Source of the DNA: an uncultured Clostridia bacterium
Lineage (GTDB): Bacteria; Bacillota; Clostridia; Peptostreptococcales; Anaerovoracaceae
Direction: 5' to 3'
DNA length: 50,874 nucleotides
Assembly (NCBI GenBank): GCA_944382925.1
Contig: CALWNX010000052.1
Coordinates: forward strand, 1 to 50,874
The position numbers and the translations under genes were made by a program. Of the stretch, positions 1 through 50,874 are shown piece after piece (within the stretch, counting starts at the first letter, position 1; the number at the start of each line of letters is the position of its first letter). The notes below the pieces were generated by a model, which did not search any database, was not told where the DNA came from, and worked only from the letters and a program-made list of their open reading frames with translations.

Positions 1-32
1 CTAAAATACATAAAGTCACTTTAATTGTAGCT

Positions 33-71
33 GAAAAAAAGAGATAAAAAACAGAGAGCCGAAGCTCTCTG
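33..71 (-). terminator. Rho-independent terminator of the activase-like gene
   Basis: Read on the minus strand, an 8-bp perfect stem (CAGAGAGC/GCTCTCTG, positions 52-71) closes on a UUCG tetraloop and is followed by a T-rich tract (positions 51 down to 33). It lies about 95 bases beyond the stop codon of the large minus-strand gene ending at 166. The 72-165 stretch before it holds only weak GC-rich hairpins. Confidence 0.85.
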
Positions 72-165
72 AAAAAATCATTTTTTTATTTGTAATGCGC
101 TCCACCCCAACATTTGACATAGAGCCGGCTTTCTGCTTTCGTCCGGCCAAAGCCCAGGGCTCAGG

Positions 166-3100
166 CTAGGACGATTTTTCTATTTCTTCTTTTCTGGGCA
201 TTTCTTTCGCAGCGCGGCCGCTTCGCATGTTCATGTGCGCGGTCGACATCATCAGCTTGATCCTATTGAGCTGGTTGGTGTCGCTGGCGCCCGGATCGTA
301 GTCGATCGCCACGATGTTGGCCTTCGGGAAACGCTCGCGCAGTGCCTTGAACATGCCCTTGCCGATCACGTGGTTCGGCAGGCAAGCAAAAGGCTGCAGA
401 CAGGCAATGTTCGTCGCCCCGTCTTTGATCAGCTCGATCATTTCGCCGGTCAGCAGCCAGCCCTCACCGCACTGGTTGCCCACGGAAGCGATCTGCGAGG
501 CCTCGCGCGCCGTATGCTCGATGTGCGACGGCTCCTTAAAGCGGCGGCTCTCCCGCAGCGCCTTGCGCAGCGGCTTTCTGAACCACTCGACGACGGCGAT
601 CGCCAGCTGATTGATCTTATACGCCTTGTACGAGCCGGAAAGCTTCTCATAATTGAATTTCTTGTTGTACATGCCGTAGAGGAAGAAATCCACCAGATCC
701 AGCACCACTGCCTCGCCGCCTTCTTTTTCGATGATGTCGACGATGTTGTTGTTAGCGTCCGGGTGATACTTGACGAGAATCTCTCCTACCACGCCCACGC
801 GCGGCTTCTTTTCGTCGTAAAGCGGCAGCTCGTCATATTCGCGCACGATCTTAGGCACCAGACGGCGGAAGGTAGACATCTTGCCGTCGCGGCAGTTTTG
901 CATGATCTGCGCCTCGTATTTTTTCATGATCGCTTCGGCCGAGCCCTTGATCTTCTCATACGGCCTGGTCGCATACAGAAGCCGCTGGAAGAGGTCGCCG
1001 TAGAGCGCGCCGATGACCAGCTTCTTGCCCAGTCGCACGCCGATCTTAAAGCCCGGATTGGCCTCCAGCCCCGCCATATTGAAGGAGATGACAGGAATCT
1101 GCTCCATGCCCAGGTCCTTGAGCGCTTTGCGCAGAAGCGCGATGTAATTGCTGGCCCGGCAGCCGCCGCCGGTCTGCGACATGATGACCGCCGTCCTGTC
1201 CAGATCGAACCGGCCGGATTTGAGCGTGCTGATCATGTTGCCCAGCGTCACCAGCGTCGGATAGCAGGCGTCGTTATTGATGTATTTGAGTCCTTCGTTG
1301 ATCGAGTTGCGATCCACCGTCGGCACCAGGACTACGTTGTAGCCGCTGGCTTTCATGGCCGGCTCCAGATACTGGAAATGGATCGGCGACATCTGCGGAA
1401 CGATGATCGTATAATCCTTCTTCATTTCTTTGGTGAAAAGCCTGCGCACGAACGGCTTGTGCTGTCTTAGCGGCTTGATGCCGTTGCGCTCGCGTTCCTC
1501 CATGGCCGCCTTGAGCGAGCGGATCCTGATGCGGGCCGCGCCCAGATTGGTGCCCTCGTCTATCTTGAGCACGGTGTAGAGCTTGTTATTGCTTTCCAGA
1601 ATTTCCTCCACCTGATCGGTGGTGACGGCATCGACGCCGCAGCCAAAGGAATTGAGCTGCACCAGCTCCACATCGTCTCTGCTGCCGGCAAAGTCAGCCG
1701 CCTTGTAAAGGCGCGAATGGTAGGTCCACTGGTCGAGCACCCTGATCGGCCGCGGCAGATCGCCGAGATGACAGACGGAGTCCTCAGACAGCACCGCCAT
1801 ATCGTAGGATGTGATCAGCTTGTTCATGCCGTGATTGATCTCTTTGTCAAGATGATAAGGACGGCCGGAAAGAATGATCGCCTTCTTGACGTGTTCTTTG
1901 ATGTAAGCAAGCGCCCGCTCGCCCTCGCGGCGCACGTCTTCCTTGAAGCGCACTTCCTCTGCTCTGGCCTCGCTCACAGCCGCGCGCACCTCTTCCTCTG
2001 TCACGCCGCGATCAGCAAGCAGCTCGGCCAGTCTCTTTACCAGACGCTTATCGTTATCGTACGGCAGGAAAGGATGGCTGAAGGTGACGCCGTTTTCAGC
2101 AAATATCTCATCCATGTTGTTGGCGATCACCTCGGGATAGGTGGCCACGATCGGGCAGTTGTAGTGGTTCTGAGATTTCTCATCCTCCTGCTGTTCGTAA
2201 TTGAGGCAAGGATAGAAGATCCACTTTTCACCCGCCTCGACCAGCGACTTGATATGGCCGTGCACCAGCTTGGCCGGATAGCAGGCCGTATCGGAGGAAA
2301 TCGTCTCGATGCCCTTTTCGTAAAGCTCCTTGGAGGAATCCGGTGAAAGCACAACTTTAAAGCCCAGCTTCGTAAAGAAGGTGAACCAGAATGGATAGTC
2401 CTCGTACATGTTGAGCACGCGCGGCAGCGCCACATGGCCGCGCACGGCCTTTTCCTCGCTCAGAGGCTCGTAGCCGAAAAGTCTTCCCAGCTTGTATTCG
2501 TAAAGATCCGGCAGATCGCTGTGAACGTCGCTCTTGCCGGCGCCTTTTTCGCACCTGTTGCCGGTGATGTACCGCTTGCCGTCGGCAAATCTGGTGACAG
2601 TCAGCATGCAGCGGTTCTCACAGCCGCCGCATCTGGTATTGGCAGAGCGGGCGCTGAAATCGTCGAGCGCCGCCGCCTTTGTCACGGCTGAATGATGTCC
2701 TTCCTGCCAGAAAGCAAGCGAATTGAGCGCGCAGCCGTAGGCGCCCATCAGACCGGCGATGTCAGGTCTTACGACCTCGCGGCCAAGCACCTTTTCGATC
2801 GCCCGCAGCACCGATTCATTATAGAAAGTACCGCCCTGCACGACGATCCGCTCTCCTGCTTCCTCAGGATTGCGCAGCTTGATGACCTTGTAGAGCGCGT
2901 TCTTGATGACAGAGTAAGAAAGTCCCGCCGCAATATCGCTGATCTTGGCGCCTTCCTTCTGCGCCTGCTTGACCATCGAATTCATGAACACCGTGCAGCG
3001 TGTGCCCAGATCGACCGGGCTGTGCGACTTGAGGCCGGCCCTGGCAAAATCCTCCACGCTCATATCGACCGACTTGGCATAAGTCTCGATAAACGAGCCG

Positions 3101-4434
3101 CAGCCGGACGAGCAGGCTTCGTTGAGCATGATGTTATAGATAGCGTGATCCTTGATCCGCATACACTTCATATCCTGGCCGCCGATGTCGAGGATAAAAT
3201 CAACGCCCGGCAGAAATTCCTCCGCCGCCTTATAATGCGCCATTGTCTCGATCAGACCCATATCGGCGTTAAAACCGGCCTGAATGAGCCCCTCGCCGTA
3301 ACCGGTCACGGTCGTATTGCCGATATATGCTCCCTCCGGCAGCAAGGCATAAAGCTCCTTTAACATCTGCCTGGTGGTCTCCAGCGGATTGCCCTCGTTA
3401 CCCTGATAAAAGCTGTAGAGCAGCCTCTTATCCCTGTCTATCAGCGCCGCCTTGGTCGTCGTCGAGCCGGCATCGATGCCGAGGAACAGCGCGCCCCTGG
3501 CCTCTTGCAGCTCTCCTCTGGCGATTTTGGCCCTGGCATGCCGGGCCTTAAAATCCTCATATTCTTTTTCGTCCTTAAACAGCGGTTCCATGCGCCTTGC
3601 CCCCGCCACCGCGCGGCGGTCAACGCTGTCGATCCTGCCGATCAGCTCGGAAAGGCGCAAAGGCTCAGCTTTATCTGCCATCATCGCCGCTCCGATAGCG
3701 ACAAAATACTTGGCGTCGTTTGGGAAGATAACCTCGTCCTCTTTGAGGTCTAATGTCTCTACAAAACGTTTGCGCAGCTCCGGCATATATGTAAGCGGTC
3801 CGCCCAGAAAGGCCACGTGTCCGCGAATACGCCGTCCGCAGGCCAGACCGCTGATGGTCTGGTTGACGACAGCCTGAAAGATGGAAGCCGCCAGGTCCTC
3901 CATCGGCGCGCCCTCGTTGATCAAAGGCTGGATGTCCGTCTTGGCGAAGACGCCGCACCGGGCTGCAATCGGATAGATAACCTTGTAATTCCTGGCCGCC
4001 TCGTTGAGGCCACTTCCGTCGGTGTTGAGCAGGATCGCCATCTGATCGATGAAAGCGCCCGTGCCGCCGGCGCAGGTGCCGTTCATGCGCTGCTCGATGC
4101 TGCTGCCGAAGAAGGTGATCTTGGCATCCTCGCCGCCCAGCTCGATGGCAACGTCAGTTTCCGGTATCAGCCGCTTGACAGCAAGCGAGCAGGTCACTAC
4201 CTCCTGCTCAAATTTGGTGTCTATTTTTTCTGCCAGCGCCAGTCCGCCGGAGCCGGTGATCACGCACTGAACCTCGATATTGCCCTTCTGCGCGCTCAGC
4301 TCCATCAGCACCTCTTTTACCTTATCAAAAACGCTCGACATGTGCCTTTCGTATTTGCGGTACATTATTTTGTTGTCATTGTCGAGCAAGATCAGCTTCA
4401 CAGTAGTGGAGCCGACGTCTATTCCCAGTCTCAT
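166..4434 (-). CDS. Giant acyl-CoA dehydratase activase-like protein (BadF/BadG/HgdC ATPase x2 + DUF2229)
   Basis: This is a 1422-residue cytoplasmic protein with two ASKHA-type ATPase domains of the BadF/BadG/BcrA/HgdC family. The first begins [11 protein letters not shown] and carries [11 protein letters not shown]; the second begins near residue 316 ([11 protein letters not shown]) and carries [11 protein letters not shown] cysteine motif follows ([10 protein letters not shown]), then a DUF2229-like region and a C-terminal HgdB-like part ([20 protein letters not shown]). Known HgdC-type activases couple ATP hydrolysis to one-electron transfer from a [4Fe-4S] cluster into 2-hydroxyacyl-CoA dehydratases. 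The role of these long fusion versions is not established. The start at 4434 is preferred over the ATG at 4440 because GAGG (4443-4446) sits 8 bases before it but only 2 before the other. The gene is monocistronic with its own terminator, and no dehydratase subunits lie next to it. Confidence 0.88.
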
Positions 4435-4583
4435 GCACATTACCTCATCATTAATATATAGTATATATTAACACCTTGAGCGCGCATGCTCACATATATT
4501 TTTCGTTAATCTTTGGCACAATTTTTGACGATAGAGTGAACAATTTGCTGGATTTGTGAACTGTTTCAAGATATAATCAGAAT

Positions 4584-5129
4584 ATGGAAAGTACGATCAG
4601 AGAAAGAACATGGAAGGCAATTTACCGCCTGCTTGACAGAGTTTCGCCTATCGAAGGCGACTGCGGCAGACTATGCGGCGCGGCCTGCTGCACCGTCAGC
4701 GGCGAGCTGGCTGACGAAGAACTGGGCATCTACCTCTACCCCGGCGAAGAGAAGCTGCATCAGAACACAGTATTTGACGCCGGGGACTGGCTCGACTGGA
4801 CCGTCGAAGAGGCAGAGGATTACGAATTCCCCACTTCCTGGCAGGGCCGGGTCTATTTTGTGCGCTGCAAAACTCCGCCCCACTGTCCGCGCCGGCTCCG
4901 GCCCCTGCAGTGCCGCACCTTTCCCCTCACCCCGCATCTTGACAAGAACGGACTGCTGACGCTGATCTACAACGATGTAGAGCTGCCCTACCGCTGTCCT
5001 CTCATCGAAGACCGCCTTGAGCTGACGCCAAAGTTCGTGCGCGCCACTTATACAGTCTGGTCTCATCTGCTCCGCGACCCGCTGATCTACGATCTGGTCG
5101 CCATGGATTCTGCCGCCCGTAGGTTGTAA
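4584..5129 (+). CDS. YkgJ-family cysteine-cluster protein
   Basis: This 181-residue protein has the cysteine layout of the putative zinc/iron-chelating YkgJ-like family: DCGRLCGAACC near residues 27-37, RCK...HCPRR...QCRTFPL in the middle, then YRCPL. The biochemical role of the family is not settled; some members are linked to metal binding. The start has no visible Shine-Dalgarno sequence. A TATAAT (4572-4577) lies only 6 bases before the ATG, so the message may be leaderless or the true promoter lies elsewhere. It is transcribed divergently from the activase-like gene and is followed by a repeat-rich spacer and a plus-strand terminator at 5408-5438. Confidence 0.75.
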   Translation: MESTIRERTWKAIYRLLDRVSPIEGDCGRLCGAACCTVSGELADEELGIYLYPGEEKLHQNTVFDAGDWLDWTVEEAEDYEFPTSWQGRVYFVRCKTPPHCPRRLRPLQCRTFPLTPHLDKNGLLTLIYNDVELPYRCPLIEDRLELTPKFVRATYTVWSHLLRDPLIYDLVAMDSAARRL

Positions 5130-5407
5130 TGAAGTTGTCTTTGGGTTTTCGATTACGGCGGACTTATTATATATCTGATGCGCAATTCAAGTTGAATTTT
5201 GCAAAAAAATTCTCCGCTTTCATGCCAATAAGAGCATCAGCCAGTTGAAAAATGAGTTTTTTGCCGAAGCGAGCTGCCTGATGTTGCTTTTTCTTTAACA
5301 CGATTTACGCCATGCGTTTTTTCAACATAGCGGTGAAGGCTAAAAATCGCAGACAGCGGGGCTGTCTGCGGCGAGATTTGCTTGCAGTGGAATTGGTCTA
5401 CAGTCTG
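5130..5407. repeat. Intergenic multi-hairpin repeat copy (modules B and C)
   Basis: This is a gene-free stretch between the YkgJ-like gene and the MATE gene. Positions 5349-5371 form a perfect 10-bp hairpin (CGCAGACAGC/GCTGTCTGCG). From 5364 to 5407 the sequence matches 18817-18859 almost base for base: the first 23 bases are identical and the terminal 20 have four differences, ending in CTACAGTCTG. The left part holds shorter fragments typical of the other copies (GATGTTGCTTTTT near 5280, ATTTTGCAAA near 5203). No ORF with a ribosome binding site was found. Confidence 0.7.
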
Positions 5408-5438
5408 AATCGCCCTACAGCAGGGCGATTTCTTTTTT
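5408..5438 (+). terminator. Plus-strand terminator overlapping the MATE 3' end
   Basis: A perfect 9-bp stem (AATCGCCCT/AGGGCGATT, loop ACAGC) is followed on the plus strand by TTCTTTTTT. It terminates transcription from the YkgJ-like side. Its downstream arm and T tract encode the last codons of the convergent MATE gene, so coding and termination sequence are shared. Confidence 0.75.
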
Positions 5439-6779
5439 ATATAATCTTCTCAGCATGATGGCGCTGTAGGTAACGCCCAGGATTTCTGCCAGCGGGAAGG
5501 CCATCCACGAAAGCGTGACGCCGCCGATCCTGATGAGGATAAAGGCCAGCGGCAGAATGCCAAACAGCTGCCTGATCAGCGAGCCGTAGAGGCTGAGCAT
5601 GCCGTGACCCGTGCCCTGAAACAGCGTGCCGGTGATGATGCCGAACGAAGCCGGGATGAAGCAGATGCTGATCAGTCTCAGCGCCGGAATACCGATCTCG
5701 TACATCTCCGGCGAAGCGTCGAACATCATCAGAAGCTGACGCGGCAGGAGCTGGAACAAGAGCGTGCCCAGCACCATGACCACAAAGGCGACCTTGAAGG
5801 CTGACTTGTAAGTAGCCATCAGCCTCTCCCTGTCGCAGGCGCCGTAGTTATAGCCCATGATCGGCATCGCGCCCTGATTGAGACCAAAGACCGGCATGAA
5901 CACGAAGGACTGGATCTTGAAGTATATACCGAGTACGGCCACCGCCGTCGTCGAATAAACCACCAGAATCATGTTGTAGAAAATTATCATTATCGAACCG
6001 ATGGACTGCATCACTATCGAAGGCAGGCCCACCTTGTAGATGTCCTTTACGATCTGCCAGTCCATCTTAAAGCCCCTGAGCTTGATGGAAACCAGATGTT
6101 CTCCTCTGATGACGATGATAACTCCCACCAGCATACCGCACATCTGACCGATGACGGTTGCCAGAGCCGCACCGGCCACGCCCATTTCCGGCATGCCGAC
6201 CAGTCCGAAGATGAGGATCGGATCCAGTACGATGTTGACGATAGCGCCGGTCAGGCCGCAGAGCATCGGGGCGACCATGTTGCCCGTGGATTGCAGCACC
6301 TTTTCCAGCACCACCTGAATATTGATGAACAGAGAACCGACGCAGACGATCACGCAGTACTCGCAGGCGGCGTCGAATATATAAGTTCCCTCCTCGGCAT
6401 AGCCGGCCACGAAGATCTTCGTGAAGAAAACGCCGATGATGAGAAAGATCAGATAGTTGAAGAGGCCGATCCTGATACTGGTGCTGGCAGCCTTGTCGGC
6501 TTCCTCCTGATTCTTGGCGCCCAGCCTTCTGGCGATCAGCGAATTGATACCTACGCCGCTGCCGACGGAAAGCGCGATGATCATCATCTGCAGCGGATTG
6601 ACGATCGAGACAGCCGTCAGCGCGTCCTCGCTGATGCGCGAAACGAAGATGCTGTCCACCACGTTATACAGAGCGTTGATCGTCATCGAAAGGATGGCCG
6701 GCAGGGCCATGTTAAAAAGCAGCTTGTTGACGGGCATGGTTCCCATCTTGTTGTCATGTAATTGTCTCTTTTCTTCCAT
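5415..6779 (-). CDS. MATE family efflux transporter
   Basis: A 454-residue integral membrane protein with the two-fold repeated MatE architecture (about 12 membrane segments). The N-terminal motif (LPAILSMTINALYNVVDSIFV) and the conserved inter-repeat regions fit Na+- or H+-coupled multidrug and toxin extrusion proteins. The substrate cannot be read from sequence. Family length is about 440-460, so it is complete. The start is set by GAGG 7 bases upstream of the ATG. A good sigma-A promoter (TTGAAT-17-TATAAT, 6813-6841) lies just upstream, overlapping the divergent prfC promoter. Its last codons overlap the plus-strand terminator at 5408-5438. Confidence 0.93.
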   Translation of the reverse strand: MEEKRQLHDNKMGTMPVNKLLFNMALPAILSMTINALYNVVDSIFVSRISEDALTAVSIVNPLQMMIIALSVGSGVGINSLIARRLGAKNQEEADKAASTSIRIGLFNYLIFLIIGVFFTKIFVAGYAEEGTYIFDAACEYCVIVCVGSLFINIQVVLEKVLQSTGNMVAPMLCGLTGAIVNIVLDPILIFGLVGMPEMGVAGAALATVIGQMCGMLVGVIIVIRGEHLVSIKLRGFKMDWQIVKDIYKVGLPSIVMQSIGSIMIIFYNMILVVYSTTAVAVLGIYFKIQSFVFMPVFGLNQGAMPIMGYNYGACDRERLMATYKSAFKVAFVVMVLGTLLFQLLPRQLLMMFDASPEMYEIGIPALRLISICFIPASFGIITGTLFQGTGHGMLSLYGSLIRQLFGILPLAFILIRIGGVTLSWMAFPLAEILGVTYSAIMLRRLYKKEIALL

Positions 6780-6812
6780 TCATTTACCTCATTTTTCATT
6801 TCACGATTGAGT

Positions 6813-6841
6813 ATTATACAATAAAATATTTACAAATTCAA
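6813..6841 (-). promoter_or_regulatory. Sigma-A promoter for the MATE gene
   Basis: On the minus strand a TTGAAT -35 box (6836-6841) is separated by 17 bases from a perfect TATAAT -10 box (6813-6818). The MATE start codon lies 33 bases further on. It overlaps the divergent promoter proposed for prfC. Confidence 0.7.
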
Positions 6842-6856
6842 CCTTTATGGTATTAT
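6829..6856 (+). promoter_or_regulatory. Probable promoter for prfC
   Basis: TTTACA (6829-6834) and TATTAT (6851-6856) are separated by 16 bases, each one mismatch from the sigma-A consensus. The prfC start codon at 6891 follows 34 bases later. It interleaves with the opposite-strand MATE promoter, so the two could interfere. Confidence 0.45.
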
Positions 6857-6890
6857 AGTCTGTGTGACTTTTTTAAGAAACGAGGATATT

Positions 6891-8489
6891 ATGTTAGACA
6901 GAAATGAAGAAATACAGAGAAGACGGATCTTCGGCATCATCTCCCACCCTGATGCCGGCAAGACGACGCTGACGGAAAAGCTGCTCCTGCACGGCGGGGC
7001 GATCCGCCAGGCCGGCACCGTCAAGGCCAGGCGCAACGACAAGTTTGCCACTTCCGACTGGATGGAGATCGAGAAGCAGAGAGGCATCTCCGTCACCTCC
7101 TCCGTCATGCAGTTTGAATACGCCGGCAAGGTGATCTCGATCATGGACACTCCCGGCCACAATGATTTCGGCGAGGACACCTACCGCATCCTCACCTCGG
7201 TAGACAGCGCGGTGATGGTCATCGACGGCGCCAAGGGTATCGAGGCTCAGACGCGCAAGCTCTTTCGCGTCTGCTCCCTGCGCGGCATCCCGGTCTTCAC
7301 CTTCATCAACAAGCTCGACCGCGAAACCAAAGATCCCTTTGACCTCATTCAGGAGCTTGAGGACGTGCTGGGGCTGCCGTCCGTGCCCGTGACTTGGCCG
7401 ATCGGCTGCGGCCTGAATTTTCAGGGCGTATACGACATCCTCAAAAATGAGGCCATCCTCTACAAGGCCGGCAAGACCATCAAACTGGGCGCAGCGGGCG
7501 TTTTCGGTCCTGAGCTTGAAGAGGAAATCACCGGCTTCAATCTGCAGGCTCTGCGCGATGAGATCGAGCTGATTCAAGGCGCAGGCAACGAATTCGACAT
7601 GGAAAAGATCTCCCGCGGCCAGCTTTCGCCGGTCTTTTTCGGCTCGGCGCTGGCTGACTTCGGCACGGTGCCTTTTCTCGAGCACTTCCTCGACATGTCT
7701 CCCGCCCCCGGTCCGCGGAAAACCCTGGACGGCGAGGTCCGCCCCGAAGACGATTTTTTCAGCGGCTTCATCTTCAAGATTCAGGCCAACATGAACCCCG
7801 CCCACCGCGACCGGCTGGCTTTCCTGCGCATCTGCTCGGGCACCTTTGAACGCGGCATGAGCGTCCGGCTCTCGCGCACCGGCAAGGAAATGAAGCTGGC
7901 GCAGTCGACGATGCTGATGGCCAATCAGCGGGAAAACGTTGACGAAGCGATCGCCGGCGACATCATCGGCATCTACGATACGGGAAACTATCAGATCGGC
8001 GATACCCTCTCGACCCGCCGCGAGCCGCTCTTTTTTGAACCGCTGCCGACCTTCCCGCCGGAGCTTTTCGCTCTGGTGAGCCCGAAGGATACGATGAAAG
8101 CCAAACAGTTCCAGAAAGGCGTTTCGCAGCTGGCGCAGGAAGGCGCGATCCAGGTTTATCACAATCAGTACAACGAAATCGTGGCCGGAGCCGTCGGCCA
8201 GCTGCAATTTGAAGTCTTCCAGTATCGGCTGGAAAACGAATACAACGCCAAGGTGCGCATGGACCGCCTGGACTTTTCCCTCGCCCGCTGGCTGAGCGCC
8301 GAGGACAGCGAAGCATCGCGGCTGGAAAAGATCAAGGGAATGCTCGATTCGCGCACGATGCTGGTGTACGACCACTTCGAGCGGCCGCTGATCCTCTTCG
8401 CCAACCAGTTCACGCTCAATTACTTCTGCGAAAAGCACGAGGATCTGAAGCTGCTCGAGGCCATGGAGGTCCAGAGCGCGCGCGTTTAA
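6891..8489 (+). CDS. prfC: Peptide chain release factor 3 (RF3 GTPase)
   Basis: A 532-residue translational GTPase. G1 is SHPDAGKTT (residues 18-26), the switch I region contains RGISVTSS, G3 is DTPGHNDF and G4 is NKLD. The length matches bacterial RF3, and the C-terminal domain lacks the extra domains of EF-G. RF3 recycles RF1/RF2 from the ribosome after peptide release. The start at 6891 follows CGAGG with a 5-base spacer; a GTG 27 bases upstream in the same frame has no ribosome binding site and lies almost on the promoter. It is monocistronic and divergent from the MATE gene. Confidence 0.95.
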   Translation: MLDRNEEIQRRRIFGIISHPDAGKTTLTEKLLLHGGAIRQAGTVKARRNDKFATSDWMEIEKQRGISVTSSVMQFEYAGKVISIMDTPGHNDFGEDTYRILTSVDSAVMVIDGAKGIEAQTRKLFRVCSLRGIPVFTFINKLDRETKDPFDLIQELEDVLGLPSVPVTWPIGCGLNFQGVYDILKNEAILYKAGKTIKLGAAGVFGPELEEEITGFNLQALRDEIELIQGAGNEFDMEKISRGQLSPVFFGSALADFGTVPFLEHFLDMSPAPGPRKTLDGEVRPEDDFFSGFIFKIQANMNPAHRDRLAFLRICSGTFERGMSVRLSRTGKEMKLAQSTMLMANQRENVDEAIAGDIIGIYDTGNYQIGDTLSTRREPLFFEPLPTFPPELFALVSPKDTMKAKQFQKGVSQLAQEGAIQVYHNQYNEIVAGAVGQLQFEVFQYRLENEYNAKVRMDRLDFSLARWLSAEDSEASRLEKIKGMLDSRTMLVYDHFERPLILFANQFTLNYFCEKHEDLKLLEAMEVQSARV

Positions 8490-8514
8490 GTTGTCTGTTT
8501 TGGCTCAGGCGCCG

Positions 8515-8692
8515 CAAAAAGCCAACATTTCCTCCCATTTTCATCCATTTTTCGGTCATACGGGAGCGCATGTTGGCTTTTTGAAAGCAATATATGATTT
8601 CGGACAACAGTTTTTTGCAAAATCGTTGTCCATTTCCGTATCCGACAGGCAAAAAGCCAACATCGAGCTGAGCGGAGTTTGCCTGCACTCTG
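8515..8692. repeat. Intergenic multi-hairpin repeat copy (modules A and C)
   Basis: This spacer between convergent prfC and the lipoprotein gene holds a perfect 14-bp inverted repeat (CAAAAAGCCAACAT at 8515-8528, complement at 8570-8583, 41-base loop). It also holds a 7-bp hairpin GGACAAC/GTTGTCC (8612-8631) and a 47-base block (8625-8671) that matches 18751-18797 at 45 of 47 positions. It ends at 8672-8692 with the terminal motif GCGGAGTTTG...CTCTG shared with the other copies. It may double as a transcription terminator for prfC. Confidence 0.75.
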
Positions 8693-8701
8693 AACTGCTC
8701 C

Positions 8702-9367
8702 TTACGAGACAGCTCCTGTTTTTATGAGCACCTTCATGGCATCAAGCACGTGATCCTTATCGTCATTATATGTACCTGTCACCGAGATGCTCTGGCCGTC
8801 AACGATGGCGTTGATACCCATCTGTGTCGCTGCCGGCATCTCCATGAGCGCCTCGCGGCCACCCAGAGCTTCGATCTGCTCTTCCGTGATGCTGCCGCTT
8901 TCGATCATCAGATCGATCAAATCATCGGTCAGTCTCGTCTCCGCCTCATAATAGATGAGCGGCTCGCCGGCAAAGTTCATCAGCTTGCTGTCGACAATCT
9001 CAAAGCCTGAGACGTTCATGGCGTCAAGCTGCTCCAGCAGGTCAGCCAGATCATCCTCGTCGAGCGGACCCTCGTAAGGACCGTTGACGATCACGTTTAC
9101 ATTTGAGGTGGACGCCGAACCCTCCATCACATCATCGATATCATAGATTGAGAAATTGTTCAGCGAGCTGTCAAATACCCACTGATCCGCATCGTACTTG
9201 GCGCTGAAGCCGTCGTAAGAAGCTTCTTCTGCATTCTCAGGCACTTCAACGTCGGCAAGCTCCGGATAAGCTTCCGCCGCAGGTTCATCGCCGCCGCAGG
9301 AGGTCAGAACCGGCAGGCAAAGCATGCACAGCAGGCCGAGCAGCAGCACCAGAAATTTCTTTTTCAT
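8702..9367 (-). CDS. Hypothetical lipoprotein
   Basis: A 221-residue protein with a type II signal peptide: Lys-rich start, hydrophobic core and a lipobox LTSC with the lipidated Cys at position 24. The mature part is acidic (many Asp/Glu) and matches no family I can name, so its function is unknown. It is predicted to be anchored to the outer face of the cytoplasmic membrane. The start is supported by AAAGGA 5-6 bases upstream. It lies directly downstream of rnpB in the same direction, with a 41-base gap, and ends against the repeat-containing spacer. Confidence 0.8.
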   Translation of the reverse strand: MKKKFLVLLLGLLCMLCLPVLTSCGGDEPAAEAYPELADVEVPENAEEASYDGFSAKYDADQWVFDSSLNNFSIYDIDDVMEGSASTSNVNVIVNGPYEGPLDEDDLADLLEQLDAMNVSGFEIVDSKLMNFAGEPLIYYEAETRLTDDLIDLMIESGSITEEQIEALGGREALMEMPAATQMGINAIVDGQSISVTGTYNDDKDHVLDAMKVLIKTGAVS

Positions 9368-9408
9368 CGCTTTTCCTTTCTTTACACTTAACGCAAATTT
9401 ATTTTAAA

Positions 9409-9778
9409 TTGGGCAGAGCTATAAGCCGGGTTCTGTATTTGGCAATCATCTATCTCGACTTGCCATTGCTGACAAGCTCCAGCGACCTACCTTGCGGGAG
9501 GCGGCGGGCAACCGCCTTTTGCCCCTATTTGGTCTTGCTCCGGATGGGGTTTACACGGCCGCCATGTCTCCATGACGCCGGTGAGCTCTTACCTCACCAT
9601 TTCAACCTTACCACGGCCTTACCCGTTTCGGCGGAATGTTTCTGTTGCACTTTCCCTATAGTTACCTACGCCGGACGTTATCCGGCATCCTGCCCTGCGG
9701 AGCCCGGACTTTCCTCATCCCCCTTCTGCCGGAGCTTGCCCTCCGGCAGCGGAAAACGCGACTGCCTGCTCTACCCAA
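9409..9778 (-). ncRNA. rnpB: RNase P RNA, class A
   Basis: Read on the minus strand, the sequence has the RNase P P4 5' strand (GAGGAAAGTCCGGGCT) and the matching 3' strand (ACAGAACCCGGCTTA). P1 closes the molecule: TTGGGTAGAGC at 9768-9778 pairs with GCTCTGCCCAA at 9409-9419, with one G-U. The J-region GTAGGTAACTATAGGG-like segment and the GGTAAGGTTGAAA-type motif are typical of the A architecture. It is the catalytic subunit that matures tRNA 5' ends. No convincing promoter was found; the 37-residue ORF ends 8 bases upstream, so co-transcription and processing are possible. Confidence 0.95.
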
Positions 9779-9786
9779 ATTAAAAT

Positions 9787-9900
9787 CTAGAACAAATATG
9801 CCACAAAGGTGATCGAATATGTAACCACTACCGCCGCGATCAGCACAATCACCACGACCTTGGCTACAAACGATCTGTCAGGTTTCTTTTTCCCTTTCAT
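9787..9900 (-). CDS. Small membrane peptide (37 aa)
   Basis: This short ORF lies between nif3 and rnpB. It has ATG at 9900, TAG at 9787-9789 and an upstream AAGGGG 6 bases before the start. The peptide begins MKGKKKPDRSF and continues as one hydrophobic membrane segment of about 20 residues, giving a positive-inside N-terminal tail and a short outside end. The nif3 stop is 12 bases upstream, so it is probably translated from the same message. No family is recognised. The ribosome binding site, basic start and continuous hydrophobic helix argue that it is real. Confidence 0.65.
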   Translation of the reverse strand: MKGKKKPDRSFVAKVVVIVLIAAVVVTYSITFVAYLF

Positions 9901-9912
9901 ATTTTACCCCTT

Positions 9913-10707
9913 TTAAAACAATTGGTCAAACGGATCGAGATTGAGCTTAGAAGCGATAATCTCGCAAGAGCCGCCCGCCATCATCGTGCGCAGATAAGCG
10001 CACATGTTATCGGTAAAGATTTTTTCGCTGCCGTAATGGCCGATGTCCAGGACGTTGAGCCCCAGCGCCTTGGCCGTCTGCGCCGTATGATACTTAAGAT
10101 CCCCCGTTATGAAGAGATCGCAGCCCGCCTGATGGGCAGCGTAAATAAAATCTCCGCCGGCGCCGGTGCAGACAGCGATCTTGGCGGCCGGCTGCCCGGC
10201 ATCACCGCAGAAGCGCAGGCTGCGGCGGTCAAGTCCTAGCCAGCTCACCAGCTGCTGCGTATATTCGGCAATATCGCATTCGCCGTCCACATAACCTACG
10301 CGCAGGTAGCCTTCTTCATCCGCCTCGATCAGCGCGACATCCTGCAGATGAAGAAGCGCGGCGAGATAATCGTTGTTTCCGCCCCGGCATCTGTCAAACG
10401 GCGTATGGCTGGCATAGACGCTGATACCGGCGCGGATGAGGGAATAAATCATATTTCCCGTAACATCGTTACTGTCAACCTTATGTAGGCCGTCAAAGAT
10501 AAGCGGGTGATGGGTAATCACCACCTCGGCGCCGGCATCGCGTGCTTCCTGCGCCACCGCCGGCGTCATCTCCAGCGCCACGAGCACGCGCCCGATCTCC
10601 TGCTTGGGGCCAGCGCCAAGGAGCTGCCAGCCGGAATTATCCCACTCTGCCTGCAGCGAAAGCGGCGCTCTCTTTTCGATTATTCTTGTCAGCTCAGCGA
10701 TATTCAT
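9913..10707 (-). CDS. Nif3-like dinuclear metal centre hexameric protein
   Basis: A 264-residue protein of the Nif3/YqfO/YbgI family with the expected metal-binding signatures: VVITHHPLIF (two His), ASHTPFD, and near the C-terminus FITGDLKYHTAQ and LDIGHYGSEK. Family members form toroidal hexamers with two metal ions per subunit; one proposed role is GTP cyclohydrolase-like, but the function is not settled. This is the shorter form without the inserted PII-like domain of B. subtilis YqfO. Its ATG overlaps the trmK stop (ATGA), giving translational coupling. The trmK-nif3 pair is a conserved Bacillota arrangement. Confidence 0.92.
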   Translation of the reverse strand: MNIAELTRIIEKRAPLSLQAEWDNSGWQLLGAGPKQEIGRVLVALEMTPAVAQEARDAGAEVVITHHPLIFDGLHKVDSNDVTGNMIYSLIRAGISVYASHTPFDRCRGGNNDYLAALLHLQDVALIEADEEGYLRVGYVDGECDIAEYTQQLVSWLGLDRRSLRFCGDAGQPAAKIAVCTGAGGDFIYAAHQAGCDLFITGDLKYHTAQTAKALGLNVLDIGHYGSEKIFTDNMCAYLRTMMAGGSCEIIASKLNLDPFDQLF

Positions 10708-11408
10708 AGTTTTTTTATCAGCCTTTCCAGATAATCTATCCTGTACTGCCTGCTTCTGATCGCTTGTCGGTCAGGGGCGCTGCTCTGCCTCAGTCCGGCC
10801 AGGATGTGTTCTTCCTCGGCCAGTTTGCGCCTGAGATATTCCTCTGTCAGCGGATTCTTGAAATCGATCAGCGTATGCGGATACTGATATTCTATGCGCT
10901 CGGGGCCCAGATTACGCGATACGGCGCGCTCGCCGGGCTCTGCGGTAATGATCTCACAGATATACCGGCCTTCTTTGGCCAGCTGCTCACGCGTGATGTG
11001 AAAGCCGCTGTTGAGCAGCCAGTAACGCAGGCGGCCGATATTATTGCGCGGCTGCAGGATCAGCCGTTCAAAAGCAAGAGACTTGGCGCGGTCCTGCGCG
11101 AGAATGTCGCAGATGAGGATACCGCCCATGCCGGCGATAACCACGCAGTCGGCCTCATGAGGCTTTATGACCTCAAGGCCGTTTCCCAGGCGCAGATCGA
11201 AGCTTTCGTGCGGAAAATAGAGGCGGCAGTTATCAGCCGCCTTCTGCAGCGAGCCGCTGCTGATGTCGCTCATGATCACCTTTGGCGCAATACCGCGCTC
11301 CCATAGATAAAGCGGCAGATAGCCGTGATCGGTGCCGACATCGAGCACTCTCTGACCGGGCCTGACCTCCGCCGCCATTGCTGACAGTCTGTCGTTTAAT
11401 CTTATCAT
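10704..11408 (-). CDS. trmK: tRNA (adenine22-N1)-methyltransferase
   Basis: A 234-residue Rossmann methyltransferase. SAM motif I is VLDVGTDHGYLPL near residue 22 and the catalytic-loop region VVIAGMGG is characteristic of TrmK. It methylates N1 of A22 in some tRNAs of Gram-positive bacteria. The ATG at 11408 is preceded in frame by a TTG at 11411. AAGGA stands 10 bases from the ATG and 7 from the TTG, so the TTG start cannot be excluded. It sits between rpoD, 13 bases upstream, and nif3, with which it overlaps by 4 bases. Confidence 0.92.
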   Translation of the reverse strand: MIRLNDRLSAMAAEVRPGQRVLDVGTDHGYLPLYLWERGIAPKVIMSDISSGSLQKAADNCRLYFPHESFDLRLGNGLEVIKPHEADCVVIAGMGGILICDILAQDRAKSLAFERLILQPRNNIGRLRYWLLNSGFHITREQLAKEGRYICEIITAEPGERAVSRNLGPERIEYQYPHTLIDFKNPLTEEYLRRKLAEEEHILAGLRQSSAPDRQAIRSRQYRIDYLERLIKKL

Positions 11409-11421
11409 CAACTGAAAATCC

Positions 11422-12612
11422 TTATTCGAGATAGTCCTTGAGCTTCTTGCTCCTGCTCGGATGGCGCAGCTTTCTCAGCGCCTTGGCCTCTATCTGCCGG
11501 ATTCTTTCTCTGGTGACGTCGAATTCCTTGCCGACCTCCTCCAGCGTCCGGGCCCGGCCGTCCTCCAGTCCGAAGCGCAGCTTGAGCACCTTCTGCTCTC
11601 TTTCTGTCAGCGTGTCGAGCACCTCGACCAGCTGCTCCTTGAGCATGGAAAAGGCGGCTGCTTCAGCCGGCGCCGGCACATCCTCGTCAGGAATAAAGTC
11701 GCCCAGATGGCTGTCCTCCTCCTCGCCGATCGGCGTTTCCAGCGAAACAGGCTCCTGCGCGATCTTCTGAATCTCGCGCACTTTATCCACGGAAATACCC
11801 ATCTCCACGGCGATCTCCTCCGGCGACGGCTCGCGGCCGTAGGTCTGCAGAAGCTGGCGCGATACGCGAATCAGCTTGTTGATCGTTTCTACCATGTGCA
11901 CCGGAATCCTGATCGTGCGCGCCTGATCGGCGATCGAGCGCGTGATGGCCTGTCTGATCCACCAGGTCGCATAGGTGGAAAACTTGTATCCCTTGGTATA
12001 GTCGAACTTGTCCACCGCCTTGATGAGGCCGAGGTTGCCTTCCTGAATGAGGTCGAGAAAGAGCATGCCCCTGCCGACGTAACGCTTGGCGATGCTGACC
12101 ACCAGCCTCAGGTTGGCTTCACAGAGCCGCTTTTTAGCGCTTTCGTCTCCTTCCTCCATCCTCTTTGCCAGCTCAATTTCCTCATCAGCCGAAAGCAGCG
12201 GCACCTTGCCGATCTCCTTCAGGTACGTGCGCACCGGGTCGTCTACGGCTATGCCTTTAGGCAGCGTGGCTTCCAGATCGATCTCGCCGGACTCGTCGAT
12301 CATCAGATCATCGTCTGGTTCAACATCATGAGCCTCATCCATGATGATGTCGAAATCGTCGGGCTCGGCTTCGGAAACGATCTCGATGCCTTTGGACATC
12401 AGAGTCTCATAAATATCGTCGACCTGATTTTTATCGAGATCGGCCTGATCAAGCACATCGGCGATCGCAGAATATGTCAGCTGATTTTTGCTCTGTCTGC
12501 CTTTTTCCAGCAGCAGATTGAGAAGCTCCTGCTTTTTATCGGCTGTAACTCCTTCTTCACCGCTGTCATGCTCTTCATTTACTTCGTAATCTTTGATTTG
12601 TTCATTTGACAT
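11422..12612 (-). CDS. rpoD: RNA polymerase sigma factor RpoD (sigma-A)
   Basis: A 396-residue primary sigma factor. An acidic region 1.1 is followed by region 1.2 ([10 protein letters not shown]), region 2 ([45 protein letters not shown]), region 3 ([12 protein letters not shown]) and region 4 with helix-turn-helix ([20 protein letters not shown]). It directs housekeeping promoters with TTGACA/TATAAT boxes such as those noted elsewhere in this window. The start at 12612 uses the GGGGGAAAG upstream; an in-frame ATG at 12627 precedes that ribosome binding site and is rejected. The gene overlaps the dnaG end by 11 bases, the classic dnaG-rpoD macromolecular-synthesis operon. Confidence 0.97.
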
Positions 12613-14356
12613 GCTTCTTTCCCCCATGTGCTTTCATTTCTCGCTGTATCTCCATCAGCTCCAGTGTGAGCTCGCGCGCGGAATCTGCGTTAGCTTCTTC
12701 ATCTGCCAGCGAAAGAAGGTCGAGCACTCTTTTTTCCCGCTCCCGCAAAAGTCGGAGCGTGTTGTTCTGTAAGCACTCGGTCAGCACCTCGTCAGCCTTG
12801 CCGGCGATGACGACGTTATCGAGCGCTGCAGCCAGCTTTTCGCTTTCCGCCGGTTCCAGCAGATCGTTGATCTGCGCCAGATCGAAATCTCCTTTGGTGC
12901 CATATAGCTCAAAGATGATATCGGCGACGCGGCGCGCCAGCTGGCAGCCGAAAATATTTTCTGCCGCCAGAATATCCTCCGTCAGAGGCGGCTCGGTGAG
13001 CAGGCACTTGAGTACGGTAGCCTCGGTCGCCGACAGCCCGTCCTGCTGCCCGTCCGCTTTACGCTCGGCAGAGACCGGCCTGGTACTCTTAGTATTGCCT
13101 GAGATTTCCAATTTTATCGCGCCCTCGGCTATTCCAACCTCACGGGCGATTTTTTTGATATAAAGATCAGCCTCTACCGGGCTCAGCTCGTTTAAGACGG
13201 GCTTGATACGCTTCATGTAATCGAGCTTGCCCTCTTCACTGTTCATGTCGAGATCTCTTTTGGCAGCCTCGAGCTTATAATCTACATACGGCATCGCTTC
13301 GGCCGCCAGCTTGACAAAGGCCTCGCGTCCGTTTTTCTTGATATATTCGTCCGGGTCCTTGCCGTCCGTGACATGCAGAACCCTGATCCGGCAATCCTGG
13401 CCTCTGAGCACCTCGATCCCTCTAAGCGCCGCCTTCTGTCCGGCGGCGTCGGCATCATAGGAAAGCACGACGTTCTTGGTATATCTGCTGATGAGCTTGG
13501 CCTGATTGTCAGTCAGCGCCGTACCGAGCGAAGCCGCCACATTCTTGACGCCGGCCTGGTAGAGGGAAATAACGTCCATGTAGCCTTCGACGATGATGGC
13601 CGAGCCCTCCTTGCCGATATCCTGCCGGGTCAGATTGAGAGCATAAAGGTTGTTCTTTTTTTGAAAAACACGGTTCTCCGGTGAATTCAGATACTTGGGC
13701 GCAGCCGCAGACTCAAGAGCCCGTCCGCCGAAGCCGATCACCCGGCCGCTGGTGTTGATGATGGGAAACATCACCCGATTTCTGAATTTATCGTAGTAGC
13801 GGCCGCCCTTCTCGGCGATGAGCCCCAGCTCAAGAAGCAGCTTTTCGTCTGTGCCTTTTTCCTGGAAATAACAGTAAAGGCTGTCCCACTTTTCGTCAGC
13901 ATAGCCGAGACCGAATTTGGCGATCGTGGCATCCTCGATCTGCCTCCCCTTCATATATGTATACCCGGCATTTGCGCTTTCAGTCATGCTTCTGTAAAAA
14001 AAGCGTGCCGCTTCTCTGTTTATTTCGTAATACTTTTCTCTGTCGTCATTATAAACGTTTTTTTGGATGTTTATGCCATATTCGCCCGCGAGCTTTTCTA
14101 CTGCCTCACTAAAGTCAAGGTTATAATAGCGCTTGACGAAGCCGAGCAGATCGCCGGAGGCGCCGCAGCCAAAGCAGGTAAAGATCTGCTTCTGCGGCGA
14201 AACGACAAACGAAGGGGTCTTTTCGTTATGAAAAGGACAAAGCCCCTTAAAATTGGCGCCGGCGCGCTTAAGCTGCACTACTCTGCCGATTACATCGACG
14301 ATATCGATCTGACTGCGAAGCTCTTCAATTGACTCTTTGCTATAAGAAAAACTCAT
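12602..14356 (-). CDS. dnaG: DNA primase
   Basis: A 584-residue primase. The N-terminal CHC2 zinc finger (CPFH...CFGC) lies near residues 40-65. The TOPRIM catalytic core has [13 protein letters not shown] followed by [13 protein letters not shown], the acidic metal-binding residues. A C-terminal helicase-binding region follows. It makes RNA primers at the replication fork. The start at 14356 is chosen because GGAG lies 6 bases upstream; the longer reading from 14374 would start before this site. It overlaps rpoD downstream. Confidence 0.96.
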
Positions 14357-14442
14357 CTTTTGCTCCAAAAACACCTTTCTATGTCTTTATACGCAAAAAA
14401 TGAGCTTTTTCCTTTTTTTATGTTCAAAAAATTTTGCAAAAA

Positions 14443-15453
14443 TTACTTCCAGCTTTTGGGAACGAAGAGCTCTGTATAAATGTTGAGAGCGAATCTGTCC
14501 GTCATGCCGGCCACATAGTCCTTGACCGCCTCGTTGATGCCGTCGCGCCTGGCGATTTCCTGCAGTTCGCGCGGCAGCCGGCGAGGGTGCTTGAGGAAAT
14601 ATTCGTACAGCGAGCTGATAACGACCTCGACCTTGGCCAGATCCTCCTCGCGCTTAACGCGGCCGCTCTTATAGACATGCGAGAACATGAAGCTGCGCAG
14701 TTTGTTAAGCTCTTCTCTGTAAGCCGCGCTCTGCCTGATCTCATCACGACCGTCGCTGTTTCTGATCACGTCGGTAACCATGTTGTTGATGCGTTCTCTG
14801 TGCGAGCGGCCAAAGAGCTCCAGCGAAGATGCCGGTATGTCCTCCATGGAAATGACGCTGCTTCTGAGGGCGTCGTCGATGTCGTGGTTGATGTAGGCAA
14901 TCCTGTCGCTGAGCTTGACGATCTGCCCTGCAGGGGTAAAGGGAAGGCCGCCTGACGTGTGGGGCAGGATGCCGTCTCTGACCTCGGCGGTCAGGTTCAT
15001 GCCGGTGCGTGAAGCACTCGACTCAAGAACGTCTACCACGCGCAGACTCTGCACGTTGTGCGCAAAGCCGCCGGGATGAATGCTGTTAAGCACGTCCTCG
15101 CCGTTATGACCAAAGGGCGTGTGACCGAGATCGTGCCCCAGGGCGATCGCTTCCGTCAGATCCTCGTTCAGATTGAGGCTGCGGGCGATAGTCCTGGCAA
15201 TCTGCGAAACCTCGATCGTATGCGTCAGCCTGGTGCGGAAGTGGTCTCCCTCCGGCGCCAGAAAAACCTGTGTCTTGTGCATCAGGCGGCGGAAGGACTT
15301 GGAATGGATGATCCTGTCGCGGTCACGCTGAAATTCAGTTCTGAGCGCACATTTTTCTTCTTCCTGCGCTCTTCCTTCAGACAGGGCGCTCTTGGCTGCC
15401 AGCGGTGAAAGCACCGCAAATTCTCTCTTTTCCAGTTCCTCTCTTAAAAGCAT
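14443..15453 (-). CDS. dgt: Deoxyguanosinetriphosphate triphosphohydrolase-like HD protein
   Basis: A 336-residue HD-domain protein of the dGTPase family. The metal-binding residues are visible as RLTHTIEVSQIARTIA and GHDLGHTPFGHNGE (His, His-Asp), with a later Asp in SDRIAYINHDID. Known members hydrolyse dNTPs to deoxynucleosides and triphosphate. Its position before dnaG and after dut in transcription order fits control of nucleotide pools for replication. A strong CAGGAGGGAGC ribosome binding site precedes the ATG. The dut stop is 15 bases upstream. Confidence 0.93.
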   Translation of the reverse strand: MLLREELEKREFAVLSPLAAKSALSEGRAQEEEKCALRTEFQRDRDRIIHSKSFRRLMHKTQVFLAPEGDHFRTRLTHTIEVSQIARTIARSLNLNEDLTEAIALGHDLGHTPFGHNGEDVLNSIHPGGFAHNVQSLRVVDVLESSASRTGMNLTAEVRDGILPHTSGGLPFTPAGQIVKLSDRIAYINHDIDDALRSSVISMEDIPASSLELFGRSHRERINNMVTDVIRNSDGRDEIRQSAAYREELNKLRSFMFSHVYKSGRVKREEDLAKVEVVISSLYEYFLKHPRRLPRELQEIARRDGINEAVKDYVAGMTDRFALNIYTELFVPKSWK

Positions 15454-15468
15454 GCTCCCTCCTGTTTC

Positions 15469-15918
15469 CTATTTGATGCCCGTGTGCCCGAAACCGCCTG
15501 CTCCGCGCTCGCTGCCGGCGATCTCCTCTACAAGCGTGAATGCGGCTCTTTCGTAGCGCGCAAAGACTACCTGCGCGATCCTGTCGCCGTCGTGGATGGT
15601 GTAGTGCTGATCGCCGAAATTGATCAGCGGCACGTTCCATTCGCCTCTGTAATCGCTGTCCACTGTGCCCACGCCATTGACCAGGCCGATGCCGTGTTTG
15701 ATCGAAAGACCCGAACGGGCCCGTACCTGCGCCTCGATGCCGGGCGGCAGTTCGACGTAAAGTCCCGTCGGTATCAGCCTTCTCTCGCCCGGAGCCAGCG
15801 TCACCGGCTCAGAAAGATAAGCCCTCAGGTCGGCGCCGGCGCTGCCCGGCGTCTCATACGAAGGCAGGCGGCCACTCCTGCTGATTATCCTGATCTGTGT
15901 CTTCATAATCTCTGTCAT
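15469..15918 (-). CDS. dut: dUTP diphosphatase
   Basis: A 149-residue trimeric-type dUTPase with all five motifs: [35 protein letters not shown] and the C-terminal [10 protein letters not shown]. It converts dUTP to dUMP and pyrophosphate, preventing uracil incorporation. The ATG at 15918 follows GGGAG with a 6-base spacer; the second Met four codons later lacks such a site. It sits 12 bases after the M16 peptidase gene and 15 before dgt, so the three are probably one transcript. Confidence 0.96.
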
Positions 15919-15930
15919 ATTTTTCTCCCG

Positions 15931-17199
15931 CTAGCCTCTGACCATTTTTTTCAGGGCAGCTTTTTTGTTGCTCACCAGAACGGCGCTGTAGTTAGCCGGA
16001 TTGCAAACCAGCGGTTTGATCGCCTCGATGCTTTCGCGGCTGACGCTGTCAAGACCGTTCAGCACTTCTTCCTCCGTGTACACTCTGCCCAGCAGCAGAA
16101 GGTTCTTGCCGATCGTGAACATGCGGCTGGCCACGTTTTCCTGCCCGAATATGTAGCTGCTCTTGAGCTGCTCGCGCGACATGGAAAGCTCCTCCTCGCT
16201 GACACCCTTTCTGTCCAGAAGGTCGAGCTCCTCCTTGATGCCGTCGATGGCCTGTGCCACCTTGTCGTGGCTGACGCCGGCGTAGATGTTAAAGTAGCCC
16301 GCCGTGCTGAAAGCGCTGTTCATCGAATAGACGCTGTAGGCCAGACCCTTTTCTTCTCTTATATTCTGGAAAAAGCGCGAGCTCATGCTGCCGCCCATGA
16401 TGTTGTTCAGCACCGAAAAGGTGTAATAGCGCGGATCGTCTAAGGCGATCGATCTGGTTGCCAGACAGATATGCGACTGCTGAATGTCCTTGACGATCGA
16501 GCGGTATGACGGCGCCGTTGTTTCCTGGCTGCCGGCCCCGGCCGCGCTGTTTTTCTCTCTTTGCGCGCCGAGAGATGCAAACTTATACGCCAGATAGGCA
16601 TAGATCTGTTCTTCGTCTATATTGCCGGCCACCGAGATCACGATTGCATCTCTGGTATAAGTCCTCTCCTTGTAGGCGCTTATCACCGGATGCGTGATCC
16701 TTTTGAGCGAGGAAGGCGTGCCGATGATGGAGTTGGCCAGCGGACTGCCCTTGAAAACCAGTTCCATGACCGCGTCGTGCGCCATGTCGTCGGGCTGGTC
16801 TTCGATCATCTTGATTTCTTCACAGATGACCTTGCGTTCCTTGGTCATTTCTCTGCTGTCAAAGACGCTGCCGGTCAGCATGTCCAGCAACACGTCTGCG
16901 CCCTCAAACAGATGAGTGTTCAGCGATTTTACATAATAGCAGGTCGCTTCTTTGCCGGTAAAGGCGTTCATCTGACCGCCGATTCTGTCGATGTCCTCGG
17001 CGATGCGACGGGCGCTGCGCTTATGCGTGCCCTTGAACATCATATGTTCGATAAAGTGGGATATTCCCGCTACTTCTCTGCTTTCATCCACTGCGCCGTT
17101 GCGCACCCAGATGCCGATGGCAGCCGAATTGACATGGCTGATTTTTTCGGTCACTACGCGCACTCCGCAGGGAAGTGTTTTAATCTTGATATTTTCCAT
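15931..17199 (-). CDS. M16 family zinc metallopeptidase
   Basis: A 422-residue pitrilysin/processing-peptidase-like protein. The inverted zinc motif HFIEH is present in ISHFIEHMMFKGT, with the downstream glutamate region EEIKMIEDQPDD as third ligand. The C-terminal half is the second M16 fold with RFFQNIREEKGLAYSVYS. The family includes B. subtilis MlpA/YmxG, usually encoded near pnp or dut in Bacillota. The substrate is unknown. The start at 17199 uses GAGGAGAGGAG upstream; the 16-residue extension from 17247 precedes this site and is rejected. It is divergent from the cysteine-rich gene. Confidence 0.93.
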   Translation of the reverse strand: MENIKIKTLPCGVRVVTEKISHVNSAAIGIWVRNGAVDESREVAGISHFIEHMMFKGTHKRSARRIAEDIDRIGGQMNAFTGKEATCYYVKSLNTHLFEGADVLLDMLTGSVFDSREMTKERKVICEEIKMIEDQPDDMAHDAVMELVFKGSPLANSIIGTPSSLKRITHPVISAYKERTYTRDAIVISVAGNIDEEQIYAYLAYKFASLGAQREKNSAAGAGSQETTAPSYRSIVKDIQQSHICLATRSIALDDPRYYTFSVLNNIMGGSMSSRFFQNIREEKGLAYSVYSMNSAFSTAGYFNIYAGVSHDKVAQAIDGIKEELDLLDRKGVSEEELSMSREQLKSSYIFGQENVASRMFTIGKNLLLLGRVYTEEEVLNGLDSVSRESIEAIKPLVCNPANYSAVLVSNKKAALKKMVRG

Positions 17200-17292
17200 A
17201 TTAGCTCCTCTCCTCTGGTATTGTAACACACTTTTTCGCATTTTCATATATTATCAGAGAAAGATATTGGACCATTTAAGGAGGTAAATTTT

Positions 17293-18342
17293 ATGAGCTG
17301 CTTTGGTGGAAGGGTTTCACAGGACCTCTATCAAAATTGCTGTAACGCCAATAGCCTCTGCGAATTTAACGGCGATCTTGACAGTCTCAAATCTGAGCCT
17401 GTCTATGTGCAGAAGGTGTTCGACGCGGTTCTTTTTAACCTGCAGGGCATGAAAACCGTGCAGAACCAGACCTTCGCGCCTCAGCTGCCGCCGGGCTGCA
17501 GAGTAAAGCGAGTTATAGATATAAGATGCAAGAGGAGCTTCAACCCTTACAATGTCGACGATCCGGCCAATCTGAAGCTGGACGTCTGCACCAGTATTTC
17601 CGGCGCCACTTTTTTGCAGAACTGCAAAGGAGAATATCTGAGCGTAGTCGGCGCCGACGGCAACTATTCGGAACGGCTGCTGTACGCGGAAACCGACAGC
17701 TGCGACGAGCGCTGCATGGGTACGCCTGTCTTCGGTACGCAGAACATCGCCATCACCGGCAATGTGATCATCGAGCTTGATCTTTTGGTTTCCGACGCCT
17801 GCAACAACGATTCTGTCTTCACAGTCTGTGCCAATGTCAACATCGCTGACGAGTCGCAGCCGCTGATACTTACCAACTTCTTTGAGATCTGCATGCCTTC
17901 GGCCATGGACAGCGCCTTCCTGCCGCGCTTCACGGAACTGGCAAACTCCGCCTGCGAAGCGCGTCTGGCTACCAACAACTGCGGCCGCGACCTGACGGTC
18001 GATCACGACGGCTGTGTCAGCGGCAATCTGATCATCGCCATCTGCGTGACCTGCGAAAAGAAGATCGTCGTGCCGGTTCAGCTCTGCGTGCTCTCGACCG
18101 GCTATGCACAGGCGGCCGTGCAGCAGAACGCGATCTGTACGACCTTCCCGCCTCTGTATCCTAACCAGATCAGGCCTGAGGACACTCAGGCCGGCTGCGG
18201 TCCTGCTGCCGGCGCCCGCACCTCTGACGAGGGACCTGCGGCGGGCTGTCAGGATCCTTGCGATCCTTGCGACGACTGCTGCTGCGACGACGCACCAGGC
18301 CACAGCGGCCATCATCCGCACCGCCCGCAGCCGCGCAGGTAG
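17293..18342 (+). CDS. Cysteine-rich protein, possibly spore-coat or surface associated
   Basis: A 349-residue protein with 27 cysteines by my count, spread through the chain and dense at the end (DPCDPCDDCCCDD) before a His/Pro/Arg-rich tail. There is no signal peptide or membrane segment. The body alternates short beta-like segments (ITGNVIIELDLLVSDAC, NLIIAICVTCEKKIVVPVQLCVL), suggesting repeated beta-sandwich units. I do not recognise a named family. Cysteine-rich soluble proteins of this kind occur in spore coats and exosporia, so a coat role is an inference only. A very strong AAGGAGG ribosome binding site lies 8 bases before the ATG. It stands alone, divergent from the M16 gene. Confidence 0.75.
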   Translation: MSCFGGRVSQDLYQNCCNANSLCEFNGDLDSLKSEPVYVQKVFDAVLFNLQGMKTVQNQTFAPQLPPGCRVKRVIDIRCKRSFNPYNVDDPANLKLDVCTSISGATFLQNCKGEYLSVVGADGNYSERLLYAETDSCDERCMGTPVFGTQNIAITGNVIIELDLLVSDACNNDSVFTVCANVNIADESQPLILTNFFEICMPSAMDSAFLPRFTELANSACEARLATNNCGRDLTVDHDGCVSGNLIIAICVTCEKKIVVPVQLCVLSTGYAQAAVQQNAICTTFPPLYPNQIRPEDTQAGCGPAAGARTSDEGPAAGCQDPCDPCDDCCCDDAPGHSGHHPHRPQPRR

Positions 18343-18366
18343 GCGTCCAGTCAGCCGCGGGCGGTG

Positions 18367-18415
18367 CTGCCGCGCGGCAGATAACGTGCCGGGGCCGCCC
18401 TGCGGGGCGGCCCCG
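18367..18415 (+). terminator. GC-rich hairpin pair after the cysteine-rich gene
   Basis: A perfect 14-base palindrome CTGCCGCGCGGCAG (18367-18380) is followed by a perfect 11-bp hairpin (CGGGGCCGCCC/GGGCGGCCCCG, 18390-18415, loop TGCG). No T tract follows, so intrinsic termination is uncertain. The structure could protect the 3' end of the mRNA or stop transcription with help. Confidence 0.5.
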
Positions 18416-18434
18416 TGGCAGGATGTAGCAAAAC

Positions 18435-18859
18435 CCCAGACAATTGTCTGAGGTTTCAGACTGTAGACAAACTCCGCGACAACCTCATTTGCGAAATTAT
18501 CTGGGGATGGGTGCTGGCTTTCTCTTCGTTTATTCGGTGAATGTTGTATTTTTTTTGAAGAAACAAAAAAACTACAACAATTGAGCGTCAGCCGGGCCGT
18601 ATTTGCGAGCGCCATGGGCGCGATGTTGTAATATTTTGCAAATTCCTGCCGTAATTACAACCAAAAGGTTGTAGCCATGGCAGCTTTCTCTAAAAAATAC
18701 AACATCGGCTGTTTTGGTCACATACGGGCGAAATGGCATCAGTCGCCGGCGTTGTCCATTTCTGTATCCGGCAGGCAAAAAGCCAACATCGAGCTGATTT
18801 GTGCTCGCCGCGGCTATCTGCGGCGAGATTTGCTTGCAGCGGAGTTTGACTACAGTCTG
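18435..18859. repeat. Largest copy of the multi-hairpin intergenic repeat with terminal inverted repeats
   Basis: The gene-free stretch 18343-18908 is filled by this element. A 21-base motif at 18458-18478 recurs inverted at 18839-18859 with 20 of 21 matches. Between them are three successive hairpins built on GTTGTA/TACAAC arms (about 18543-18577, 18624-18654 and 18665-18704). The 47-base module A (18751-18797, 45/47 identical to 8625-8671) comes next. Module B follows as an 8-bp hairpin CTCGCCGC/GCGGCGAG plus GAGATTTGCTTGCAG, and then the terminal module C. At the left edge CCCCAGACAATT (18435-18446) pairs with AATTATCTGGGG (18495-18506). No ORF or transposase was found, so a MITE-like element is plausible. 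Confidence 0.75.
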
Positions 18860-18874
18860 CGCAGGGGTTATAAT
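18846..18874 (+). promoter_or_regulatory. Promoter of the thiamine pyrophosphokinase gene
   Basis: TTGACT (18846-18851) and a perfect TATAAT (18869-18874) are separated by 17 bases. The start codon at 18909 follows 34 bases later. The -35 box lies inside the terminal module of the upstream repeat, so the repeat contributes to expression. No TPP riboswitch motif was seen. Confidence 0.75.
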
Positions 18875-18908
18875 AATACCGATATTCAAAAGCACAGGAG
18901 AAAGAAAA

Positions 18909-19622
18909 ATGGACAATTCCATCTGCTACATCGTCGGCGCGGGCGAGCAGTTTCATACCCTGCCCCGGCCCGCACAGGGCGATCTTGTGATCGCTGCCGA
19001 CGGCGGCTATGCCTTTCTTGCCGCGGCCGGCATCGCAGCTGATATATTCGTCGGCGATTTCGACTCGCTGGCTCCGGAAAGCAAGGCTGACGGAGCTAGC
19101 GGAGCGGGCAATGCGGGCGGAGCACAAAAGCCTGCTTTCCCTGCTTCGTGCCGCGTTGTCCCGCTGCCGGTAATTAAAGACTGCACCGACACGGCCGCCG
19201 CGATCGAGCTCGGTTTGGAAGCAGGCTATCGCCGCTTTTACATTTACGGCGGCACCGGCGGCCGCCCGGATCACACTCTGGCCAATATCCAGTGTCTGGC
19301 CGCAATCGCCCGCCGCGGCGGACAGGCCAGCCTCATAGACCGCGACAACGTTATCACCTGCATCTGCAACGGTTCACTTTCCTTTCCTCCGCAGGACAGC
19401 GGTTTTATCTCCGTTTTTTCGCTCAGCGACTGCTCCCTGGGAGTCAGCGAAAGCGGGCTCAAATATACGATCACTGACGCCAGGCTTACCAATACCGTGC
19501 CGCTTGGGGTGAGCAACGAATTTACCGGCGCAGCAAGCGAAATCTCCGTGCAAAACGGCACGCTGATCATCGTTTATCCATATCAGCTCTTGCACAGAGC
19601 TGTCTACAAAAGCTACATATAA
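18909..19622 (+). CDS. thiN: Thiamine pyrophosphokinase
   Basis: A 237-residue protein with the family signatures in order: AADGGYAFLAAAGIAADIFVG, GDFDSL, KDCTDTAAAIELG and GGTGGRPDHTLAN. It transfers pyrophosphate from ATP to thiamine, giving the cofactor TPP. A Gly/Ala-rich segment of about 20 residues after GDFDSL (around residues 60-80) looks like a loop expansion. The start at 18909 is set by CAGGAG 8 bases upstream and by the promoter just before it; the longer in-frame reading from 18801 runs through the repeat and promoter and is rejected. metY follows 12 bases later. Confidence 0.93.
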   Translation: MDNSICYIVGAGEQFHTLPRPAQGDLVIAADGGYAFLAAAGIAADIFVGDFDSLAPESKADGASGAGNAGGAQKPAFPASCRVVPLPVIKDCTDTAAAIELGLEAGYRRFYIYGGTGGRPDHTLANIQCLAAIARRGGQASLIDRDNVITCICNGSLSFPPQDSGFISVFSLSDCSLGVSESGLKYTITDARLTNTVPLGVSNEFTGAASEISVQNGTLIIVYPYQLLHRAVYKSYI

Positions 19623-19634
19623 AGGAGGACCATT

Positions 19635-20918
19635 ATGAAAGACAAGCATATCGAGACCCTTTGCCTGCAGGGCGGCTACAATCCCGGCAACGGTCAGCCG
19701 CGGCAGCTGCCGATAGTACAGAGCACCACCTTCCGCTACGAGACCAGCGCCGATATGGCCAAGCTCTTCGATCTGGAATCTAACGAATACATGTATTCGC
19801 GCCTTGCCAATCCGACCTGCGACCAGGTGGCCCAAAAAATAGCCGCCCTCGAAGGCGGCAGTGCTGCCATGCTCACCAGCTCCGGTCAGGCCGCTAATTT
19901 CTATGCCGTGTTCAACATCGCCTCGGCCGGAGATCACATCGTGGCCTCCTCAACCATCTACGGCGGAACCTTTAACCTCTTTTCCGTTACCATGAAACGC
20001 ATGGGCATCGACTTCACCTTCGTCGATCCTGACTGCACGGCGGAAGCGCTTGATGCTGCTTTCCGTCCCAACACGAAGGCGGTTTTCGGCGAAACCATCG
20101 CCAATCCGGCTCTGACAGTGCTCGATATTGAAAAATTCGCCCGCGCCGCCCACGAGCACGGCGTGCCGCTGATCGTCGACAACACCTTTGCCACGCCAAT
20201 CAACTGCCGCCCGTTTGAGTGGGGAGCCGACATCGTCACTCACTCCACCACCAAGTACATGGAAGGTCACGCGGCGACCATCGGCGGCTGCATCGTCGAC
20301 AGCGGCAAGTTCGACTGGACAAAATATCCCGACAAATTCCCGGGTCTGTGCACGCCCGACGACAGCTACCATGGCGTAACCTACACGGAAAAGTTCGGTC
20401 TGGAAGGAGCCTTTATAACCAAGGCGGTCGCCCAGCTCATGCGCGACTTCGGCTCCACCCCTTCGCCGCACAGCGCATTTCTGCTCAATCTCGGCCTCGA
20501 AAGCCTGCACGTGCGCGTCGAGCGCCACTGCGCCAACGCCCTGAAAATGGCACAGTTCCTCAAGGCCAGCGACAAGATCTCCTGGGTCAGCTATCCGGGG
20601 CTTGCCGGCGACAAATACTACGAGCTGGCCTGCAAGTACCTGCCAAAAGGCACCTGCGGCGTGATCAGCTTCGGCGTCAAAGGCGGCCGTCAGGCGGCAG
20701 AAAGCTTTATGGGCCATCTTAAGCTGGCCTCGATCGAAACGCACGTGGCCGACTCGCGCACCTGCTGTCTGCACCCGGCCAGCTCCACACACAGACAGAT
20801 GAACGACGAGCAGCTCCTGGCCGCCGGCGTATCTCCTGATCTGATCAGGCTTTCTGTCGGACTAGAAAACGCCGACGATCTGATCGCCGACGTCGAAAAT
20901 GCTCTTGCGCAAATTTAA
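19635..20918 (+). CDS. metY: O-acetylhomoserine aminocarboxypropyltransferase (Cys/Met metabolism PLP enzyme)
   Basis: A 427-residue PLP enzyme of the Cys/Met metabolism family. The phosphate-binding region SSGQAANFYAVF, the cofactor Asp in VDNTFATP and the Schiff-base Lys in THSTTKYMEGH are present. The length and the long insert after the lysine (GKFDWTKYPDKFPGL) fit MetY better than the shorter cystathionine lyases. It probably makes homocysteine from O-acetylhomoserine and sulfide; methionine gamma-lyase activity cannot be excluded. AAGGAGG precedes the ATG. It follows thiN closely, probably in the same transcript. Confidence 0.88.
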   Translation: MKDKHIETLCLQGGYNPGNGQPRQLPIVQSTTFRYETSADMAKLFDLESNEYMYSRLANPTCDQVAQKIAALEGGSAAMLTSSGQAANFYAVFNIASAGDHIVASSTIYGGTFNLFSVTMKRMGIDFTFVDPDCTAEALDAAFRPNTKAVFGETIANPALTVLDIEKFARAAHEHGVPLIVDNTFATPINCRPFEWGADIVTHSTTKYMEGHAATIGGCIVDSGKFDWTKYPDKFPGLCTPDDSYHGVTYTEKFGLEGAFITKAVAQLMRDFGSTPSPHSAFLLNLGLESLHVRVERHCANALKMAQFLKASDKISWVSYPGLAGDKYYELACKYLPKGTCGVISFGVKGGRQAAESFMGHLKLASIETHVADSRTCCLHPASSTHRQMNDEQLLAAGVSPDLIRLSVGLENADDLIADVENALAQI

Positions 20919-20979
20919 TTAAGGCTTGCAAGGGAATCGATCATATCAACCGCATTCCCCGCATTTCCCCCGCAGCTCT

Positions 20980-21858
20980 TTAATCCGCCTCGCGCATCAT
21001 CATGGCGATCGTAATGCGCGTGTTGGTTTCATAGGCGCGGAAAGGCTGGTGCAGAGCCCGCTCCTTGCTCCAGTACAGCTTCTTGTGCGCGGCAAAGATC
21101 TCATCGGCGGACTTGCCCTCCGCAATCAGGCGGCTATAAAAATCGCGTTCTTTTGTAGCGATATCAATATATATGTCAAAATATCGATCTTTAAGCTCAT
21201 CCGCTACAAAGCCGAAATGTGGTGTAATGATATCTTTGTGCGCAAGCAGGCGGCAAAAAAGCGCCGACTCGAAGCTTTCCTCAAAGCTCTTGAGCACGGA
21301 GGTGTGCATGCGGCCGCTGCTCTCAAGCACGCCTGTAGACTCGCTCGCAAGTAAGACCCCTGCCGGCGCCAGCAGATACGACATGCTGCAGTCGGTGTGC
21401 CCCGGCGTAGCAAAGCAGAGCAGCTCTTCATCCCCCAGCGAAACCACATCACCGCTCTCAAGCACACGGTCCACGCGCAGCCCAAAAGCCGTGATCTCTG
21501 ACGGATCGCGTCCGTAAGCCTCTGCTGCGCTTTGCCCCATGGATGCTATCATTTTGAGCGCGCCGGGTCGTGCGAATACCTCGCGGGCCTTGGCAGCGCC
21601 TAAGACCAGCGCCTGCGGCCAGCGCTTTAATATATAAGGTAGCGCGCCCACGTGATCGTAATGCGAATGTGAAATCACTATATAGTCGAGCGGGCGCCCG
21701 GCGAGCTCGCGCGTGAGGTTTTCCTCAAGCTCGCGGTGAAAGCAGGCCATGCCCACATCGTGCAGCGCCGTCCTTTCGCTGCCCAATATCAGGGTCGCCA
21801 GTCCGCCCGGACCACCGCTCACATCTTTTATCAGCCTGGCATACTGTTCCTTTACCAT
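20980..21858 (-). CDS. MBL-fold metallo-hydrolase
   Basis: A 292-residue metallo-beta-lactamase-fold protein. The metal motif HSHYDHVG is visible near residue 64, with a second-site region TPGHTDCSMSYLL and a late His in ITPHFG. The substrate is not evident; such proteins range from thioesterase-like hydrolases to flavodiiron partners. Its ATG at 21858 directly abuts the TAG of the EamA gene (zero spacing), with GGGGAG 9 bases upstream, so it is the last gene of the long minus-strand catabolic cluster. It converges with metY. Confidence 0.87.
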   Translation of the reverse strand: MVKEQYARLIKDVSGGPGGLATLILGSERTALHDVGMACFHRELEENLTRELAGRPLDYIVISHSHYDHVGALPYILKRWPQALVLGAAKAREVFARPGALKMIASMGQSAAEAYGRDPSEITAFGLRVDRVLESGDVVSLGDEELLCFATPGHTDCSMSYLLAPAGVLLASESTGVLESSGRMHTSVLKSFEESFESALFCRLLAHKDIITPHFGFVADELKDRYFDIYIDIATKERDFYSRLIAEGKSADEIFAAHKKLYWSKERALHQPFRAYETNTRITIAMMMREAD

Positions 21859-22776
21859 CTAGCCGTTCTCCCCTTTCCGCAGTCTGTTTTCTTTATATTC
21901 GCCGTAGCTGAAGAAAACAAGCCCGATCCAGATGATAGCAAAGGCGATCAGCTGCACGCTCTCAAACGGCTCTTTAAAGAGAAAGATACCGATAAAGAGC
22001 GATATAGTCGGCGAAATATATTCTGTCAGCCCCACCACGAAGAGATTGAGCTTGCGGGCGGCGCTGGCAAAAAGCCCTAGCGGCAGGGCGGTGACAATGC
22101 CGCACAGGAGCAGCAGAACAAATTTATGCGGCTCGCCTGCGGCCAGCGCACCCCGTCCGTTTAGCTCCAGATATACGATCACAGCCAGCGCCAGCGGCGC
22201 CCAGAAGACCGTTTCGTAAAACAGAGAAATCAGCGGCGGGAGCGAAAAGCTCTTCTTCGCTGCCGCATAGACGGCAAAGGTCAGCGCCACGCCCAGGGCG
22301 ATCAGCGGCACCTGCTTGAAATACCAGATCACGGCCGCCACGCCGGCCAGAGCAAAGCAAAGCGCGATCACCTTGTATGTGCTCAGTTTTTCCTTAAACA
22401 GGACGATACCGAAGGTGCAGACCACCAGCGGCTCGATATAATAGCCGATCGAAGTCTGGATCACAAAGCCGGCGTTGACCGCCCAGATGTATATCGACCA
22501 GTTGGCCGTGATCAAAAGCCCCGCCAGCGCATATTTTATCAACCCCTTCTTGTCCGCAAGAGGCGCCAGCACCTCCCGGCGTCCGTGGAAAACAAAGGCA
22601 GCTGCCGCACAGCAGACGGCCACCATCACGATGCGGTAGAAGATGATCACAAAGGAATCGATCGGCTTGAGCCACTGCCAGTAGATGGGCAGCACGCCCC
22701 AGAAAAGGCTGCAGCAGACGGCAGAGACCATGCCCTGCCGATATGCCCTGTTTTCTTCAGCAGCTATTTGTTCCAT
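21859..22776 (-). CDS. EamA/RarD-type transporter
   Basis: A 305-residue membrane protein of the drug/metabolite transporter superfamily with ten predicted helices. The N-terminal signature (GMVSAVCCSLFWGVLPIYWQ) and a late PTISLFIGIFLFKEPF match the RarD subgroup. Its substrate is unknown; by position it may export or import a metabolite of the surrounding pathway. The ATG at 22776 overlaps the enolase-like gene by 13 bases but has no clear ribosome binding site. Met16 (22731) is an alternative start that would bring the length close to other RarD proteins. Confidence 0.88.
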   Translation of the reverse strand: MEQIAAEENRAYRQGMVSAVCCSLFWGVLPIYWQWLKPIDSFVIIFYRIVMVAVCCAAAAFVFHGRREVLAPLADKKGLIKYALAGLLITANWSIYIWAVNAGFVIQTSIGYYIEPLVVCTFGIVLFKEKLSTYKVIALCFALAGVAAVIWYFKQVPLIALGVALTFAVYAAAKKSFSLPPLISLFYETVFWAPLALAVIVYLELNGRGALAAGEPHKFVLLLLCGIVTALPLGLFASAARKLNLFVVGLTEYISPTISLFIGIFLFKEPFESVQLIAFAIIWIGLVFFSYGEYKENRLRKGENG

Positions 22777-24050
22777 TTGATAAACGGCGTAAAGTCAAAC
22801 GGCTTTGAACCTTCTATCTCGCTCTCAGCCCTCAGCAGAGAGTTAACGATATGGATGGCATGACCGAATTTAGGCGGTCCCAGCTTGACGGCAGCCGCCC
22901 CGCCGGCCGTACCCATGTCGGCCACCGGATCGTCGCTGACACCGCCGGCTCTGATCGACGGAACGGAGAACATACCGTGCTCGATCGCATACTTCTGCGC
23001 CGCCATCGCCTCGGTAACGGTGCCCACCTGATTAGGCTTGAAGATGAAGGAACCGCAGGCTCCCATTTCCACAGCCTTCTTGAGCTTTTCGATATTGGTC
23101 ACCGTCAGATCGTCGCCGCAGAGCGTAGTCCTGGTGAGGATCTTGGCCGCCTTGGCCCAGCCCTCCCAGTCGTTCTCGTCGAGCGGGTCCTCCAGATAGA
23201 GGAAGTTGTATTTTTCCGTCGCTTCCTTGAGGATGCCGATCACCTCGTCGGTGTCGATCTCGCGGCCGCAGTAGTTGTAAGTCTTTCTCTCGGCGTTGTA
23301 GATCTCGCTGAAGGCGCAGTCCATGTGGAAACCGATCTTGTTCTCGCAGCCCTCGCGCTTGCAGGTCTCAAAGAGAATATCAAGGCAGTCCATGAATTCC
23401 GTGGAAGGAGCCATATACTCGGACATGGCGCCGATCTCCGGCCTTCTGCCGCCCTGAAATTCGCGGATCACCTCCGGCAGGCGCTTATAAACCTTGCAGA
23501 GGATGGCCGTCGCCTCTTCGATCGATTTGGCCTTATACGGAATGATCGTGCACTCCTGCACCGGCATGGTGTTTTCTTCATAGCTGCCGCCGGCAAACAT
23601 GTCAGAGGTCGGCAGCGGAATGGTCTTGATCTCGCCCTCAGCCAGGTACTTGTACTGCGGCACGTGCAGAATATTGCAGGCAGCGCGCATTACGGCCATC
23701 GAAGTGCTGTAGGTGGTGTTGCCGCCCAGCTTCGACTTGTTAGGCGTGCCGTCGAGCGTAATCAGCGCCTCGTCGACAGCCTTCTGATCGAGCACGTCGA
23801 GCCCTCTGATCGCCGGCAGCACTACTTTTTCCGCCATTTCCACAGCCTTATAGACGCCGTTGCCGTCGTACCAGGACTTGTCGCCGTCTCTGAGCACAAA
23901 GGCTTCATGTTCGCCGGCCGAAATGCCGGACGGAGAAGCTCCCCGTCCCATAACGCCGTCTTCCGTATATACATCCACCTCCAGCAGCGGCTTGCCCTTG
24001 CAGTCGATGAGCGCCCGCGCTTTAAGATCCTTGATCGCAGTTCCCTTCAT
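22764..24050 (-). CDS. Divergent enolase-superfamily protein (enolase-like)
   Basis: A 428-residue protein that aligns with enolase over its whole length (ASPSGISAGEHEAFVLRDGD, LDGTPNKSKLGGN, YLEDPLDENDW, GDDLTVTN). By eye against E. coli enolase, the three metal ligands (Asp in HMDCAFSE, Glu in LEDP, Asp in CGDDL), the base Lys in FKPNQVGT and the Lys in AVKLG are kept. The His of GGEHA is Tyr (GGSYE), the catalytic Glu segment VGDEGGYAP is IGAMSEYMAP, and SHRSG is SIRAG. It may therefore not perform the standard 2-phosphoglycerate/PEP reaction. AAGGAGG stands before the ATG at 24050. It lies 10 bases after the DUF4147 kinase-like gene, suggesting linked substrates. It is unlikely to be the housekeeping eno. 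Confidence 0.85.
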   Translation of the reverse strand: MKGTAIKDLKARALIDCKGKPLLEVDVYTEDGVMGRGASPSGISAGEHEAFVLRDGDKSWYDGNGVYKAVEMAEKVVLPAIRGLDVLDQKAVDEALITLDGTPNKSKLGGNTTYSTSMAVMRAACNILHVPQYKYLAEGEIKTIPLPTSDMFAGGSYEENTMPVQECTIIPYKAKSIEEATAILCKVYKRLPEVIREFQGGRRPEIGAMSEYMAPSTEFMDCLDILFETCKREGCENKIGFHMDCAFSEIYNAERKTYNYCGREIDTDEVIGILKEATEKYNFLYLEDPLDENDWEGWAKAAKILTRTTLCGDDLTVTNIEKLKKAVEMGACGSFIFKPNQVGTVTEAMAAQKYAIEHGMFSVPSIRAGGVSDDPVADMGTAGGAAAVKLGPPKFGHAIHIVNSLLRAESEIEGSKPFDFTPFIKWNK

Positions 24051-24060
24051 GATTTCCTCC

Positions 24061-25473
24061 TTATTTCTTCTCGCCCACGTAGAGCACATTAAAGTCGCAG
24101 AGATTGGTACCGGTGTTGCCGGTAAAGAGCCCGTCCTTGATGGCAGTCAGCGCCTCGTAGCAGGCGTGTCCCTCAAGCTGGCGGCGCAGGTCGACGCCGG
24201 CTTTTTTCGCGGCCGCCATCGAAGTGCTGTCCGTCACGCCGCCGGCATTTTCGCAGGTGCCGTCCGTGCCTTCGGAATCCATGGAAAGCATGCAGCAGTT
24301 AGAAAGCCCCAGCTCGTCGGCCATGATGGCAAACGAAGTGACCAGCTCCTGCGAAGGTCCGCCGTGACCGGTGATCTCGTCGTCTGCGCCGATGGCCGTC
24401 GTCGTCTCGCCGGCGGAAAAGATCAGGCACGGAGCCTTGAAAGGTCGGCCCGTCATCTGGATTTCCTTGGCCAGCGTCGCCATAAAAGTACCAAAATCCT
24501 TGCTTTCTCCCGAAGCATAGGTCGTCAGCACGTGAGCGTCCACGCCCATCTCGTTTGCCACATCCATCGCATGGCGGCAGGAATCAGGCATGGTGTTGAC
24601 GATGTAATAGTCGACGTCGTTGCTCATCTCCTGCGGCGTCTCTTCCTCCGGGCCGGAATTCATCAGATAATTGGCCACGCTCTTTGGCAGCTTGTCCTCG
24701 ATGTTGTATTTTCTGATGATCGCCCTGATGTCCTCAAATGTGATGGTGTCGTAGCCTACCGGCGTGCCCATGATCGGCACCGGATACGAATAATCGGTGA
24801 TGTCGTCGAGGCCGACGGCGTCCCAGATCTCAAAGCAGAAAATCTTCGCGCCCTTGATTCTCTGGCCGAGACGGCCGCGGCTCATGCGCGAAAGATGACC
24901 CCTTATATCGTTGATGTCCATCACCCACATGCTGTTTTTGAGCATCACGTCGGTCGCTTCCTTGAGGTCGTCGAGGGAAACTCCTTCGACCGGATAACCC
25001 ATCAGCGCCGAGCAGCCGCCGGTCAGTCCCAGCAGCAGGAGGTCGCGCTCGTTCATCTGATCGGCCAGCTCCAGCATGCGCTTGCAGCCTTCGATACCCT
25101 CCTTGTTCGGCAGCGGATGGCCGCCGACGAAGATCTCCGTCTTCTTCAGTGTCTTGACATCGATTTCTTCCTTGATCTTGATGATCGTTACGCCGGCAGT
25201 GAGTCTGTCGCCGAGAATTTCCTCAAAAGCCCTGGCCATGTGGTTGCCGGCCTTGCCGGAGGAAAAGGCGTAGACGCGGTCGTACTTGTTCAGATCCACC
25301 ACCTGATGACCGATGGTCAGCGTATCGCCCTCGCGCCTGATAAATCTCTTGAAGTATTTATAGACGTCGAGCCTGTCGAGCACCTCGTCGGTCACCTTTA
25401 AAACGGTCTCTCTCGCCTCTCTGTCGCCGTGCGACAGCAGCGTTTCGTAATTCTTGATTTTTTCAAACTGCAT
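24061..25473 (-). CDS. DUF4147/MOFRL glycerate 2-kinase-like protein
   Basis: A 470-residue protein with the DUF4147 N-terminal domain (FSSGKAGNHMA, GGHPLPNKEG, LTGGCSALM) and a C-terminal MOFRL domain (SAGETTTAI, GHGGPSQELV, DSEGTDGTCENAGGVTD, TGTNLCDFNV). Characterised members phosphorylate D-glycerate at C2. Here the neighbouring enolase-like protein has an altered active site, so the true substrate may be another hydroxy acid. The ATG at 25473 has AAAGG 8 bases upstream and overlaps the etfA end by 11 bases; the GTG three codons earlier is less well placed. Confidence 0.88.
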   Translation of the reverse strand: MQFEKIKNYETLLSHGDREARETVLKVTDEVLDRLDVYKYFKRFIRREGDTLTIGHQVVDLNKYDRVYAFSSGKAGNHMARAFEEILGDRLTAGVTIIKIKEEIDVKTLKKTEIFVGGHPLPNKEGIEGCKRMLELADQMNERDLLLLGLTGGCSALMGYPVEGVSLDDLKEATDVMLKNSMWVMDINDIRGHLSRMSRGRLGQRIKGAKIFCFEIWDAVGLDDITDYSYPVPIMGTPVGYDTITFEDIRAIIRKYNIEDKLPKSVANYLMNSGPEEETPQEMSNDVDYYIVNTMPDSCRHAMDVANEMGVDAHVLTTYASGESKDFGTFMATLAKEIQMTGRPFKAPCLIFSAGETTTAIGADDEITGHGGPSQELVTSFAIMADELGLSNCCMLSMDSEGTDGTCENAGGVTDSTSMAAAKKAGVDLRRQLEGHACYEALTAIKDGLFTGNTGTNLCDFNVLYVGEKK

Positions 25474-26422
25474 TTGCTTCACCTTTCTTTTCCTGCAAAG
25501 CTTTGATCAGTGCAGGCAATATATTTTCAAGATTTCCCACGATGCCAAGATCCGCAATATCGAAGATAGGCGCGGCGGGATTCTTGTTGATAGCGATTAT
25601 ACATTCTGCATCCTTCATGCCGGTCACATGCTGGATGGCTCCGGAAATTCCGCAGGCGATATAAAGCTTGGGATGCACGGTCCTGCCAGTCTGGCCTACC
25701 TGCATTGAAGCATCGGCCCAGCCGGCTTCTATACAGGCTCTGCTGGCCGCTATCTCGCCGCCGAGCAGCTCAGCCAGCGTTTTCAGCTGTTCAAAGCCGC
25801 CGCAGCTGGCAATGCCGCGCCCGCCGGCCACGAGGATATCGGCCTTGGTGATATCGACGCCCTGCTTCTTTTCTGCCCGTTCGTCAAGGAGACTGATCAG
25901 CTTCGCTGATGCCTGCTGTGCGGCAGAAACCATCCTTAGCTCCCCATCTGCGGGTATGAGCTCCGCTGCCCTGCCGGCGGCAAAGACTCCCGGTCTTACT
26001 GTCGCGATCAGGGGGCGGCCGCCGCTTGTGCCATAGATCAGCTTTTCACTGCCGGCGGCATTTGGCCGCAGCGGACAAAAGCCGTATTCTGCCTCAAATC
26101 TGACCTCCGTGCAGTCGCAGAGCAGGCCGGCGGAAAGCTTTTCTGCCAGCAGAGCGCAAAAACCGCTGCTGAGAGAGCTGGCACCCATCAGGATCAGCTG
26201 CGGGGCGACCTTGCCAAGCCTGGCAGCTGCCTCGTCCGCAAAAGAAGCCGGATCATAGTCGGGCAGAGTGCTCTTGAGCACCAGGCTTTCAAGTACCGCG
26301 CCATATGTCTGTGCCAGAGCTGAAGCGCCGGCCAGCACCTCACGCGAAAGCGGCGTTAAATTTCCGCCTTGCTCCTCCAGTATTACCGCAATTGTGATCA
26401 TATCGCTGTCATGCTTTGTCAT
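25463..26422 (-). CDS. etfA: Electron transfer flavoprotein alpha subunit
   Basis: A 319-residue protein. The C-terminal FAD-binding domain is clear: LVAGGRGI, VGQTGRTVHPKLYIACGISGAIQH, IIAINKNPAAPIFDIADLGIVG. It pairs with the EtfB encoded upstream to pass electrons between NADH or ferredoxin and the acyl-CoA dehydrogenase of the same operon. Whether the complex bifurcates electrons cannot be read safely from the sequence. The gap to etfB is 37 bases, the largest inside this part of the cluster, and the ribosome binding site (AAGAAAG) is weak. Confidence 0.93.
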   Translation of the reverse strand: MTKHDSDMITIAVILEEQGGNLTPLSREVLAGASALAQTYGAVLESLVLKSTLPDYDPASFADEAAARLGKVAPQLILMGASSLSSGFCALLAEKLSAGLLCDCTEVRFEAEYGFCPLRPNAAGSEKLIYGTSGGRPLIATVRPGVFAAGRAAELIPADGELRMVSAAQQASAKLISLLDERAEKKQGVDITKADILVAGGRGIASCGGFEQLKTLAELLGGEIAASRACIEAGWADASMQVGQTGRTVHPKLYIACGISGAIQHVTGMKDAECIIAINKNPAAPIFDIADLGIVGNLENILPALIKALQEKKGEANAV

Positions 26423-26459
26423 GCTTTCTTATCTCTTTATATCTGCTCTGAATATACGC

Positions 26460-27176
26460 CTACAGCATATGCTGCTCTGTAATTTCAGCGATGAGCTGCC
26501 GCACAGCTTCATCCGTTGAAACTGCGGTCAGCAGCCTGCCACGCTTGCGCCCCTGTGCCTTTTCGCGCCCGCGCACCTCTGCGCGGACGCTGCTTCCTTC
26601 GCACTGCACCGATATAAGCTCAATCTCGCGCGCATAAGCTCTGTTGATGCCCGCCACAGTCTTATAGACCGGCGCCTCGGGATGCGGCAGCACGCTGGCC
26701 AGACACGGCGTGCTGACTGAGAGCGTCTGCACTCTGCCGTCAGCCTTTCTGACTACCGTCAAAGCAGTCCCCTCCTGTGCATGCTGGATACTGTCGACAT
26801 GCGAAACGAAGGGGATACCCAGCTTAACCGCTGTCAGCAAACCCGTCGCAGCAGTATCCGCATCGAGAGGAAAGCTGCCGCTGAGCAGCAGCGTAAAATC
26901 TTCCTCCTGCACATGCTCGGCAAAGATCCGGGCGAAAGCGGCAGCGTCGGGCTCAGCCTGATCCGAAAGATCCAGAGCGCGCCCATCATCTGCTCCCATG
27001 GCGATCGCCTCGCGCACCTGCTGCACGGCTTCCTTTGCGCAGCCGAGGACGAGGACAAAAACACTTGCCTCGCACCCGGGCTGCGCCTTCAGCCGCAGCG
27101 CCGCTTCGACGCCGCTGTAGTCGTATCTCGTTTCACCGTCGGCCTTGACCTGCCGGGCCAGCACGATGATCCTCAT
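26460..27176 (-). CDS. etfB: Electron transfer flavoprotein beta subunit
   Basis: A 238-residue EtfB-type protein beginning MRIIVLARQVK, with the nucleotide-site region EAIAMGADDGRALDLSD and the partner/cofactor loop near FPLDADTAATGLLTAVKLG. It forms the heterodimer with EtfA. It is somewhat diverged from textbook EtfB in the AMP/FAD-binding loop (usual DxxTAQVGP is DADTAATGL). It begins one base after the acyl-CoA dehydrogenase stop with no clear Shine-Dalgarno sequence, so translation is probably coupled. Confidence 0.9.
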   Translation of the reverse strand: MRIIVLARQVKADGETRYDYSGVEAALRLKAQPGCEASVFVLVLGCAKEAVQQVREAIAMGADDGRALDLSDQAEPDAAAFARIFAEHVQEEDFTLLLSGSFPLDADTAATGLLTAVKLGIPFVSHVDSIQHAQEGTALTVVRKADGRVQTLSVSTPCLASVLPHPEAPVYKTVAGINRAYAREIELISVQCEGSSVRAEVRGREKAQGRKRGRLLTAVSTDEAVRQLIAEITEQHML

Positions 27177-27177
27177 T

Positions 27178-28317
27178 TTATCTGAACAATGCGCCGCTGA
27201 TTACCAGCTTCTGGATCTCGTTCGTTCCCTCGTAGATCTGCGTAATCTTGGCGTCTCTCATCATGCGCTCTACATGGTACTCCCTCATGTAGCCGTTGCC
27301 GCCCAGCATCTGCACCGCCTCTGTCGTTACGTGCATCGCCGCGTTCGTGCACACCAGCTTCGCCTTCGCCGCCGGAATCGTGTAAGGTCTTCCCTCAGAC
27401 TTGTCAAGCGCAGCCTTGTATACCATGTACTTAGCCTGCTCGATCTCGCACTCAAGCTCCGCCATCTTAAAGGCCAGATGCTGGTTGCGGTAGATCGGCT
27501 TGCCAAACTGCTCCCTCGTCATCAGGTACTTCCTGGCTATCTCAAAGGCTCCCTCAGCTATGCCAAGCCCCTGCGCCGCTACGCCGATCCGCCCTCCGTC
27601 GAGCGCCTTCATCGCCTGCTTGAAGCCTGTGCATTCCTCGCCGATCAGCGCGCTCTGCGGTATCTCGCAGTTCTCAAACACCAGCTCCGATACCTGCGCC
27701 GCCCGGATGCCCATCTTGTTCTCGATCTTGCCGATCGTAAAGCCCGGCGTCCCCTTCTTTACATGGAACAGCGATAAGCCCTTCTGCCCCAGCTCCGGGT
27801 GCGTCAGCGCGTATACCGCAAAGTGCTCTGCCAAAGGCCCGTTGGTGTTGAAGCACTTGAGGCCGTTGAGCACGTATCTGCCGTCCTTCTTTGTCGCCGT
27901 CGTAACGCAGCCGCCCGCATCAGAGCCCGCGTTTGGCTCAGTCAGGCCAAAGCCGCCCAGCGCCTTTCCCGAGAAAACATCCGGCAGAAATTCCATCTTC
28001 TGCTCTTCTGTGGCTCCGTTATATATACTGCCGCCGTAAAGAGACATCGCTACCGAGTAGGAAATTCCCAAAGATGCGTCGACCTTGGAAATCTCCTCGA
28101 CGCAGAGCGCATAGTCGAGGTAGTCGCCGCCCGAACCGCCGTATTTCTCCTCATACGGCAGGCCGACATAGCCCATGCTGCCCAGCTTCTTGTAAAGCTC
28201 AAGCGGATACTCGCTCTTTTCGTCTCTCTCGATCACTCCCGGCAGAAGCTCCTTCTCGGCAAATTCTCTTACGGCCTGCTGAAGCGCCTGCCTTCTCTCT
28301 GACAGTTGAAAATCCAT
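27178..28317 (-). CDS. Acyl-CoA dehydrogenase (short-chain type)
   Basis: A 379-residue flavoprotein. The FAD-contact signature FGLTEPNAGSDAGG and the catalytic base Glu363 in IYEGTNEIQKL are in the positions used by short-chain/butyryl-CoA dehydrogenases. With EtfAB encoded immediately downstream it probably acts as an enoyl-CoA reductase, as in the acryloyl-CoA or crotonyl-CoA reductase complexes of anaerobes. An AAGGAGG ribosome binding site precedes the ATG. Neighbouring CoA-transferases and a CoA ammonia lyase suggest that its substrate is an enoyl-CoA made by deamination. Confidence 0.95.
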   Translation of the reverse strand: MDFQLSERRQALQQAVREFAEKELLPGVIERDEKSEYPLELYKKLGSMGYVGLPYEEKYGGSGGDYLDYALCVEEISKVDASLGISYSVAMSLYGGSIYNGATEEQKMEFLPDVFSGKALGGFGLTEPNAGSDAGGCVTTATKKDGRYVLNGLKCFNTNGPLAEHFAVYALTHPELGQKGLSLFHVKKGTPGFTIGKIENKMGIRAAQVSELVFENCEIPQSALIGEECTGFKQAMKALDGGRIGVAAQGLGIAEGAFEIARKYLMTREQFGKPIYRNQHLAFKMAELECEIEQAKYMVYKAALDKSEGRPYTIPAAKAKLVCTNAAMHVTTEAVQMLGGNGYMREYHVERMMRDAKITQIYEGTNEIQKLVISGALFR

Positions 28318-28344
28318 TTTCTTCTCTCCTCCTTAAAATCATCT

Positions 28345-29511
28345 TTACTGCGGCAGTCCGAACATGCCGTTTCTCTCGTGCAGCACGACGCCGCGCTTTT
28401 TCAGCTCGTCCATGTATTCCTGCGGGTCATAGACCTGATCCGGCGTGCGGATGCCCGCCTGATCGATGCCCTTGGCCAGAAGCTGCACGCCGACCGACAT
28501 CGAGCAGGCCGTGCTGCGGGCATAGCTGGCGATCTCGCCCCACTCGTCCTGACCCGGCGTTTTGGTGTAGAAGCGCAGCTCCGTTTCCTTGCCGTCAAGG
28601 ATACCCTTGCAGTCCACCACCAGCGAGAAGCCCCACAATTCTTCTTTCTTGAAATCATCGTTGGCAAAGATGAATTTCTCGATAAATTCTATCGGCGCGA
28701 TCTCGGTATCGCCTACTTTGATCGGCCTGGTAGTAAAGAAGCCGTAATCGTTGAGGAATTTGAGCATCCTGTGCTGACGCGGCGTCCAGGCGCCTCTGAT
28801 CGTGCAGACCTTGACAGAAGGCATCGTCATCGGGATGGTATATACTTCATTGTGCGGCACGTAATAGGCCGGCTGCGGGCCGAACGGCTCCGGAAAATCA
28901 ACGATTTTTTCGCCTGAGAACGGGCCGACATAATGCTGCTTTCCGCCCTCGTAATAGCTGCGGCCACCCTCGTTTGGATCGAGCTCCCACAGCGTGGTGC
29001 GCACCAGCCCCGGCGCCGTCTGGATGGCGCGGAAAGAAGCGAAGGCGATATGCACCTCGTCGAGGCGGTCGAGCTTCTCGTTGGCATAAGATGCGATCAT
29101 GTTGGAGGTGCCCGGCGAAATGCCGTCGCAGACTACGAACAGCAGTCCCTTCTCCTCCAGCAGGCCGTTCATCTTAAGCTGATCCTTGGTCGCGCCCAGA
29201 TCGGTGCCGGTCACGCCGGCCTCCACACAGCACTGCGTAATATACGTATCAAATTCAAACGGCAGGCAGTTGCAGACCAGATCGTAACCGTCTTTCATCA
29301 GCGCCACGACGGAGGCCTTGTCCTTTACCTGCACTTCGCGGGCGTCAAAGCGAGGATCGTTTAGCGATGCGACCAGCTCCCGCGCTTTTTCGTAATCGCC
29401 GTCCGCGACGGTAATCTTCTCAAATTCGCTGGTGGCCGCAAGGTCGCGAACAACCTCCGCGCCGATGAGGCCGCAGCCTCCCAGGACCAGCAGTTTCTTT
29501 AATTTCAGCAT
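28345..29511 (-). CDS. Saccharopine dehydrogenase-like NAD(P)-dependent oxidoreductase
   Basis: A 388-residue protein starting with a Rossmann motif (KKLLVLGGCGLIGAEVVRDL) and continuing as the saccharopine-dehydrogenase family (NCLPFEFDTYITQCCVEAGV, TDLGATKD, DGISPGTSNMIA). Known relatives act on saccharopine or other N-linked amino acid conjugates, or on carboxynorspermidine. Here it probably oxidises or reduces an amino acid intermediate of the cluster; the substrate is unknown. It has a strong GGAGGGAG site and lies between the PLP-enzyme and acyl-CoA dehydrogenase genes with short gaps. Confidence 0.87.
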   Translation of the reverse strand: MLKLKKLLVLGGCGLIGAEVVRDLAATSEFEKITVADGDYEKARELVASLNDPRFDAREVQVKDKASVVALMKDGYDLVCNCLPFEFDTYITQCCVEAGVTGTDLGATKDQLKMNGLLEEKGLLFVVCDGISPGTSNMIASYANEKLDRLDEVHIAFASFRAIQTAPGLVRTTLWELDPNEGGRSYYEGGKQHYVGPFSGEKIVDFPEPFGPQPAYYVPHNEVYTIPMTMPSVKVCTIRGAWTPRQHRMLKFLNDYGFFTTRPIKVGDTEIAPIEFIEKFIFANDDFKKEELWGFSLVVDCKGILDGKETELRFYTKTPGQDEWGEIASYARSTACSMSVGVQLLAKGIDQAGIRTPDQVYDPQEYMDELKKRGVVLHERNGMFGLPQ

Positions 29512-29523
29512 CCTTCTCCCTCC

Positions 29524-30717
29524 TTATGCGTGCGCCGCGTCGCGTATGCGCTCAAGCGCCCTGGCCAGTACGGTCCGTGAGCAGGCCAGATTCAGGCGCA
29601 CGAACAGCTCGCCCGCGCTGCCGAACTCGTAGCCCATACACGGCTCGACCTTTGCTTTATTGTAAAAGAAATCCGCAAGCTCCCTGCCGTCCTTACAGCC
29701 CAGGCCGCTGCAGTCCACCCAGACCAGATAGGTGCCCTGGGAAGGAACGGCTTTAAGCTCAGGCAGCTTGGCCGCGAGAAAATCATAGAGATACTGCTTG
29801 TTGCCGTCTACATAGGCGATAGCCTGATCGAGCCACTCTTCGCAAGCAGGATCACCGTAGGCCACCTCCGTCGCCAGCGCGCCGAATATATTATCGAGCC
29901 TCGTCTGCGCGATGCCAAGCTGCTTCTCAAATTCCGCTCTTTTTTCTGCATCGGCCAGCACCAGCGTCGAGGTCTGAAAGCCGCCGAGATTGAAGCCCTT
30001 GTTGGCCGAATAGCAGGACAGGGAATTTTTCGCCGCCGCCTCGCTGAGCGAATAAAACGGCACATGGCCCTTGTCCTTGGCGATGAAATCGGCATGGATC
30101 TCGTCGGAAACGACGAAGACGCCGTATTTTTCTGCCAGCTCCGCGATTCTCCCAAGCTCCTCGCGCGTCCACACGCGGCCCGAAGGATTGTGCGGATTGG
30201 AGATCGTCATCATCTTGACGTCTCCGCCCTTGAGCTTTGCTTCCAGATCGTCAAAATCAATGCGCACAAGGCCGTCCTCGCCGATAACAAGCGGAGACTC
30301 CACCAGCGTGCGGCCGCTCTTGGGTATCATTTCAAAGAGCGGATCGTAGTTCGGCATCAGCAGCAGAACCTTATCGCCCTTTTCCGTCAGCATGTTCAAA
30401 ATGATATCTATCGCAAAGACCACGCCCGGCGCCGCATAAGTCACCCATTCCTTCTGCGGCTGGCAGCCGAAACGCCTCTGCTGCCAGGAAAGGAACAGCT
30501 CGGTGTGGTTGCGGCTCCTGACAGGATAGCCGTAAAGTCCGTGCTCGGCTCTTTTGACTACAGCCTCGACGATCGGATCGGCGCAGCGAAAATCCATATC
30601 CGCCACCCACATGGGAATCAGCTGTCCGTCTGCGAGACCGTGCTCGTCGCGGTACCACTTATAAGAATCCGTGCCCTTCCTGTTAATGATCGTATCAAAA
30701 TCGTATTTTTTCGTCAT
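29524..30717 (-). CDS. MalY/PatB-type PLP-dependent enzyme (C-S lyase or aminotransferase)
   Basis: A 397-residue class I/II aminotransferase-fold protein of the MalY/PatB subgroup. The region MWVADMDFRCADPIVEA is typical of it; NPHNPSGRVW, VVSDEIHADF and the Schiff-base Lys in SANKGFNLGGF follow, with the late Arg in RLNLACSR. Characterised members are cystathionine/cysteine C-S lyases, but aminotransferase activity is possible. In this cluster an amino-group reaction on a pathway intermediate is the likely job. The ATG at 30717 begins 1 base after the upstream CoA-transferase stop, using GAGGGGG within its end. Confidence 0.88.
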   Translation of the reverse strand: MTKKYDFDTIINRKGTDSYKWYRDEHGLADGQLIPMWVADMDFRCADPIVEAVVKRAEHGLYGYPVRSRNHTELFLSWQQRRFGCQPQKEWVTYAAPGVVFAIDIILNMLTEKGDKVLLLMPNYDPLFEMIPKSGRTLVESPLVIGEDGLVRIDFDDLEAKLKGGDVKMMTISNPHNPSGRVWTREELGRIAELAEKYGVFVVSDEIHADFIAKDKGHVPFYSLSEAAAKNSLSCYSANKGFNLGGFQTSTLVLADAEKRAEFEKQLGIAQTRLDNIFGALATEVAYGDPACEEWLDQAIAYVDGNKQYLYDFLAAKLPELKAVPSQGTYLVWVDCSGLGCKDGRELADFFYNKAKVEPCMGYEFGSAGELFVRLNLACSRTVLARALERIRDAAHA

Positions 30718-30718
30718 G

Positions 30719-31942
30719 CTAGGCCCCCTCATATTCACAAGTCTGGATTACGCCCTCTGCCTCAAGCGCGGCGATCTCCTCCTCCGTATAGCCAAGCTCG
30801 GCGAGCACAGAGGAAGTGTTCTCGCCCAGCTTCGGCGAGCTTCTGTATACGTCGGCCGGCGTCTTTTCAAATTTAATCGGATGACCGACGGCCTTGAACA
30901 TACCGACGTTGTGGTCGTCGATTTCAAGCACCATATCGCGCTCCTGCATGTGCTGCGACTCTATCGTCTGACCGGCATGAATCACAGGACAGGCGGCAAA
31001 GTGACGACCCGAGAAGCGCTCCTCTATCTCGTCCTTTGAAAGCGCGGCAAAGACCTTCTTCATCTCCTCGATCAGCGCCTCATTGTGCCGGCAGCGCAGC
31101 TCGTTGGTGGCAAACCTTTCGTCAGCCAGCAGATCCTCACGGCCGCTTTCGTGGCAGAATTCCGCAAAGCCTTGATCGGTAATGGCCGAAAAGGCGACCC
31201 AGCCGTCCCTGCACTGCACCACGTCGTAAGGCGAATAAAGGTGCGTGCGGCTGTTGCCCTGGCGCTTTAGCATGCGTCCGTTGCCGAAATATTCGAGAAT
31301 CGTGTCCTCGATCGAGGCAAAGAGCGCATCCTGCATCGCCACGTCTACGGTCTGTCCTTCGCCTGTCATCAGCTGATGATAATAGGCGCAGGCCGTACCA
31401 AAGGCTGCCATCAGGCCGGTGTAGCTGTCGCCGATCGAGCAGCCCGACCTGATCGGCTGTTCATCGGGCAGGCCGGTCTGATCCATGAGGCCGCAGGTTG
31501 CTTCGATCACATTGTCGTATGCAGCCAGCGATGCCATGGGGCCATCCTGTCCGTAACCGGTGATCGAGGTGAAAACGAGCTTTGGATTGATCTTTTTCAG
31601 CTCTTCATACCCAAGTCCCAGCCTGTCGAGCGTGCCGACCTTGAAATTGTTGACAACTATATCGGCCTTGCCCGCCAGCTTTCTGATGATTTCCGCTCCG
31701 CGCGGATCGCGCATATTGACGGCGATGCCCTCTTTATTTCTGTTATAAAGCGCATAATAGCCGCTTTCACCCTTATGCGGGCCGGATTTCCTCAGCGGAG
31801 ACCACTCTCTTGTCTGATCGCCGCTGCCAAGTCTTTCGACCTTGATCACGCGCGCGCCGTAGTCGGCCAGATTGAGCGTGCAGTACGGGCCGCTGAAGGC
31901 CTGTGTAAAGTCAAGTACGGTGACTCCCTCAAGTGGCTTCAT
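30719..31942 (-). CDS. Class III (CaiB/BaiF) CoA-transferase, catalytic-type subunit
   Basis: A 407-residue class III CoA-transferase. It begins with the usual LEGVTVLDFTQAFSGPYCT and has VKVERLGSGD, NRNKEGIAVNMRDPRG and the active-site Asp172 in GCSIGDSYTGL, aligning with the catalytic Asp of CaiB. It would exchange CoA between carboxylates, for example a product acyl-CoA and the incoming acid. Its ATG overlaps the stop of the second CoA-transferase gene (ATGA), so the two are made together and may form a heteromer. Confidence 0.93.
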   Translation of the reverse strand: MKPLEGVTVLDFTQAFSGPYCTLNLADYGARVIKVERLGSGDQTREWSPLRKSGPHKGESGYYALYNRNKEGIAVNMRDPRGAEIIRKLAGKADIVVNNFKVGTLDRLGLGYEELKKINPKLVFTSITGYGQDGPMASLAAYDNVIEATCGLMDQTGLPDEQPIRSGCSIGDSYTGLMAAFGTACAYYHQLMTGEGQTVDVAMQDALFASIEDTILEYFGNGRMLKRQGNSRTHLYSPYDVVQCRDGWVAFSAITDQGFAEFCHESGREDLLADERFATNELRCRHNEALIEEMKKVFAALSKDEIEERFSGRHFAACPVIHAGQTIESQHMQERDMVLEIDDHNVGMFKAVGHPIKFEKTPADVYRSSPKLGENTSSVLAELGYTEEEIAALEAEGVIQTCEYEGA

Positions 31943-33093
31943 TCTGCGTCCCTCCTTATCGTTGCCAGGATTTCTTCGTTATCCTCTCCCAGCCGCGGCG
32001 CCGGCTTGGAAACGCTGCCCGGCGTAGCTGAAAGCTTGGCGACGATGCCGGGCATCTTCACCTCGCCGACCACCGGGTCAGGCACGGCAATCACCATCTG
32101 GCGATGCTTGAGCTGCTCGCTGTCCATCGCCTCGCGGGCCGTGCAGACCGAGCCGCAGGGGATCTTGCGGGCAGAGAGGATTTCTTCTATCTCAAATTTT
32201 GTCATTTTCTGCGTGATGGCCTCGATCTTATCTCTGAGACCGCCGTCCAGATAATGCTCTCCGCGCAGCGAGTTGGTAGCATAGCGCGGATCGCCCAAAA
32301 GCTCTTCAAGTCCCAGCGCGCGGCAGAATTTTTCCCATTGCTCGTCGGTCGAGACGCCGATGGAAACAAAGCCGTCTCTGGTCGCATATGTATCGTAAGG
32401 GGCGATCGCCTGCGACATGTTGCCGTTTCTGATATGCTGATGGCCGTTAAATTCGATGTCCACCATGCCGTCCTCCAGTACGGAAAACAGCGAGTCTGCG
32501 GCGGAAACATCGACGCGCTGGCCTTCTCCGCCCTTGCGCACGTTGATCACCGCCAGCACGATGCCCAGCGCCAGGTGCATGCCTCCGTAAAGGTTGCCCA
32601 GCTGCGCGCCCATCGTGATCGGCGCGCCGCCGCCGTAGCCCGTCATGTCAAGCATGCTGCTCGCGGCCTGCGCCGTATTGTCAAAGCAGGCTCTTTCTTT
32701 CTTCTGCCCGAAACGGCCGTAGCCCGTCAGCGTGGCATAGACCAGCTTGGGGTTGATGGCGCTGAGGACCTCATAGCCAAGGCCCAGCTTTTCCATGGTG
32801 CCGCAGCGGAAATTTTCGCAGACGACGTCGACGTCTCTGACGAGCTCCCTGATGACGTTTTTTCCTTCTTCAGTCTTGAGATCCAAAGCGATGCTCTTCT
32901 TCCCCCGGTTCAGGTAGGCGTGATATGCGCTGTAGCCGTCGATCTTGGGCGCCAGGGAGCGCAGCAGATCTCCGCTCTCCGGCTTTTCTACCTTGATGAC
33001 TTCGGCGCCGAAATCAGCCAGCAGCATGGTGGCAAAGGAAGCGCCGTGAACCTGTGAAAAATCCAGCACCCTGATTCCTTCTAATGCCTTCAT
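31939..33093 (-). CDS. Class III CoA-transferase-like subunit lacking the active-site Asp
   Basis: A 384-residue CaiB-family protein (LEGIRVLDFSQVHGASFATM, VIKVEKPESGD, YLNRGKKSIALDLKTEEG). Where the family and its neighbour have the catalytic Asp (IGDSYTG), this protein has Asn167 (LGNLYGG). It is therefore probably a non-catalytic or altered partner subunit; heteromeric class III transferases such as BbsEF are known. The start at 33093 matches the family N-terminus, but AAAGGA is 11 bases away. An ATG at 33129 with AAAGG 5 bases upstream is a possible alternative that adds 12 residues. Confidence 0.87.
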   Translation of the reverse strand: MKALEGIRVLDFSQVHGASFATMLLADFGAEVIKVEKPESGDLLRSLAPKIDGYSAYHAYLNRGKKSIALDLKTEEGKNVIRELVRDVDVVCENFRCGTMEKLGLGYEVLSAINPKLVYATLTGYGRFGQKKERACFDNTAQAASSMLDMTGYGGGAPITMGAQLGNLYGGMHLALGIVLAVINVRKGGEGQRVDVSAADSLFSVLEDGMVDIEFNGHQHIRNGNMSQAIAPYDTYATRDGFVSIGVSTDEQWEKFCRALGLEELLGDPRYATNSLRGEHYLDGGLRDKIEAITQKMTKFEIEEILSARKIPCGSVCTAREAMDSEQLKHRQMVIAVPDPVVGEVKMPGIVAKLSATPGSVSKPAPRLGEDNEEILATIRRDAE

Positions 33094-33145
33094 TATATAT
33101 TTGATCCTTTCCCTGTAATATAATGACATACAAGCCTTTCACAGT

Positions 33146-33175
33146 AAAAGCGTGTGACAATTGCCACACGCTTTT
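33146..33175 (-). terminator. Intercistronic terminator-like hairpin
   Basis: A perfect 11-bp stem (AAAAGCGTGTG/CACACGCTTTT, 8-base loop) begins 6 bases beyond the ammonia-lyase-like gene's stop. In the direction of transcription it ends in only four T before ACTG, so it is probably a partial terminator. It may lower expression of the downstream CoA-transferase to MBL genes relative to nhaC and the lyase. Confidence 0.5.
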
Positions 33176-33181
33176 GTCTGC

Positions 33182-33616
33182 TTAGAATCTCTTTTCCTGT
33201 TCTGCCCTAGGCTTTTTAACTACACAAGTGCCGGTACCGTCGCAGACGAGCACTGGCGGATCGAGAACCTCGAACCAATCCTCTTTGGAATGGTTGGCGA
33301 TCACCTTGTAGATCCTGTAGCCGTAGGTGCGCGAGCGGTTGCCCTCGCTCTCCAGCCAGAGGATCACTTCGATGGTATCGCCGGCAAACAGGCTGGCGCG
33401 GAAGTTACAGTTCAGATTGACGAGCAGCGAACCGTCGCCGTTATCTCTTCTGACGGTAAAATCAGTCAGAGCGTCTACCGCGAAAGCAACGATCTGCGGA
33501 CCCGAATACATGCCCTCGGCATAGTGAGTTCCCTCGTTGTTGGTCTTGTAGCGAAGCCTGATCTCTTTGACTTCAGGGCCGTAATCGTTGACGATTTCGA
33601 ACTTTCTCTCTTCCAT
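33182..33616 (-). CDS. Beta-aminoacyl-CoA ammonia lyase family protein (Acl/Kal-like hotdog)
   Basis: A 144-residue single-domain hotdog protein. The segments FAGDTIEVILWLESEGNRSR and PPVLVCDGTGTCVVKK closely resemble what I recall of 3-aminobutyryl-CoA ammonia lyase (Kal, lysine fermentation) and beta-alanyl-CoA ammonia lyase (Acl, about 145 residues). Those enzymes eliminate ammonia from beta-aminoacyl-CoA to give an enoyl-CoA. With CoA-transferases, an acyl-CoA dehydrogenase and EtfAB in the same cluster the role fits well; the exact substrate is inference. AGGAGG precedes the ATG. A hairpin lies on each side of the gene. Confidence 0.78.
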   Translation of the reverse strand: MEERKFEIVNDYGPEVKEIRLRYKTNNEGTHYAEGMYSGPQIVAFAVDALTDFTVRRDNGDGSLLVNLNCNFRASLFAGDTIEVILWLESEGNRSRTYGYRIYKVIANHSKEDWFEVLDPPVLVCDGTGTCVVKKPRAEQEKRF

Positions 33617-33647
33617 AGCTAAAAATCCTCCTAGTTAATTATATTTT

Positions 33648-33684
33648 ACAGGGCCGGAAGCTGCTTGCGCGGCTTCCGGCCTGT
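33648..33684 (-). promoter_or_regulatory. Intercistronic GC-rich hairpin between nhaC and the lyase gene
   Basis: A strong stem (GGCCGGAAGC at 33652-33661 with GCTTCCGGCC at 33672-33681, plus flanking ACAG/TGT pairing) lies just after nhaC. In the sense of transcription it is followed by AAAATATAATT, not a T tract, so it is not an intrinsic terminator. An mRNA processing or stability element is more likely. Confidence 0.5.
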
Positions 33685-33713
33685 TTGTAACTTATTCAGT
33701 TTGCTCTGTAAGC

Positions 33714-35279
33714 CTAGCCCTTGGTAGTGCCGTAATGCTTGCTCATGTAAGCCTTGTGAGCGATGAAGGCGAAGAGCCAGGAGCCGAAGATGGTGATAGC
33801 CATGCCGATGGCAGCGGACGGATAGAGGCCGATGCTGTCGTACAGGAGGCCAACCTCGATGAAGGCGATAGCCGAAGCGCCGGCTACGCATACTGCGTAA
33901 GGCAGCTGGGTACGAACGTGCGCCAGGTGGTTGCAGCTCGATCCCATGGAGGACAGTACAGTCGTATCAGAGATCGGGGAGCAGTGGTCGCCGAAGATAC
34001 CGCCGGCAACAACCAGACCGATAGCCGGTTCCATCGGAGCGCCGATAGCGGCGGCCAGAGGAATGGAGATCGGCAGGTAGATGGCGAAGGTACCCCAGGA
34101 AGTACCGGTGCAGAAAGCGGTGAACGCGCAAACTACGAACAGTACCACGAACATCATGGTCGGAGTCAGGAACTCCTGAGTGAGGCTGATAACGTAGTTG
34201 GTAGTACCAACAGCGTCGCAGACATCACCGATGGACCAGGCCAGAACCAGGATGCAGCAGCATTCCATCATGTTGGCAAAGCCGTGAGTTACGGCAGCGA
34301 TAGCTTCCTTAACAGTGTAAACCTTATCCTTGACAGTGTAGATGGCAGCTACAACGGTAGCGATGGCAAAAGCGGTTACCAGCGACTTCATGGAAGCGGC
34401 GTTGGCCATGGCCTCTGCTACGCCAACCTTCGGGAATCCGCCGGTCCACAGCAGTCCGCCGAAGATGAATACTACCAGCACGATGAGAGGAACTACCATC
34501 GAGGACAGTTTCGGAGTCGCACCCTCAGGGATTACGATCTCTCTGGTCAGACCCTCGGTAGCGTCTTCGTCAGCGATAACCTTGCCGGTCTCGGCAGCTC
34601 TCTTCTCAGCTCTCTCCATCGGACCGAAGTCAAAGCCGGTCACGGCGATGAAGTAAACGAGGATAACAGCGCCTACGGTGTAGAACATGAACGGTACGGC
34701 TCTGTTGAACATTACGATACCGTTGGCGTCATAACCGATGGACTCGAACTGCTGGTTCATAATGGACAGGATGTAGGCACCCCAGGAAGTGAAGAAGAAC
34801 ATGGACGGCATAGTGGCGGAAGTAGCGTCTACTATGTAAGCCAGCTTCTCTCTGGAAACCTTCATCTTATCGGTCAGCGGCTTGAATACAGGTCCGATCA
34901 GCACCGGGTTGGTGGAGTCGGAGAAGAAGATGATCGTACCGCCGAGGGCAGCCATCACCTGAGCTCCCTTTCCGCCCTTGATCTTGGCAGCCAGCGTATC
35001 GGCGAACACTCTGGCGCCGCCGCCGGTCTCCAGCAGGTACGAGAAGGATCCGCAGAATACTACCATGATGATAACGGCAGCGTTGTCCGGATTGCCCAGG
35101 GCATTAAACGTGTAATCGCCAAAAGCAGAATACAGACCTGCTAATGGATTGTAGTTGCTTACCAATGTGGCTCCTACCCAGACAGCTACGAACAGGGAAA
35201 CGAGTACCTGTTTGGTAGCCATAGCCAGGACGATGGCCAGTATTGGTGGCAGTAAGCTTAAAATACCAATAGTTTCCAT
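33714..35279 (-). CDS. NhaC-family Na+/H+ antiporter-type transporter
   Basis: A 521-residue membrane protein with about 12 helices. The family hallmark FGDHCSPISDTTVLSSMGSSCNHLAHVRTQLPYA is present near residue 440, as is FFSDSTNPVLIGPVFKPL. NhaC-type proteins exchange Na+ for H+, and some relatives carry amino or carboxylic acids (for example malate/lactate). At the head of a catabolic cluster, uptake of the pathway substrate or ion balance is plausible. TAGGAG precedes the ATG. It is the first gene behind the sigma-54 promoter at 35494-35509, with a roughly 200-base leader. Confidence 0.93.
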   Translation of the reverse strand: METIGILSLLPPILAIVLAMATKQVLVSLFVAVWVGATLVSNYNPLAGLYSAFGDYTFNALGNPDNAAVIIMVVFCGSFSYLLETGGGARVFADTLAAKIKGGKGAQVMAALGGTIIFFSDSTNPVLIGPVFKPLTDKMKVSREKLAYIVDATSATMPSMFFFTSWGAYILSIMNQQFESIGYDANGIVMFNRAVPFMFYTVGAVILVYFIAVTGFDFGPMERAEKRAAETGKVIADEDATEGLTREIVIPEGATPKLSSMVVPLIVLVVFIFGGLLWTGGFPKVGVAEAMANAASMKSLVTAFAIATVVAAIYTVKDKVYTVKEAIAAVTHGFANMMECCCILVLAWSIGDVCDAVGTTNYVISLTQEFLTPTMMFVVLFVVCAFTAFCTGTSWGTFAIYLPISIPLAAAIGAPMEPAIGLVVAGGIFGDHCSPISDTTVLSSMGSSCNHLAHVRTQLPYAVCVAGASAIAFIEVGLLYDSIGLYPSAAIGMAITIFGSWLFAFIAHKAYMSKHYGTTKG

Positions 35280-35493
35280 AGTCTTTTCTCCTAGTTTTAA
35301 AAATTTTGATCCAACTACTTATTTACCTTCTAAGCGTTTTCTTGCCTGTGCGCAGCCAGCTCGCGCCGCGTCAGGTCTTGTGCCGGCGTTCAGATAATGC
35401 CGGCGAATGATTGCCTTGGAGAGCGAGCTCTCTCCCATCAACAATTAAATGCCTCCTTTCTCGTTTCAAACTGTTGATAACAGTTAAATTTAT

Positions 35494-35509
35494 TGCAAAA
35501 AATGTGCCA
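35494..35509 (-). promoter_or_regulatory. Sigma-54 (-24/-12) promoter of the nhaC/CoA cluster
   Basis: Read on the minus strand, TGGCAC-N5-TTGCA matches the sigma-54 consensus exactly with the required GG-N10-GC spacing. Transcription should start near 35483. The leader to the nhaC ATG (35279) is about 204 bases and holds two hairpins: GGAGAG/CTCTCC at 35418-35435, and GCCGGC at 35382-35387 pairing with 35399-35404. No riboswitch class was recognised there. A sigma-54 activator gene lies about 1 kb upstream. Confidence 0.85.
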
Positions 35510-35600
35510 GAAACCTTCTTCACCTCTTTGACAAGGATCGTGCATTTCCAAGACATTTTGAGCACAAATTGTTCACATTTCCGGCGCAAAGACGCCCTGT

Positions 35601-35781
35601 CGTAAAAAATATTTTACGTTTTTAGTCATCAGAAACGCGCTTATAAAAATATTTTTACGGTCGCGTTTTAACGCTATCTTTGCGGCCTGTTTCTGATTTT
35701 GCCGGGATTAAACCCTGCCTGGCGGGCATCATATATGCCGGACAAAACCGACGCCGCACATTTCGTTAAAAAATTTTTACG
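35601..35781. promoter_or_regulatory. Three 18-bp inverted repeats, probable activator binding sites
   Basis: Three related 18-base sites lie upstream of the sigma-54 promoter: CGTAAAAAATATTTTACG (35601-35618), TATAAAAATATTTTTACG (35642-35659) and CGTTAAAAAATTTTTACG (35764-35781). Their centres are roughly 126, 167 and 289 bases before the expected start site, the usual range for enhancer-like upstream activator sequences. The consensus is CGT(A/T)AAAAA(A/T)(A/T)TTTTACG. The nearby Fis-type activator is the obvious candidate protein. The rest of 35280-35783 holds the promoter and leader. Confidence 0.72.
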
Positions 35782-35783
35782 TT

Positions 35784-36389
35784 TTATAGTCCTAACGCCT
35801 CGTCGATAATAATGACCTCTGCTTCTGTATCGAGCAGGCGGCGAAAATATATCACCAGGGCGTTGCAGATGCGTTCCGGGCTGTTGCAGTCACGGCAGAT
35901 GCCTGTACCCAGCGCACAGGGCGTCTTTGTCTGCAGCCGTCTGGCGTTGGCCGGGGCGGCTATCTCGCGCGCCCGCCTTGTCGCCTCCTCCAGATCGGAG
36001 CAGAGCTTGTTGCTGCCCAGGACAAAGAAGACCTTTTTATGTCCGAAAAGCGAGCCGGCTACTCTGTTGCCGCTGCCGTCCAGGTTGACCATCACGCCGT
36101 CTTCTGTAGCCGCATTGACAGAGGTAAAAAAGTAGTCTGCCAAAAGCGCCTGCCTGGCTGTGGCCAGAAAGCTCTCGTTATCCGCGCACTGGTTGGGGTC
36201 AAAGACGGTGTTGTCCTCCCTAAGCAGGTCGTAAAGCTCAAGCTCGGCCAGCGTCAGCGAATCGCCAAAGCCGATCGTGCTGCCGCAGAAAAGACCGCCC
36301 AGATATGTGCGCGCTTCCTCGCGGCCGGCAAAAAAACTGACCTCATAGCCTTTTTTCTTGAATGCAGCTATAAGCCTGTCCCTGTCCAT
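35784..36389 (-). CDS. LUD domain protein (LutC/YkgG-like)
   Basis: A 201-residue protein with a LUD domain (TIGFGDSLTLAELEL, NLDGSGNRVAGSLFG, FVLGSNKL, ARLQTKTPCALGTGICRDC-like C-terminus). LUD proteins occur in lactate-utilisation complexes, but the stand-alone members in Clostridia have no settled function. The cysteines near the C-terminus might bind metal. The ATG at 36389 has AAAGGAGG 9 bases upstream; the TTG at 36398 touches that site and is rejected. It has its own sigma-A promoter, and one of the 18-bp repeats begins 3 bases beyond its stop. Confidence 0.87.
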   Translation of the reverse strand: MDRDRLIAAFKKKGYEVSFFAGREEARTYLGGLFCGSTIGFGDSLTLAELELYDLLREDNTVFDPNQCADNESFLATARQALLADYFFTSVNAATEDGVMVNLDGSGNRVAGSLFGHKKVFFVLGSNKLCSDLEEATRRAREIAAPANARRLQTKTPCALGTGICRDCNSPERICNALVIYFRRLLDTEAEVIIIDEALGL

Positions 36390-36420
36390 GACCGGCAACC
36401 TCCTTTAACAAAACAAAAAT

Positions 36421-36449
36421 ATTATATATTTTTTTCACAAGCTTTGCAA
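36421..36449 (-). promoter_or_regulatory. Sigma-A promoter for the LUD gene
   Basis: On the minus strand TTGCAA (36444-36449) and a perfect TATAAT (36421-36426) are separated by 17 bases, 32 bases before the ATG at 36389. The LUD gene is therefore probably constitutive and separate from both its upstream regulator gene and the sigma-54 operon. Confidence 0.68.
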
Positions 36450-36493
36450 ACGATTTTTATGTACGAAGTAAATTTTGGCAACATTTTCACTTT

Positions 36494-37870
36494 CTATATC
36501 AATTCATATTTTTTCAGCTTGTAAAGCAGGCTCTGCTTGGAGATGGCGAGCTCTCTGGCAGTCTGCGAGAGGCGGCGGTCATTCTTGACATATTTTCTCA
36601 TGATGATCTCCTTTTCAAACTCTGCTACCATCTGCGCAAGCGAAAGCGTGCTGTAGCTTTCGAGCGAGATGCTCTCGATGTTCATTCTTTCAGCGATATG
36701 GCGCGGGATGTTATCGAGCTCGATGGTGGCGCCGAAGTTTAAGTGATAGGCAGCTTCGACCACGTTCTTGAGCTCGCGCACGTTGCCCGGCCAGTCGTAA
36801 CGCAGAAAAGCCGTCTCCACCTCCGGCGAAAACTCGACGATATTCTTGCCGAACTTTTCGTTATACATGAGGCGAAAATGCTCCATCAAAAGCGGGATGT
36901 CCTCCTTGCGGTCCTTGAGCTGCGGAATATCGTAGCGAATGACGCTGAGGCGGTAGTAGAGGTCGTCGCGCAGCGTCTTCTTGCGGATGCACTCCAGCGG
37001 GTCCTCGTTGACGGCCGCGATCACGCGCACATCAATGTCGGTAGTCGTCTTGGCGCCAATCTTGCGGATCTTCTTTTCTTCCAGCGCGCGGAGGATCTTG
37101 GCCTGCGCCTCGATTTCCATGGAATTGATCTCGTCTAAAAACAGCGTGCCGTGATTGGCCATCTCAAAGAGGCCGATGCTGTCCTCCGCCCCGGTAAAGC
37201 TGCCCTTGACGTTGCCGAAGAGCAGGCTTTCGAGCAACGTGGAGGGTATCGCCGCGCAGTTCTGAATGATGAAAGGCTTGCCGGCGCGGCTGCTGCAATT
37301 ATGGATCGCCGTGCAGATCAGCTCCTTGCCCGTGCCGGTCTTGCCGTACACCAGCACCGGCGCGTCGCTGTCCGCATCTTCTTCGATATGCTGTTTTATT
37401 TCTATCAGAGCCGGACAGACGGTGATGATGTCGTTCAGAGTGCCGTTGGTATGCTCGTCCTGAAAGCGGCTGGCCACTTCTATCTTCTTATCTTCCTCGG
37501 CGACCGTCTTGTCAGGATAGATGGAGAGCTCGGCGATGGCCACCAGCTCTCCACCGTCATGGATAGGTACAGTCATGCAGATCGAATGACACTTGTTGCC
37601 GTTGACATCCGTCAGCGCCTGCTCATAGTTGATAAAGGCCTTGCCCGTCCTGATGCATTTGAAGATGTAGCTGTTTTCCTCTGTGAGCTCCGGATAGAAG
37701 TCAAGGATATTCTTGCCGATGATCTCATTGCCCGCTACGTTGCTCATGTTCTCATAGGCCGTAAAATAGTATCTGACGACAGCGTCCGTATCGGTGATGA
37801 TGATGCCGTCCACATTGGGAAAATTTCTCATCACCTGCGTCACGTATTTGTTGAGCTTCTTGATATTCAT
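36494..37870 (-). CDS. Sigma-54-dependent transcriptional activator (PAS-AAA+-Fis)
   Basis: A 458-residue enhancer-binding protein. A PAS sensory domain covers about residues 15-115 (NVDGIIITDTDAVVRYY). The AAA+ domain has Walker A GKTGTGKE (176-183), the sigma-54 contact loop GSFTGA (223-228, a variant of GAFTGA), Walker B GTLFLDEI and WPGNVREL. It ends in a Fis-type helix-turn-helix (LSQTARELAISKQSLLYKLKK). There is no receiver domain, so it probably senses a small ligand directly. AGGAGG lies 6 bases before the ATG at 37870; the longer reading to 38089 is rejected. It likely drives the nhaC/CoA cluster through the sites at 35601-35781. Confidence 0.93.
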   Translation of the reverse strand: MNIKKLNKYVTQVMRNFPNVDGIIITDTDAVVRYYFTAYENMSNVAGNEIIGKNILDFYPELTEENSYIFKCIRTGKAFINYEQALTDVNGNKCHSICMTVPIHDGGELVAIAELSIYPDKTVAEEDKKIEVASRFQDEHTNGTLNDIITVCPALIEIKQHIEEDADSDAPVLVYGKTGTGKELICTAIHNCSSRAGKPFIIQNCAAIPSTLLESLLFGNVKGSFTGAEDSIGLFEMANHGTLFLDEINSMEIEAQAKILRALEEKKIRKIGAKTTTDIDVRVIAAVNEDPLECIRKKTLRDDLYYRLSVIRYDIPQLKDRKEDIPLLMEHFRLMYNEKFGKNIVEFSPEVETAFLRYDWPGNVRELKNVVEAAYHLNFGATIELDNIPRHIAERMNIESISLESYSTLSLAQMVAEFEKEIIMRKYVKNDRRLSQTARELAISKQSLLYKLKKYELI

Positions 37871-37959
37871 CCTCTGCCTCCTGCTCAGGCTTGTGCTTAT
37901 ATTGTTACTGATATAATTATATCTTCTTAGCGCGGTCTTGGCAAGAAAAACAGGCAAAA

Positions 37960-38145
37960 TCAGAAGAGCCCGCCGAGAAGACCTCCGTTTTTGTTGTCGC
38001 TCGTAAGCAGGCAGTAGACGATCACGATCAGAATGATGATCCAGATCAGGTTGCCGCCGCTGTTTTCCTCGCAGCATTCCCGCGCGCACCTGTCGCGGCG
38101 CTCCTGCTCGCAGCAGTCCATAAAGTTATTATGTTCGCATCCCAT
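37960..38145 (-). CDS. Small cysteine-rich membrane protein (61 aa)
   Basis: A 61-residue protein with seven cysteines: six in the N-terminal half (GCEHNNFMDCCEQERRDRC, ECC) and one inside the membrane segment (LIWIIILIVIVYCLL). It ends in a Gly-rich tail (GGLLGGLF). It resembles small sporulation/coat-associated membrane proteins in layout only; no family is recognised. The ATG at 38145 is chosen because AAAGGAGG is 7 bases upstream; the reading from 38166 begins before that site. The ribosome binding site is locked in a perfect hairpin. Confidence 0.65.
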   Translation of the reverse strand: MGCEHNNFMDCCEQERRDRCARECCEENSGGNLIWIIILIVIVYCLLTSDNKNGGLLGGLF

Positions 38146-38150
38146 AGAAA

Positions 38151-38185
38151 AACCTCCTTTCTTCATTATGATATGAAAGGAGGTT
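38151..38185 (-). promoter_or_regulatory. Hairpin that sequesters the 61-aa gene's ribosome binding site
   Basis: A perfect 11-bp inverted repeat (AACCTCCTTTC/GAAAGGAGGTT, 13-base loop) lies between two minus-strand genes. In the transcript its second arm is the Shine-Dalgarno sequence of the 61-residue gene and is followed by TTTTTC. It could end the upstream transcript or switch off translation of the next gene. The same design recurs at 50489-50529. Confidence 0.7.
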
Positions 38186-38201
38186 TGTTTTAGTGCCGGT
38201 C

Positions 38202-38738
38202 TCAGTCGTCCGTGCTCTGCGCTATCATGTCTGCAAAGGACATGCTGTATTCATCGAGCGGATAAGCGGCTGCGGCGGAAAAGTCATAGCTGTACTTGTC
38301 GCCCTCGAGCTTTTCAAGCCGCGCCATGGCGAGGGCGTCGCGCACGGTGTGGACTTCTTCTCTTTCACTGCCGATGGTCGTCGCGACCACAGTCAGGTCG
38401 CGGGCATACCAGCGGCCAAAGCGCAGAAGCTCCTCGCAGAGAGCCGCCAGTACGTTTTCTTCGTCCGCGTTCTTGCTCATGCCGATCAGCGCCAGCTTGA
38501 CCTTGTCAAGCAGAAGATAAAGCTCGGTCGCGTCGTCGGGAATATAGTCCGACAGCTCTTCAAAATAGTCGTGTATCAGCTGGGCCAGCACATCGCGGTC
38601 CACCAGAGAAAGCAGCGCGTAGAGCGCGTCGTAGTCGATCTCCTCATCGGACTCAAGCAGGGCGGCAATGTTTTCAAAATACTGAAAATCCTCCGGCTCC
38701 TCGATGTCCAAAAGCTCGTAAAATCTGTCCTTATCCAT
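38202..38738 (-). CDS. Hypothetical acidic protein
   Basis: A 178-residue, strongly acidic, soluble, mostly helical protein with no recognised domain (start MDKDRFYELLDIEEPEDF). It has no signal peptide and no cysteine motif. GGAG lies 8 bases upstream of the ATG. It follows murI by 19 bases, so the two are probably co-transcribed, and ends before the hairpin and the 61-residue gene. Function unknown. Confidence 0.72.
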   Translation of the reverse strand: MDKDRFYELLDIEEPEDFQYFENIAALLESDEEIDYDALYALLSLVDRDVLAQLIHDYFEELSDYIPDDATELYLLLDKVKLALIGMSKNADEENVLAALCEELLRFGRWYARDLTVVATTIGSEREEVHTVRDALAMARLEKLEGDKYSYDFSAAAAYPLDEYSMSFADMIAQSTDD

Positions 38739-38757
38739 TTTTTTCTCTCCGTTCTCT

Positions 38758-39573
38758 CTATAAATCGAGATTTTTGAATTTTAAAATCAGATCGGAGCGT
38801 TCCGTCTCCAGAATGCGCTGGATCATGCGCGTGAAGTTCTCCGACAGGTCGCTGGCGTAAAAGACGTTTTCGCCCTCCTGACTTTCGTCCGCCAGCAGAT
38901 CTCTTTCCGCAAGCGTCTTTCTGATGCGTCCGATGATCTCCTGCGAAGGGTCGATGATCTCAAGCCCCGGATAGAGGCGCTCGATATTCTTTCTGAGCAG
39001 CGGATAATGCGTGCAGCCCAGCACCAGCGTGTCCAGCCTGTTTTGGGCCACAAAATCATCCATATAATAATGGATGGTCAGATCCATGATCTCGTTTTCG
39101 ATGATGCCCTCCTCGATCAGCGGCACAAAAGCCGGCGTGGCCCTGTCAAAGACCGTCAGCTCCGGGGCCAGCGTCCTGATCATGTCGCGGTAGGCTCCGC
39201 TTGCGATCGTAACCTTGGTGCCGATGATACCGATCCTGTTTGTTTTATCGCAGGAGGCGGCCACCTTTTCTGCCGCCGGCGAAACGATGCCGACGATGGG
39301 AAGCGCCGGAAAGCGAGCTTTGAGCTCCTCAAGGCAGGTGGTGCTGATGGTGTTGCAGGCGATAACAAGCATTTTAACGTTCTTGGAAACGAGAAAGTCG
39401 GCGATCTGGCAGGCGTACTGCCTGATCGTGGAGACAGCTTTTGAACCGTAAGGCGTTCTGGCTGTATCGCCGAAATATATCACCCGTTCCCGGGGCAGAG
39501 CCTTGAACAGAGGCGGGATGCTGGTCAGTCCGCCCAGGCCCGAATCAAAAAAACCTATCGCTCTATTATCCAT
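38758..39573 (-). CDS. murI: Glutamate racemase
   Basis: A 271-residue cofactor-independent racemase. The two catalytic cysteines are Cys73 in IACNTIST and Cys187 in VLGCTHYP, and the N-terminal GFFDSGLGGLT and FGDTARTPYGSK motifs are intact. It supplies D-glutamate for peptidoglycan, in line with the cell-wall-related genes further right. AAAGGA lies 11 bases from the ATG, a somewhat long spacer. It is divergent from pepF. Confidence 0.96.
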   Translation of the reverse strand: MDNRAIGFFDSGLGGLTSIPPLFKALPRERVIYFGDTARTPYGSKAVSTIRQYACQIADFLVSKNVKMLVIACNTISTTCLEELKARFPALPIVGIVSPAAEKVAASCDKTNRIGIIGTKVTIASGAYRDMIRTLAPELTVFDRATPAFVPLIEEGIIENEIMDLTIHYYMDDFVAQNRLDTLVLGCTHYPLLRKNIERLYPGLEIIDPSQEIIGRIRKTLAERDLLADESQEGENVFYASDLSENFTRMIQRILETERSDLILKFKNLDL

Positions 39574-39598
39574 TTATATAATAATCCTTTCGCAAATG

Positions 39599-39607
39599 TG
39601 GTATAAT
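39599..39607 (+). promoter_or_regulatory. Extended -10 promoter candidate for pepF
   Basis: TGGTATAAT is a perfect extended -10 element (TGnTATAAT). No good -35 box is found 16-18 bases upstream, as is common for extended -10 promoters. It would give a leader of about 70 bases before pepF. Confidence 0.45.
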
Positions 39608-39683
39608 CTAGTCACGAGTATTTATAAAAATTATACTACATAAACTGTATTTTATCTATTACTTTATCTTTACGGAGGTCAAA

Positions 39684-41483
39684 ATGTCAGAAAAGATCAT
39701 CAGACAGCGGGAGCAGATCCCAAGCGAATACAAGTGGAACATCGCCGCCATGTACCCGGACGAGTCACAATGGGACAAGGACGTGGCCAGAGCCTGCGAG
39801 CAGGCAGAAGAGTTTGGCGCCTACAGGGGCCGCGTCACGGAAAGCGCTACCACCCTGCTTGCGGCGCTCAGAGACAGGGACTCCATCTGGCAGCTGATCG
39901 AACACGCTTATGTTTACGCCACCATGAAAAAGGACGAGGATAACCGCGTCAGCAAGTACCAGGCCATGGACGACAAGTGCGGCAGCGCTCTGGCCAGGAT
40001 CGCCGCCCTCACCTCTTTCTTTACGCCTGAGCTTCTTTCCGCCTCCAGGGAGCAGATCGAAGGCTTTCTGGCCGAAGAGCCGGCCCTTGAGCAGTACAGA
40101 TTTCTGCTCGAATCGGCCCTGCGCGAAAAGGAGCACGTGCTCACGGCCGCAGAAGAAAACATCCTCGCCCAGATGTCGGAGGTCACAGACGCAACCGCCG
40201 ACGTCTTCAAGATGCTCAACAATGCCGACCTGACCTTCGGCGAGGTCAGGGACGAGGACGGCGAGAGCGTGCCGCTCACCCACGGCAACTACATTACTTT
40301 TATGGAAAGCCACGACCGCAATCTGCGCGAGGCCGCCTTTACCAACATGTACGAGTCTTACAAAAAGCTGATCAACACGCTGGCCGTCAACTACAATTAC
40401 AACGTAAAAACTGACGTGGTCTCATCCCGCCTGAGAAAATACGATTCCGCGCTGGCGGCCGCCCTCTCCGGCGGCAACATCCCGCTAGACGTCTATCACA
40501 ACCTGATCGCGCAGGTGCGCGCCAGCCTGCCTGCCCTGCACCGCTACATGGAGCTGCGCAAAAAGCTCCTCGGCGTGGACGAGCTGAAAATGTACGACGT
40601 CTACGTTCCCCTCGTGCAGCTGCCGAAAAAGGAGATCCCTTTCGCGCAGGCGGTGGAAATGCTGGCCGAAGGTCTGGCTCCGCTGGGCGACGAATATGTG
40701 GCTGCCGCCCGCGCAGGCATCAGCGCCGGCTGGGTTGACGTCTACGAAAACCAGGGCAAGACCAGCGGCGCCTACAGCTTCGGTTCCTACGACAGCATGC
40801 CTTATGTGCTGATGAATTACAGCGATTCGCTCAAGGACGTGTTCACGCTGGTTCATGAGATGGGTCACTCGATGCACTCCTACTATACCCGCCGCACACA
40901 GCCTTTCACCTACGGCGATCACTCGATCTTTACCGCCGAGGTGGCTTCGACGGTCAACGAGTCGCTGCTGATCAGACATCTGCTCAAAACCGAGCAGGAC
41001 GAGCAGATGAAAAAATACCTGCTCAACTACTATATCGAGGAATTCCGCACCACGCTCTTCCGCCAGACCATGTTCGCCGAGTTCGAGCTGGCCGCGCATA
41101 CGGAAATCGAAAACGGCGGCGTGCTTACGGCCGCCTGGCTGAACGAAAATTACGCCAGACTCAATAGTGACTACTTCGGCCCGGCCATGGCAGCGGACGA
41201 ATATATCCAGTACGAATGGGCGCGCATCCCGCATTTTTACCGCGGCTTTTACGTCTATCAGTATGCCACGGGCTACTCGGCGGCGACGGCGATTGCTGAC
41301 CGCATCCTGCAGGAAGGCGCTCCGGCCAGAGACAACTATCTTGAGTTCCTCAAGAGCGGCTCCAGCAATTATCCGGTCGAGCTCCTCAAGCTGGCCGGCG
41401 TAGACATGTCCTGCCCTGAGCCGGTAGCCATGGCGATGAAAACCTTTGCCGATCTTGTTGCCGAACTGGAAAAAATGTTATAA
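39684..41483 (+). CDS. pepF: Oligoendopeptidase F (M3B metallopeptidase)
   Basis: A 599-residue M3 family zinc peptidase. The zinc motif HEMGH begins at residue 391 (LVHEMGHSMHSYYT), with the third ligand Glu in FTAEVASTVNE. N-terminal helical domain and overall length match PepF. It degrades short peptides in the cytoplasm. CGGAGG precedes the ATG. nadK follows 9 bases later. Confidence 0.95.
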   Translation: MSEKIIRQREQIPSEYKWNIAAMYPDESQWDKDVARACEQAEEFGAYRGRVTESATTLLAALRDRDSIWQLIEHAYVYATMKKDEDNRVSKYQAMDDKCGSALARIAALTSFFTPELLSASREQIEGFLAEEPALEQYRFLLESALREKEHVLTAAEENILAQMSEVTDATADVFKMLNNADLTFGEVRDEDGESVPLTHGNYITFMESHDRNLREAAFTNMYESYKKLINTLAVNYNYNVKTDVVSSRLRKYDSALAAALSGGNIPLDVYHNLIAQVRASLPALHRYMELRKKLLGVDELKMYDVYVPLVQLPKKEIPFAQAVEMLAEGLAPLGDEYVAAARAGISAGWVDVYENQGKTSGAYSFGSYDSMPYVLMNYSDSLKDVFTLVHEMGHSMHSYYTRRTQPFTYGDHSIFTAEVASTVNESLLIRHLLKTEQDEQMKKYLLNYYIEEFRTTLFRQTMFAEFELAAHTEIENGGVLTAAWLNENYARLNSDYFGPAMAADEYIQYEWARIPHFYRGFYVYQYATGYSAATAIADRILQEGAPARDNYLEFLKSGSSNYPVELLKLAGVDMSCPEPVAMAMKTFADLVAELEKML

Positions 41484-41492
41484 AATCAAGCT

Positions 41493-42293
41493 ATGGATAA
41501 GAAGATATATATTTACGCCAACGACACCGAGGTGTCGAAGGCCATCGAAAAAACGCTGCGCAGCAAGCTGGTCAAATCCGGCCTCAGGCCGTACAACACC
41601 TATAGCGACGATACCGAGCTGATCATCTGTATCGGCGGGGACGGCACCCTCCTGCGTCTGGTGCAGGAATTTGAATTTCCCAAAACGCCGATCGTGGGCA
41701 TCAACACCGGCCATCTGGGCTTCTTTCAGGAAATCCTGCCGGAGAAGATCGACGATTTCATCTTCTTTTACAATCAGGGCAAGTACAGCATCCAGGGGCT
41801 CAGCGGCGTCAACGTCACCGTGAAGACGGCCGGCGGCAGCTTCCGCCATATCGCGCTCAACGACATCACCGTGCGCGGCGTTCTCACCCACCCCGTCCAC
41901 CTGAACATCTCGATCAACGACAGCTTTATCGAACGCTTCAGCGGCGACGGCATCTGCGTGTCCACGCCGGCCGGCAGCACGGCCTACAATTATGCGCTGG
42001 GAGGCGCTATCGTCGATCCGCGCCTTTCGCTCCTGCAGGTGGCGCCGATCGCCCCCATGCAGAACACCGCCTACCGTTCCTTTACCTCCAGCGTTCTGCT
42101 GCCGGGCTCAGACAGCCTCTCGGTCATCCCCTGCGGCGACTTCGACAAGAACCTCAGCGTCGTCTACGACGGCCTCATGACCGAATATAAGGACGTAAAG
42201 GAGCTCACCATCCGCCTTTCCCGCAAGAAGATCAACCTCATCCGTTTCGATGATTATCAGTTCTGGGAGAAGGTTAAGAGCAAATTCTTATAG
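41493..42293 (+). CDS. nadK: NAD kinase
   Basis: A 266-residue NAD kinase. Motifs GGDGTLLRLVQEF, GINTGHLGFF and STPAGSTAYNYALGGAIVDP are intact. It phosphorylates NAD to NADP using ATP or polyphosphate. There is no evident Shine-Dalgarno sequence before its ATG, which stands 9 bases after the pepF stop, so translation may be coupled to pepF. The pseudouridine synthase gene follows after 22 bases. Confidence 0.95.
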   Translation: MDKKIYIYANDTEVSKAIEKTLRSKLVKSGLRPYNTYSDDTELIICIGGDGTLLRLVQEFEFPKTPIVGINTGHLGFFQEILPEKIDDFIFFYNQGKYSIQGLSGVNVTVKTAGGSFRHIALNDITVRGVLTHPVHLNISINDSFIERFSGDGICVSTPAGSTAYNYALGGAIVDPRLSLLQVAPIAPMQNTAYRSFTSSVLLPGSDSLSVIPCGDFDKNLSVVYDGLMTEYKDVKELTIRLSRKKINLIRFDDYQFWEKVKSKFL

Positions 42294-42315
42294 AAGATTA
42301 CCAGAGGACTACATA

Positions 42316-43389
42316 ATGACAGAATTCAACTACCGCATAAAAGAAGAAGACAAGGAGCTTACCGTCAAGGAGCTCCTTCGTCGTAATTATCATTTTTCCT
42401 CGCGCCTTCTGACCAGGCTCAAGCAGCAGGATCTCGTCACCCTCAACGGCCAGCCCGTGCGCGGCTGGATGAAGGCTGAGGCCGGCGACTTGTTGACCGT
42501 AAATCTGCCTGCGGAAACTTCGGATTATCTTCCTGAAAACATTCCGCTGGACGTCGTCTTTGAAGATGAGTCCCTGCTCGTGCTCAACAAGCAGCCCGGC
42601 TACGTCGTGCACCCCACCAAGGGCAAACCCTGTCATACCATCGCCAACGGCCTGATGTACAAGATGCTTGCCGAGGGCAGCGCGTACAAGATCCGCTTTG
42701 CCAACCGCCTTGACATGAACACCTCCGGCCTCCTGATCGTGGCCAAAAGCGGCTTCGTGCAGGAAGCTCTGATCCGCCAGATGAAGCGCGGTCAGGTGCA
42801 GAAGCGCTATCTGGCTGTGGTGGACGGTCTTGTCGCATCTGATTCCGGCACCATCGACGCGCCGATCGGCCGTCCCGACCCGGACGAGGTAGAGCGCTGG
42901 CTGCTGCCCGTCGAACAAGGCGGCTACGATTCAGTCACCCATTACCGCGTGCTCAGGCGCTTCCCGGCGGCCGGCGGCGGCACAGCTGACGCAGCAGCCT
43001 CACATGCGCCTTGCGGCGCAGCCGTCGGCCACACGCTGGTCGAGCTTGCGCTTGAGACCGGCCGCACGCATCAGATCAGAGTGCACATGGCCTCCATCGG
43101 CCACCCCGTCACCGGCGACCACCTCTACAACAACGGCGACCCCTTTCTCTACCGCCGCCTGCACGGCGATTTCCGCCGCCCGGAGGGTGAAGACGAAAAA
43201 AGCACCTCCCCGTATATCGACAGGCAGGCGCTGCATGCTTACCGGCTTTCCTTTACCCATCCGCTCAGCGGCGAGCTCCTTGCGCTGGAAGCTCCCCTGC
43301 CGGCGGATATGCAGGAGCTTATCAGCAGGCTGGCGGTTGACAGCGATTTAAATGATTTAGATCCAGCTTACAAATGTTGTACTTTGTAA
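42316..43389 (+). CDS. RluA-family 23S rRNA pseudouridine synthase
   Basis: A 357-residue RluA/RluD-family enzyme. An N-terminal S4 RNA-binding domain (LLRRNYHFSSRLLTRLKQQD) precedes the synthase core with the catalytic Asp in NRLDMNTSGL and the late GRTHQIRVHMA motif. A short Gly/Ala/Cys-rich insertion lies in the core before GRTHQIR. The modified position is not predictable. GAGG lies 8 bases before the ATG at 42316; the earlier in-frame start lies within nadK. It ends the pepF-nadK unit, at the edge of the AT-rich island. Confidence 0.92.
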   Translation: MTEFNYRIKEEDKELTVKELLRRNYHFSSRLLTRLKQQDLVTLNGQPVRGWMKAEAGDLLTVNLPAETSDYLPENIPLDVVFEDESLLVLNKQPGYVVHPTKGKPCHTIANGLMYKMLAEGSAYKIRFANRLDMNTSGLLIVAKSGFVQEALIRQMKRGQVQKRYLAVVDGLVASDSGTIDAPIGRPDPDEVERWLLPVEQGGYDSVTHYRVLRRFPAAGGGTADAAASHAPCGAAVGHTLVELALETGRTHQIRVHMASIGHPVTGDHLYNNGDPFLYRRLHGDFRRPEGEDEKSTSPYIDRQALHAYRLSFTHPLSGELLALEAPLPADMQELISRLAVDSDLNDLDPAYKCCTL

Positions 43390-43410
43390 TTCACTTTATC
43401 AAAAATAGTC

Positions 43411-43437
43411 TTGACTTTTAACTAAATATATGATAAT
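43411..43437 (+). promoter_or_regulatory. Candidate promoter of the leader/secreted-protein unit
   Basis: TTGACT (43411-43416) is followed by GATAAT (43432-43437), with a short 15-base spacer. The region 43390-43501 is otherwise AT-rich and empty. It would produce an RNA starting about 50 bases before the 18-codon leader ORF. Confidence 0.4.
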
Positions 43438-43501
43438 TGTATGATAGAAAAGTTAAAAAAATTTTAGTGATCGCAATTGCAGATTAAAAAGGAGGGCGAC
43501 A

Positions 43502-43558
43502 ATGATAAGAGAAAAATCAAGTATCTATTGCACCTTAGTGCTTTTTATGAGTCGTTGA
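43502..43558 (+). CDS. 18-residue leader peptide
   Basis: A short ORF (MIREKSSIYCTLVLFMSR) with a strong AAGGAGG ribosome binding site 6 bases before its ATG. It is followed 40 bases later by a terminator hairpin. The base string GTGCTTT inside the ORF (43538-43544) can pair with AAAGCAC of the terminator's first arm (43598-43604), an arrangement expected for translation-coupled attenuation. The peptide's own sequence is hydrophobic in the middle. No homologue is named. Confidence 0.55.
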   Translation: MIREKSSIYCTLVLFMSR

Positions 43559-43597
43559 TTGCATCCAAGGGAAAACATAATAGGAAGATACTTATAT

Positions 43598-43635
43598 AAA
43601 GCACATAGGTAAATGAAACTTATGTGCTTTTCTTT
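43598..43635 (+). terminator. Attenuator terminator downstream of the leader peptide
   Basis: A perfect 10-bp stem (AAAGCACATA/TATGTGCTTT, 13-base loop) is followed by TCTTT. It stands between the leader ORF and the secreted-protein gene at 43710. Its first arm competes with the leader-ORF segment GTGCTTT, giving a possible antiterminator. The next 75 bases to the gene start hold only its ribosome binding site. Confidence 0.65.
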
Positions 43636-43709
43636 AACTTATGGTCGGACGAGGAAAGCGGTAAACAAAAACTTCTAATATAGTCTGTGTAATAGGAGGT
43701 AATATTATT

Positions 43710-44243
43710 ATGAAATTAGAGATAATAAATAAAAAAATAATATTAATAATAATTGTATTATCTTTAATGTTATCTTCGGTACTCGTAGCTGACGGTGCTT
43801 CAAAAAGAGGAGAAAAAACGGCGAAATTTGTGGGCATTCATTCAGATGCCGGTGCTTCGGTATGGGGCGTAAATTTTGTTATTTCTTTAAATTATATAGA
43901 TAAAGGTAGTTTTTCTACAGCCACGGGTATTACCACTTCTGCGACAATGTACCCTAAGCATACATTTGGTGTAGGAGATGTTATCATCGCAGGTATAACT
44001 CAAATTATAGATTTTAACGATCAGACAAGTCGCCCTATCAGACCAATAAAGAGTTCCTTTTGGGAGACGCAAAGTCTTATAGTGCCTACAGGTACACATG
44101 TGTACTATTCATATTCTGGTACTATGGATGAAACGTTTCGCTACGGTTTTGAAGCGAAAGGAAACTTTACTTTCGCGGTGCCAGATGTAGTCATGCTGGC
44201 GCCAAACACAACTTTAAATGTAAGCGTTTCCACAAGTCATTAA
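43710..44243 (+). CDS. Secreted hypothetical protein
   Basis: A 177-residue protein with an N-terminal signal peptide (basic KLEIINKK, hydrophobic IILIIIVLSLMLSSVLV, then ADGAS). The mature part is rich in Thr/Ser/Gly and beta-like, without cysteines or a known domain. Codon use is clearly more AT-rich than the flanking genes, suggesting recent transfer. TAGGAGG lies 10 bases before the ATG. It follows the attenuator and precedes another exported protein by 38 bases. Function unknown. Confidence 0.65.
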   Translation: MKLEIINKKIILIIIVLSLMLSSVLVADGASKRGEKTAKFVGIHSDAGASVWGVNFVISLNYIDKGSFSTATGITTSATMYPKHTFGVGDVIIAGITQIIDFNDQTSRPIRPIKSSFWETQSLIVPTGTHVYYSYSGTMDETFRYGFEAKGNFTFAVPDVVMLAPNTTLNVSVSTSH

Positions 44244-44281
44244 ATATGCCACAACCTAAATAATATAAAAGGAGGCCCGCA

Positions 44282-44893
44282 ATGAAAAGGAAATTCGCGA
44301 TAGTATTGATGATATTGCTGGTATCAGCTGTTTCAGTATTTGCTGTAACGTCTACAAGCAAATTTGAAGGTGAAGATGAGATCAAAGCTTTTGGCGAAGC
44401 GAGAAAAGGCAGCATAGAAAAACTGGTTGAAAATAATAATCAGTCAAAATCCGGCGCGGTCTGCATCATTGAAGGAGAATACATCAGCAAGGAATATTTT
44501 GAAGTGAGATACAACTCATACAAAAACAGCCCTCTTGATTATGAGAACCCGAAAGAAGAGACGCTGCAATCCCTTAAACGAGAGATGGTATATAAAATGT
44601 TTGCGGATGAACACGGATTGACTCCTACCTCAGCAGAAATAAAGGCTTATGTCCAGAGCACAAGAAGCTCCATTGAGGAACTTGAAGAAGGCAGGGCTTT
44701 GATAGAAAATTACGCTCAAGGCCTGGGGATGACCGATGACGAATATTGGGAATACAATGAAAAATATGAAGCACCTCTGGCAGTTACATGGATAAAGGTA
44801 GATGAGTATATTGCGGCTAATAATCTTGCGCCCCTGGAATATGACGACGCCGAAGTAACTGTTTTAGAACAGAAATATTTTGAAAAGCTTTAG
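44282..44893 (+). CDS. Exported SurA-N-like hypothetical protein
   Basis: A 203-residue protein with a signal peptide (MKRKFAIVLMILLVSAVSVFAV). The mature region (GEYISKEYFEVRYN, LQSLKREMVYKMFADEHGLTPTSAEIKAYV) resembles the N-terminal helical domain of SurA/PrsA-like chaperones, without a parvulin domain. A chaperone-like or regulatory role outside the membrane is inference only. AAGGAGG precedes the ATG. It is probably co-transcribed with the secreted protein upstream. Confidence 0.65.
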   Translation: MKRKFAIVLMILLVSAVSVFAVTSTSKFEGEDEIKAFGEARKGSIEKLVENNNQSKSGAVCIIEGEYISKEYFEVRYNSYKNSPLDYENPKEETLQSLKREMVYKMFADEHGLTPTSAEIKAYVQSTRSSIEELEEGRALIENYAQGLGMTDDEYWEYNEKYEAPLAVTWIKVDEYIAANNLAPLEYDDAEVTVLEQKYFEKL

Positions 44894-44900
44894 ACACGCG

Positions 44901-44920
44901 GCCGGGGCATATGCTCCGGC
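44901..44920 (+). terminator. Hairpin after the exported-protein pair
   Basis: A near-perfect palindrome GCCGGGGCATATGCTCCGGC (one G-U pair) lies 8 bases after the stop, followed by a second small hairpin (GCTA/TAGC, 44937-44949) ending in CTTTT. Together they may end the island's plus-strand transcript. No strong T tract. Confidence 0.35.
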
Positions 44921-44990
44921 TGTGGTGCTATGAAGTAGCCTTTTGCTAAACGACCACCCTTTCATCAGCCTTTGAAACCCGGTGCAGAAA

Positions 44991-45679
44991 TCAAATTTCA
45001 GCAGGAACTTCATGGGCTTGAGAGCTTTCCTCGTCCGCAAGAGGACTCAGGAGTCCGAGCTTGTCAAAGGATTCCAGAGACATGGTTTTAAGCACACCTG
45101 AGTCGATTAACTCATCCCTTTGCATCTGTATGATATAGTCAAATTGCTCCAAATCCTTGTATTCCAGTGCGGTTCTAAGTGCATCACGTGCTGATTCGCT
45201 CAACTTTTCATAGTAGTGAGTGCAAATAAACGACACATCATAAAGGTCTCGAATCTTATCGCGGCCATTATAGGCAGCGGCTTTCAGACGGGCCATTTCA
45301 TCCAAGGTGTAGACCTTTATTCCTTCCCTGATACAAATCAGGTCACGAGATATTTCCTTGCGCCTATACGAAACTTCGACTTTAAGAGACTTAGGGGGGC
45401 TCCGTAATTGATATAGGCTCTTTGCGTGGTTGCTGTGTCTTTAGCGATTTGGTAAGAATAGCCACTCTCTTCGCAGATACGACGAATCTCTTCTTTGAAA
45501 CGGCTATGTGGCAAGGAAGCTCCGGGAGCGTCAAGGTCAATGTCATCAGAGAACCGATTCAGTTCATAGCACATCGACAATGCGGTTCCGCCTTTGAGCA
45601 CATAGGGATTGTCCTTTTGCGCATTCATGTGTGAGAGAACGCATCTGATTGCCGCGAGGTGCTTACTTTTGTCTGCCAT
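44991..45679 (-). pseudogene. AbiEii/AbiGii-type nucleotidyltransferase toxin, frameshifted
   Basis: The first part (MADKSKHLAAIRCVLSH, GGTALSMCYELNRFSDDIDLD) carries the nucleotidyltransferase signature (GG-T-AL then D-D-I-D-L-D) of AbiEii toxins. The reading frame then fails at a run of six C (plus-strand GGGGGG near 45391-45398). Continuing in the next frame gives KSLKVEVSYRRKEI, then VYTLDEMARLKAAAYNGRDK and DLYDV, the normal C-terminal half ending at 44991. One missing C restores a full-length protein of about 230 residues. It is therefore a pseudogene, a phase-variable gene, or a sequencing error. The ATG at 45679 uses AAGGAG 7 bases upstream and overlaps the partner gene by 17 bases, typical of toxin-antitoxin pairs. 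Confidence 0.82.
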
Positions 45680-46082
45680 GTCCATTCTCCTTCTGCCGCT
45701 TAAAGGCAAGCCATTGACAACGATACTCGCGTCCCATGAAATCGTCTATCTCTTTCCATTGAGGGCTGTTTTTTAGCTGTGCGACTTTTGAAAAAATGAT
45801 AGGTGTCAGTGAATTATCAACGATAAAGTCGTCTCGCATACCTTGTGCCGTACCGAAGTTTCCCTCTGCAATAAGGTCAAGACATGCCCGAATATGACTT
45901 GCTACCTGCATCTTCCCATGCCCGGGAACCTCCGTAACGTGCAATCCCCAGTCGCCAAATGGCGAGCTGTCGCTCTCAGCGACTTTTATCTTATCCCAGT
46001 TCAAGGCTGAAAAGTGCCAATCTCCCGGCGTTCCATCCGGCGATGGTAGATTAAGGGCATACACGCCCGTCACATACTTCAT
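45663..46082 (-). CDS. Partner gene of the AbiEii-type toxin (putative antitoxin)
   Basis: A 139-residue protein (start MKYVTGVYALNLPSPDGTPGDWH) encoded immediately upstream of and overlapping the toxin gene. It lacks the winged-helix domain usual for AbiEi antitoxins, so it is either a different antitoxin type or an accessory gene. It has no cysteines, signal peptide or membrane segment. GGAGG lies 9 bases before the ATG. The gene order small partner first, nucleotidyltransferase second fits a toxin-antitoxin operon. Confidence 0.62.
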   Translation of the reverse strand: MKYVTGVYALNLPSPDGTPGDWHFSALNWDKIKVAESDSSPFGDWGLHVTEVPGHGKMQVASHIRACLDLIAEGNFGTAQGMRDDFIVDNSLTPIIFSKVAQLKNSPQWKEIDDFMGREYRCQWLAFKRQKENGHGRQK

Positions 46083-46142
46083 GGCCTTTCACCTCCACCT
46101 TTATCGGGCTGATTTAGGGCCGGCAGTGGGCCGGACAAAATG

Positions 46143-47774
46143 TTATCCTCGCCTGCGCCTTACAAGCGCAATGACCGCGCAGCCCGCACAAAATACGAGC
46201 ACAGCCGCCAGCCCGGCCAGATTTACCATCCGCTCCCAGTTCTCGCAGGAAGCCTCATATTCGGCTATCGAGCTGTCATAATCTGCGATCAGTTCGCTGG
46301 CCGTGCTCTCTGCTTCGCTGTCGAGATAATATTCGCTCTCTGCATAGGCAACCAGCGCCTCATATGAATCCTCTACCTCGTCGTAGCCCTGCTCGCGGTT
46401 ATTGATCATGGCATAGAGCGGCTCCTGCGACATTTCCAGCAGCTCCAGCAGCTCGGCAGAAGGCTCGTAAAGCGCCGGCGCCAGTTCGGTCTCAAGCGCA
46501 AGATCAAGGGCCTGCTCAAAGGCATAGCCAGCCGTGAGCACCGCCGCTTCATCATAAGCCCGGGCGGCGAATTCTATGCCGACAGGCATCCCGTAGCTGT
46601 CCTGCGCCATCGGTACGCTCATAGCCGGAACGCCGGCTGAAGGCCCGATAGCATAGCCGTTACTGTTGCCCGAAGATGCAGCCGCCTGTGCATGGCTCAT
46701 AACAGTGCTGCGCATGGTCAGATAGACGACGACATCGACGTCATAGCTGTCCATAGCCGCCGTAAAGGTCCTGCGGTAGGCATCGACATTGACACTGTAA
46801 TTAGACGGCAGCGCAAAGCTCATATAGACGATCTCCGCCCCCTGCTGCTCCATCAGCGCGACAGCCTGTTGAAAATAACGCTGGTTCTCAGCTGAACCGC
46901 TGCTAAGACCGCTCACTACACCTATGCGCATACCCTCAAGGCCATCCTCGCGCAGATATTTCGTATAATCCTCTTCCCCCTTGCACATGGCGCTGAGAAT
47001 AATAGCGGTATCTCTGACCGTCCTGGCCAGCGGTCCCGGCGTATCTCTGCTGCTCACGCAGGCGGTGATGCCGGACATGGATAAAAGACCCTTAGTCGGT
47101 CTCAGACCGACAACTCCGTTGGCAGAAGCAGGCACCCTGATCGAAGCGTTGGTATCGGTGCCAATGCAGACCGGCGCCAGAGCAGCAGCCGCAGAAACGG
47201 CGCTGCCGCCCGAAGAGCCGTAAGAGCTCTTGCTAAGATCAAAGGCGTTGTTCACGCGGCCAAAATCGCTGATCGAATACTGTGAATGAGCCGCATAAGT
47301 ATCCATGTTAGCCTTGGCGACAATGATGCCGCCGGCCTGCTTGATAGCCGCGACAATTTCAGCATCCTCGCCGGCAAGACTGCCGGAAAGTCCGGCCACT
47401 CCGTTGGTGGTGGCCATGCCCGCAACGTCGATGTTGTCCTTGACGATCACCGGCAGGCCGAAAATGTCGCTGGAACGGCCCTGCTTGGCGTAGATCTCAT
47501 CGCAGACTGCGGCCTCCGCCAGCGCCGTGTCAGAGACGGAAATAATGCATTCGTACATGTCAGCGTATTCTTCTATACGCTCAAGGTAAAGAGTCATGAT
47601 CTGCTTGTAAGTCAACTGGCCTTCGTCGACAGCAGCCTGCAGCATCGCGATATCCATCTTGGTTATATCGCAGACAGCTACGGCATGTCCCTCCTCCGCG
47701 CTGGCGGAGGCAGGCGCTGCCACAAGCAGGCACAGGCACAGGCACACAGCAATAAGCCGCGTCAGTTTTCGCAT
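46143..47774 (-). CDS. Exported, membrane-anchored amidase-signature protein
   Basis: A 543-residue amidase-signature hydrolase. The catalytic triad is visible as Lys112 (VIVKDNIDVAG), Ser188 (YGSSGGSAV) and Ser211 (GTDTNASIRVPAS). Unlike GatA or most cytoplasmic amidases, it has a signal peptide (first 26 residues, ending ASASA) and a C-terminal membrane helix followed by RRRRG, so the domain should face outside. A helical, Glu/Ser/Ala-rich stalk precedes the anchor. The substrate is unknown; peptides or extracellular amides are possible. It follows the MurE-like gene by 11 bases. Confidence 0.88.
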   Translation of the reverse strand: MRKLTRLIAVCLCLCLLVAAPASASAEEGHAVAVCDITKMDIAMLQAAVDEGQLTYKQIMTLYLERIEEYADMYECIISVSDTALAEAAVCDEIYAKQGRSSDIFGLPVIVKDNIDVAGMATTNGVAGLSGSLAGEDAEIVAAIKQAGGIIVAKANMDTYAAHSQYSISDFGRVNNAFDLSKSSYGSSGGSAVSAAAALAPVCIGTDTNASIRVPASANGVVGLRPTKGLLSMSGITACVSSRDTPGPLARTVRDTAIILSAMCKGEEDYTKYLREDGLEGMRIGVVSGLSSGSAENQRYFQQAVALMEQQGAEIVYMSFALPSNYSVNVDAYRRTFTAAMDSYDVDVVVYLTMRSTVMSHAQAAASSGNSNGYAIGPSAGVPAMSVPMAQDSYGMPVGIEFAARAYDEAAVLTAGYAFEQALDLALETELAPALYEPSAELLELLEMSQEPLYAMINNREQGYDEVEDSYEALVAYAESEYYLDSEAESTASELIADYDSSIAEYEASCENWERMVNLAGLAAVLVFCAGCAVIALVRRRRG

Positions 47775-47785
47775 TTTCCTTTATC

Positions 47786-49285
47786 CTACTTTCTCTCAAT
47801 GATATTTTTTATCCGCTCGCGATCCTCATCGCTGCCGGCGGCAACGACTATCCATTCTTCGCCTGCCTCAAGGCAGGCCTGTTCTACGGCAGCATCTCTG
47901 TCTTCGATGATGCTCACAGGCTTTGTGCTTTTCAGATAACTCATGATCTGCTCGCAGATCTGCAAAACAGGCTCGCTACCCGGATACTGCGCGGTCAAGA
48001 TCGCTCTGTCGGCATAAGCATCGATCATTTCCGCCAGCTCTCTGCGTCTGTTTTGCGCCTTTCCGCCTACGCAGCCTGCTACGAGGAGAATTTTTTTCTG
48101 CGGATAAAGCTTTCTCAGGTCAGACAGCAGCGTCTGATAGCTGACCTTATTGTGAGCGTAATCGACGATCACGTCTACCGGCTTGTCAGGCAGGCGGAAC
48201 AGCTCCATCCGTCCCGCCACCTTGACAGCGGCCAGGCCGGCTTTAATCTCGCTAAACGGTATGTCAAGCGAGGAAGCCAGCGCGACAGCCGCCAGCGCAT
48301 TGCCGGCATTATATGCTCCGCCAATGCTGACGGCAAGCTCTTGTGTCCGGCCGCCTGTTTTAACTGTAAGACGGATACCCTCTGCTGTCGCCTTTATATC
48401 GCAGCCGTAAATATCAATGCCAAGCTCCGCAGCCTCTTCTTCTGTCATGGCCAGCTCACTGGCAAAGGTGATGAGGTGGCGGCACTTTTTCGCCTCCAGA
48501 AGCACCCTTTCTCTCAGCGCAGGCTCCATATCCATATTGACGCAGGCCGTGCGGCTCTGAGCGAATATTTTCAGCTTGGCTGCAAAATAGTCTTCAAAGT
48601 CAGGGTGCTCTGCCGGCGAGATATGATCCTCGGAAATATTGAGAAAAGCACAGGTCTCGTACAAAAGCGCAGCAGTACGCCCGTACTTGAGCGCCTGCGA
48701 GGAAGTCTCCATCACCACATAGCGGCAGCCGTTATGTGCGCAGCGCGAAAGAAGCTCCTGCAATTCCAGCGTTTCGGGCGTCGTCATGTTGTGCGCCTTC
48801 TCAGTGCGCTCACCGTCGTAAGTATAGATGCCGGAGATAAAGCCCGCCTTCTTTTCGCCGCAGGCACGCGCATGTTCGTCGATAATCGCTTTGAGAAAGG
48901 CCGCCGTAGTCGACTTGCCCTTGGTGCCGGTGATGCCGGCCATCATCAGCCTGCGGTTCCAGATGTCATCGTAATACAAGCGCCCCAGCTCCGACATGGC
49001 AGCGCGAACATCGCTGACCTGCAGGCAGGGAATCGTCCCGCCCGCCTGCGTATAGGGCCGTTCGCTCACATAGCAGAAAGCGCCCTTTTCGATGGCCTCA
49101 GCCAGATACTGCTCTTTGAAAGAAAGTCCCTTGCAGATAAAAAGCGTTCCCTCTGTAACGCCGAGAGAGCTGTAGGTGAGGTGCTGCACCGGCCTGTTTA
49201 AAGCCTCTTCTTTCGCGTTGCACGAAAGAAGCAGTCCTTCATTTTTTAACAGCTGCATATATTCCCTGAGACTCTTTTCCTTCAT
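47786..49285 (-). CDS. MurE-like Mur ligase
   Basis: A 499-residue Mur ligase with all three domains. The P-loop is GITGTKGKSTTAAF (residues 117-130), with METSSQALKYGR and the NISEDHIS region (usual NLSxDHLD), and VDYAHN at the start of the last domain. The DNPR motif, which marks diaminopimelate-adding MurE enzymes, is replaced by AQYPGSEPV. It may therefore add a different amino acid or act on a different precursor; a housekeeping murE elsewhere is likely. AAAGGAG precedes the ATG. It is in line with the exported amidase gene. Confidence 0.85.
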   Translation of the reverse strand: MKEKSLREYMQLLKNEGLLLSCNAKEEALNRPVQHLTYSSLGVTEGTLFICKGLSFKEQYLAEAIEKGAFCYVSERPYTQAGGTIPCLQVSDVRAAMSELGRLYYDDIWNRRLMMAGITGTKGKSTTAAFLKAIIDEHARACGEKKAGFISGIYTYDGERTEKAHNMTTPETLELQELLSRCAHNGCRYVVMETSSQALKYGRTAALLYETCAFLNISEDHISPAEHPDFEDYFAAKLKIFAQSRTACVNMDMEPALRERVLLEAKKCRHLITFASELAMTEEEAAELGIDIYGCDIKATAEGIRLTVKTGGRTQELAVSIGGAYNAGNALAAVALASSLDIPFSEIKAGLAAVKVAGRMELFRLPDKPVDVIVDYAHNKVSYQTLLSDLRKLYPQKKILLVAGCVGGKAQNRRRELAEMIDAYADRAILTAQYPGSEPVLQICEQIMSYLKSTKPVSIIEDRDAAVEQACLEAGEEWIVVAAGSDEDRERIKNIIERK

Positions 49286-49348
49286 CCTTTGTTCTCCTTT
49301 GGATAATTCTACATATATTCTACCATACCCGCCTGTTTTACGGAATAT

Positions 49349-50482
49349 TCATTTTATTGCGCGCGGGCAGCGGCGGCAGAGGTCTTCCTCCAGCTCCCCG
49401 GCCAGGGCGCTGACCTGCGTAAAATTCATGTTCGGCACGTACATTTCTTCTACCTGAAGATGCGTTTTTTTCGCCTTGCCAAGATACCGTACGGCCTTGT
49501 TGAGGAGAATATCGTATTCGTCGTTGAGCGCGCTCAGCAGCTCCCGGTTGCTGTCCAGTGTCATGCTGTCCATGTAATCGTTCATATCGAGAAAAGCGAT
49601 TTCCTGCTCGCGGCCTTCTGCGCTTACAAGCTCCCACGGCTCTACGTCGTGATAGCGGTTGACCGTCATAAACGCCGTTTTCAGCTCCGGGATCAGGATA
49701 TGCTCCACTTTTTCCTCCGGGCTCATGGAGCAGTAGAAAAGCTCAATGTCAAAGCCGCGGTAGATCGCACCTTCGGCGAGGATCGACATCAGGCTGTTCG
49801 CTGCGTATCCGGTCGGAACGTTGATCATATAGACCTTTTCCATCTCCGCTGCCAGGCTGGTGAGATAGTTGACGGCGCCGCTGGCCGTGATGGCGCTGGC
49901 AAAAAATTTTTTCACCCGGCCGGGAGCAAGAGAAATATCATAAGCGCCGTATTCGCGCGCCACTATATCGGCGATCGTGCGGTAGATTTCACTGGCTGAC
50001 AGAGCCTGCGCGTAGATTTCCTCCAGGCTGCGAAACACGCTCTTGGCGGCAGCCAGATAGTTGTAGGCAATCCTGTACCAGCGTGAGGTTTCTTCGTTAA
50101 GCGCGATGATTTCCTCCTTGGCCGCGGCGATGCTCTCTTCGTTCCAGTAAGCGGCCAGATCCACGATGCGATCCACCGCGCCGGGCGTGATCGGGTCGGT
50201 GATGTGCGGGCTGGTGCCGTCGATCACGGCCAGCTTCCTCTCTCTCACCACGATGCCGTCAAGCGAATTCTCATCGGCAGAGCAGTGCAGAAAATCGACG
50301 CTTTCGCCCCGGGCGGCAAAGCTTTCGCCGATCCGTCTCATAAACGTCGACTTGCCGGTGCCGGGGCCGCCCTTGAGGCAGATGATCCTGTTTGCTTCCT
50401 TCTGACTTAAAATGTATCTATAGTAAGAATAGAATCCCAGCGGCGTGTTATTGCCGGGGAAATAATGCCTCTGTACGGACAA
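49349..50482 (-). CDS. P-loop ATPase of the PRK06851 type
   Basis: A 377-residue protein with a Walker A motif GGPGTGKSTF near residue 38 and a repeated P-loop-like layout. It resembles the PRK06851 family of Clostridia/Bacilli, whose role is unknown. There is no signal peptide or membrane segment. The start codon is TTG at 50482, supported by AAGGAGG 7 bases upstream; no suitable ATG lies nearby. The ribosome binding site is inside a hairpin shared with the upstream gene's 3' end. Confidence 0.82.
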   Translation of the reverse strand: MSVQRHYFPGNNTPLGFYSYYRYILSQKEANRIICLKGGPGTGKSTFMRRIGESFAARGESVDFLHCSADENSLDGIVVRERKLAVIDGTSPHITDPITPGAVDRIVDLAAYWNEESIAAAKEEIIALNEETSRWYRIAYNYLAAAKSVFRSLEEIYAQALSASEIYRTIADIVAREYGAYDISLAPGRVKKFFASAITASGAVNYLTSLAAEMEKVYMINVPTGYAANSLMSILAEGAIYRGFDIELFYCSMSPEEKVEHILIPELKTAFMTVNRYHDVEPWELVSAEGREQEIAFLDMNDYMDSMTLDSNRELLSALNDEYDILLNKAVRYLGKAKKTHLQVEEMYVPNMNFTQVSALAGELEEDLCRRCPRAIK

Positions 50483-50488
50483 AATTAT

Positions 50489-50529
50489 ACCTCCTTAGCA
50501 TGATCTCCTATATACTATGCCAAGGAGGT
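50489..50529 (-). promoter_or_regulatory. Hairpin sequestering the ATPase gene's ribosome binding site
   Basis: ACCTCCTT-A-GCAT (50489-50501) pairs with ATGC-C-AAGGAGGT (50517-50529), 12 pairs with one A-C mismatch and a 15-base loop. In the transcript the second arm is the Shine-Dalgarno sequence for the TTG start at 50482. It lies between two minus-strand genes. The design repeats that at 38151-38185. Confidence 0.65.
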
Positions 50530-50538
50530 TTTTAAAGT

Positions 50539-50862
50539 TCAGCCTCTGTTCTTTATGCCGGGTTTGATGCGCTCCGTTTCTACTGCCTTGAGACGACCGC
50601 CGGCCAGCTCGTAAAAAGCGGCCACCGCCATGAAAATATAGCTCAGAAGCGGCGCGACGCTGATGAAGCATATCAGCACCATGGCGATCATCATCAGCGT
50701 GACCATGGTGGTAAAAACTCCCTGCATCATCAGAAAGTCAAAAGCCAAAGTGGCAATCAGCAGCATGATCATTGCGACAGCTACGAGGAACAAGAGCCGC
50801 CGCACACACCAGCCGATAAACGAGATTAGCAGCTTAAAGAGCTCGCCCTTGTTGCCCTTCAT
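50539..50862 (-). CDS. Small membrane protein, possibly incomplete at the window edge
   Basis: A 107-residue protein with two or three hydrophobic segments (LLFLVAVAMIMLLIATLAF; VTLMMIAMVLICFISVAPLL; YIFMAVAAFYEL) and basic ends. The ATG at 50862 has no clear Shine-Dalgarno sequence, and the window ends 12 bases further, so the true start may lie outside. No family is recognised. Confidence 0.55.
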   Translation of the reverse strand: MKGNKGELFKLLISFIGWCVRRLLFLVAVAMIMLLIATLAFDFLMMQGVFTTMVTLMMIAMVLICFISVAPLLSYIFMAVAAFYELAGGRLKAVETERIKPGIKNRG

Positions 50863-50874
50863 CAGCCGCTTGCT

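Follow-up and report, generated by a model that had tools for sequence, protein, structure and literature searches.

A sigma-54-associated operon in an uncultured Anaerovoracaceae bacterium with a very probable role in fermenting a beta-alanine-like compound by CoA-bound ammonia removal

Introduction

The acryloyl-CoA pathway of Clostridium propionicum (Acl, Pct, and AcrCAB; PMC4832176) has in common with the operon described here a CoA-transferase, a CoA ammonia lyase, and an AcrC-like dehydrogenase with an electron-transfer flavoprotein (Etf) pair. The operon differs in having an apparent two-subunit class III CoA-transferase where C. propionicum has Pct, in its extra SDH, MalY, GlyK, and Eno genes (defined below), and in the lack of a lactoyl-CoA dehydratase in the operon. 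Lysine fermentation (KamA–KamDE–Kdd–Kce–Kal) also involves a Kal-type lyase and CoA transfer; however, as a preliminary description of this DNA had stated, kamA, kamDE, kdd, and kce were all absent from the cluster genes, as judged from the open reading frame (ORF) list and Pfam and NCBIfam matches. The beta-valine pathway (Bva; PMC4619459) follows a similar logic of CoA activation and subsequent NH3 elimination, but with enoyl-CoA-hydratase-like lyases and an ATP-dependent ligase, whereas the operon encodes a hotdog lyase and a CoA-transferase.

Results

The window analysed is a stretch of 50,874 nucleotides (contig CALWNX010000052.1, assembly GCA_944382925.1) from an uncultured gut bacterium of the Clostridia (genome G000, 92.8% complete). 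The 13 closely packed minus-strand genes of the preliminary description, running from NhaC to MBL at 20980–35279, were all recovered at their positions in the ORF list, and their family labels agreed with the Pfam and NCBIfam profile matches. The features, in the direction of transcription, are as follows.

36494..38089, minus strand: sigma-54-dependent activator (NCBIfam PrdR/AtoC/PrpR-like), adjoining the 13-gene block
35495..35509, minus strand: sigma-54 (-24/-12) promoter TGGCACATTTTTTGC, 230 bases 5' of the NhaC start
33714..35279, minus strand: NhaC-family transporter (NCBIfam)
33182..33616, minus strand: Acl/Kal-like CoA-dependent ammonia lyase (Kal), hotdog fold (4HBT hotdog, closest to Kal/Acl)
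31939..33129, minus strand: CaiB1, class III CoA-transferase subunit (Pfam CoA_transf_3; LGNLYGG, catalytic Asp replaced by Asn)
30719..31942, minus strand: CaiB2, class III CoA-transferase subunit (Pfam CoA_transf_3; IGDSYTG, catalytic Asp kept)
29524..30738, minus strand: MalY/PatB-type PLP enzyme, beta-lyase or aminotransferase (TIGR04350, 368 bits, cutoff 340)
28345..29511, minus strand: SDH, saccharopine-dehydrogenase-fold amine dehydrogenase (Pfam Sacchrp_dh N and C domains; H-N-E active site)
27178..28317, minus strand: acyl-CoA dehydrogenase (Acd), AcrC-like enoyl-CoA (acryloyl-CoA) reductase (NF042972 AcrC)
26460..27176, minus strand: EtfB, electron-transfer flavoprotein beta (NCBIfam EtfB best, AcrB second, both under cutoff)
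25463..26422, minus strand: EtfA, electron-transfer flavoprotein alpha (NCBIfam AcrA best, under cutoff)
24061..25482, minus strand: GlyK, glycerate 2-kinase-like 2-hydroxy-acid kinase (Pfam DUF4147 and MOFRL)
22764..24089, minus strand: Eno, altered enolase paralogue (enolase N and C domains; alignment with five glycolytic enolases)
21859..22776, minus strand: RarD/EamA-family membrane transporter (TIGR00688, above cutoff)
20980..21858, minus strand: metallo-beta-lactamase-fold (MBL) hydrolase (Pfam Lactamase_B)

From NhaC to MBL, the successive gaps are 97, 52, -4, -20, 12, 27, 1, 37, -20, -29, -13, and 0 bases (range -29 to +97), with overlaps at five of the 12 junctions, including EtfA–GlyK, GlyK–Eno, and Eno–EamA. 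TGGCACATTTTTTGC was the sole zero-mismatch match to a sigma-54 promoter on either strand of the whole window. In a genome of a second genus (G013), a perfect sigma-54 site likewise lies 672 bases ahead of the start codon of an NhaC–Kal operon, which is adjoined by an activator homologue with 57% identity. Similar sigma-54 activators stand alongside most of the Kal/CaiB or NhaC/SDH sets in relatives, and the activator at 36494..38089 likely regulates the operon. NhaC, which recurs in relatives alongside Kal, SDH, or GlyK–Eno, is the probable substrate importer, and the RarD/EamA transporter is a possible product exporter. An apparent O-acetylhomoserine sulfhydrylase gene, recognized by eye from its ORF translation, adjoins the cluster at 19635–20918.

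In a genome of the same genus (G002, 75% complete), the block from CaiB1 to MBL was found in identical order with 44–92% identity, Acd being 92% and the RarD/EamA transporter 67% identical, and MBL (57%) being displaced by one gene. Several genes beyond MBL were also common to G002, indicating that this synteny partly reflects a common chromosomal position. Of 297 family genomes, three had a close Kal (at least 54% identity), and these three were also the ones with a close SDH (at least 80%); four other genomes of the genus lacked the Kal, SDH, and GlyK genes. The recurrence of the cluster exceeds chance, given the repeated gene order in G002 and the shared occurrence of Kal and SDH. The full set forms a single locus in two genomes, is split in one, and is divergent in one. 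The preliminary description had held that its proposal would fall if the genes rarely occurred together; in the neighbourhood comparison, the full set was indeed rare, but its parts travel together when present.

Among the NCBIfam models, the lyase best matched the lysine-pathway Kal (3.5e-19, under the curated cutoff); its top PDB match was beta-alanyl-CoA ammonia lyase (4mtu, 2.6e-7), and it has the shared HY...G..I and D..T[DE] motifs. It can be classed with the Acl/Kal-type hotdog CoA ammonia lyases, as used in the acryloyl-CoA pathway, by a distant resemblance that lies under the equivalog cutoff. This PDB match and a far weaker match to a thioesterase model do not place the lyase in an unrelated hotdog thioesterase group, a possibility raised beforehand. 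A canonical Kal is encoded separately in the same genome, on another contig (G000:C35), and the cluster lyase is a distinct, distant relative of that lysine-pathway enzyme. A lyase with 46% identity in G506 is joined to Acd–EtfB–EtfA and a class I CoA-transferase, at a locus that also contains ORFs read by eye as parts of a 2-hydroxyacyl-CoA dehydratase, an acryloyl-CoA setting.

Acd scored 451.7 bits against the AcrC model, the highest among 22 families, with the cutoff of 640 unreached; the Kal, AcrC, AcrA, AcrB, and glycerate kinase scores all lie under the curated equivalog cutoffs. The preliminary description had compared the cluster with both beta-alanine and lysine fermentation. Because Acd and EtfA matched AcrC and AcrA best and EtfB matched AcrB second, the acryloyl-CoA (beta-alanine) route is the closest, and not the lysine route.

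An alignment of 14 homologues showed Asn at the position of the catalytic Asp in the G000 and G002 CaiB1 proteins and in one copy from G660, whereas four other CaiB1 proteins retained Asp. CaiB1 matched both subunits of benzylsuccinate CoA-transferase (BbsEF; 9fn0 A/B), an enzyme with paired class III subunits, and CaiB2 matched structures of succinate-HMG CoA-transferase and benzylsuccinate CoA-transferase. The division of Asp and Asn between the subunits, together with these BbsEF-type matches, suggests that CaiB1 and CaiB2 probably form one heteromeric CoA-transferase and do not catalyse two activation steps. The matches reach only about 115–180 bits, and the cluster context speaks against an aromatic substrate.

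SDH was previously labelled saccharopine-dehydrogenase-like, which holds for its fold and Sacchrp_dh domains but not for its active site. Its best PDB match was carboxyspermidine dehydrogenase (8deb; PMC10413350), with which it shares the fold, the His, and the second Glu of the H-E-E triad. The triad is not intact: in the alignment, the first Glu is Asn (H-N-E) in SDH of the window, G002, and G013, and the setting is catabolic, not polyamine-biosynthetic. SDH is predicted from its sequence to be an amine dehydrogenase of the carboxyspermidine-dehydrogenase type. Relatives of SDH occur in phnS2/T/permease/X operons for 2-aminoethylphosphonate. A replacement of PhnW by SDH in these operons was considered and is weakened by the presence of PhnW beside the SDH relative in three of them (G056, G292, and G604), only G528 lacking a close PhnW in the adjacent position. 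Identity with the NAD-dependent phosphonate racemase PbfF was ruled out, since PbfF is a D-2-hydroxyacid dehydrogenase homologue (PMC12366243). Other SDH relatives adjoin genes that we labelled by eye as Fe-ADH, aldehyde dehydrogenase, or alanine dehydrogenase.

GlyK contains both glycerate 2-kinase domains (DUF4147/MOFRL) and the conserved kinase motifs, scored 144 bits against the NCBIfam glycerate 2-kinase model (cutoff 550), and matched 1x3l and 2b8n in the PDB. Eno exceeds the TIGR01060 cutoff by overall score only. Its earlier description as an altered enolase was borne out by alignment with five glycolytic enolases, in which His159, Glu211, His373, and Ser375 are replaced by Tyr, Met, Ile, and Ala, respectively. 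The leaving-group and phosphate-side residues of the 2-phosphoglycerate site are therefore not conserved, whereas the enolase-superfamily features (Lys345, Lys396, Arg374, Ser39, and the metal-binding acids) are retained. With the general acid Glu211 and His373 lost, 2-phosphoglycerate is an unlikely substrate. In the phylogeny, Eno formed a clade apart from the glycolytic enolases (100/100 support). The possibility that it is a spare glycolytic enolase was ruled out by the loss of catalytic residues and by the absence of any enolase from the other four genus members. A glycolytic enolase was not found in G000 (92.8% complete); pyruvate kinase was present.

The altered enolase and glycerate-kinase-like protein had been listed earlier among the genes of this cluster. 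Both are present, but the pair recurs in many Bacillota of several families, with differing active-site signatures, and is a separate, widespread module, not an oddity of the cluster. No paper on such a pair, or on the breakdown of isoserine by a route of this kind, was found in the literature searches, and the pair is apparently undescribed so far. A LarA gene suspected beside GlyK–Eno in G051 was ruled out, as it reads as a CoA-transferase-like protein; a search on the LarA group adjoining GlyK–Eno found nothing for that group.

Discussion

The operon is real and conserved, and very probably ferments a beta-alanine-like compound by CoA-bound ammonia removal; candidates for this compound are beta-alanine itself and relatives of it with a substituent at position 2 or on the nitrogen. 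We give about even weight to a fuller scheme, in which a sigma-54-controlled operon would import a beta-alanine-type beta-amino acid through NhaC and ferment it, with GlyK–Eno as a second route. Each reaction and the substrate are predicted from gene content, gene order, active-site states, and recurrence. The putative CaiB1–CaiB2 heteromer, with its catalytic Asp on CaiB2, would transfer CoA to the amino acid, and the loss of NH3 catalysed by the lyase would leave acryloyl-CoA or a closely similar compound. The AcrC-like dehydrogenase and EtfAB would use NADH to reduce this enoyl-CoA to propionyl-CoA, whose CoA would then activate a further molecule of substrate as propionate exits. This reductive half, from a beta-amino acid through its CoA ester and an enoyl-CoA to propionyl-CoA, is well supported as a prediction, and the earlier proposal of CoA activation, NH3 elimination, and enoyl-CoA reduction gains support from the resemblance to Kal/Acl, AcrC, AcrA, and AcrB. 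More tentatively, in an oxidative arm, SDH, with or without MalY, may strip the amine from part of the substrate in an NAD(P)-linked oxidation, which would supply this NADH along with either an aldehyde acid or a freed amine. In the second route, GlyK would phosphorylate the 2-hydroxyl of an alpha-hydroxy acid, and Eno would remove the C2 proton (Lys345 and the metal site) and expel a beta group other than water, yielding PEP or an analogue for the pyruvate kinase encoded in the genome. MalY, EamA, and MBL fit no firm step of this scheme.

It is rather unlikely, yet worth weighing, that two unrelated catabolic modules (Kal, CaiB1/2, Acd, Etf, MalY, and SDH on one side and GlyK and Eno on the other) share one promoter and are fed by one NhaC. 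In G013, the set is spread over two loci, with Kal–CaiB–MalY–SDH lacking an adjacent Acd–Etf and with GlyK–Eno elsewhere in an operon with its own activator, NhaC, and LarA-type racemase, so that a single common pathway is not forced; moreover, G051 and G042 carry GlyK–Eno without the lyase set. Against this stand the overlaps at EtfA–GlyK, GlyK–Eno, and Eno–EamA, the presence of a close GlyK in all three close-lyase carriers among 99 relatives, and the divergent cluster of a distant genome (G714), which also holds both sets. The roughly 700 bases between SDH and Eno–GlyK in G714, on the other hand, weigh against the single-pathway scheme.

Plain beta-alanine fermentation, with SDH as a beta-alanine dehydrogenase and GlyK–Eno merely channelling outside glycerate, is unlikely. 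It would account for the resemblance to AcrCAB and Acl, and 2-aminoethylphosphonate, in whose operons SDH relatives occur, is the phosphonate analogue of beta-alanine. However, no aldehyde dehydrogenase (PF00171) was found in G000 (92.8% complete) or G002 (75% complete), indicating that the classical malonate-semialdehyde branch is missing, and Eno lacks the residues for 2-phosphoglycerate. A pathway for diamino acids such as lysine or ornithine, with SDH oxidizing the terminal amine and the lyase using a beta-amino acid of greater chain length, appears very unlikely: the lyase has the lysine-pathway Kal as its best NCBIfam model and lysine 6-dehydrogenase belongs to the SDH fold (PMC10413350), but that enzyme lacks the H-E-E active site (PMC10413350), which SDH largely keeps, the cluster has neither an aminomutase nor a cleavage enzyme nor a diaminohexanoate dehydrogenase, and a canonical Kal is encoded elsewhere. 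Thiol or cysteine-conjugate catabolism led by a PatB-type C-S lyase, with the remaining genes processing the freed acid, is highly improbable despite the above-cutoff MalY/PatB match and the adjoining apparent sulfhydrylase, as the operon contains no sulfur enzyme and MalY is missing both from a second lyase cluster of G002 and from the G714 cluster, where an alanine dehydrogenase sits between CaiB2 and NhaC.

Within the favoured scheme of a CoA-dependent fermentation with a second route, a more specific and decidedly speculative version is that isoserine, or an N-substituted isoserine or beta-alanine, is fermented, with GlyK forming the 2-phospho ester and Eno expelling ammonia or an amine in place of water to give PEP. 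3-Sulfolactate was considered as a substrate and set aside, as the cluster lacks a sulfite-handling enzyme. If the isoserine version were true, a glycolytic-type enolase would have turned into a C-N lyase, and the pair would belong to a wider family of kinase and altered-enolase pairs opening different 2-hydroxy acids in gut Bacillota.

The GlyK–Eno module resembles glycerate 2-kinase and glycolytic enolase in fold and kinase motifs and, on the enolase side, in Lys345, Lys396, and the metal site. It offers a way to test whether a central enzyme of glycolysis has been recruited to new chemistry, and the relatives of SDH suggest an amine-oxidation route in 2-aminoethylphosphonate and related operons. 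The operon joins the few CoA-dependent deamination fermentations described from gut anaerobes and points to a previously unrecognized substrate.

Operon organization and distribution

The operon comprises 13 minus-strand genes (35279 to 20980), namely NhaC, the Kal-like CoA ammonia lyase, two class III CoA-transferase proteins (CaiB1 and CaiB2), MalY, a saccharopine-dehydrogenase-fold protein (SDH), an acyl-CoA dehydrogenase (Acd), EtfB, EtfA, a glycerate 2-kinase-like protein (GlyK), an altered enolase paralogue (Eno), EamA, and MBL, separated by −29 to +97 bases, with 5 of the 12 junctions overlapping. The sole perfect sigma-54 promoter in the window (TGGCAC-N5-TTGC, no mismatches) lies 230 bases 5′ of NhaC, and G013, a genome of another genus, has a perfect site 672 bases ahead of its NhaC. 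Two genes precede the operon:

35784–36398, LUD-domain (LutC/YkgG-like) gene, separating the activator from the operon
36494–38089, sigma-54 activator gene, a short way upstream, beyond the LUD-domain gene

The genome containing the window (G000; 1.7 Mb, 134 contigs, about 93% complete) has a close relative in G002; contig C46 of the latter and JAFSHN010000072.1, which belongs to a goat-rectum Bacillota MAG, are identical. Contig C48 of G002 carries the genes from CaiB1 to EamA in the same order as the window, followed by an additional membrane protein and MBL, with protein identities of 44–92%. EtfA and EtfB (25463–27176) are just 44–46% identical between the two genomes, and the adjoining Acd 92%. 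The synteny extends past MBL into genes that are also common to both genomes, and thus in part reflects a shared chromosomal position. The lyase, SDH, and GlyK are absent from the remaining four genus members, indicating that the operon is accessory.

In relatives, ORFs were called with a simple longest-ORF script, and at least one gene, phnW in G056, was overlooked. Neighbouring genes not covered by a family search were labelled by eye from their translations. A second lyase set in G002 (CaiB1-CaiB2-Acd-Kal-NhaC) lacks MalY and SDH. G013 carries activator-NhaC-Kal-CaiB1-CaiB2-MalY-SDH and, 130 kb away, activator-NhaC-GlyK-Eno-LarA. A divergent set in G714 reads activator-Acd-Kal-CaiB1-CaiB2-alanine dehydrogenase-NhaC-SDH, with Eno-GlyK and a short EtfA-like frame about 700 bases past SDH. 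Among the 297 family genomes sampled, a close lyase (at least 54% identity) occurred only in G000, G002, and G013, the same three that held a close SDH (at least 80%); no further carriers turned up in 326 sampled genomes of the order.

The proposed reductive arm

Scores of the operon proteins to the named families mostly fell under the curated equivalog cutoffs. The best NCBIfam match of the lyase was Kal (69 bits; cutoff 160) and its closest PDB match beta-alanyl-CoA ammonia lyase (4mtu); the HY...G..I and D..T[DE] motifs of canonical Kal and Acl are also found in it. AcrC was the top match of Acd (452 bits; cutoff 640), AcrA the top match of EtfA, and AcrB the second match of EtfB. The G506 lyase (46% identical) precedes Acd, EtfB, EtfA, a class I CoA-transferase, and ORFs read by eye as 2-hydroxyacyl-CoA dehydratase parts; this gene company indicates an acryloyl-CoA pathway setting. 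In G660, by-eye glycine/betaine-reductase protein B subunits (L063:3778-6099 and 8726-11600) lie 5′ of Kal-CaiB1-CaiB2.

The catalytic Asp is present in CaiB2; CaiB1 has Asn at this position in G000, G002, and one G660 copy, and Asp in four other CaiB1 proteins. This split, together with matches of the CaiB proteins to the two-subunit benzylsuccinate CoA-transferase, suggests that CaiB1 and CaiB2 may form one heteromeric transferase.

The SDH protein

2-Aminoethylphosphonate is the phosphonate analogue of beta-alanine. SDH relatives of 30–33% identity lie inside 2-aminoethylphosphonate operons (L105, L142, L143, and L144) with phnS2, phnT, a permease, and phnX, and also phnW in G292, G604, and G056; no description of their function there was found in the literature examined. 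The best solved relative of SDH is carboxyspermidine dehydrogenase, whose catalytic triad is His-Glu-Glu (PMC10413350). The corresponding residues are H-N-E in the window and G013, H-E-E in a G660 homologue, and either H-A-E or H-S-E in further relatives. From the active site and the gene company of its relatives, we read SDH as a putative NAD(P)-linked oxidase converting a primary or secondary amine to an aldehyde, by deamination or secondary-amine cleavage.

More distant relatives occur in activator-NhaC-SDH cassettes, some adjoining an iron alcohol dehydrogenase, aldehyde dehydrogenase, or alanine dehydrogenase. Such cassettes recur in the family (L145, L146, L149, L150, and L151), often with a tandem SDH pair, and are likely to represent additional amine-oxidising pathways.

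GlyK and Eno

The GlyK-Eno pair was found repeatedly across several Bacillota families. GlyK retains the glycerate-kinase fold and motifs, and the Eno proteins were sorted by their motif at His373–Ser375.

Eno clades and the genomes carrying them
SIRAGG: window, G002, G013, G051, G042
SQRGGG: G013, G202; tandem copies with LarA and the TctCBA transporter
SGRAGG: G147
SERSGE: G316, G119, G435, G457, G714

Support for the window clade was 100/100. Altered sequences outside the SERSGE group stood apart from glycolytic enolases, although G147 formed a long branch. A tandem pair of altered enolases differing in type lies 3′ of GlyK at L106:4091-8139 and at L107:8633-12672, with LarA and TctCBA close by.

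The window-type Eno retains Ser39, Lys345, Arg374, Lys396, and the metal acids, with His159 replaced by Tyr, Glu211 by Met, His373 by Ile, and Ser375 by Ala. Pyruvate kinase occurs in all six genomes of the genus (G000–G005), but searches of them found no glycolytic enolase; with catalytic residues also replaced, Eno is therefore not a spare enolase. The loss of the general acid and phosphate-side residues fits a predicted 2-phospho acid substrate with another beta leaving group.

Combined scheme and candidate substrate

All functional statements on the operon are sequence-derived. The most economical scheme would be a beta-amino acid fermentation combining the CoA-linked reductive arm, oxidation by SDH, and formation of PEP through GlyK and Eno. 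No PF00171 aldehyde dehydrogenase was found in the approximately 93% complete G000 assembly, so the classical malonate-semialdehyde branch appears to be missing. This favours either a different oxidative branch or a substrate that is not plain beta-alanine. Isoserine is 2-hydroxy-beta-alanine; as a candidate substrate, it or one of its N-substituted relatives would draw on every module.
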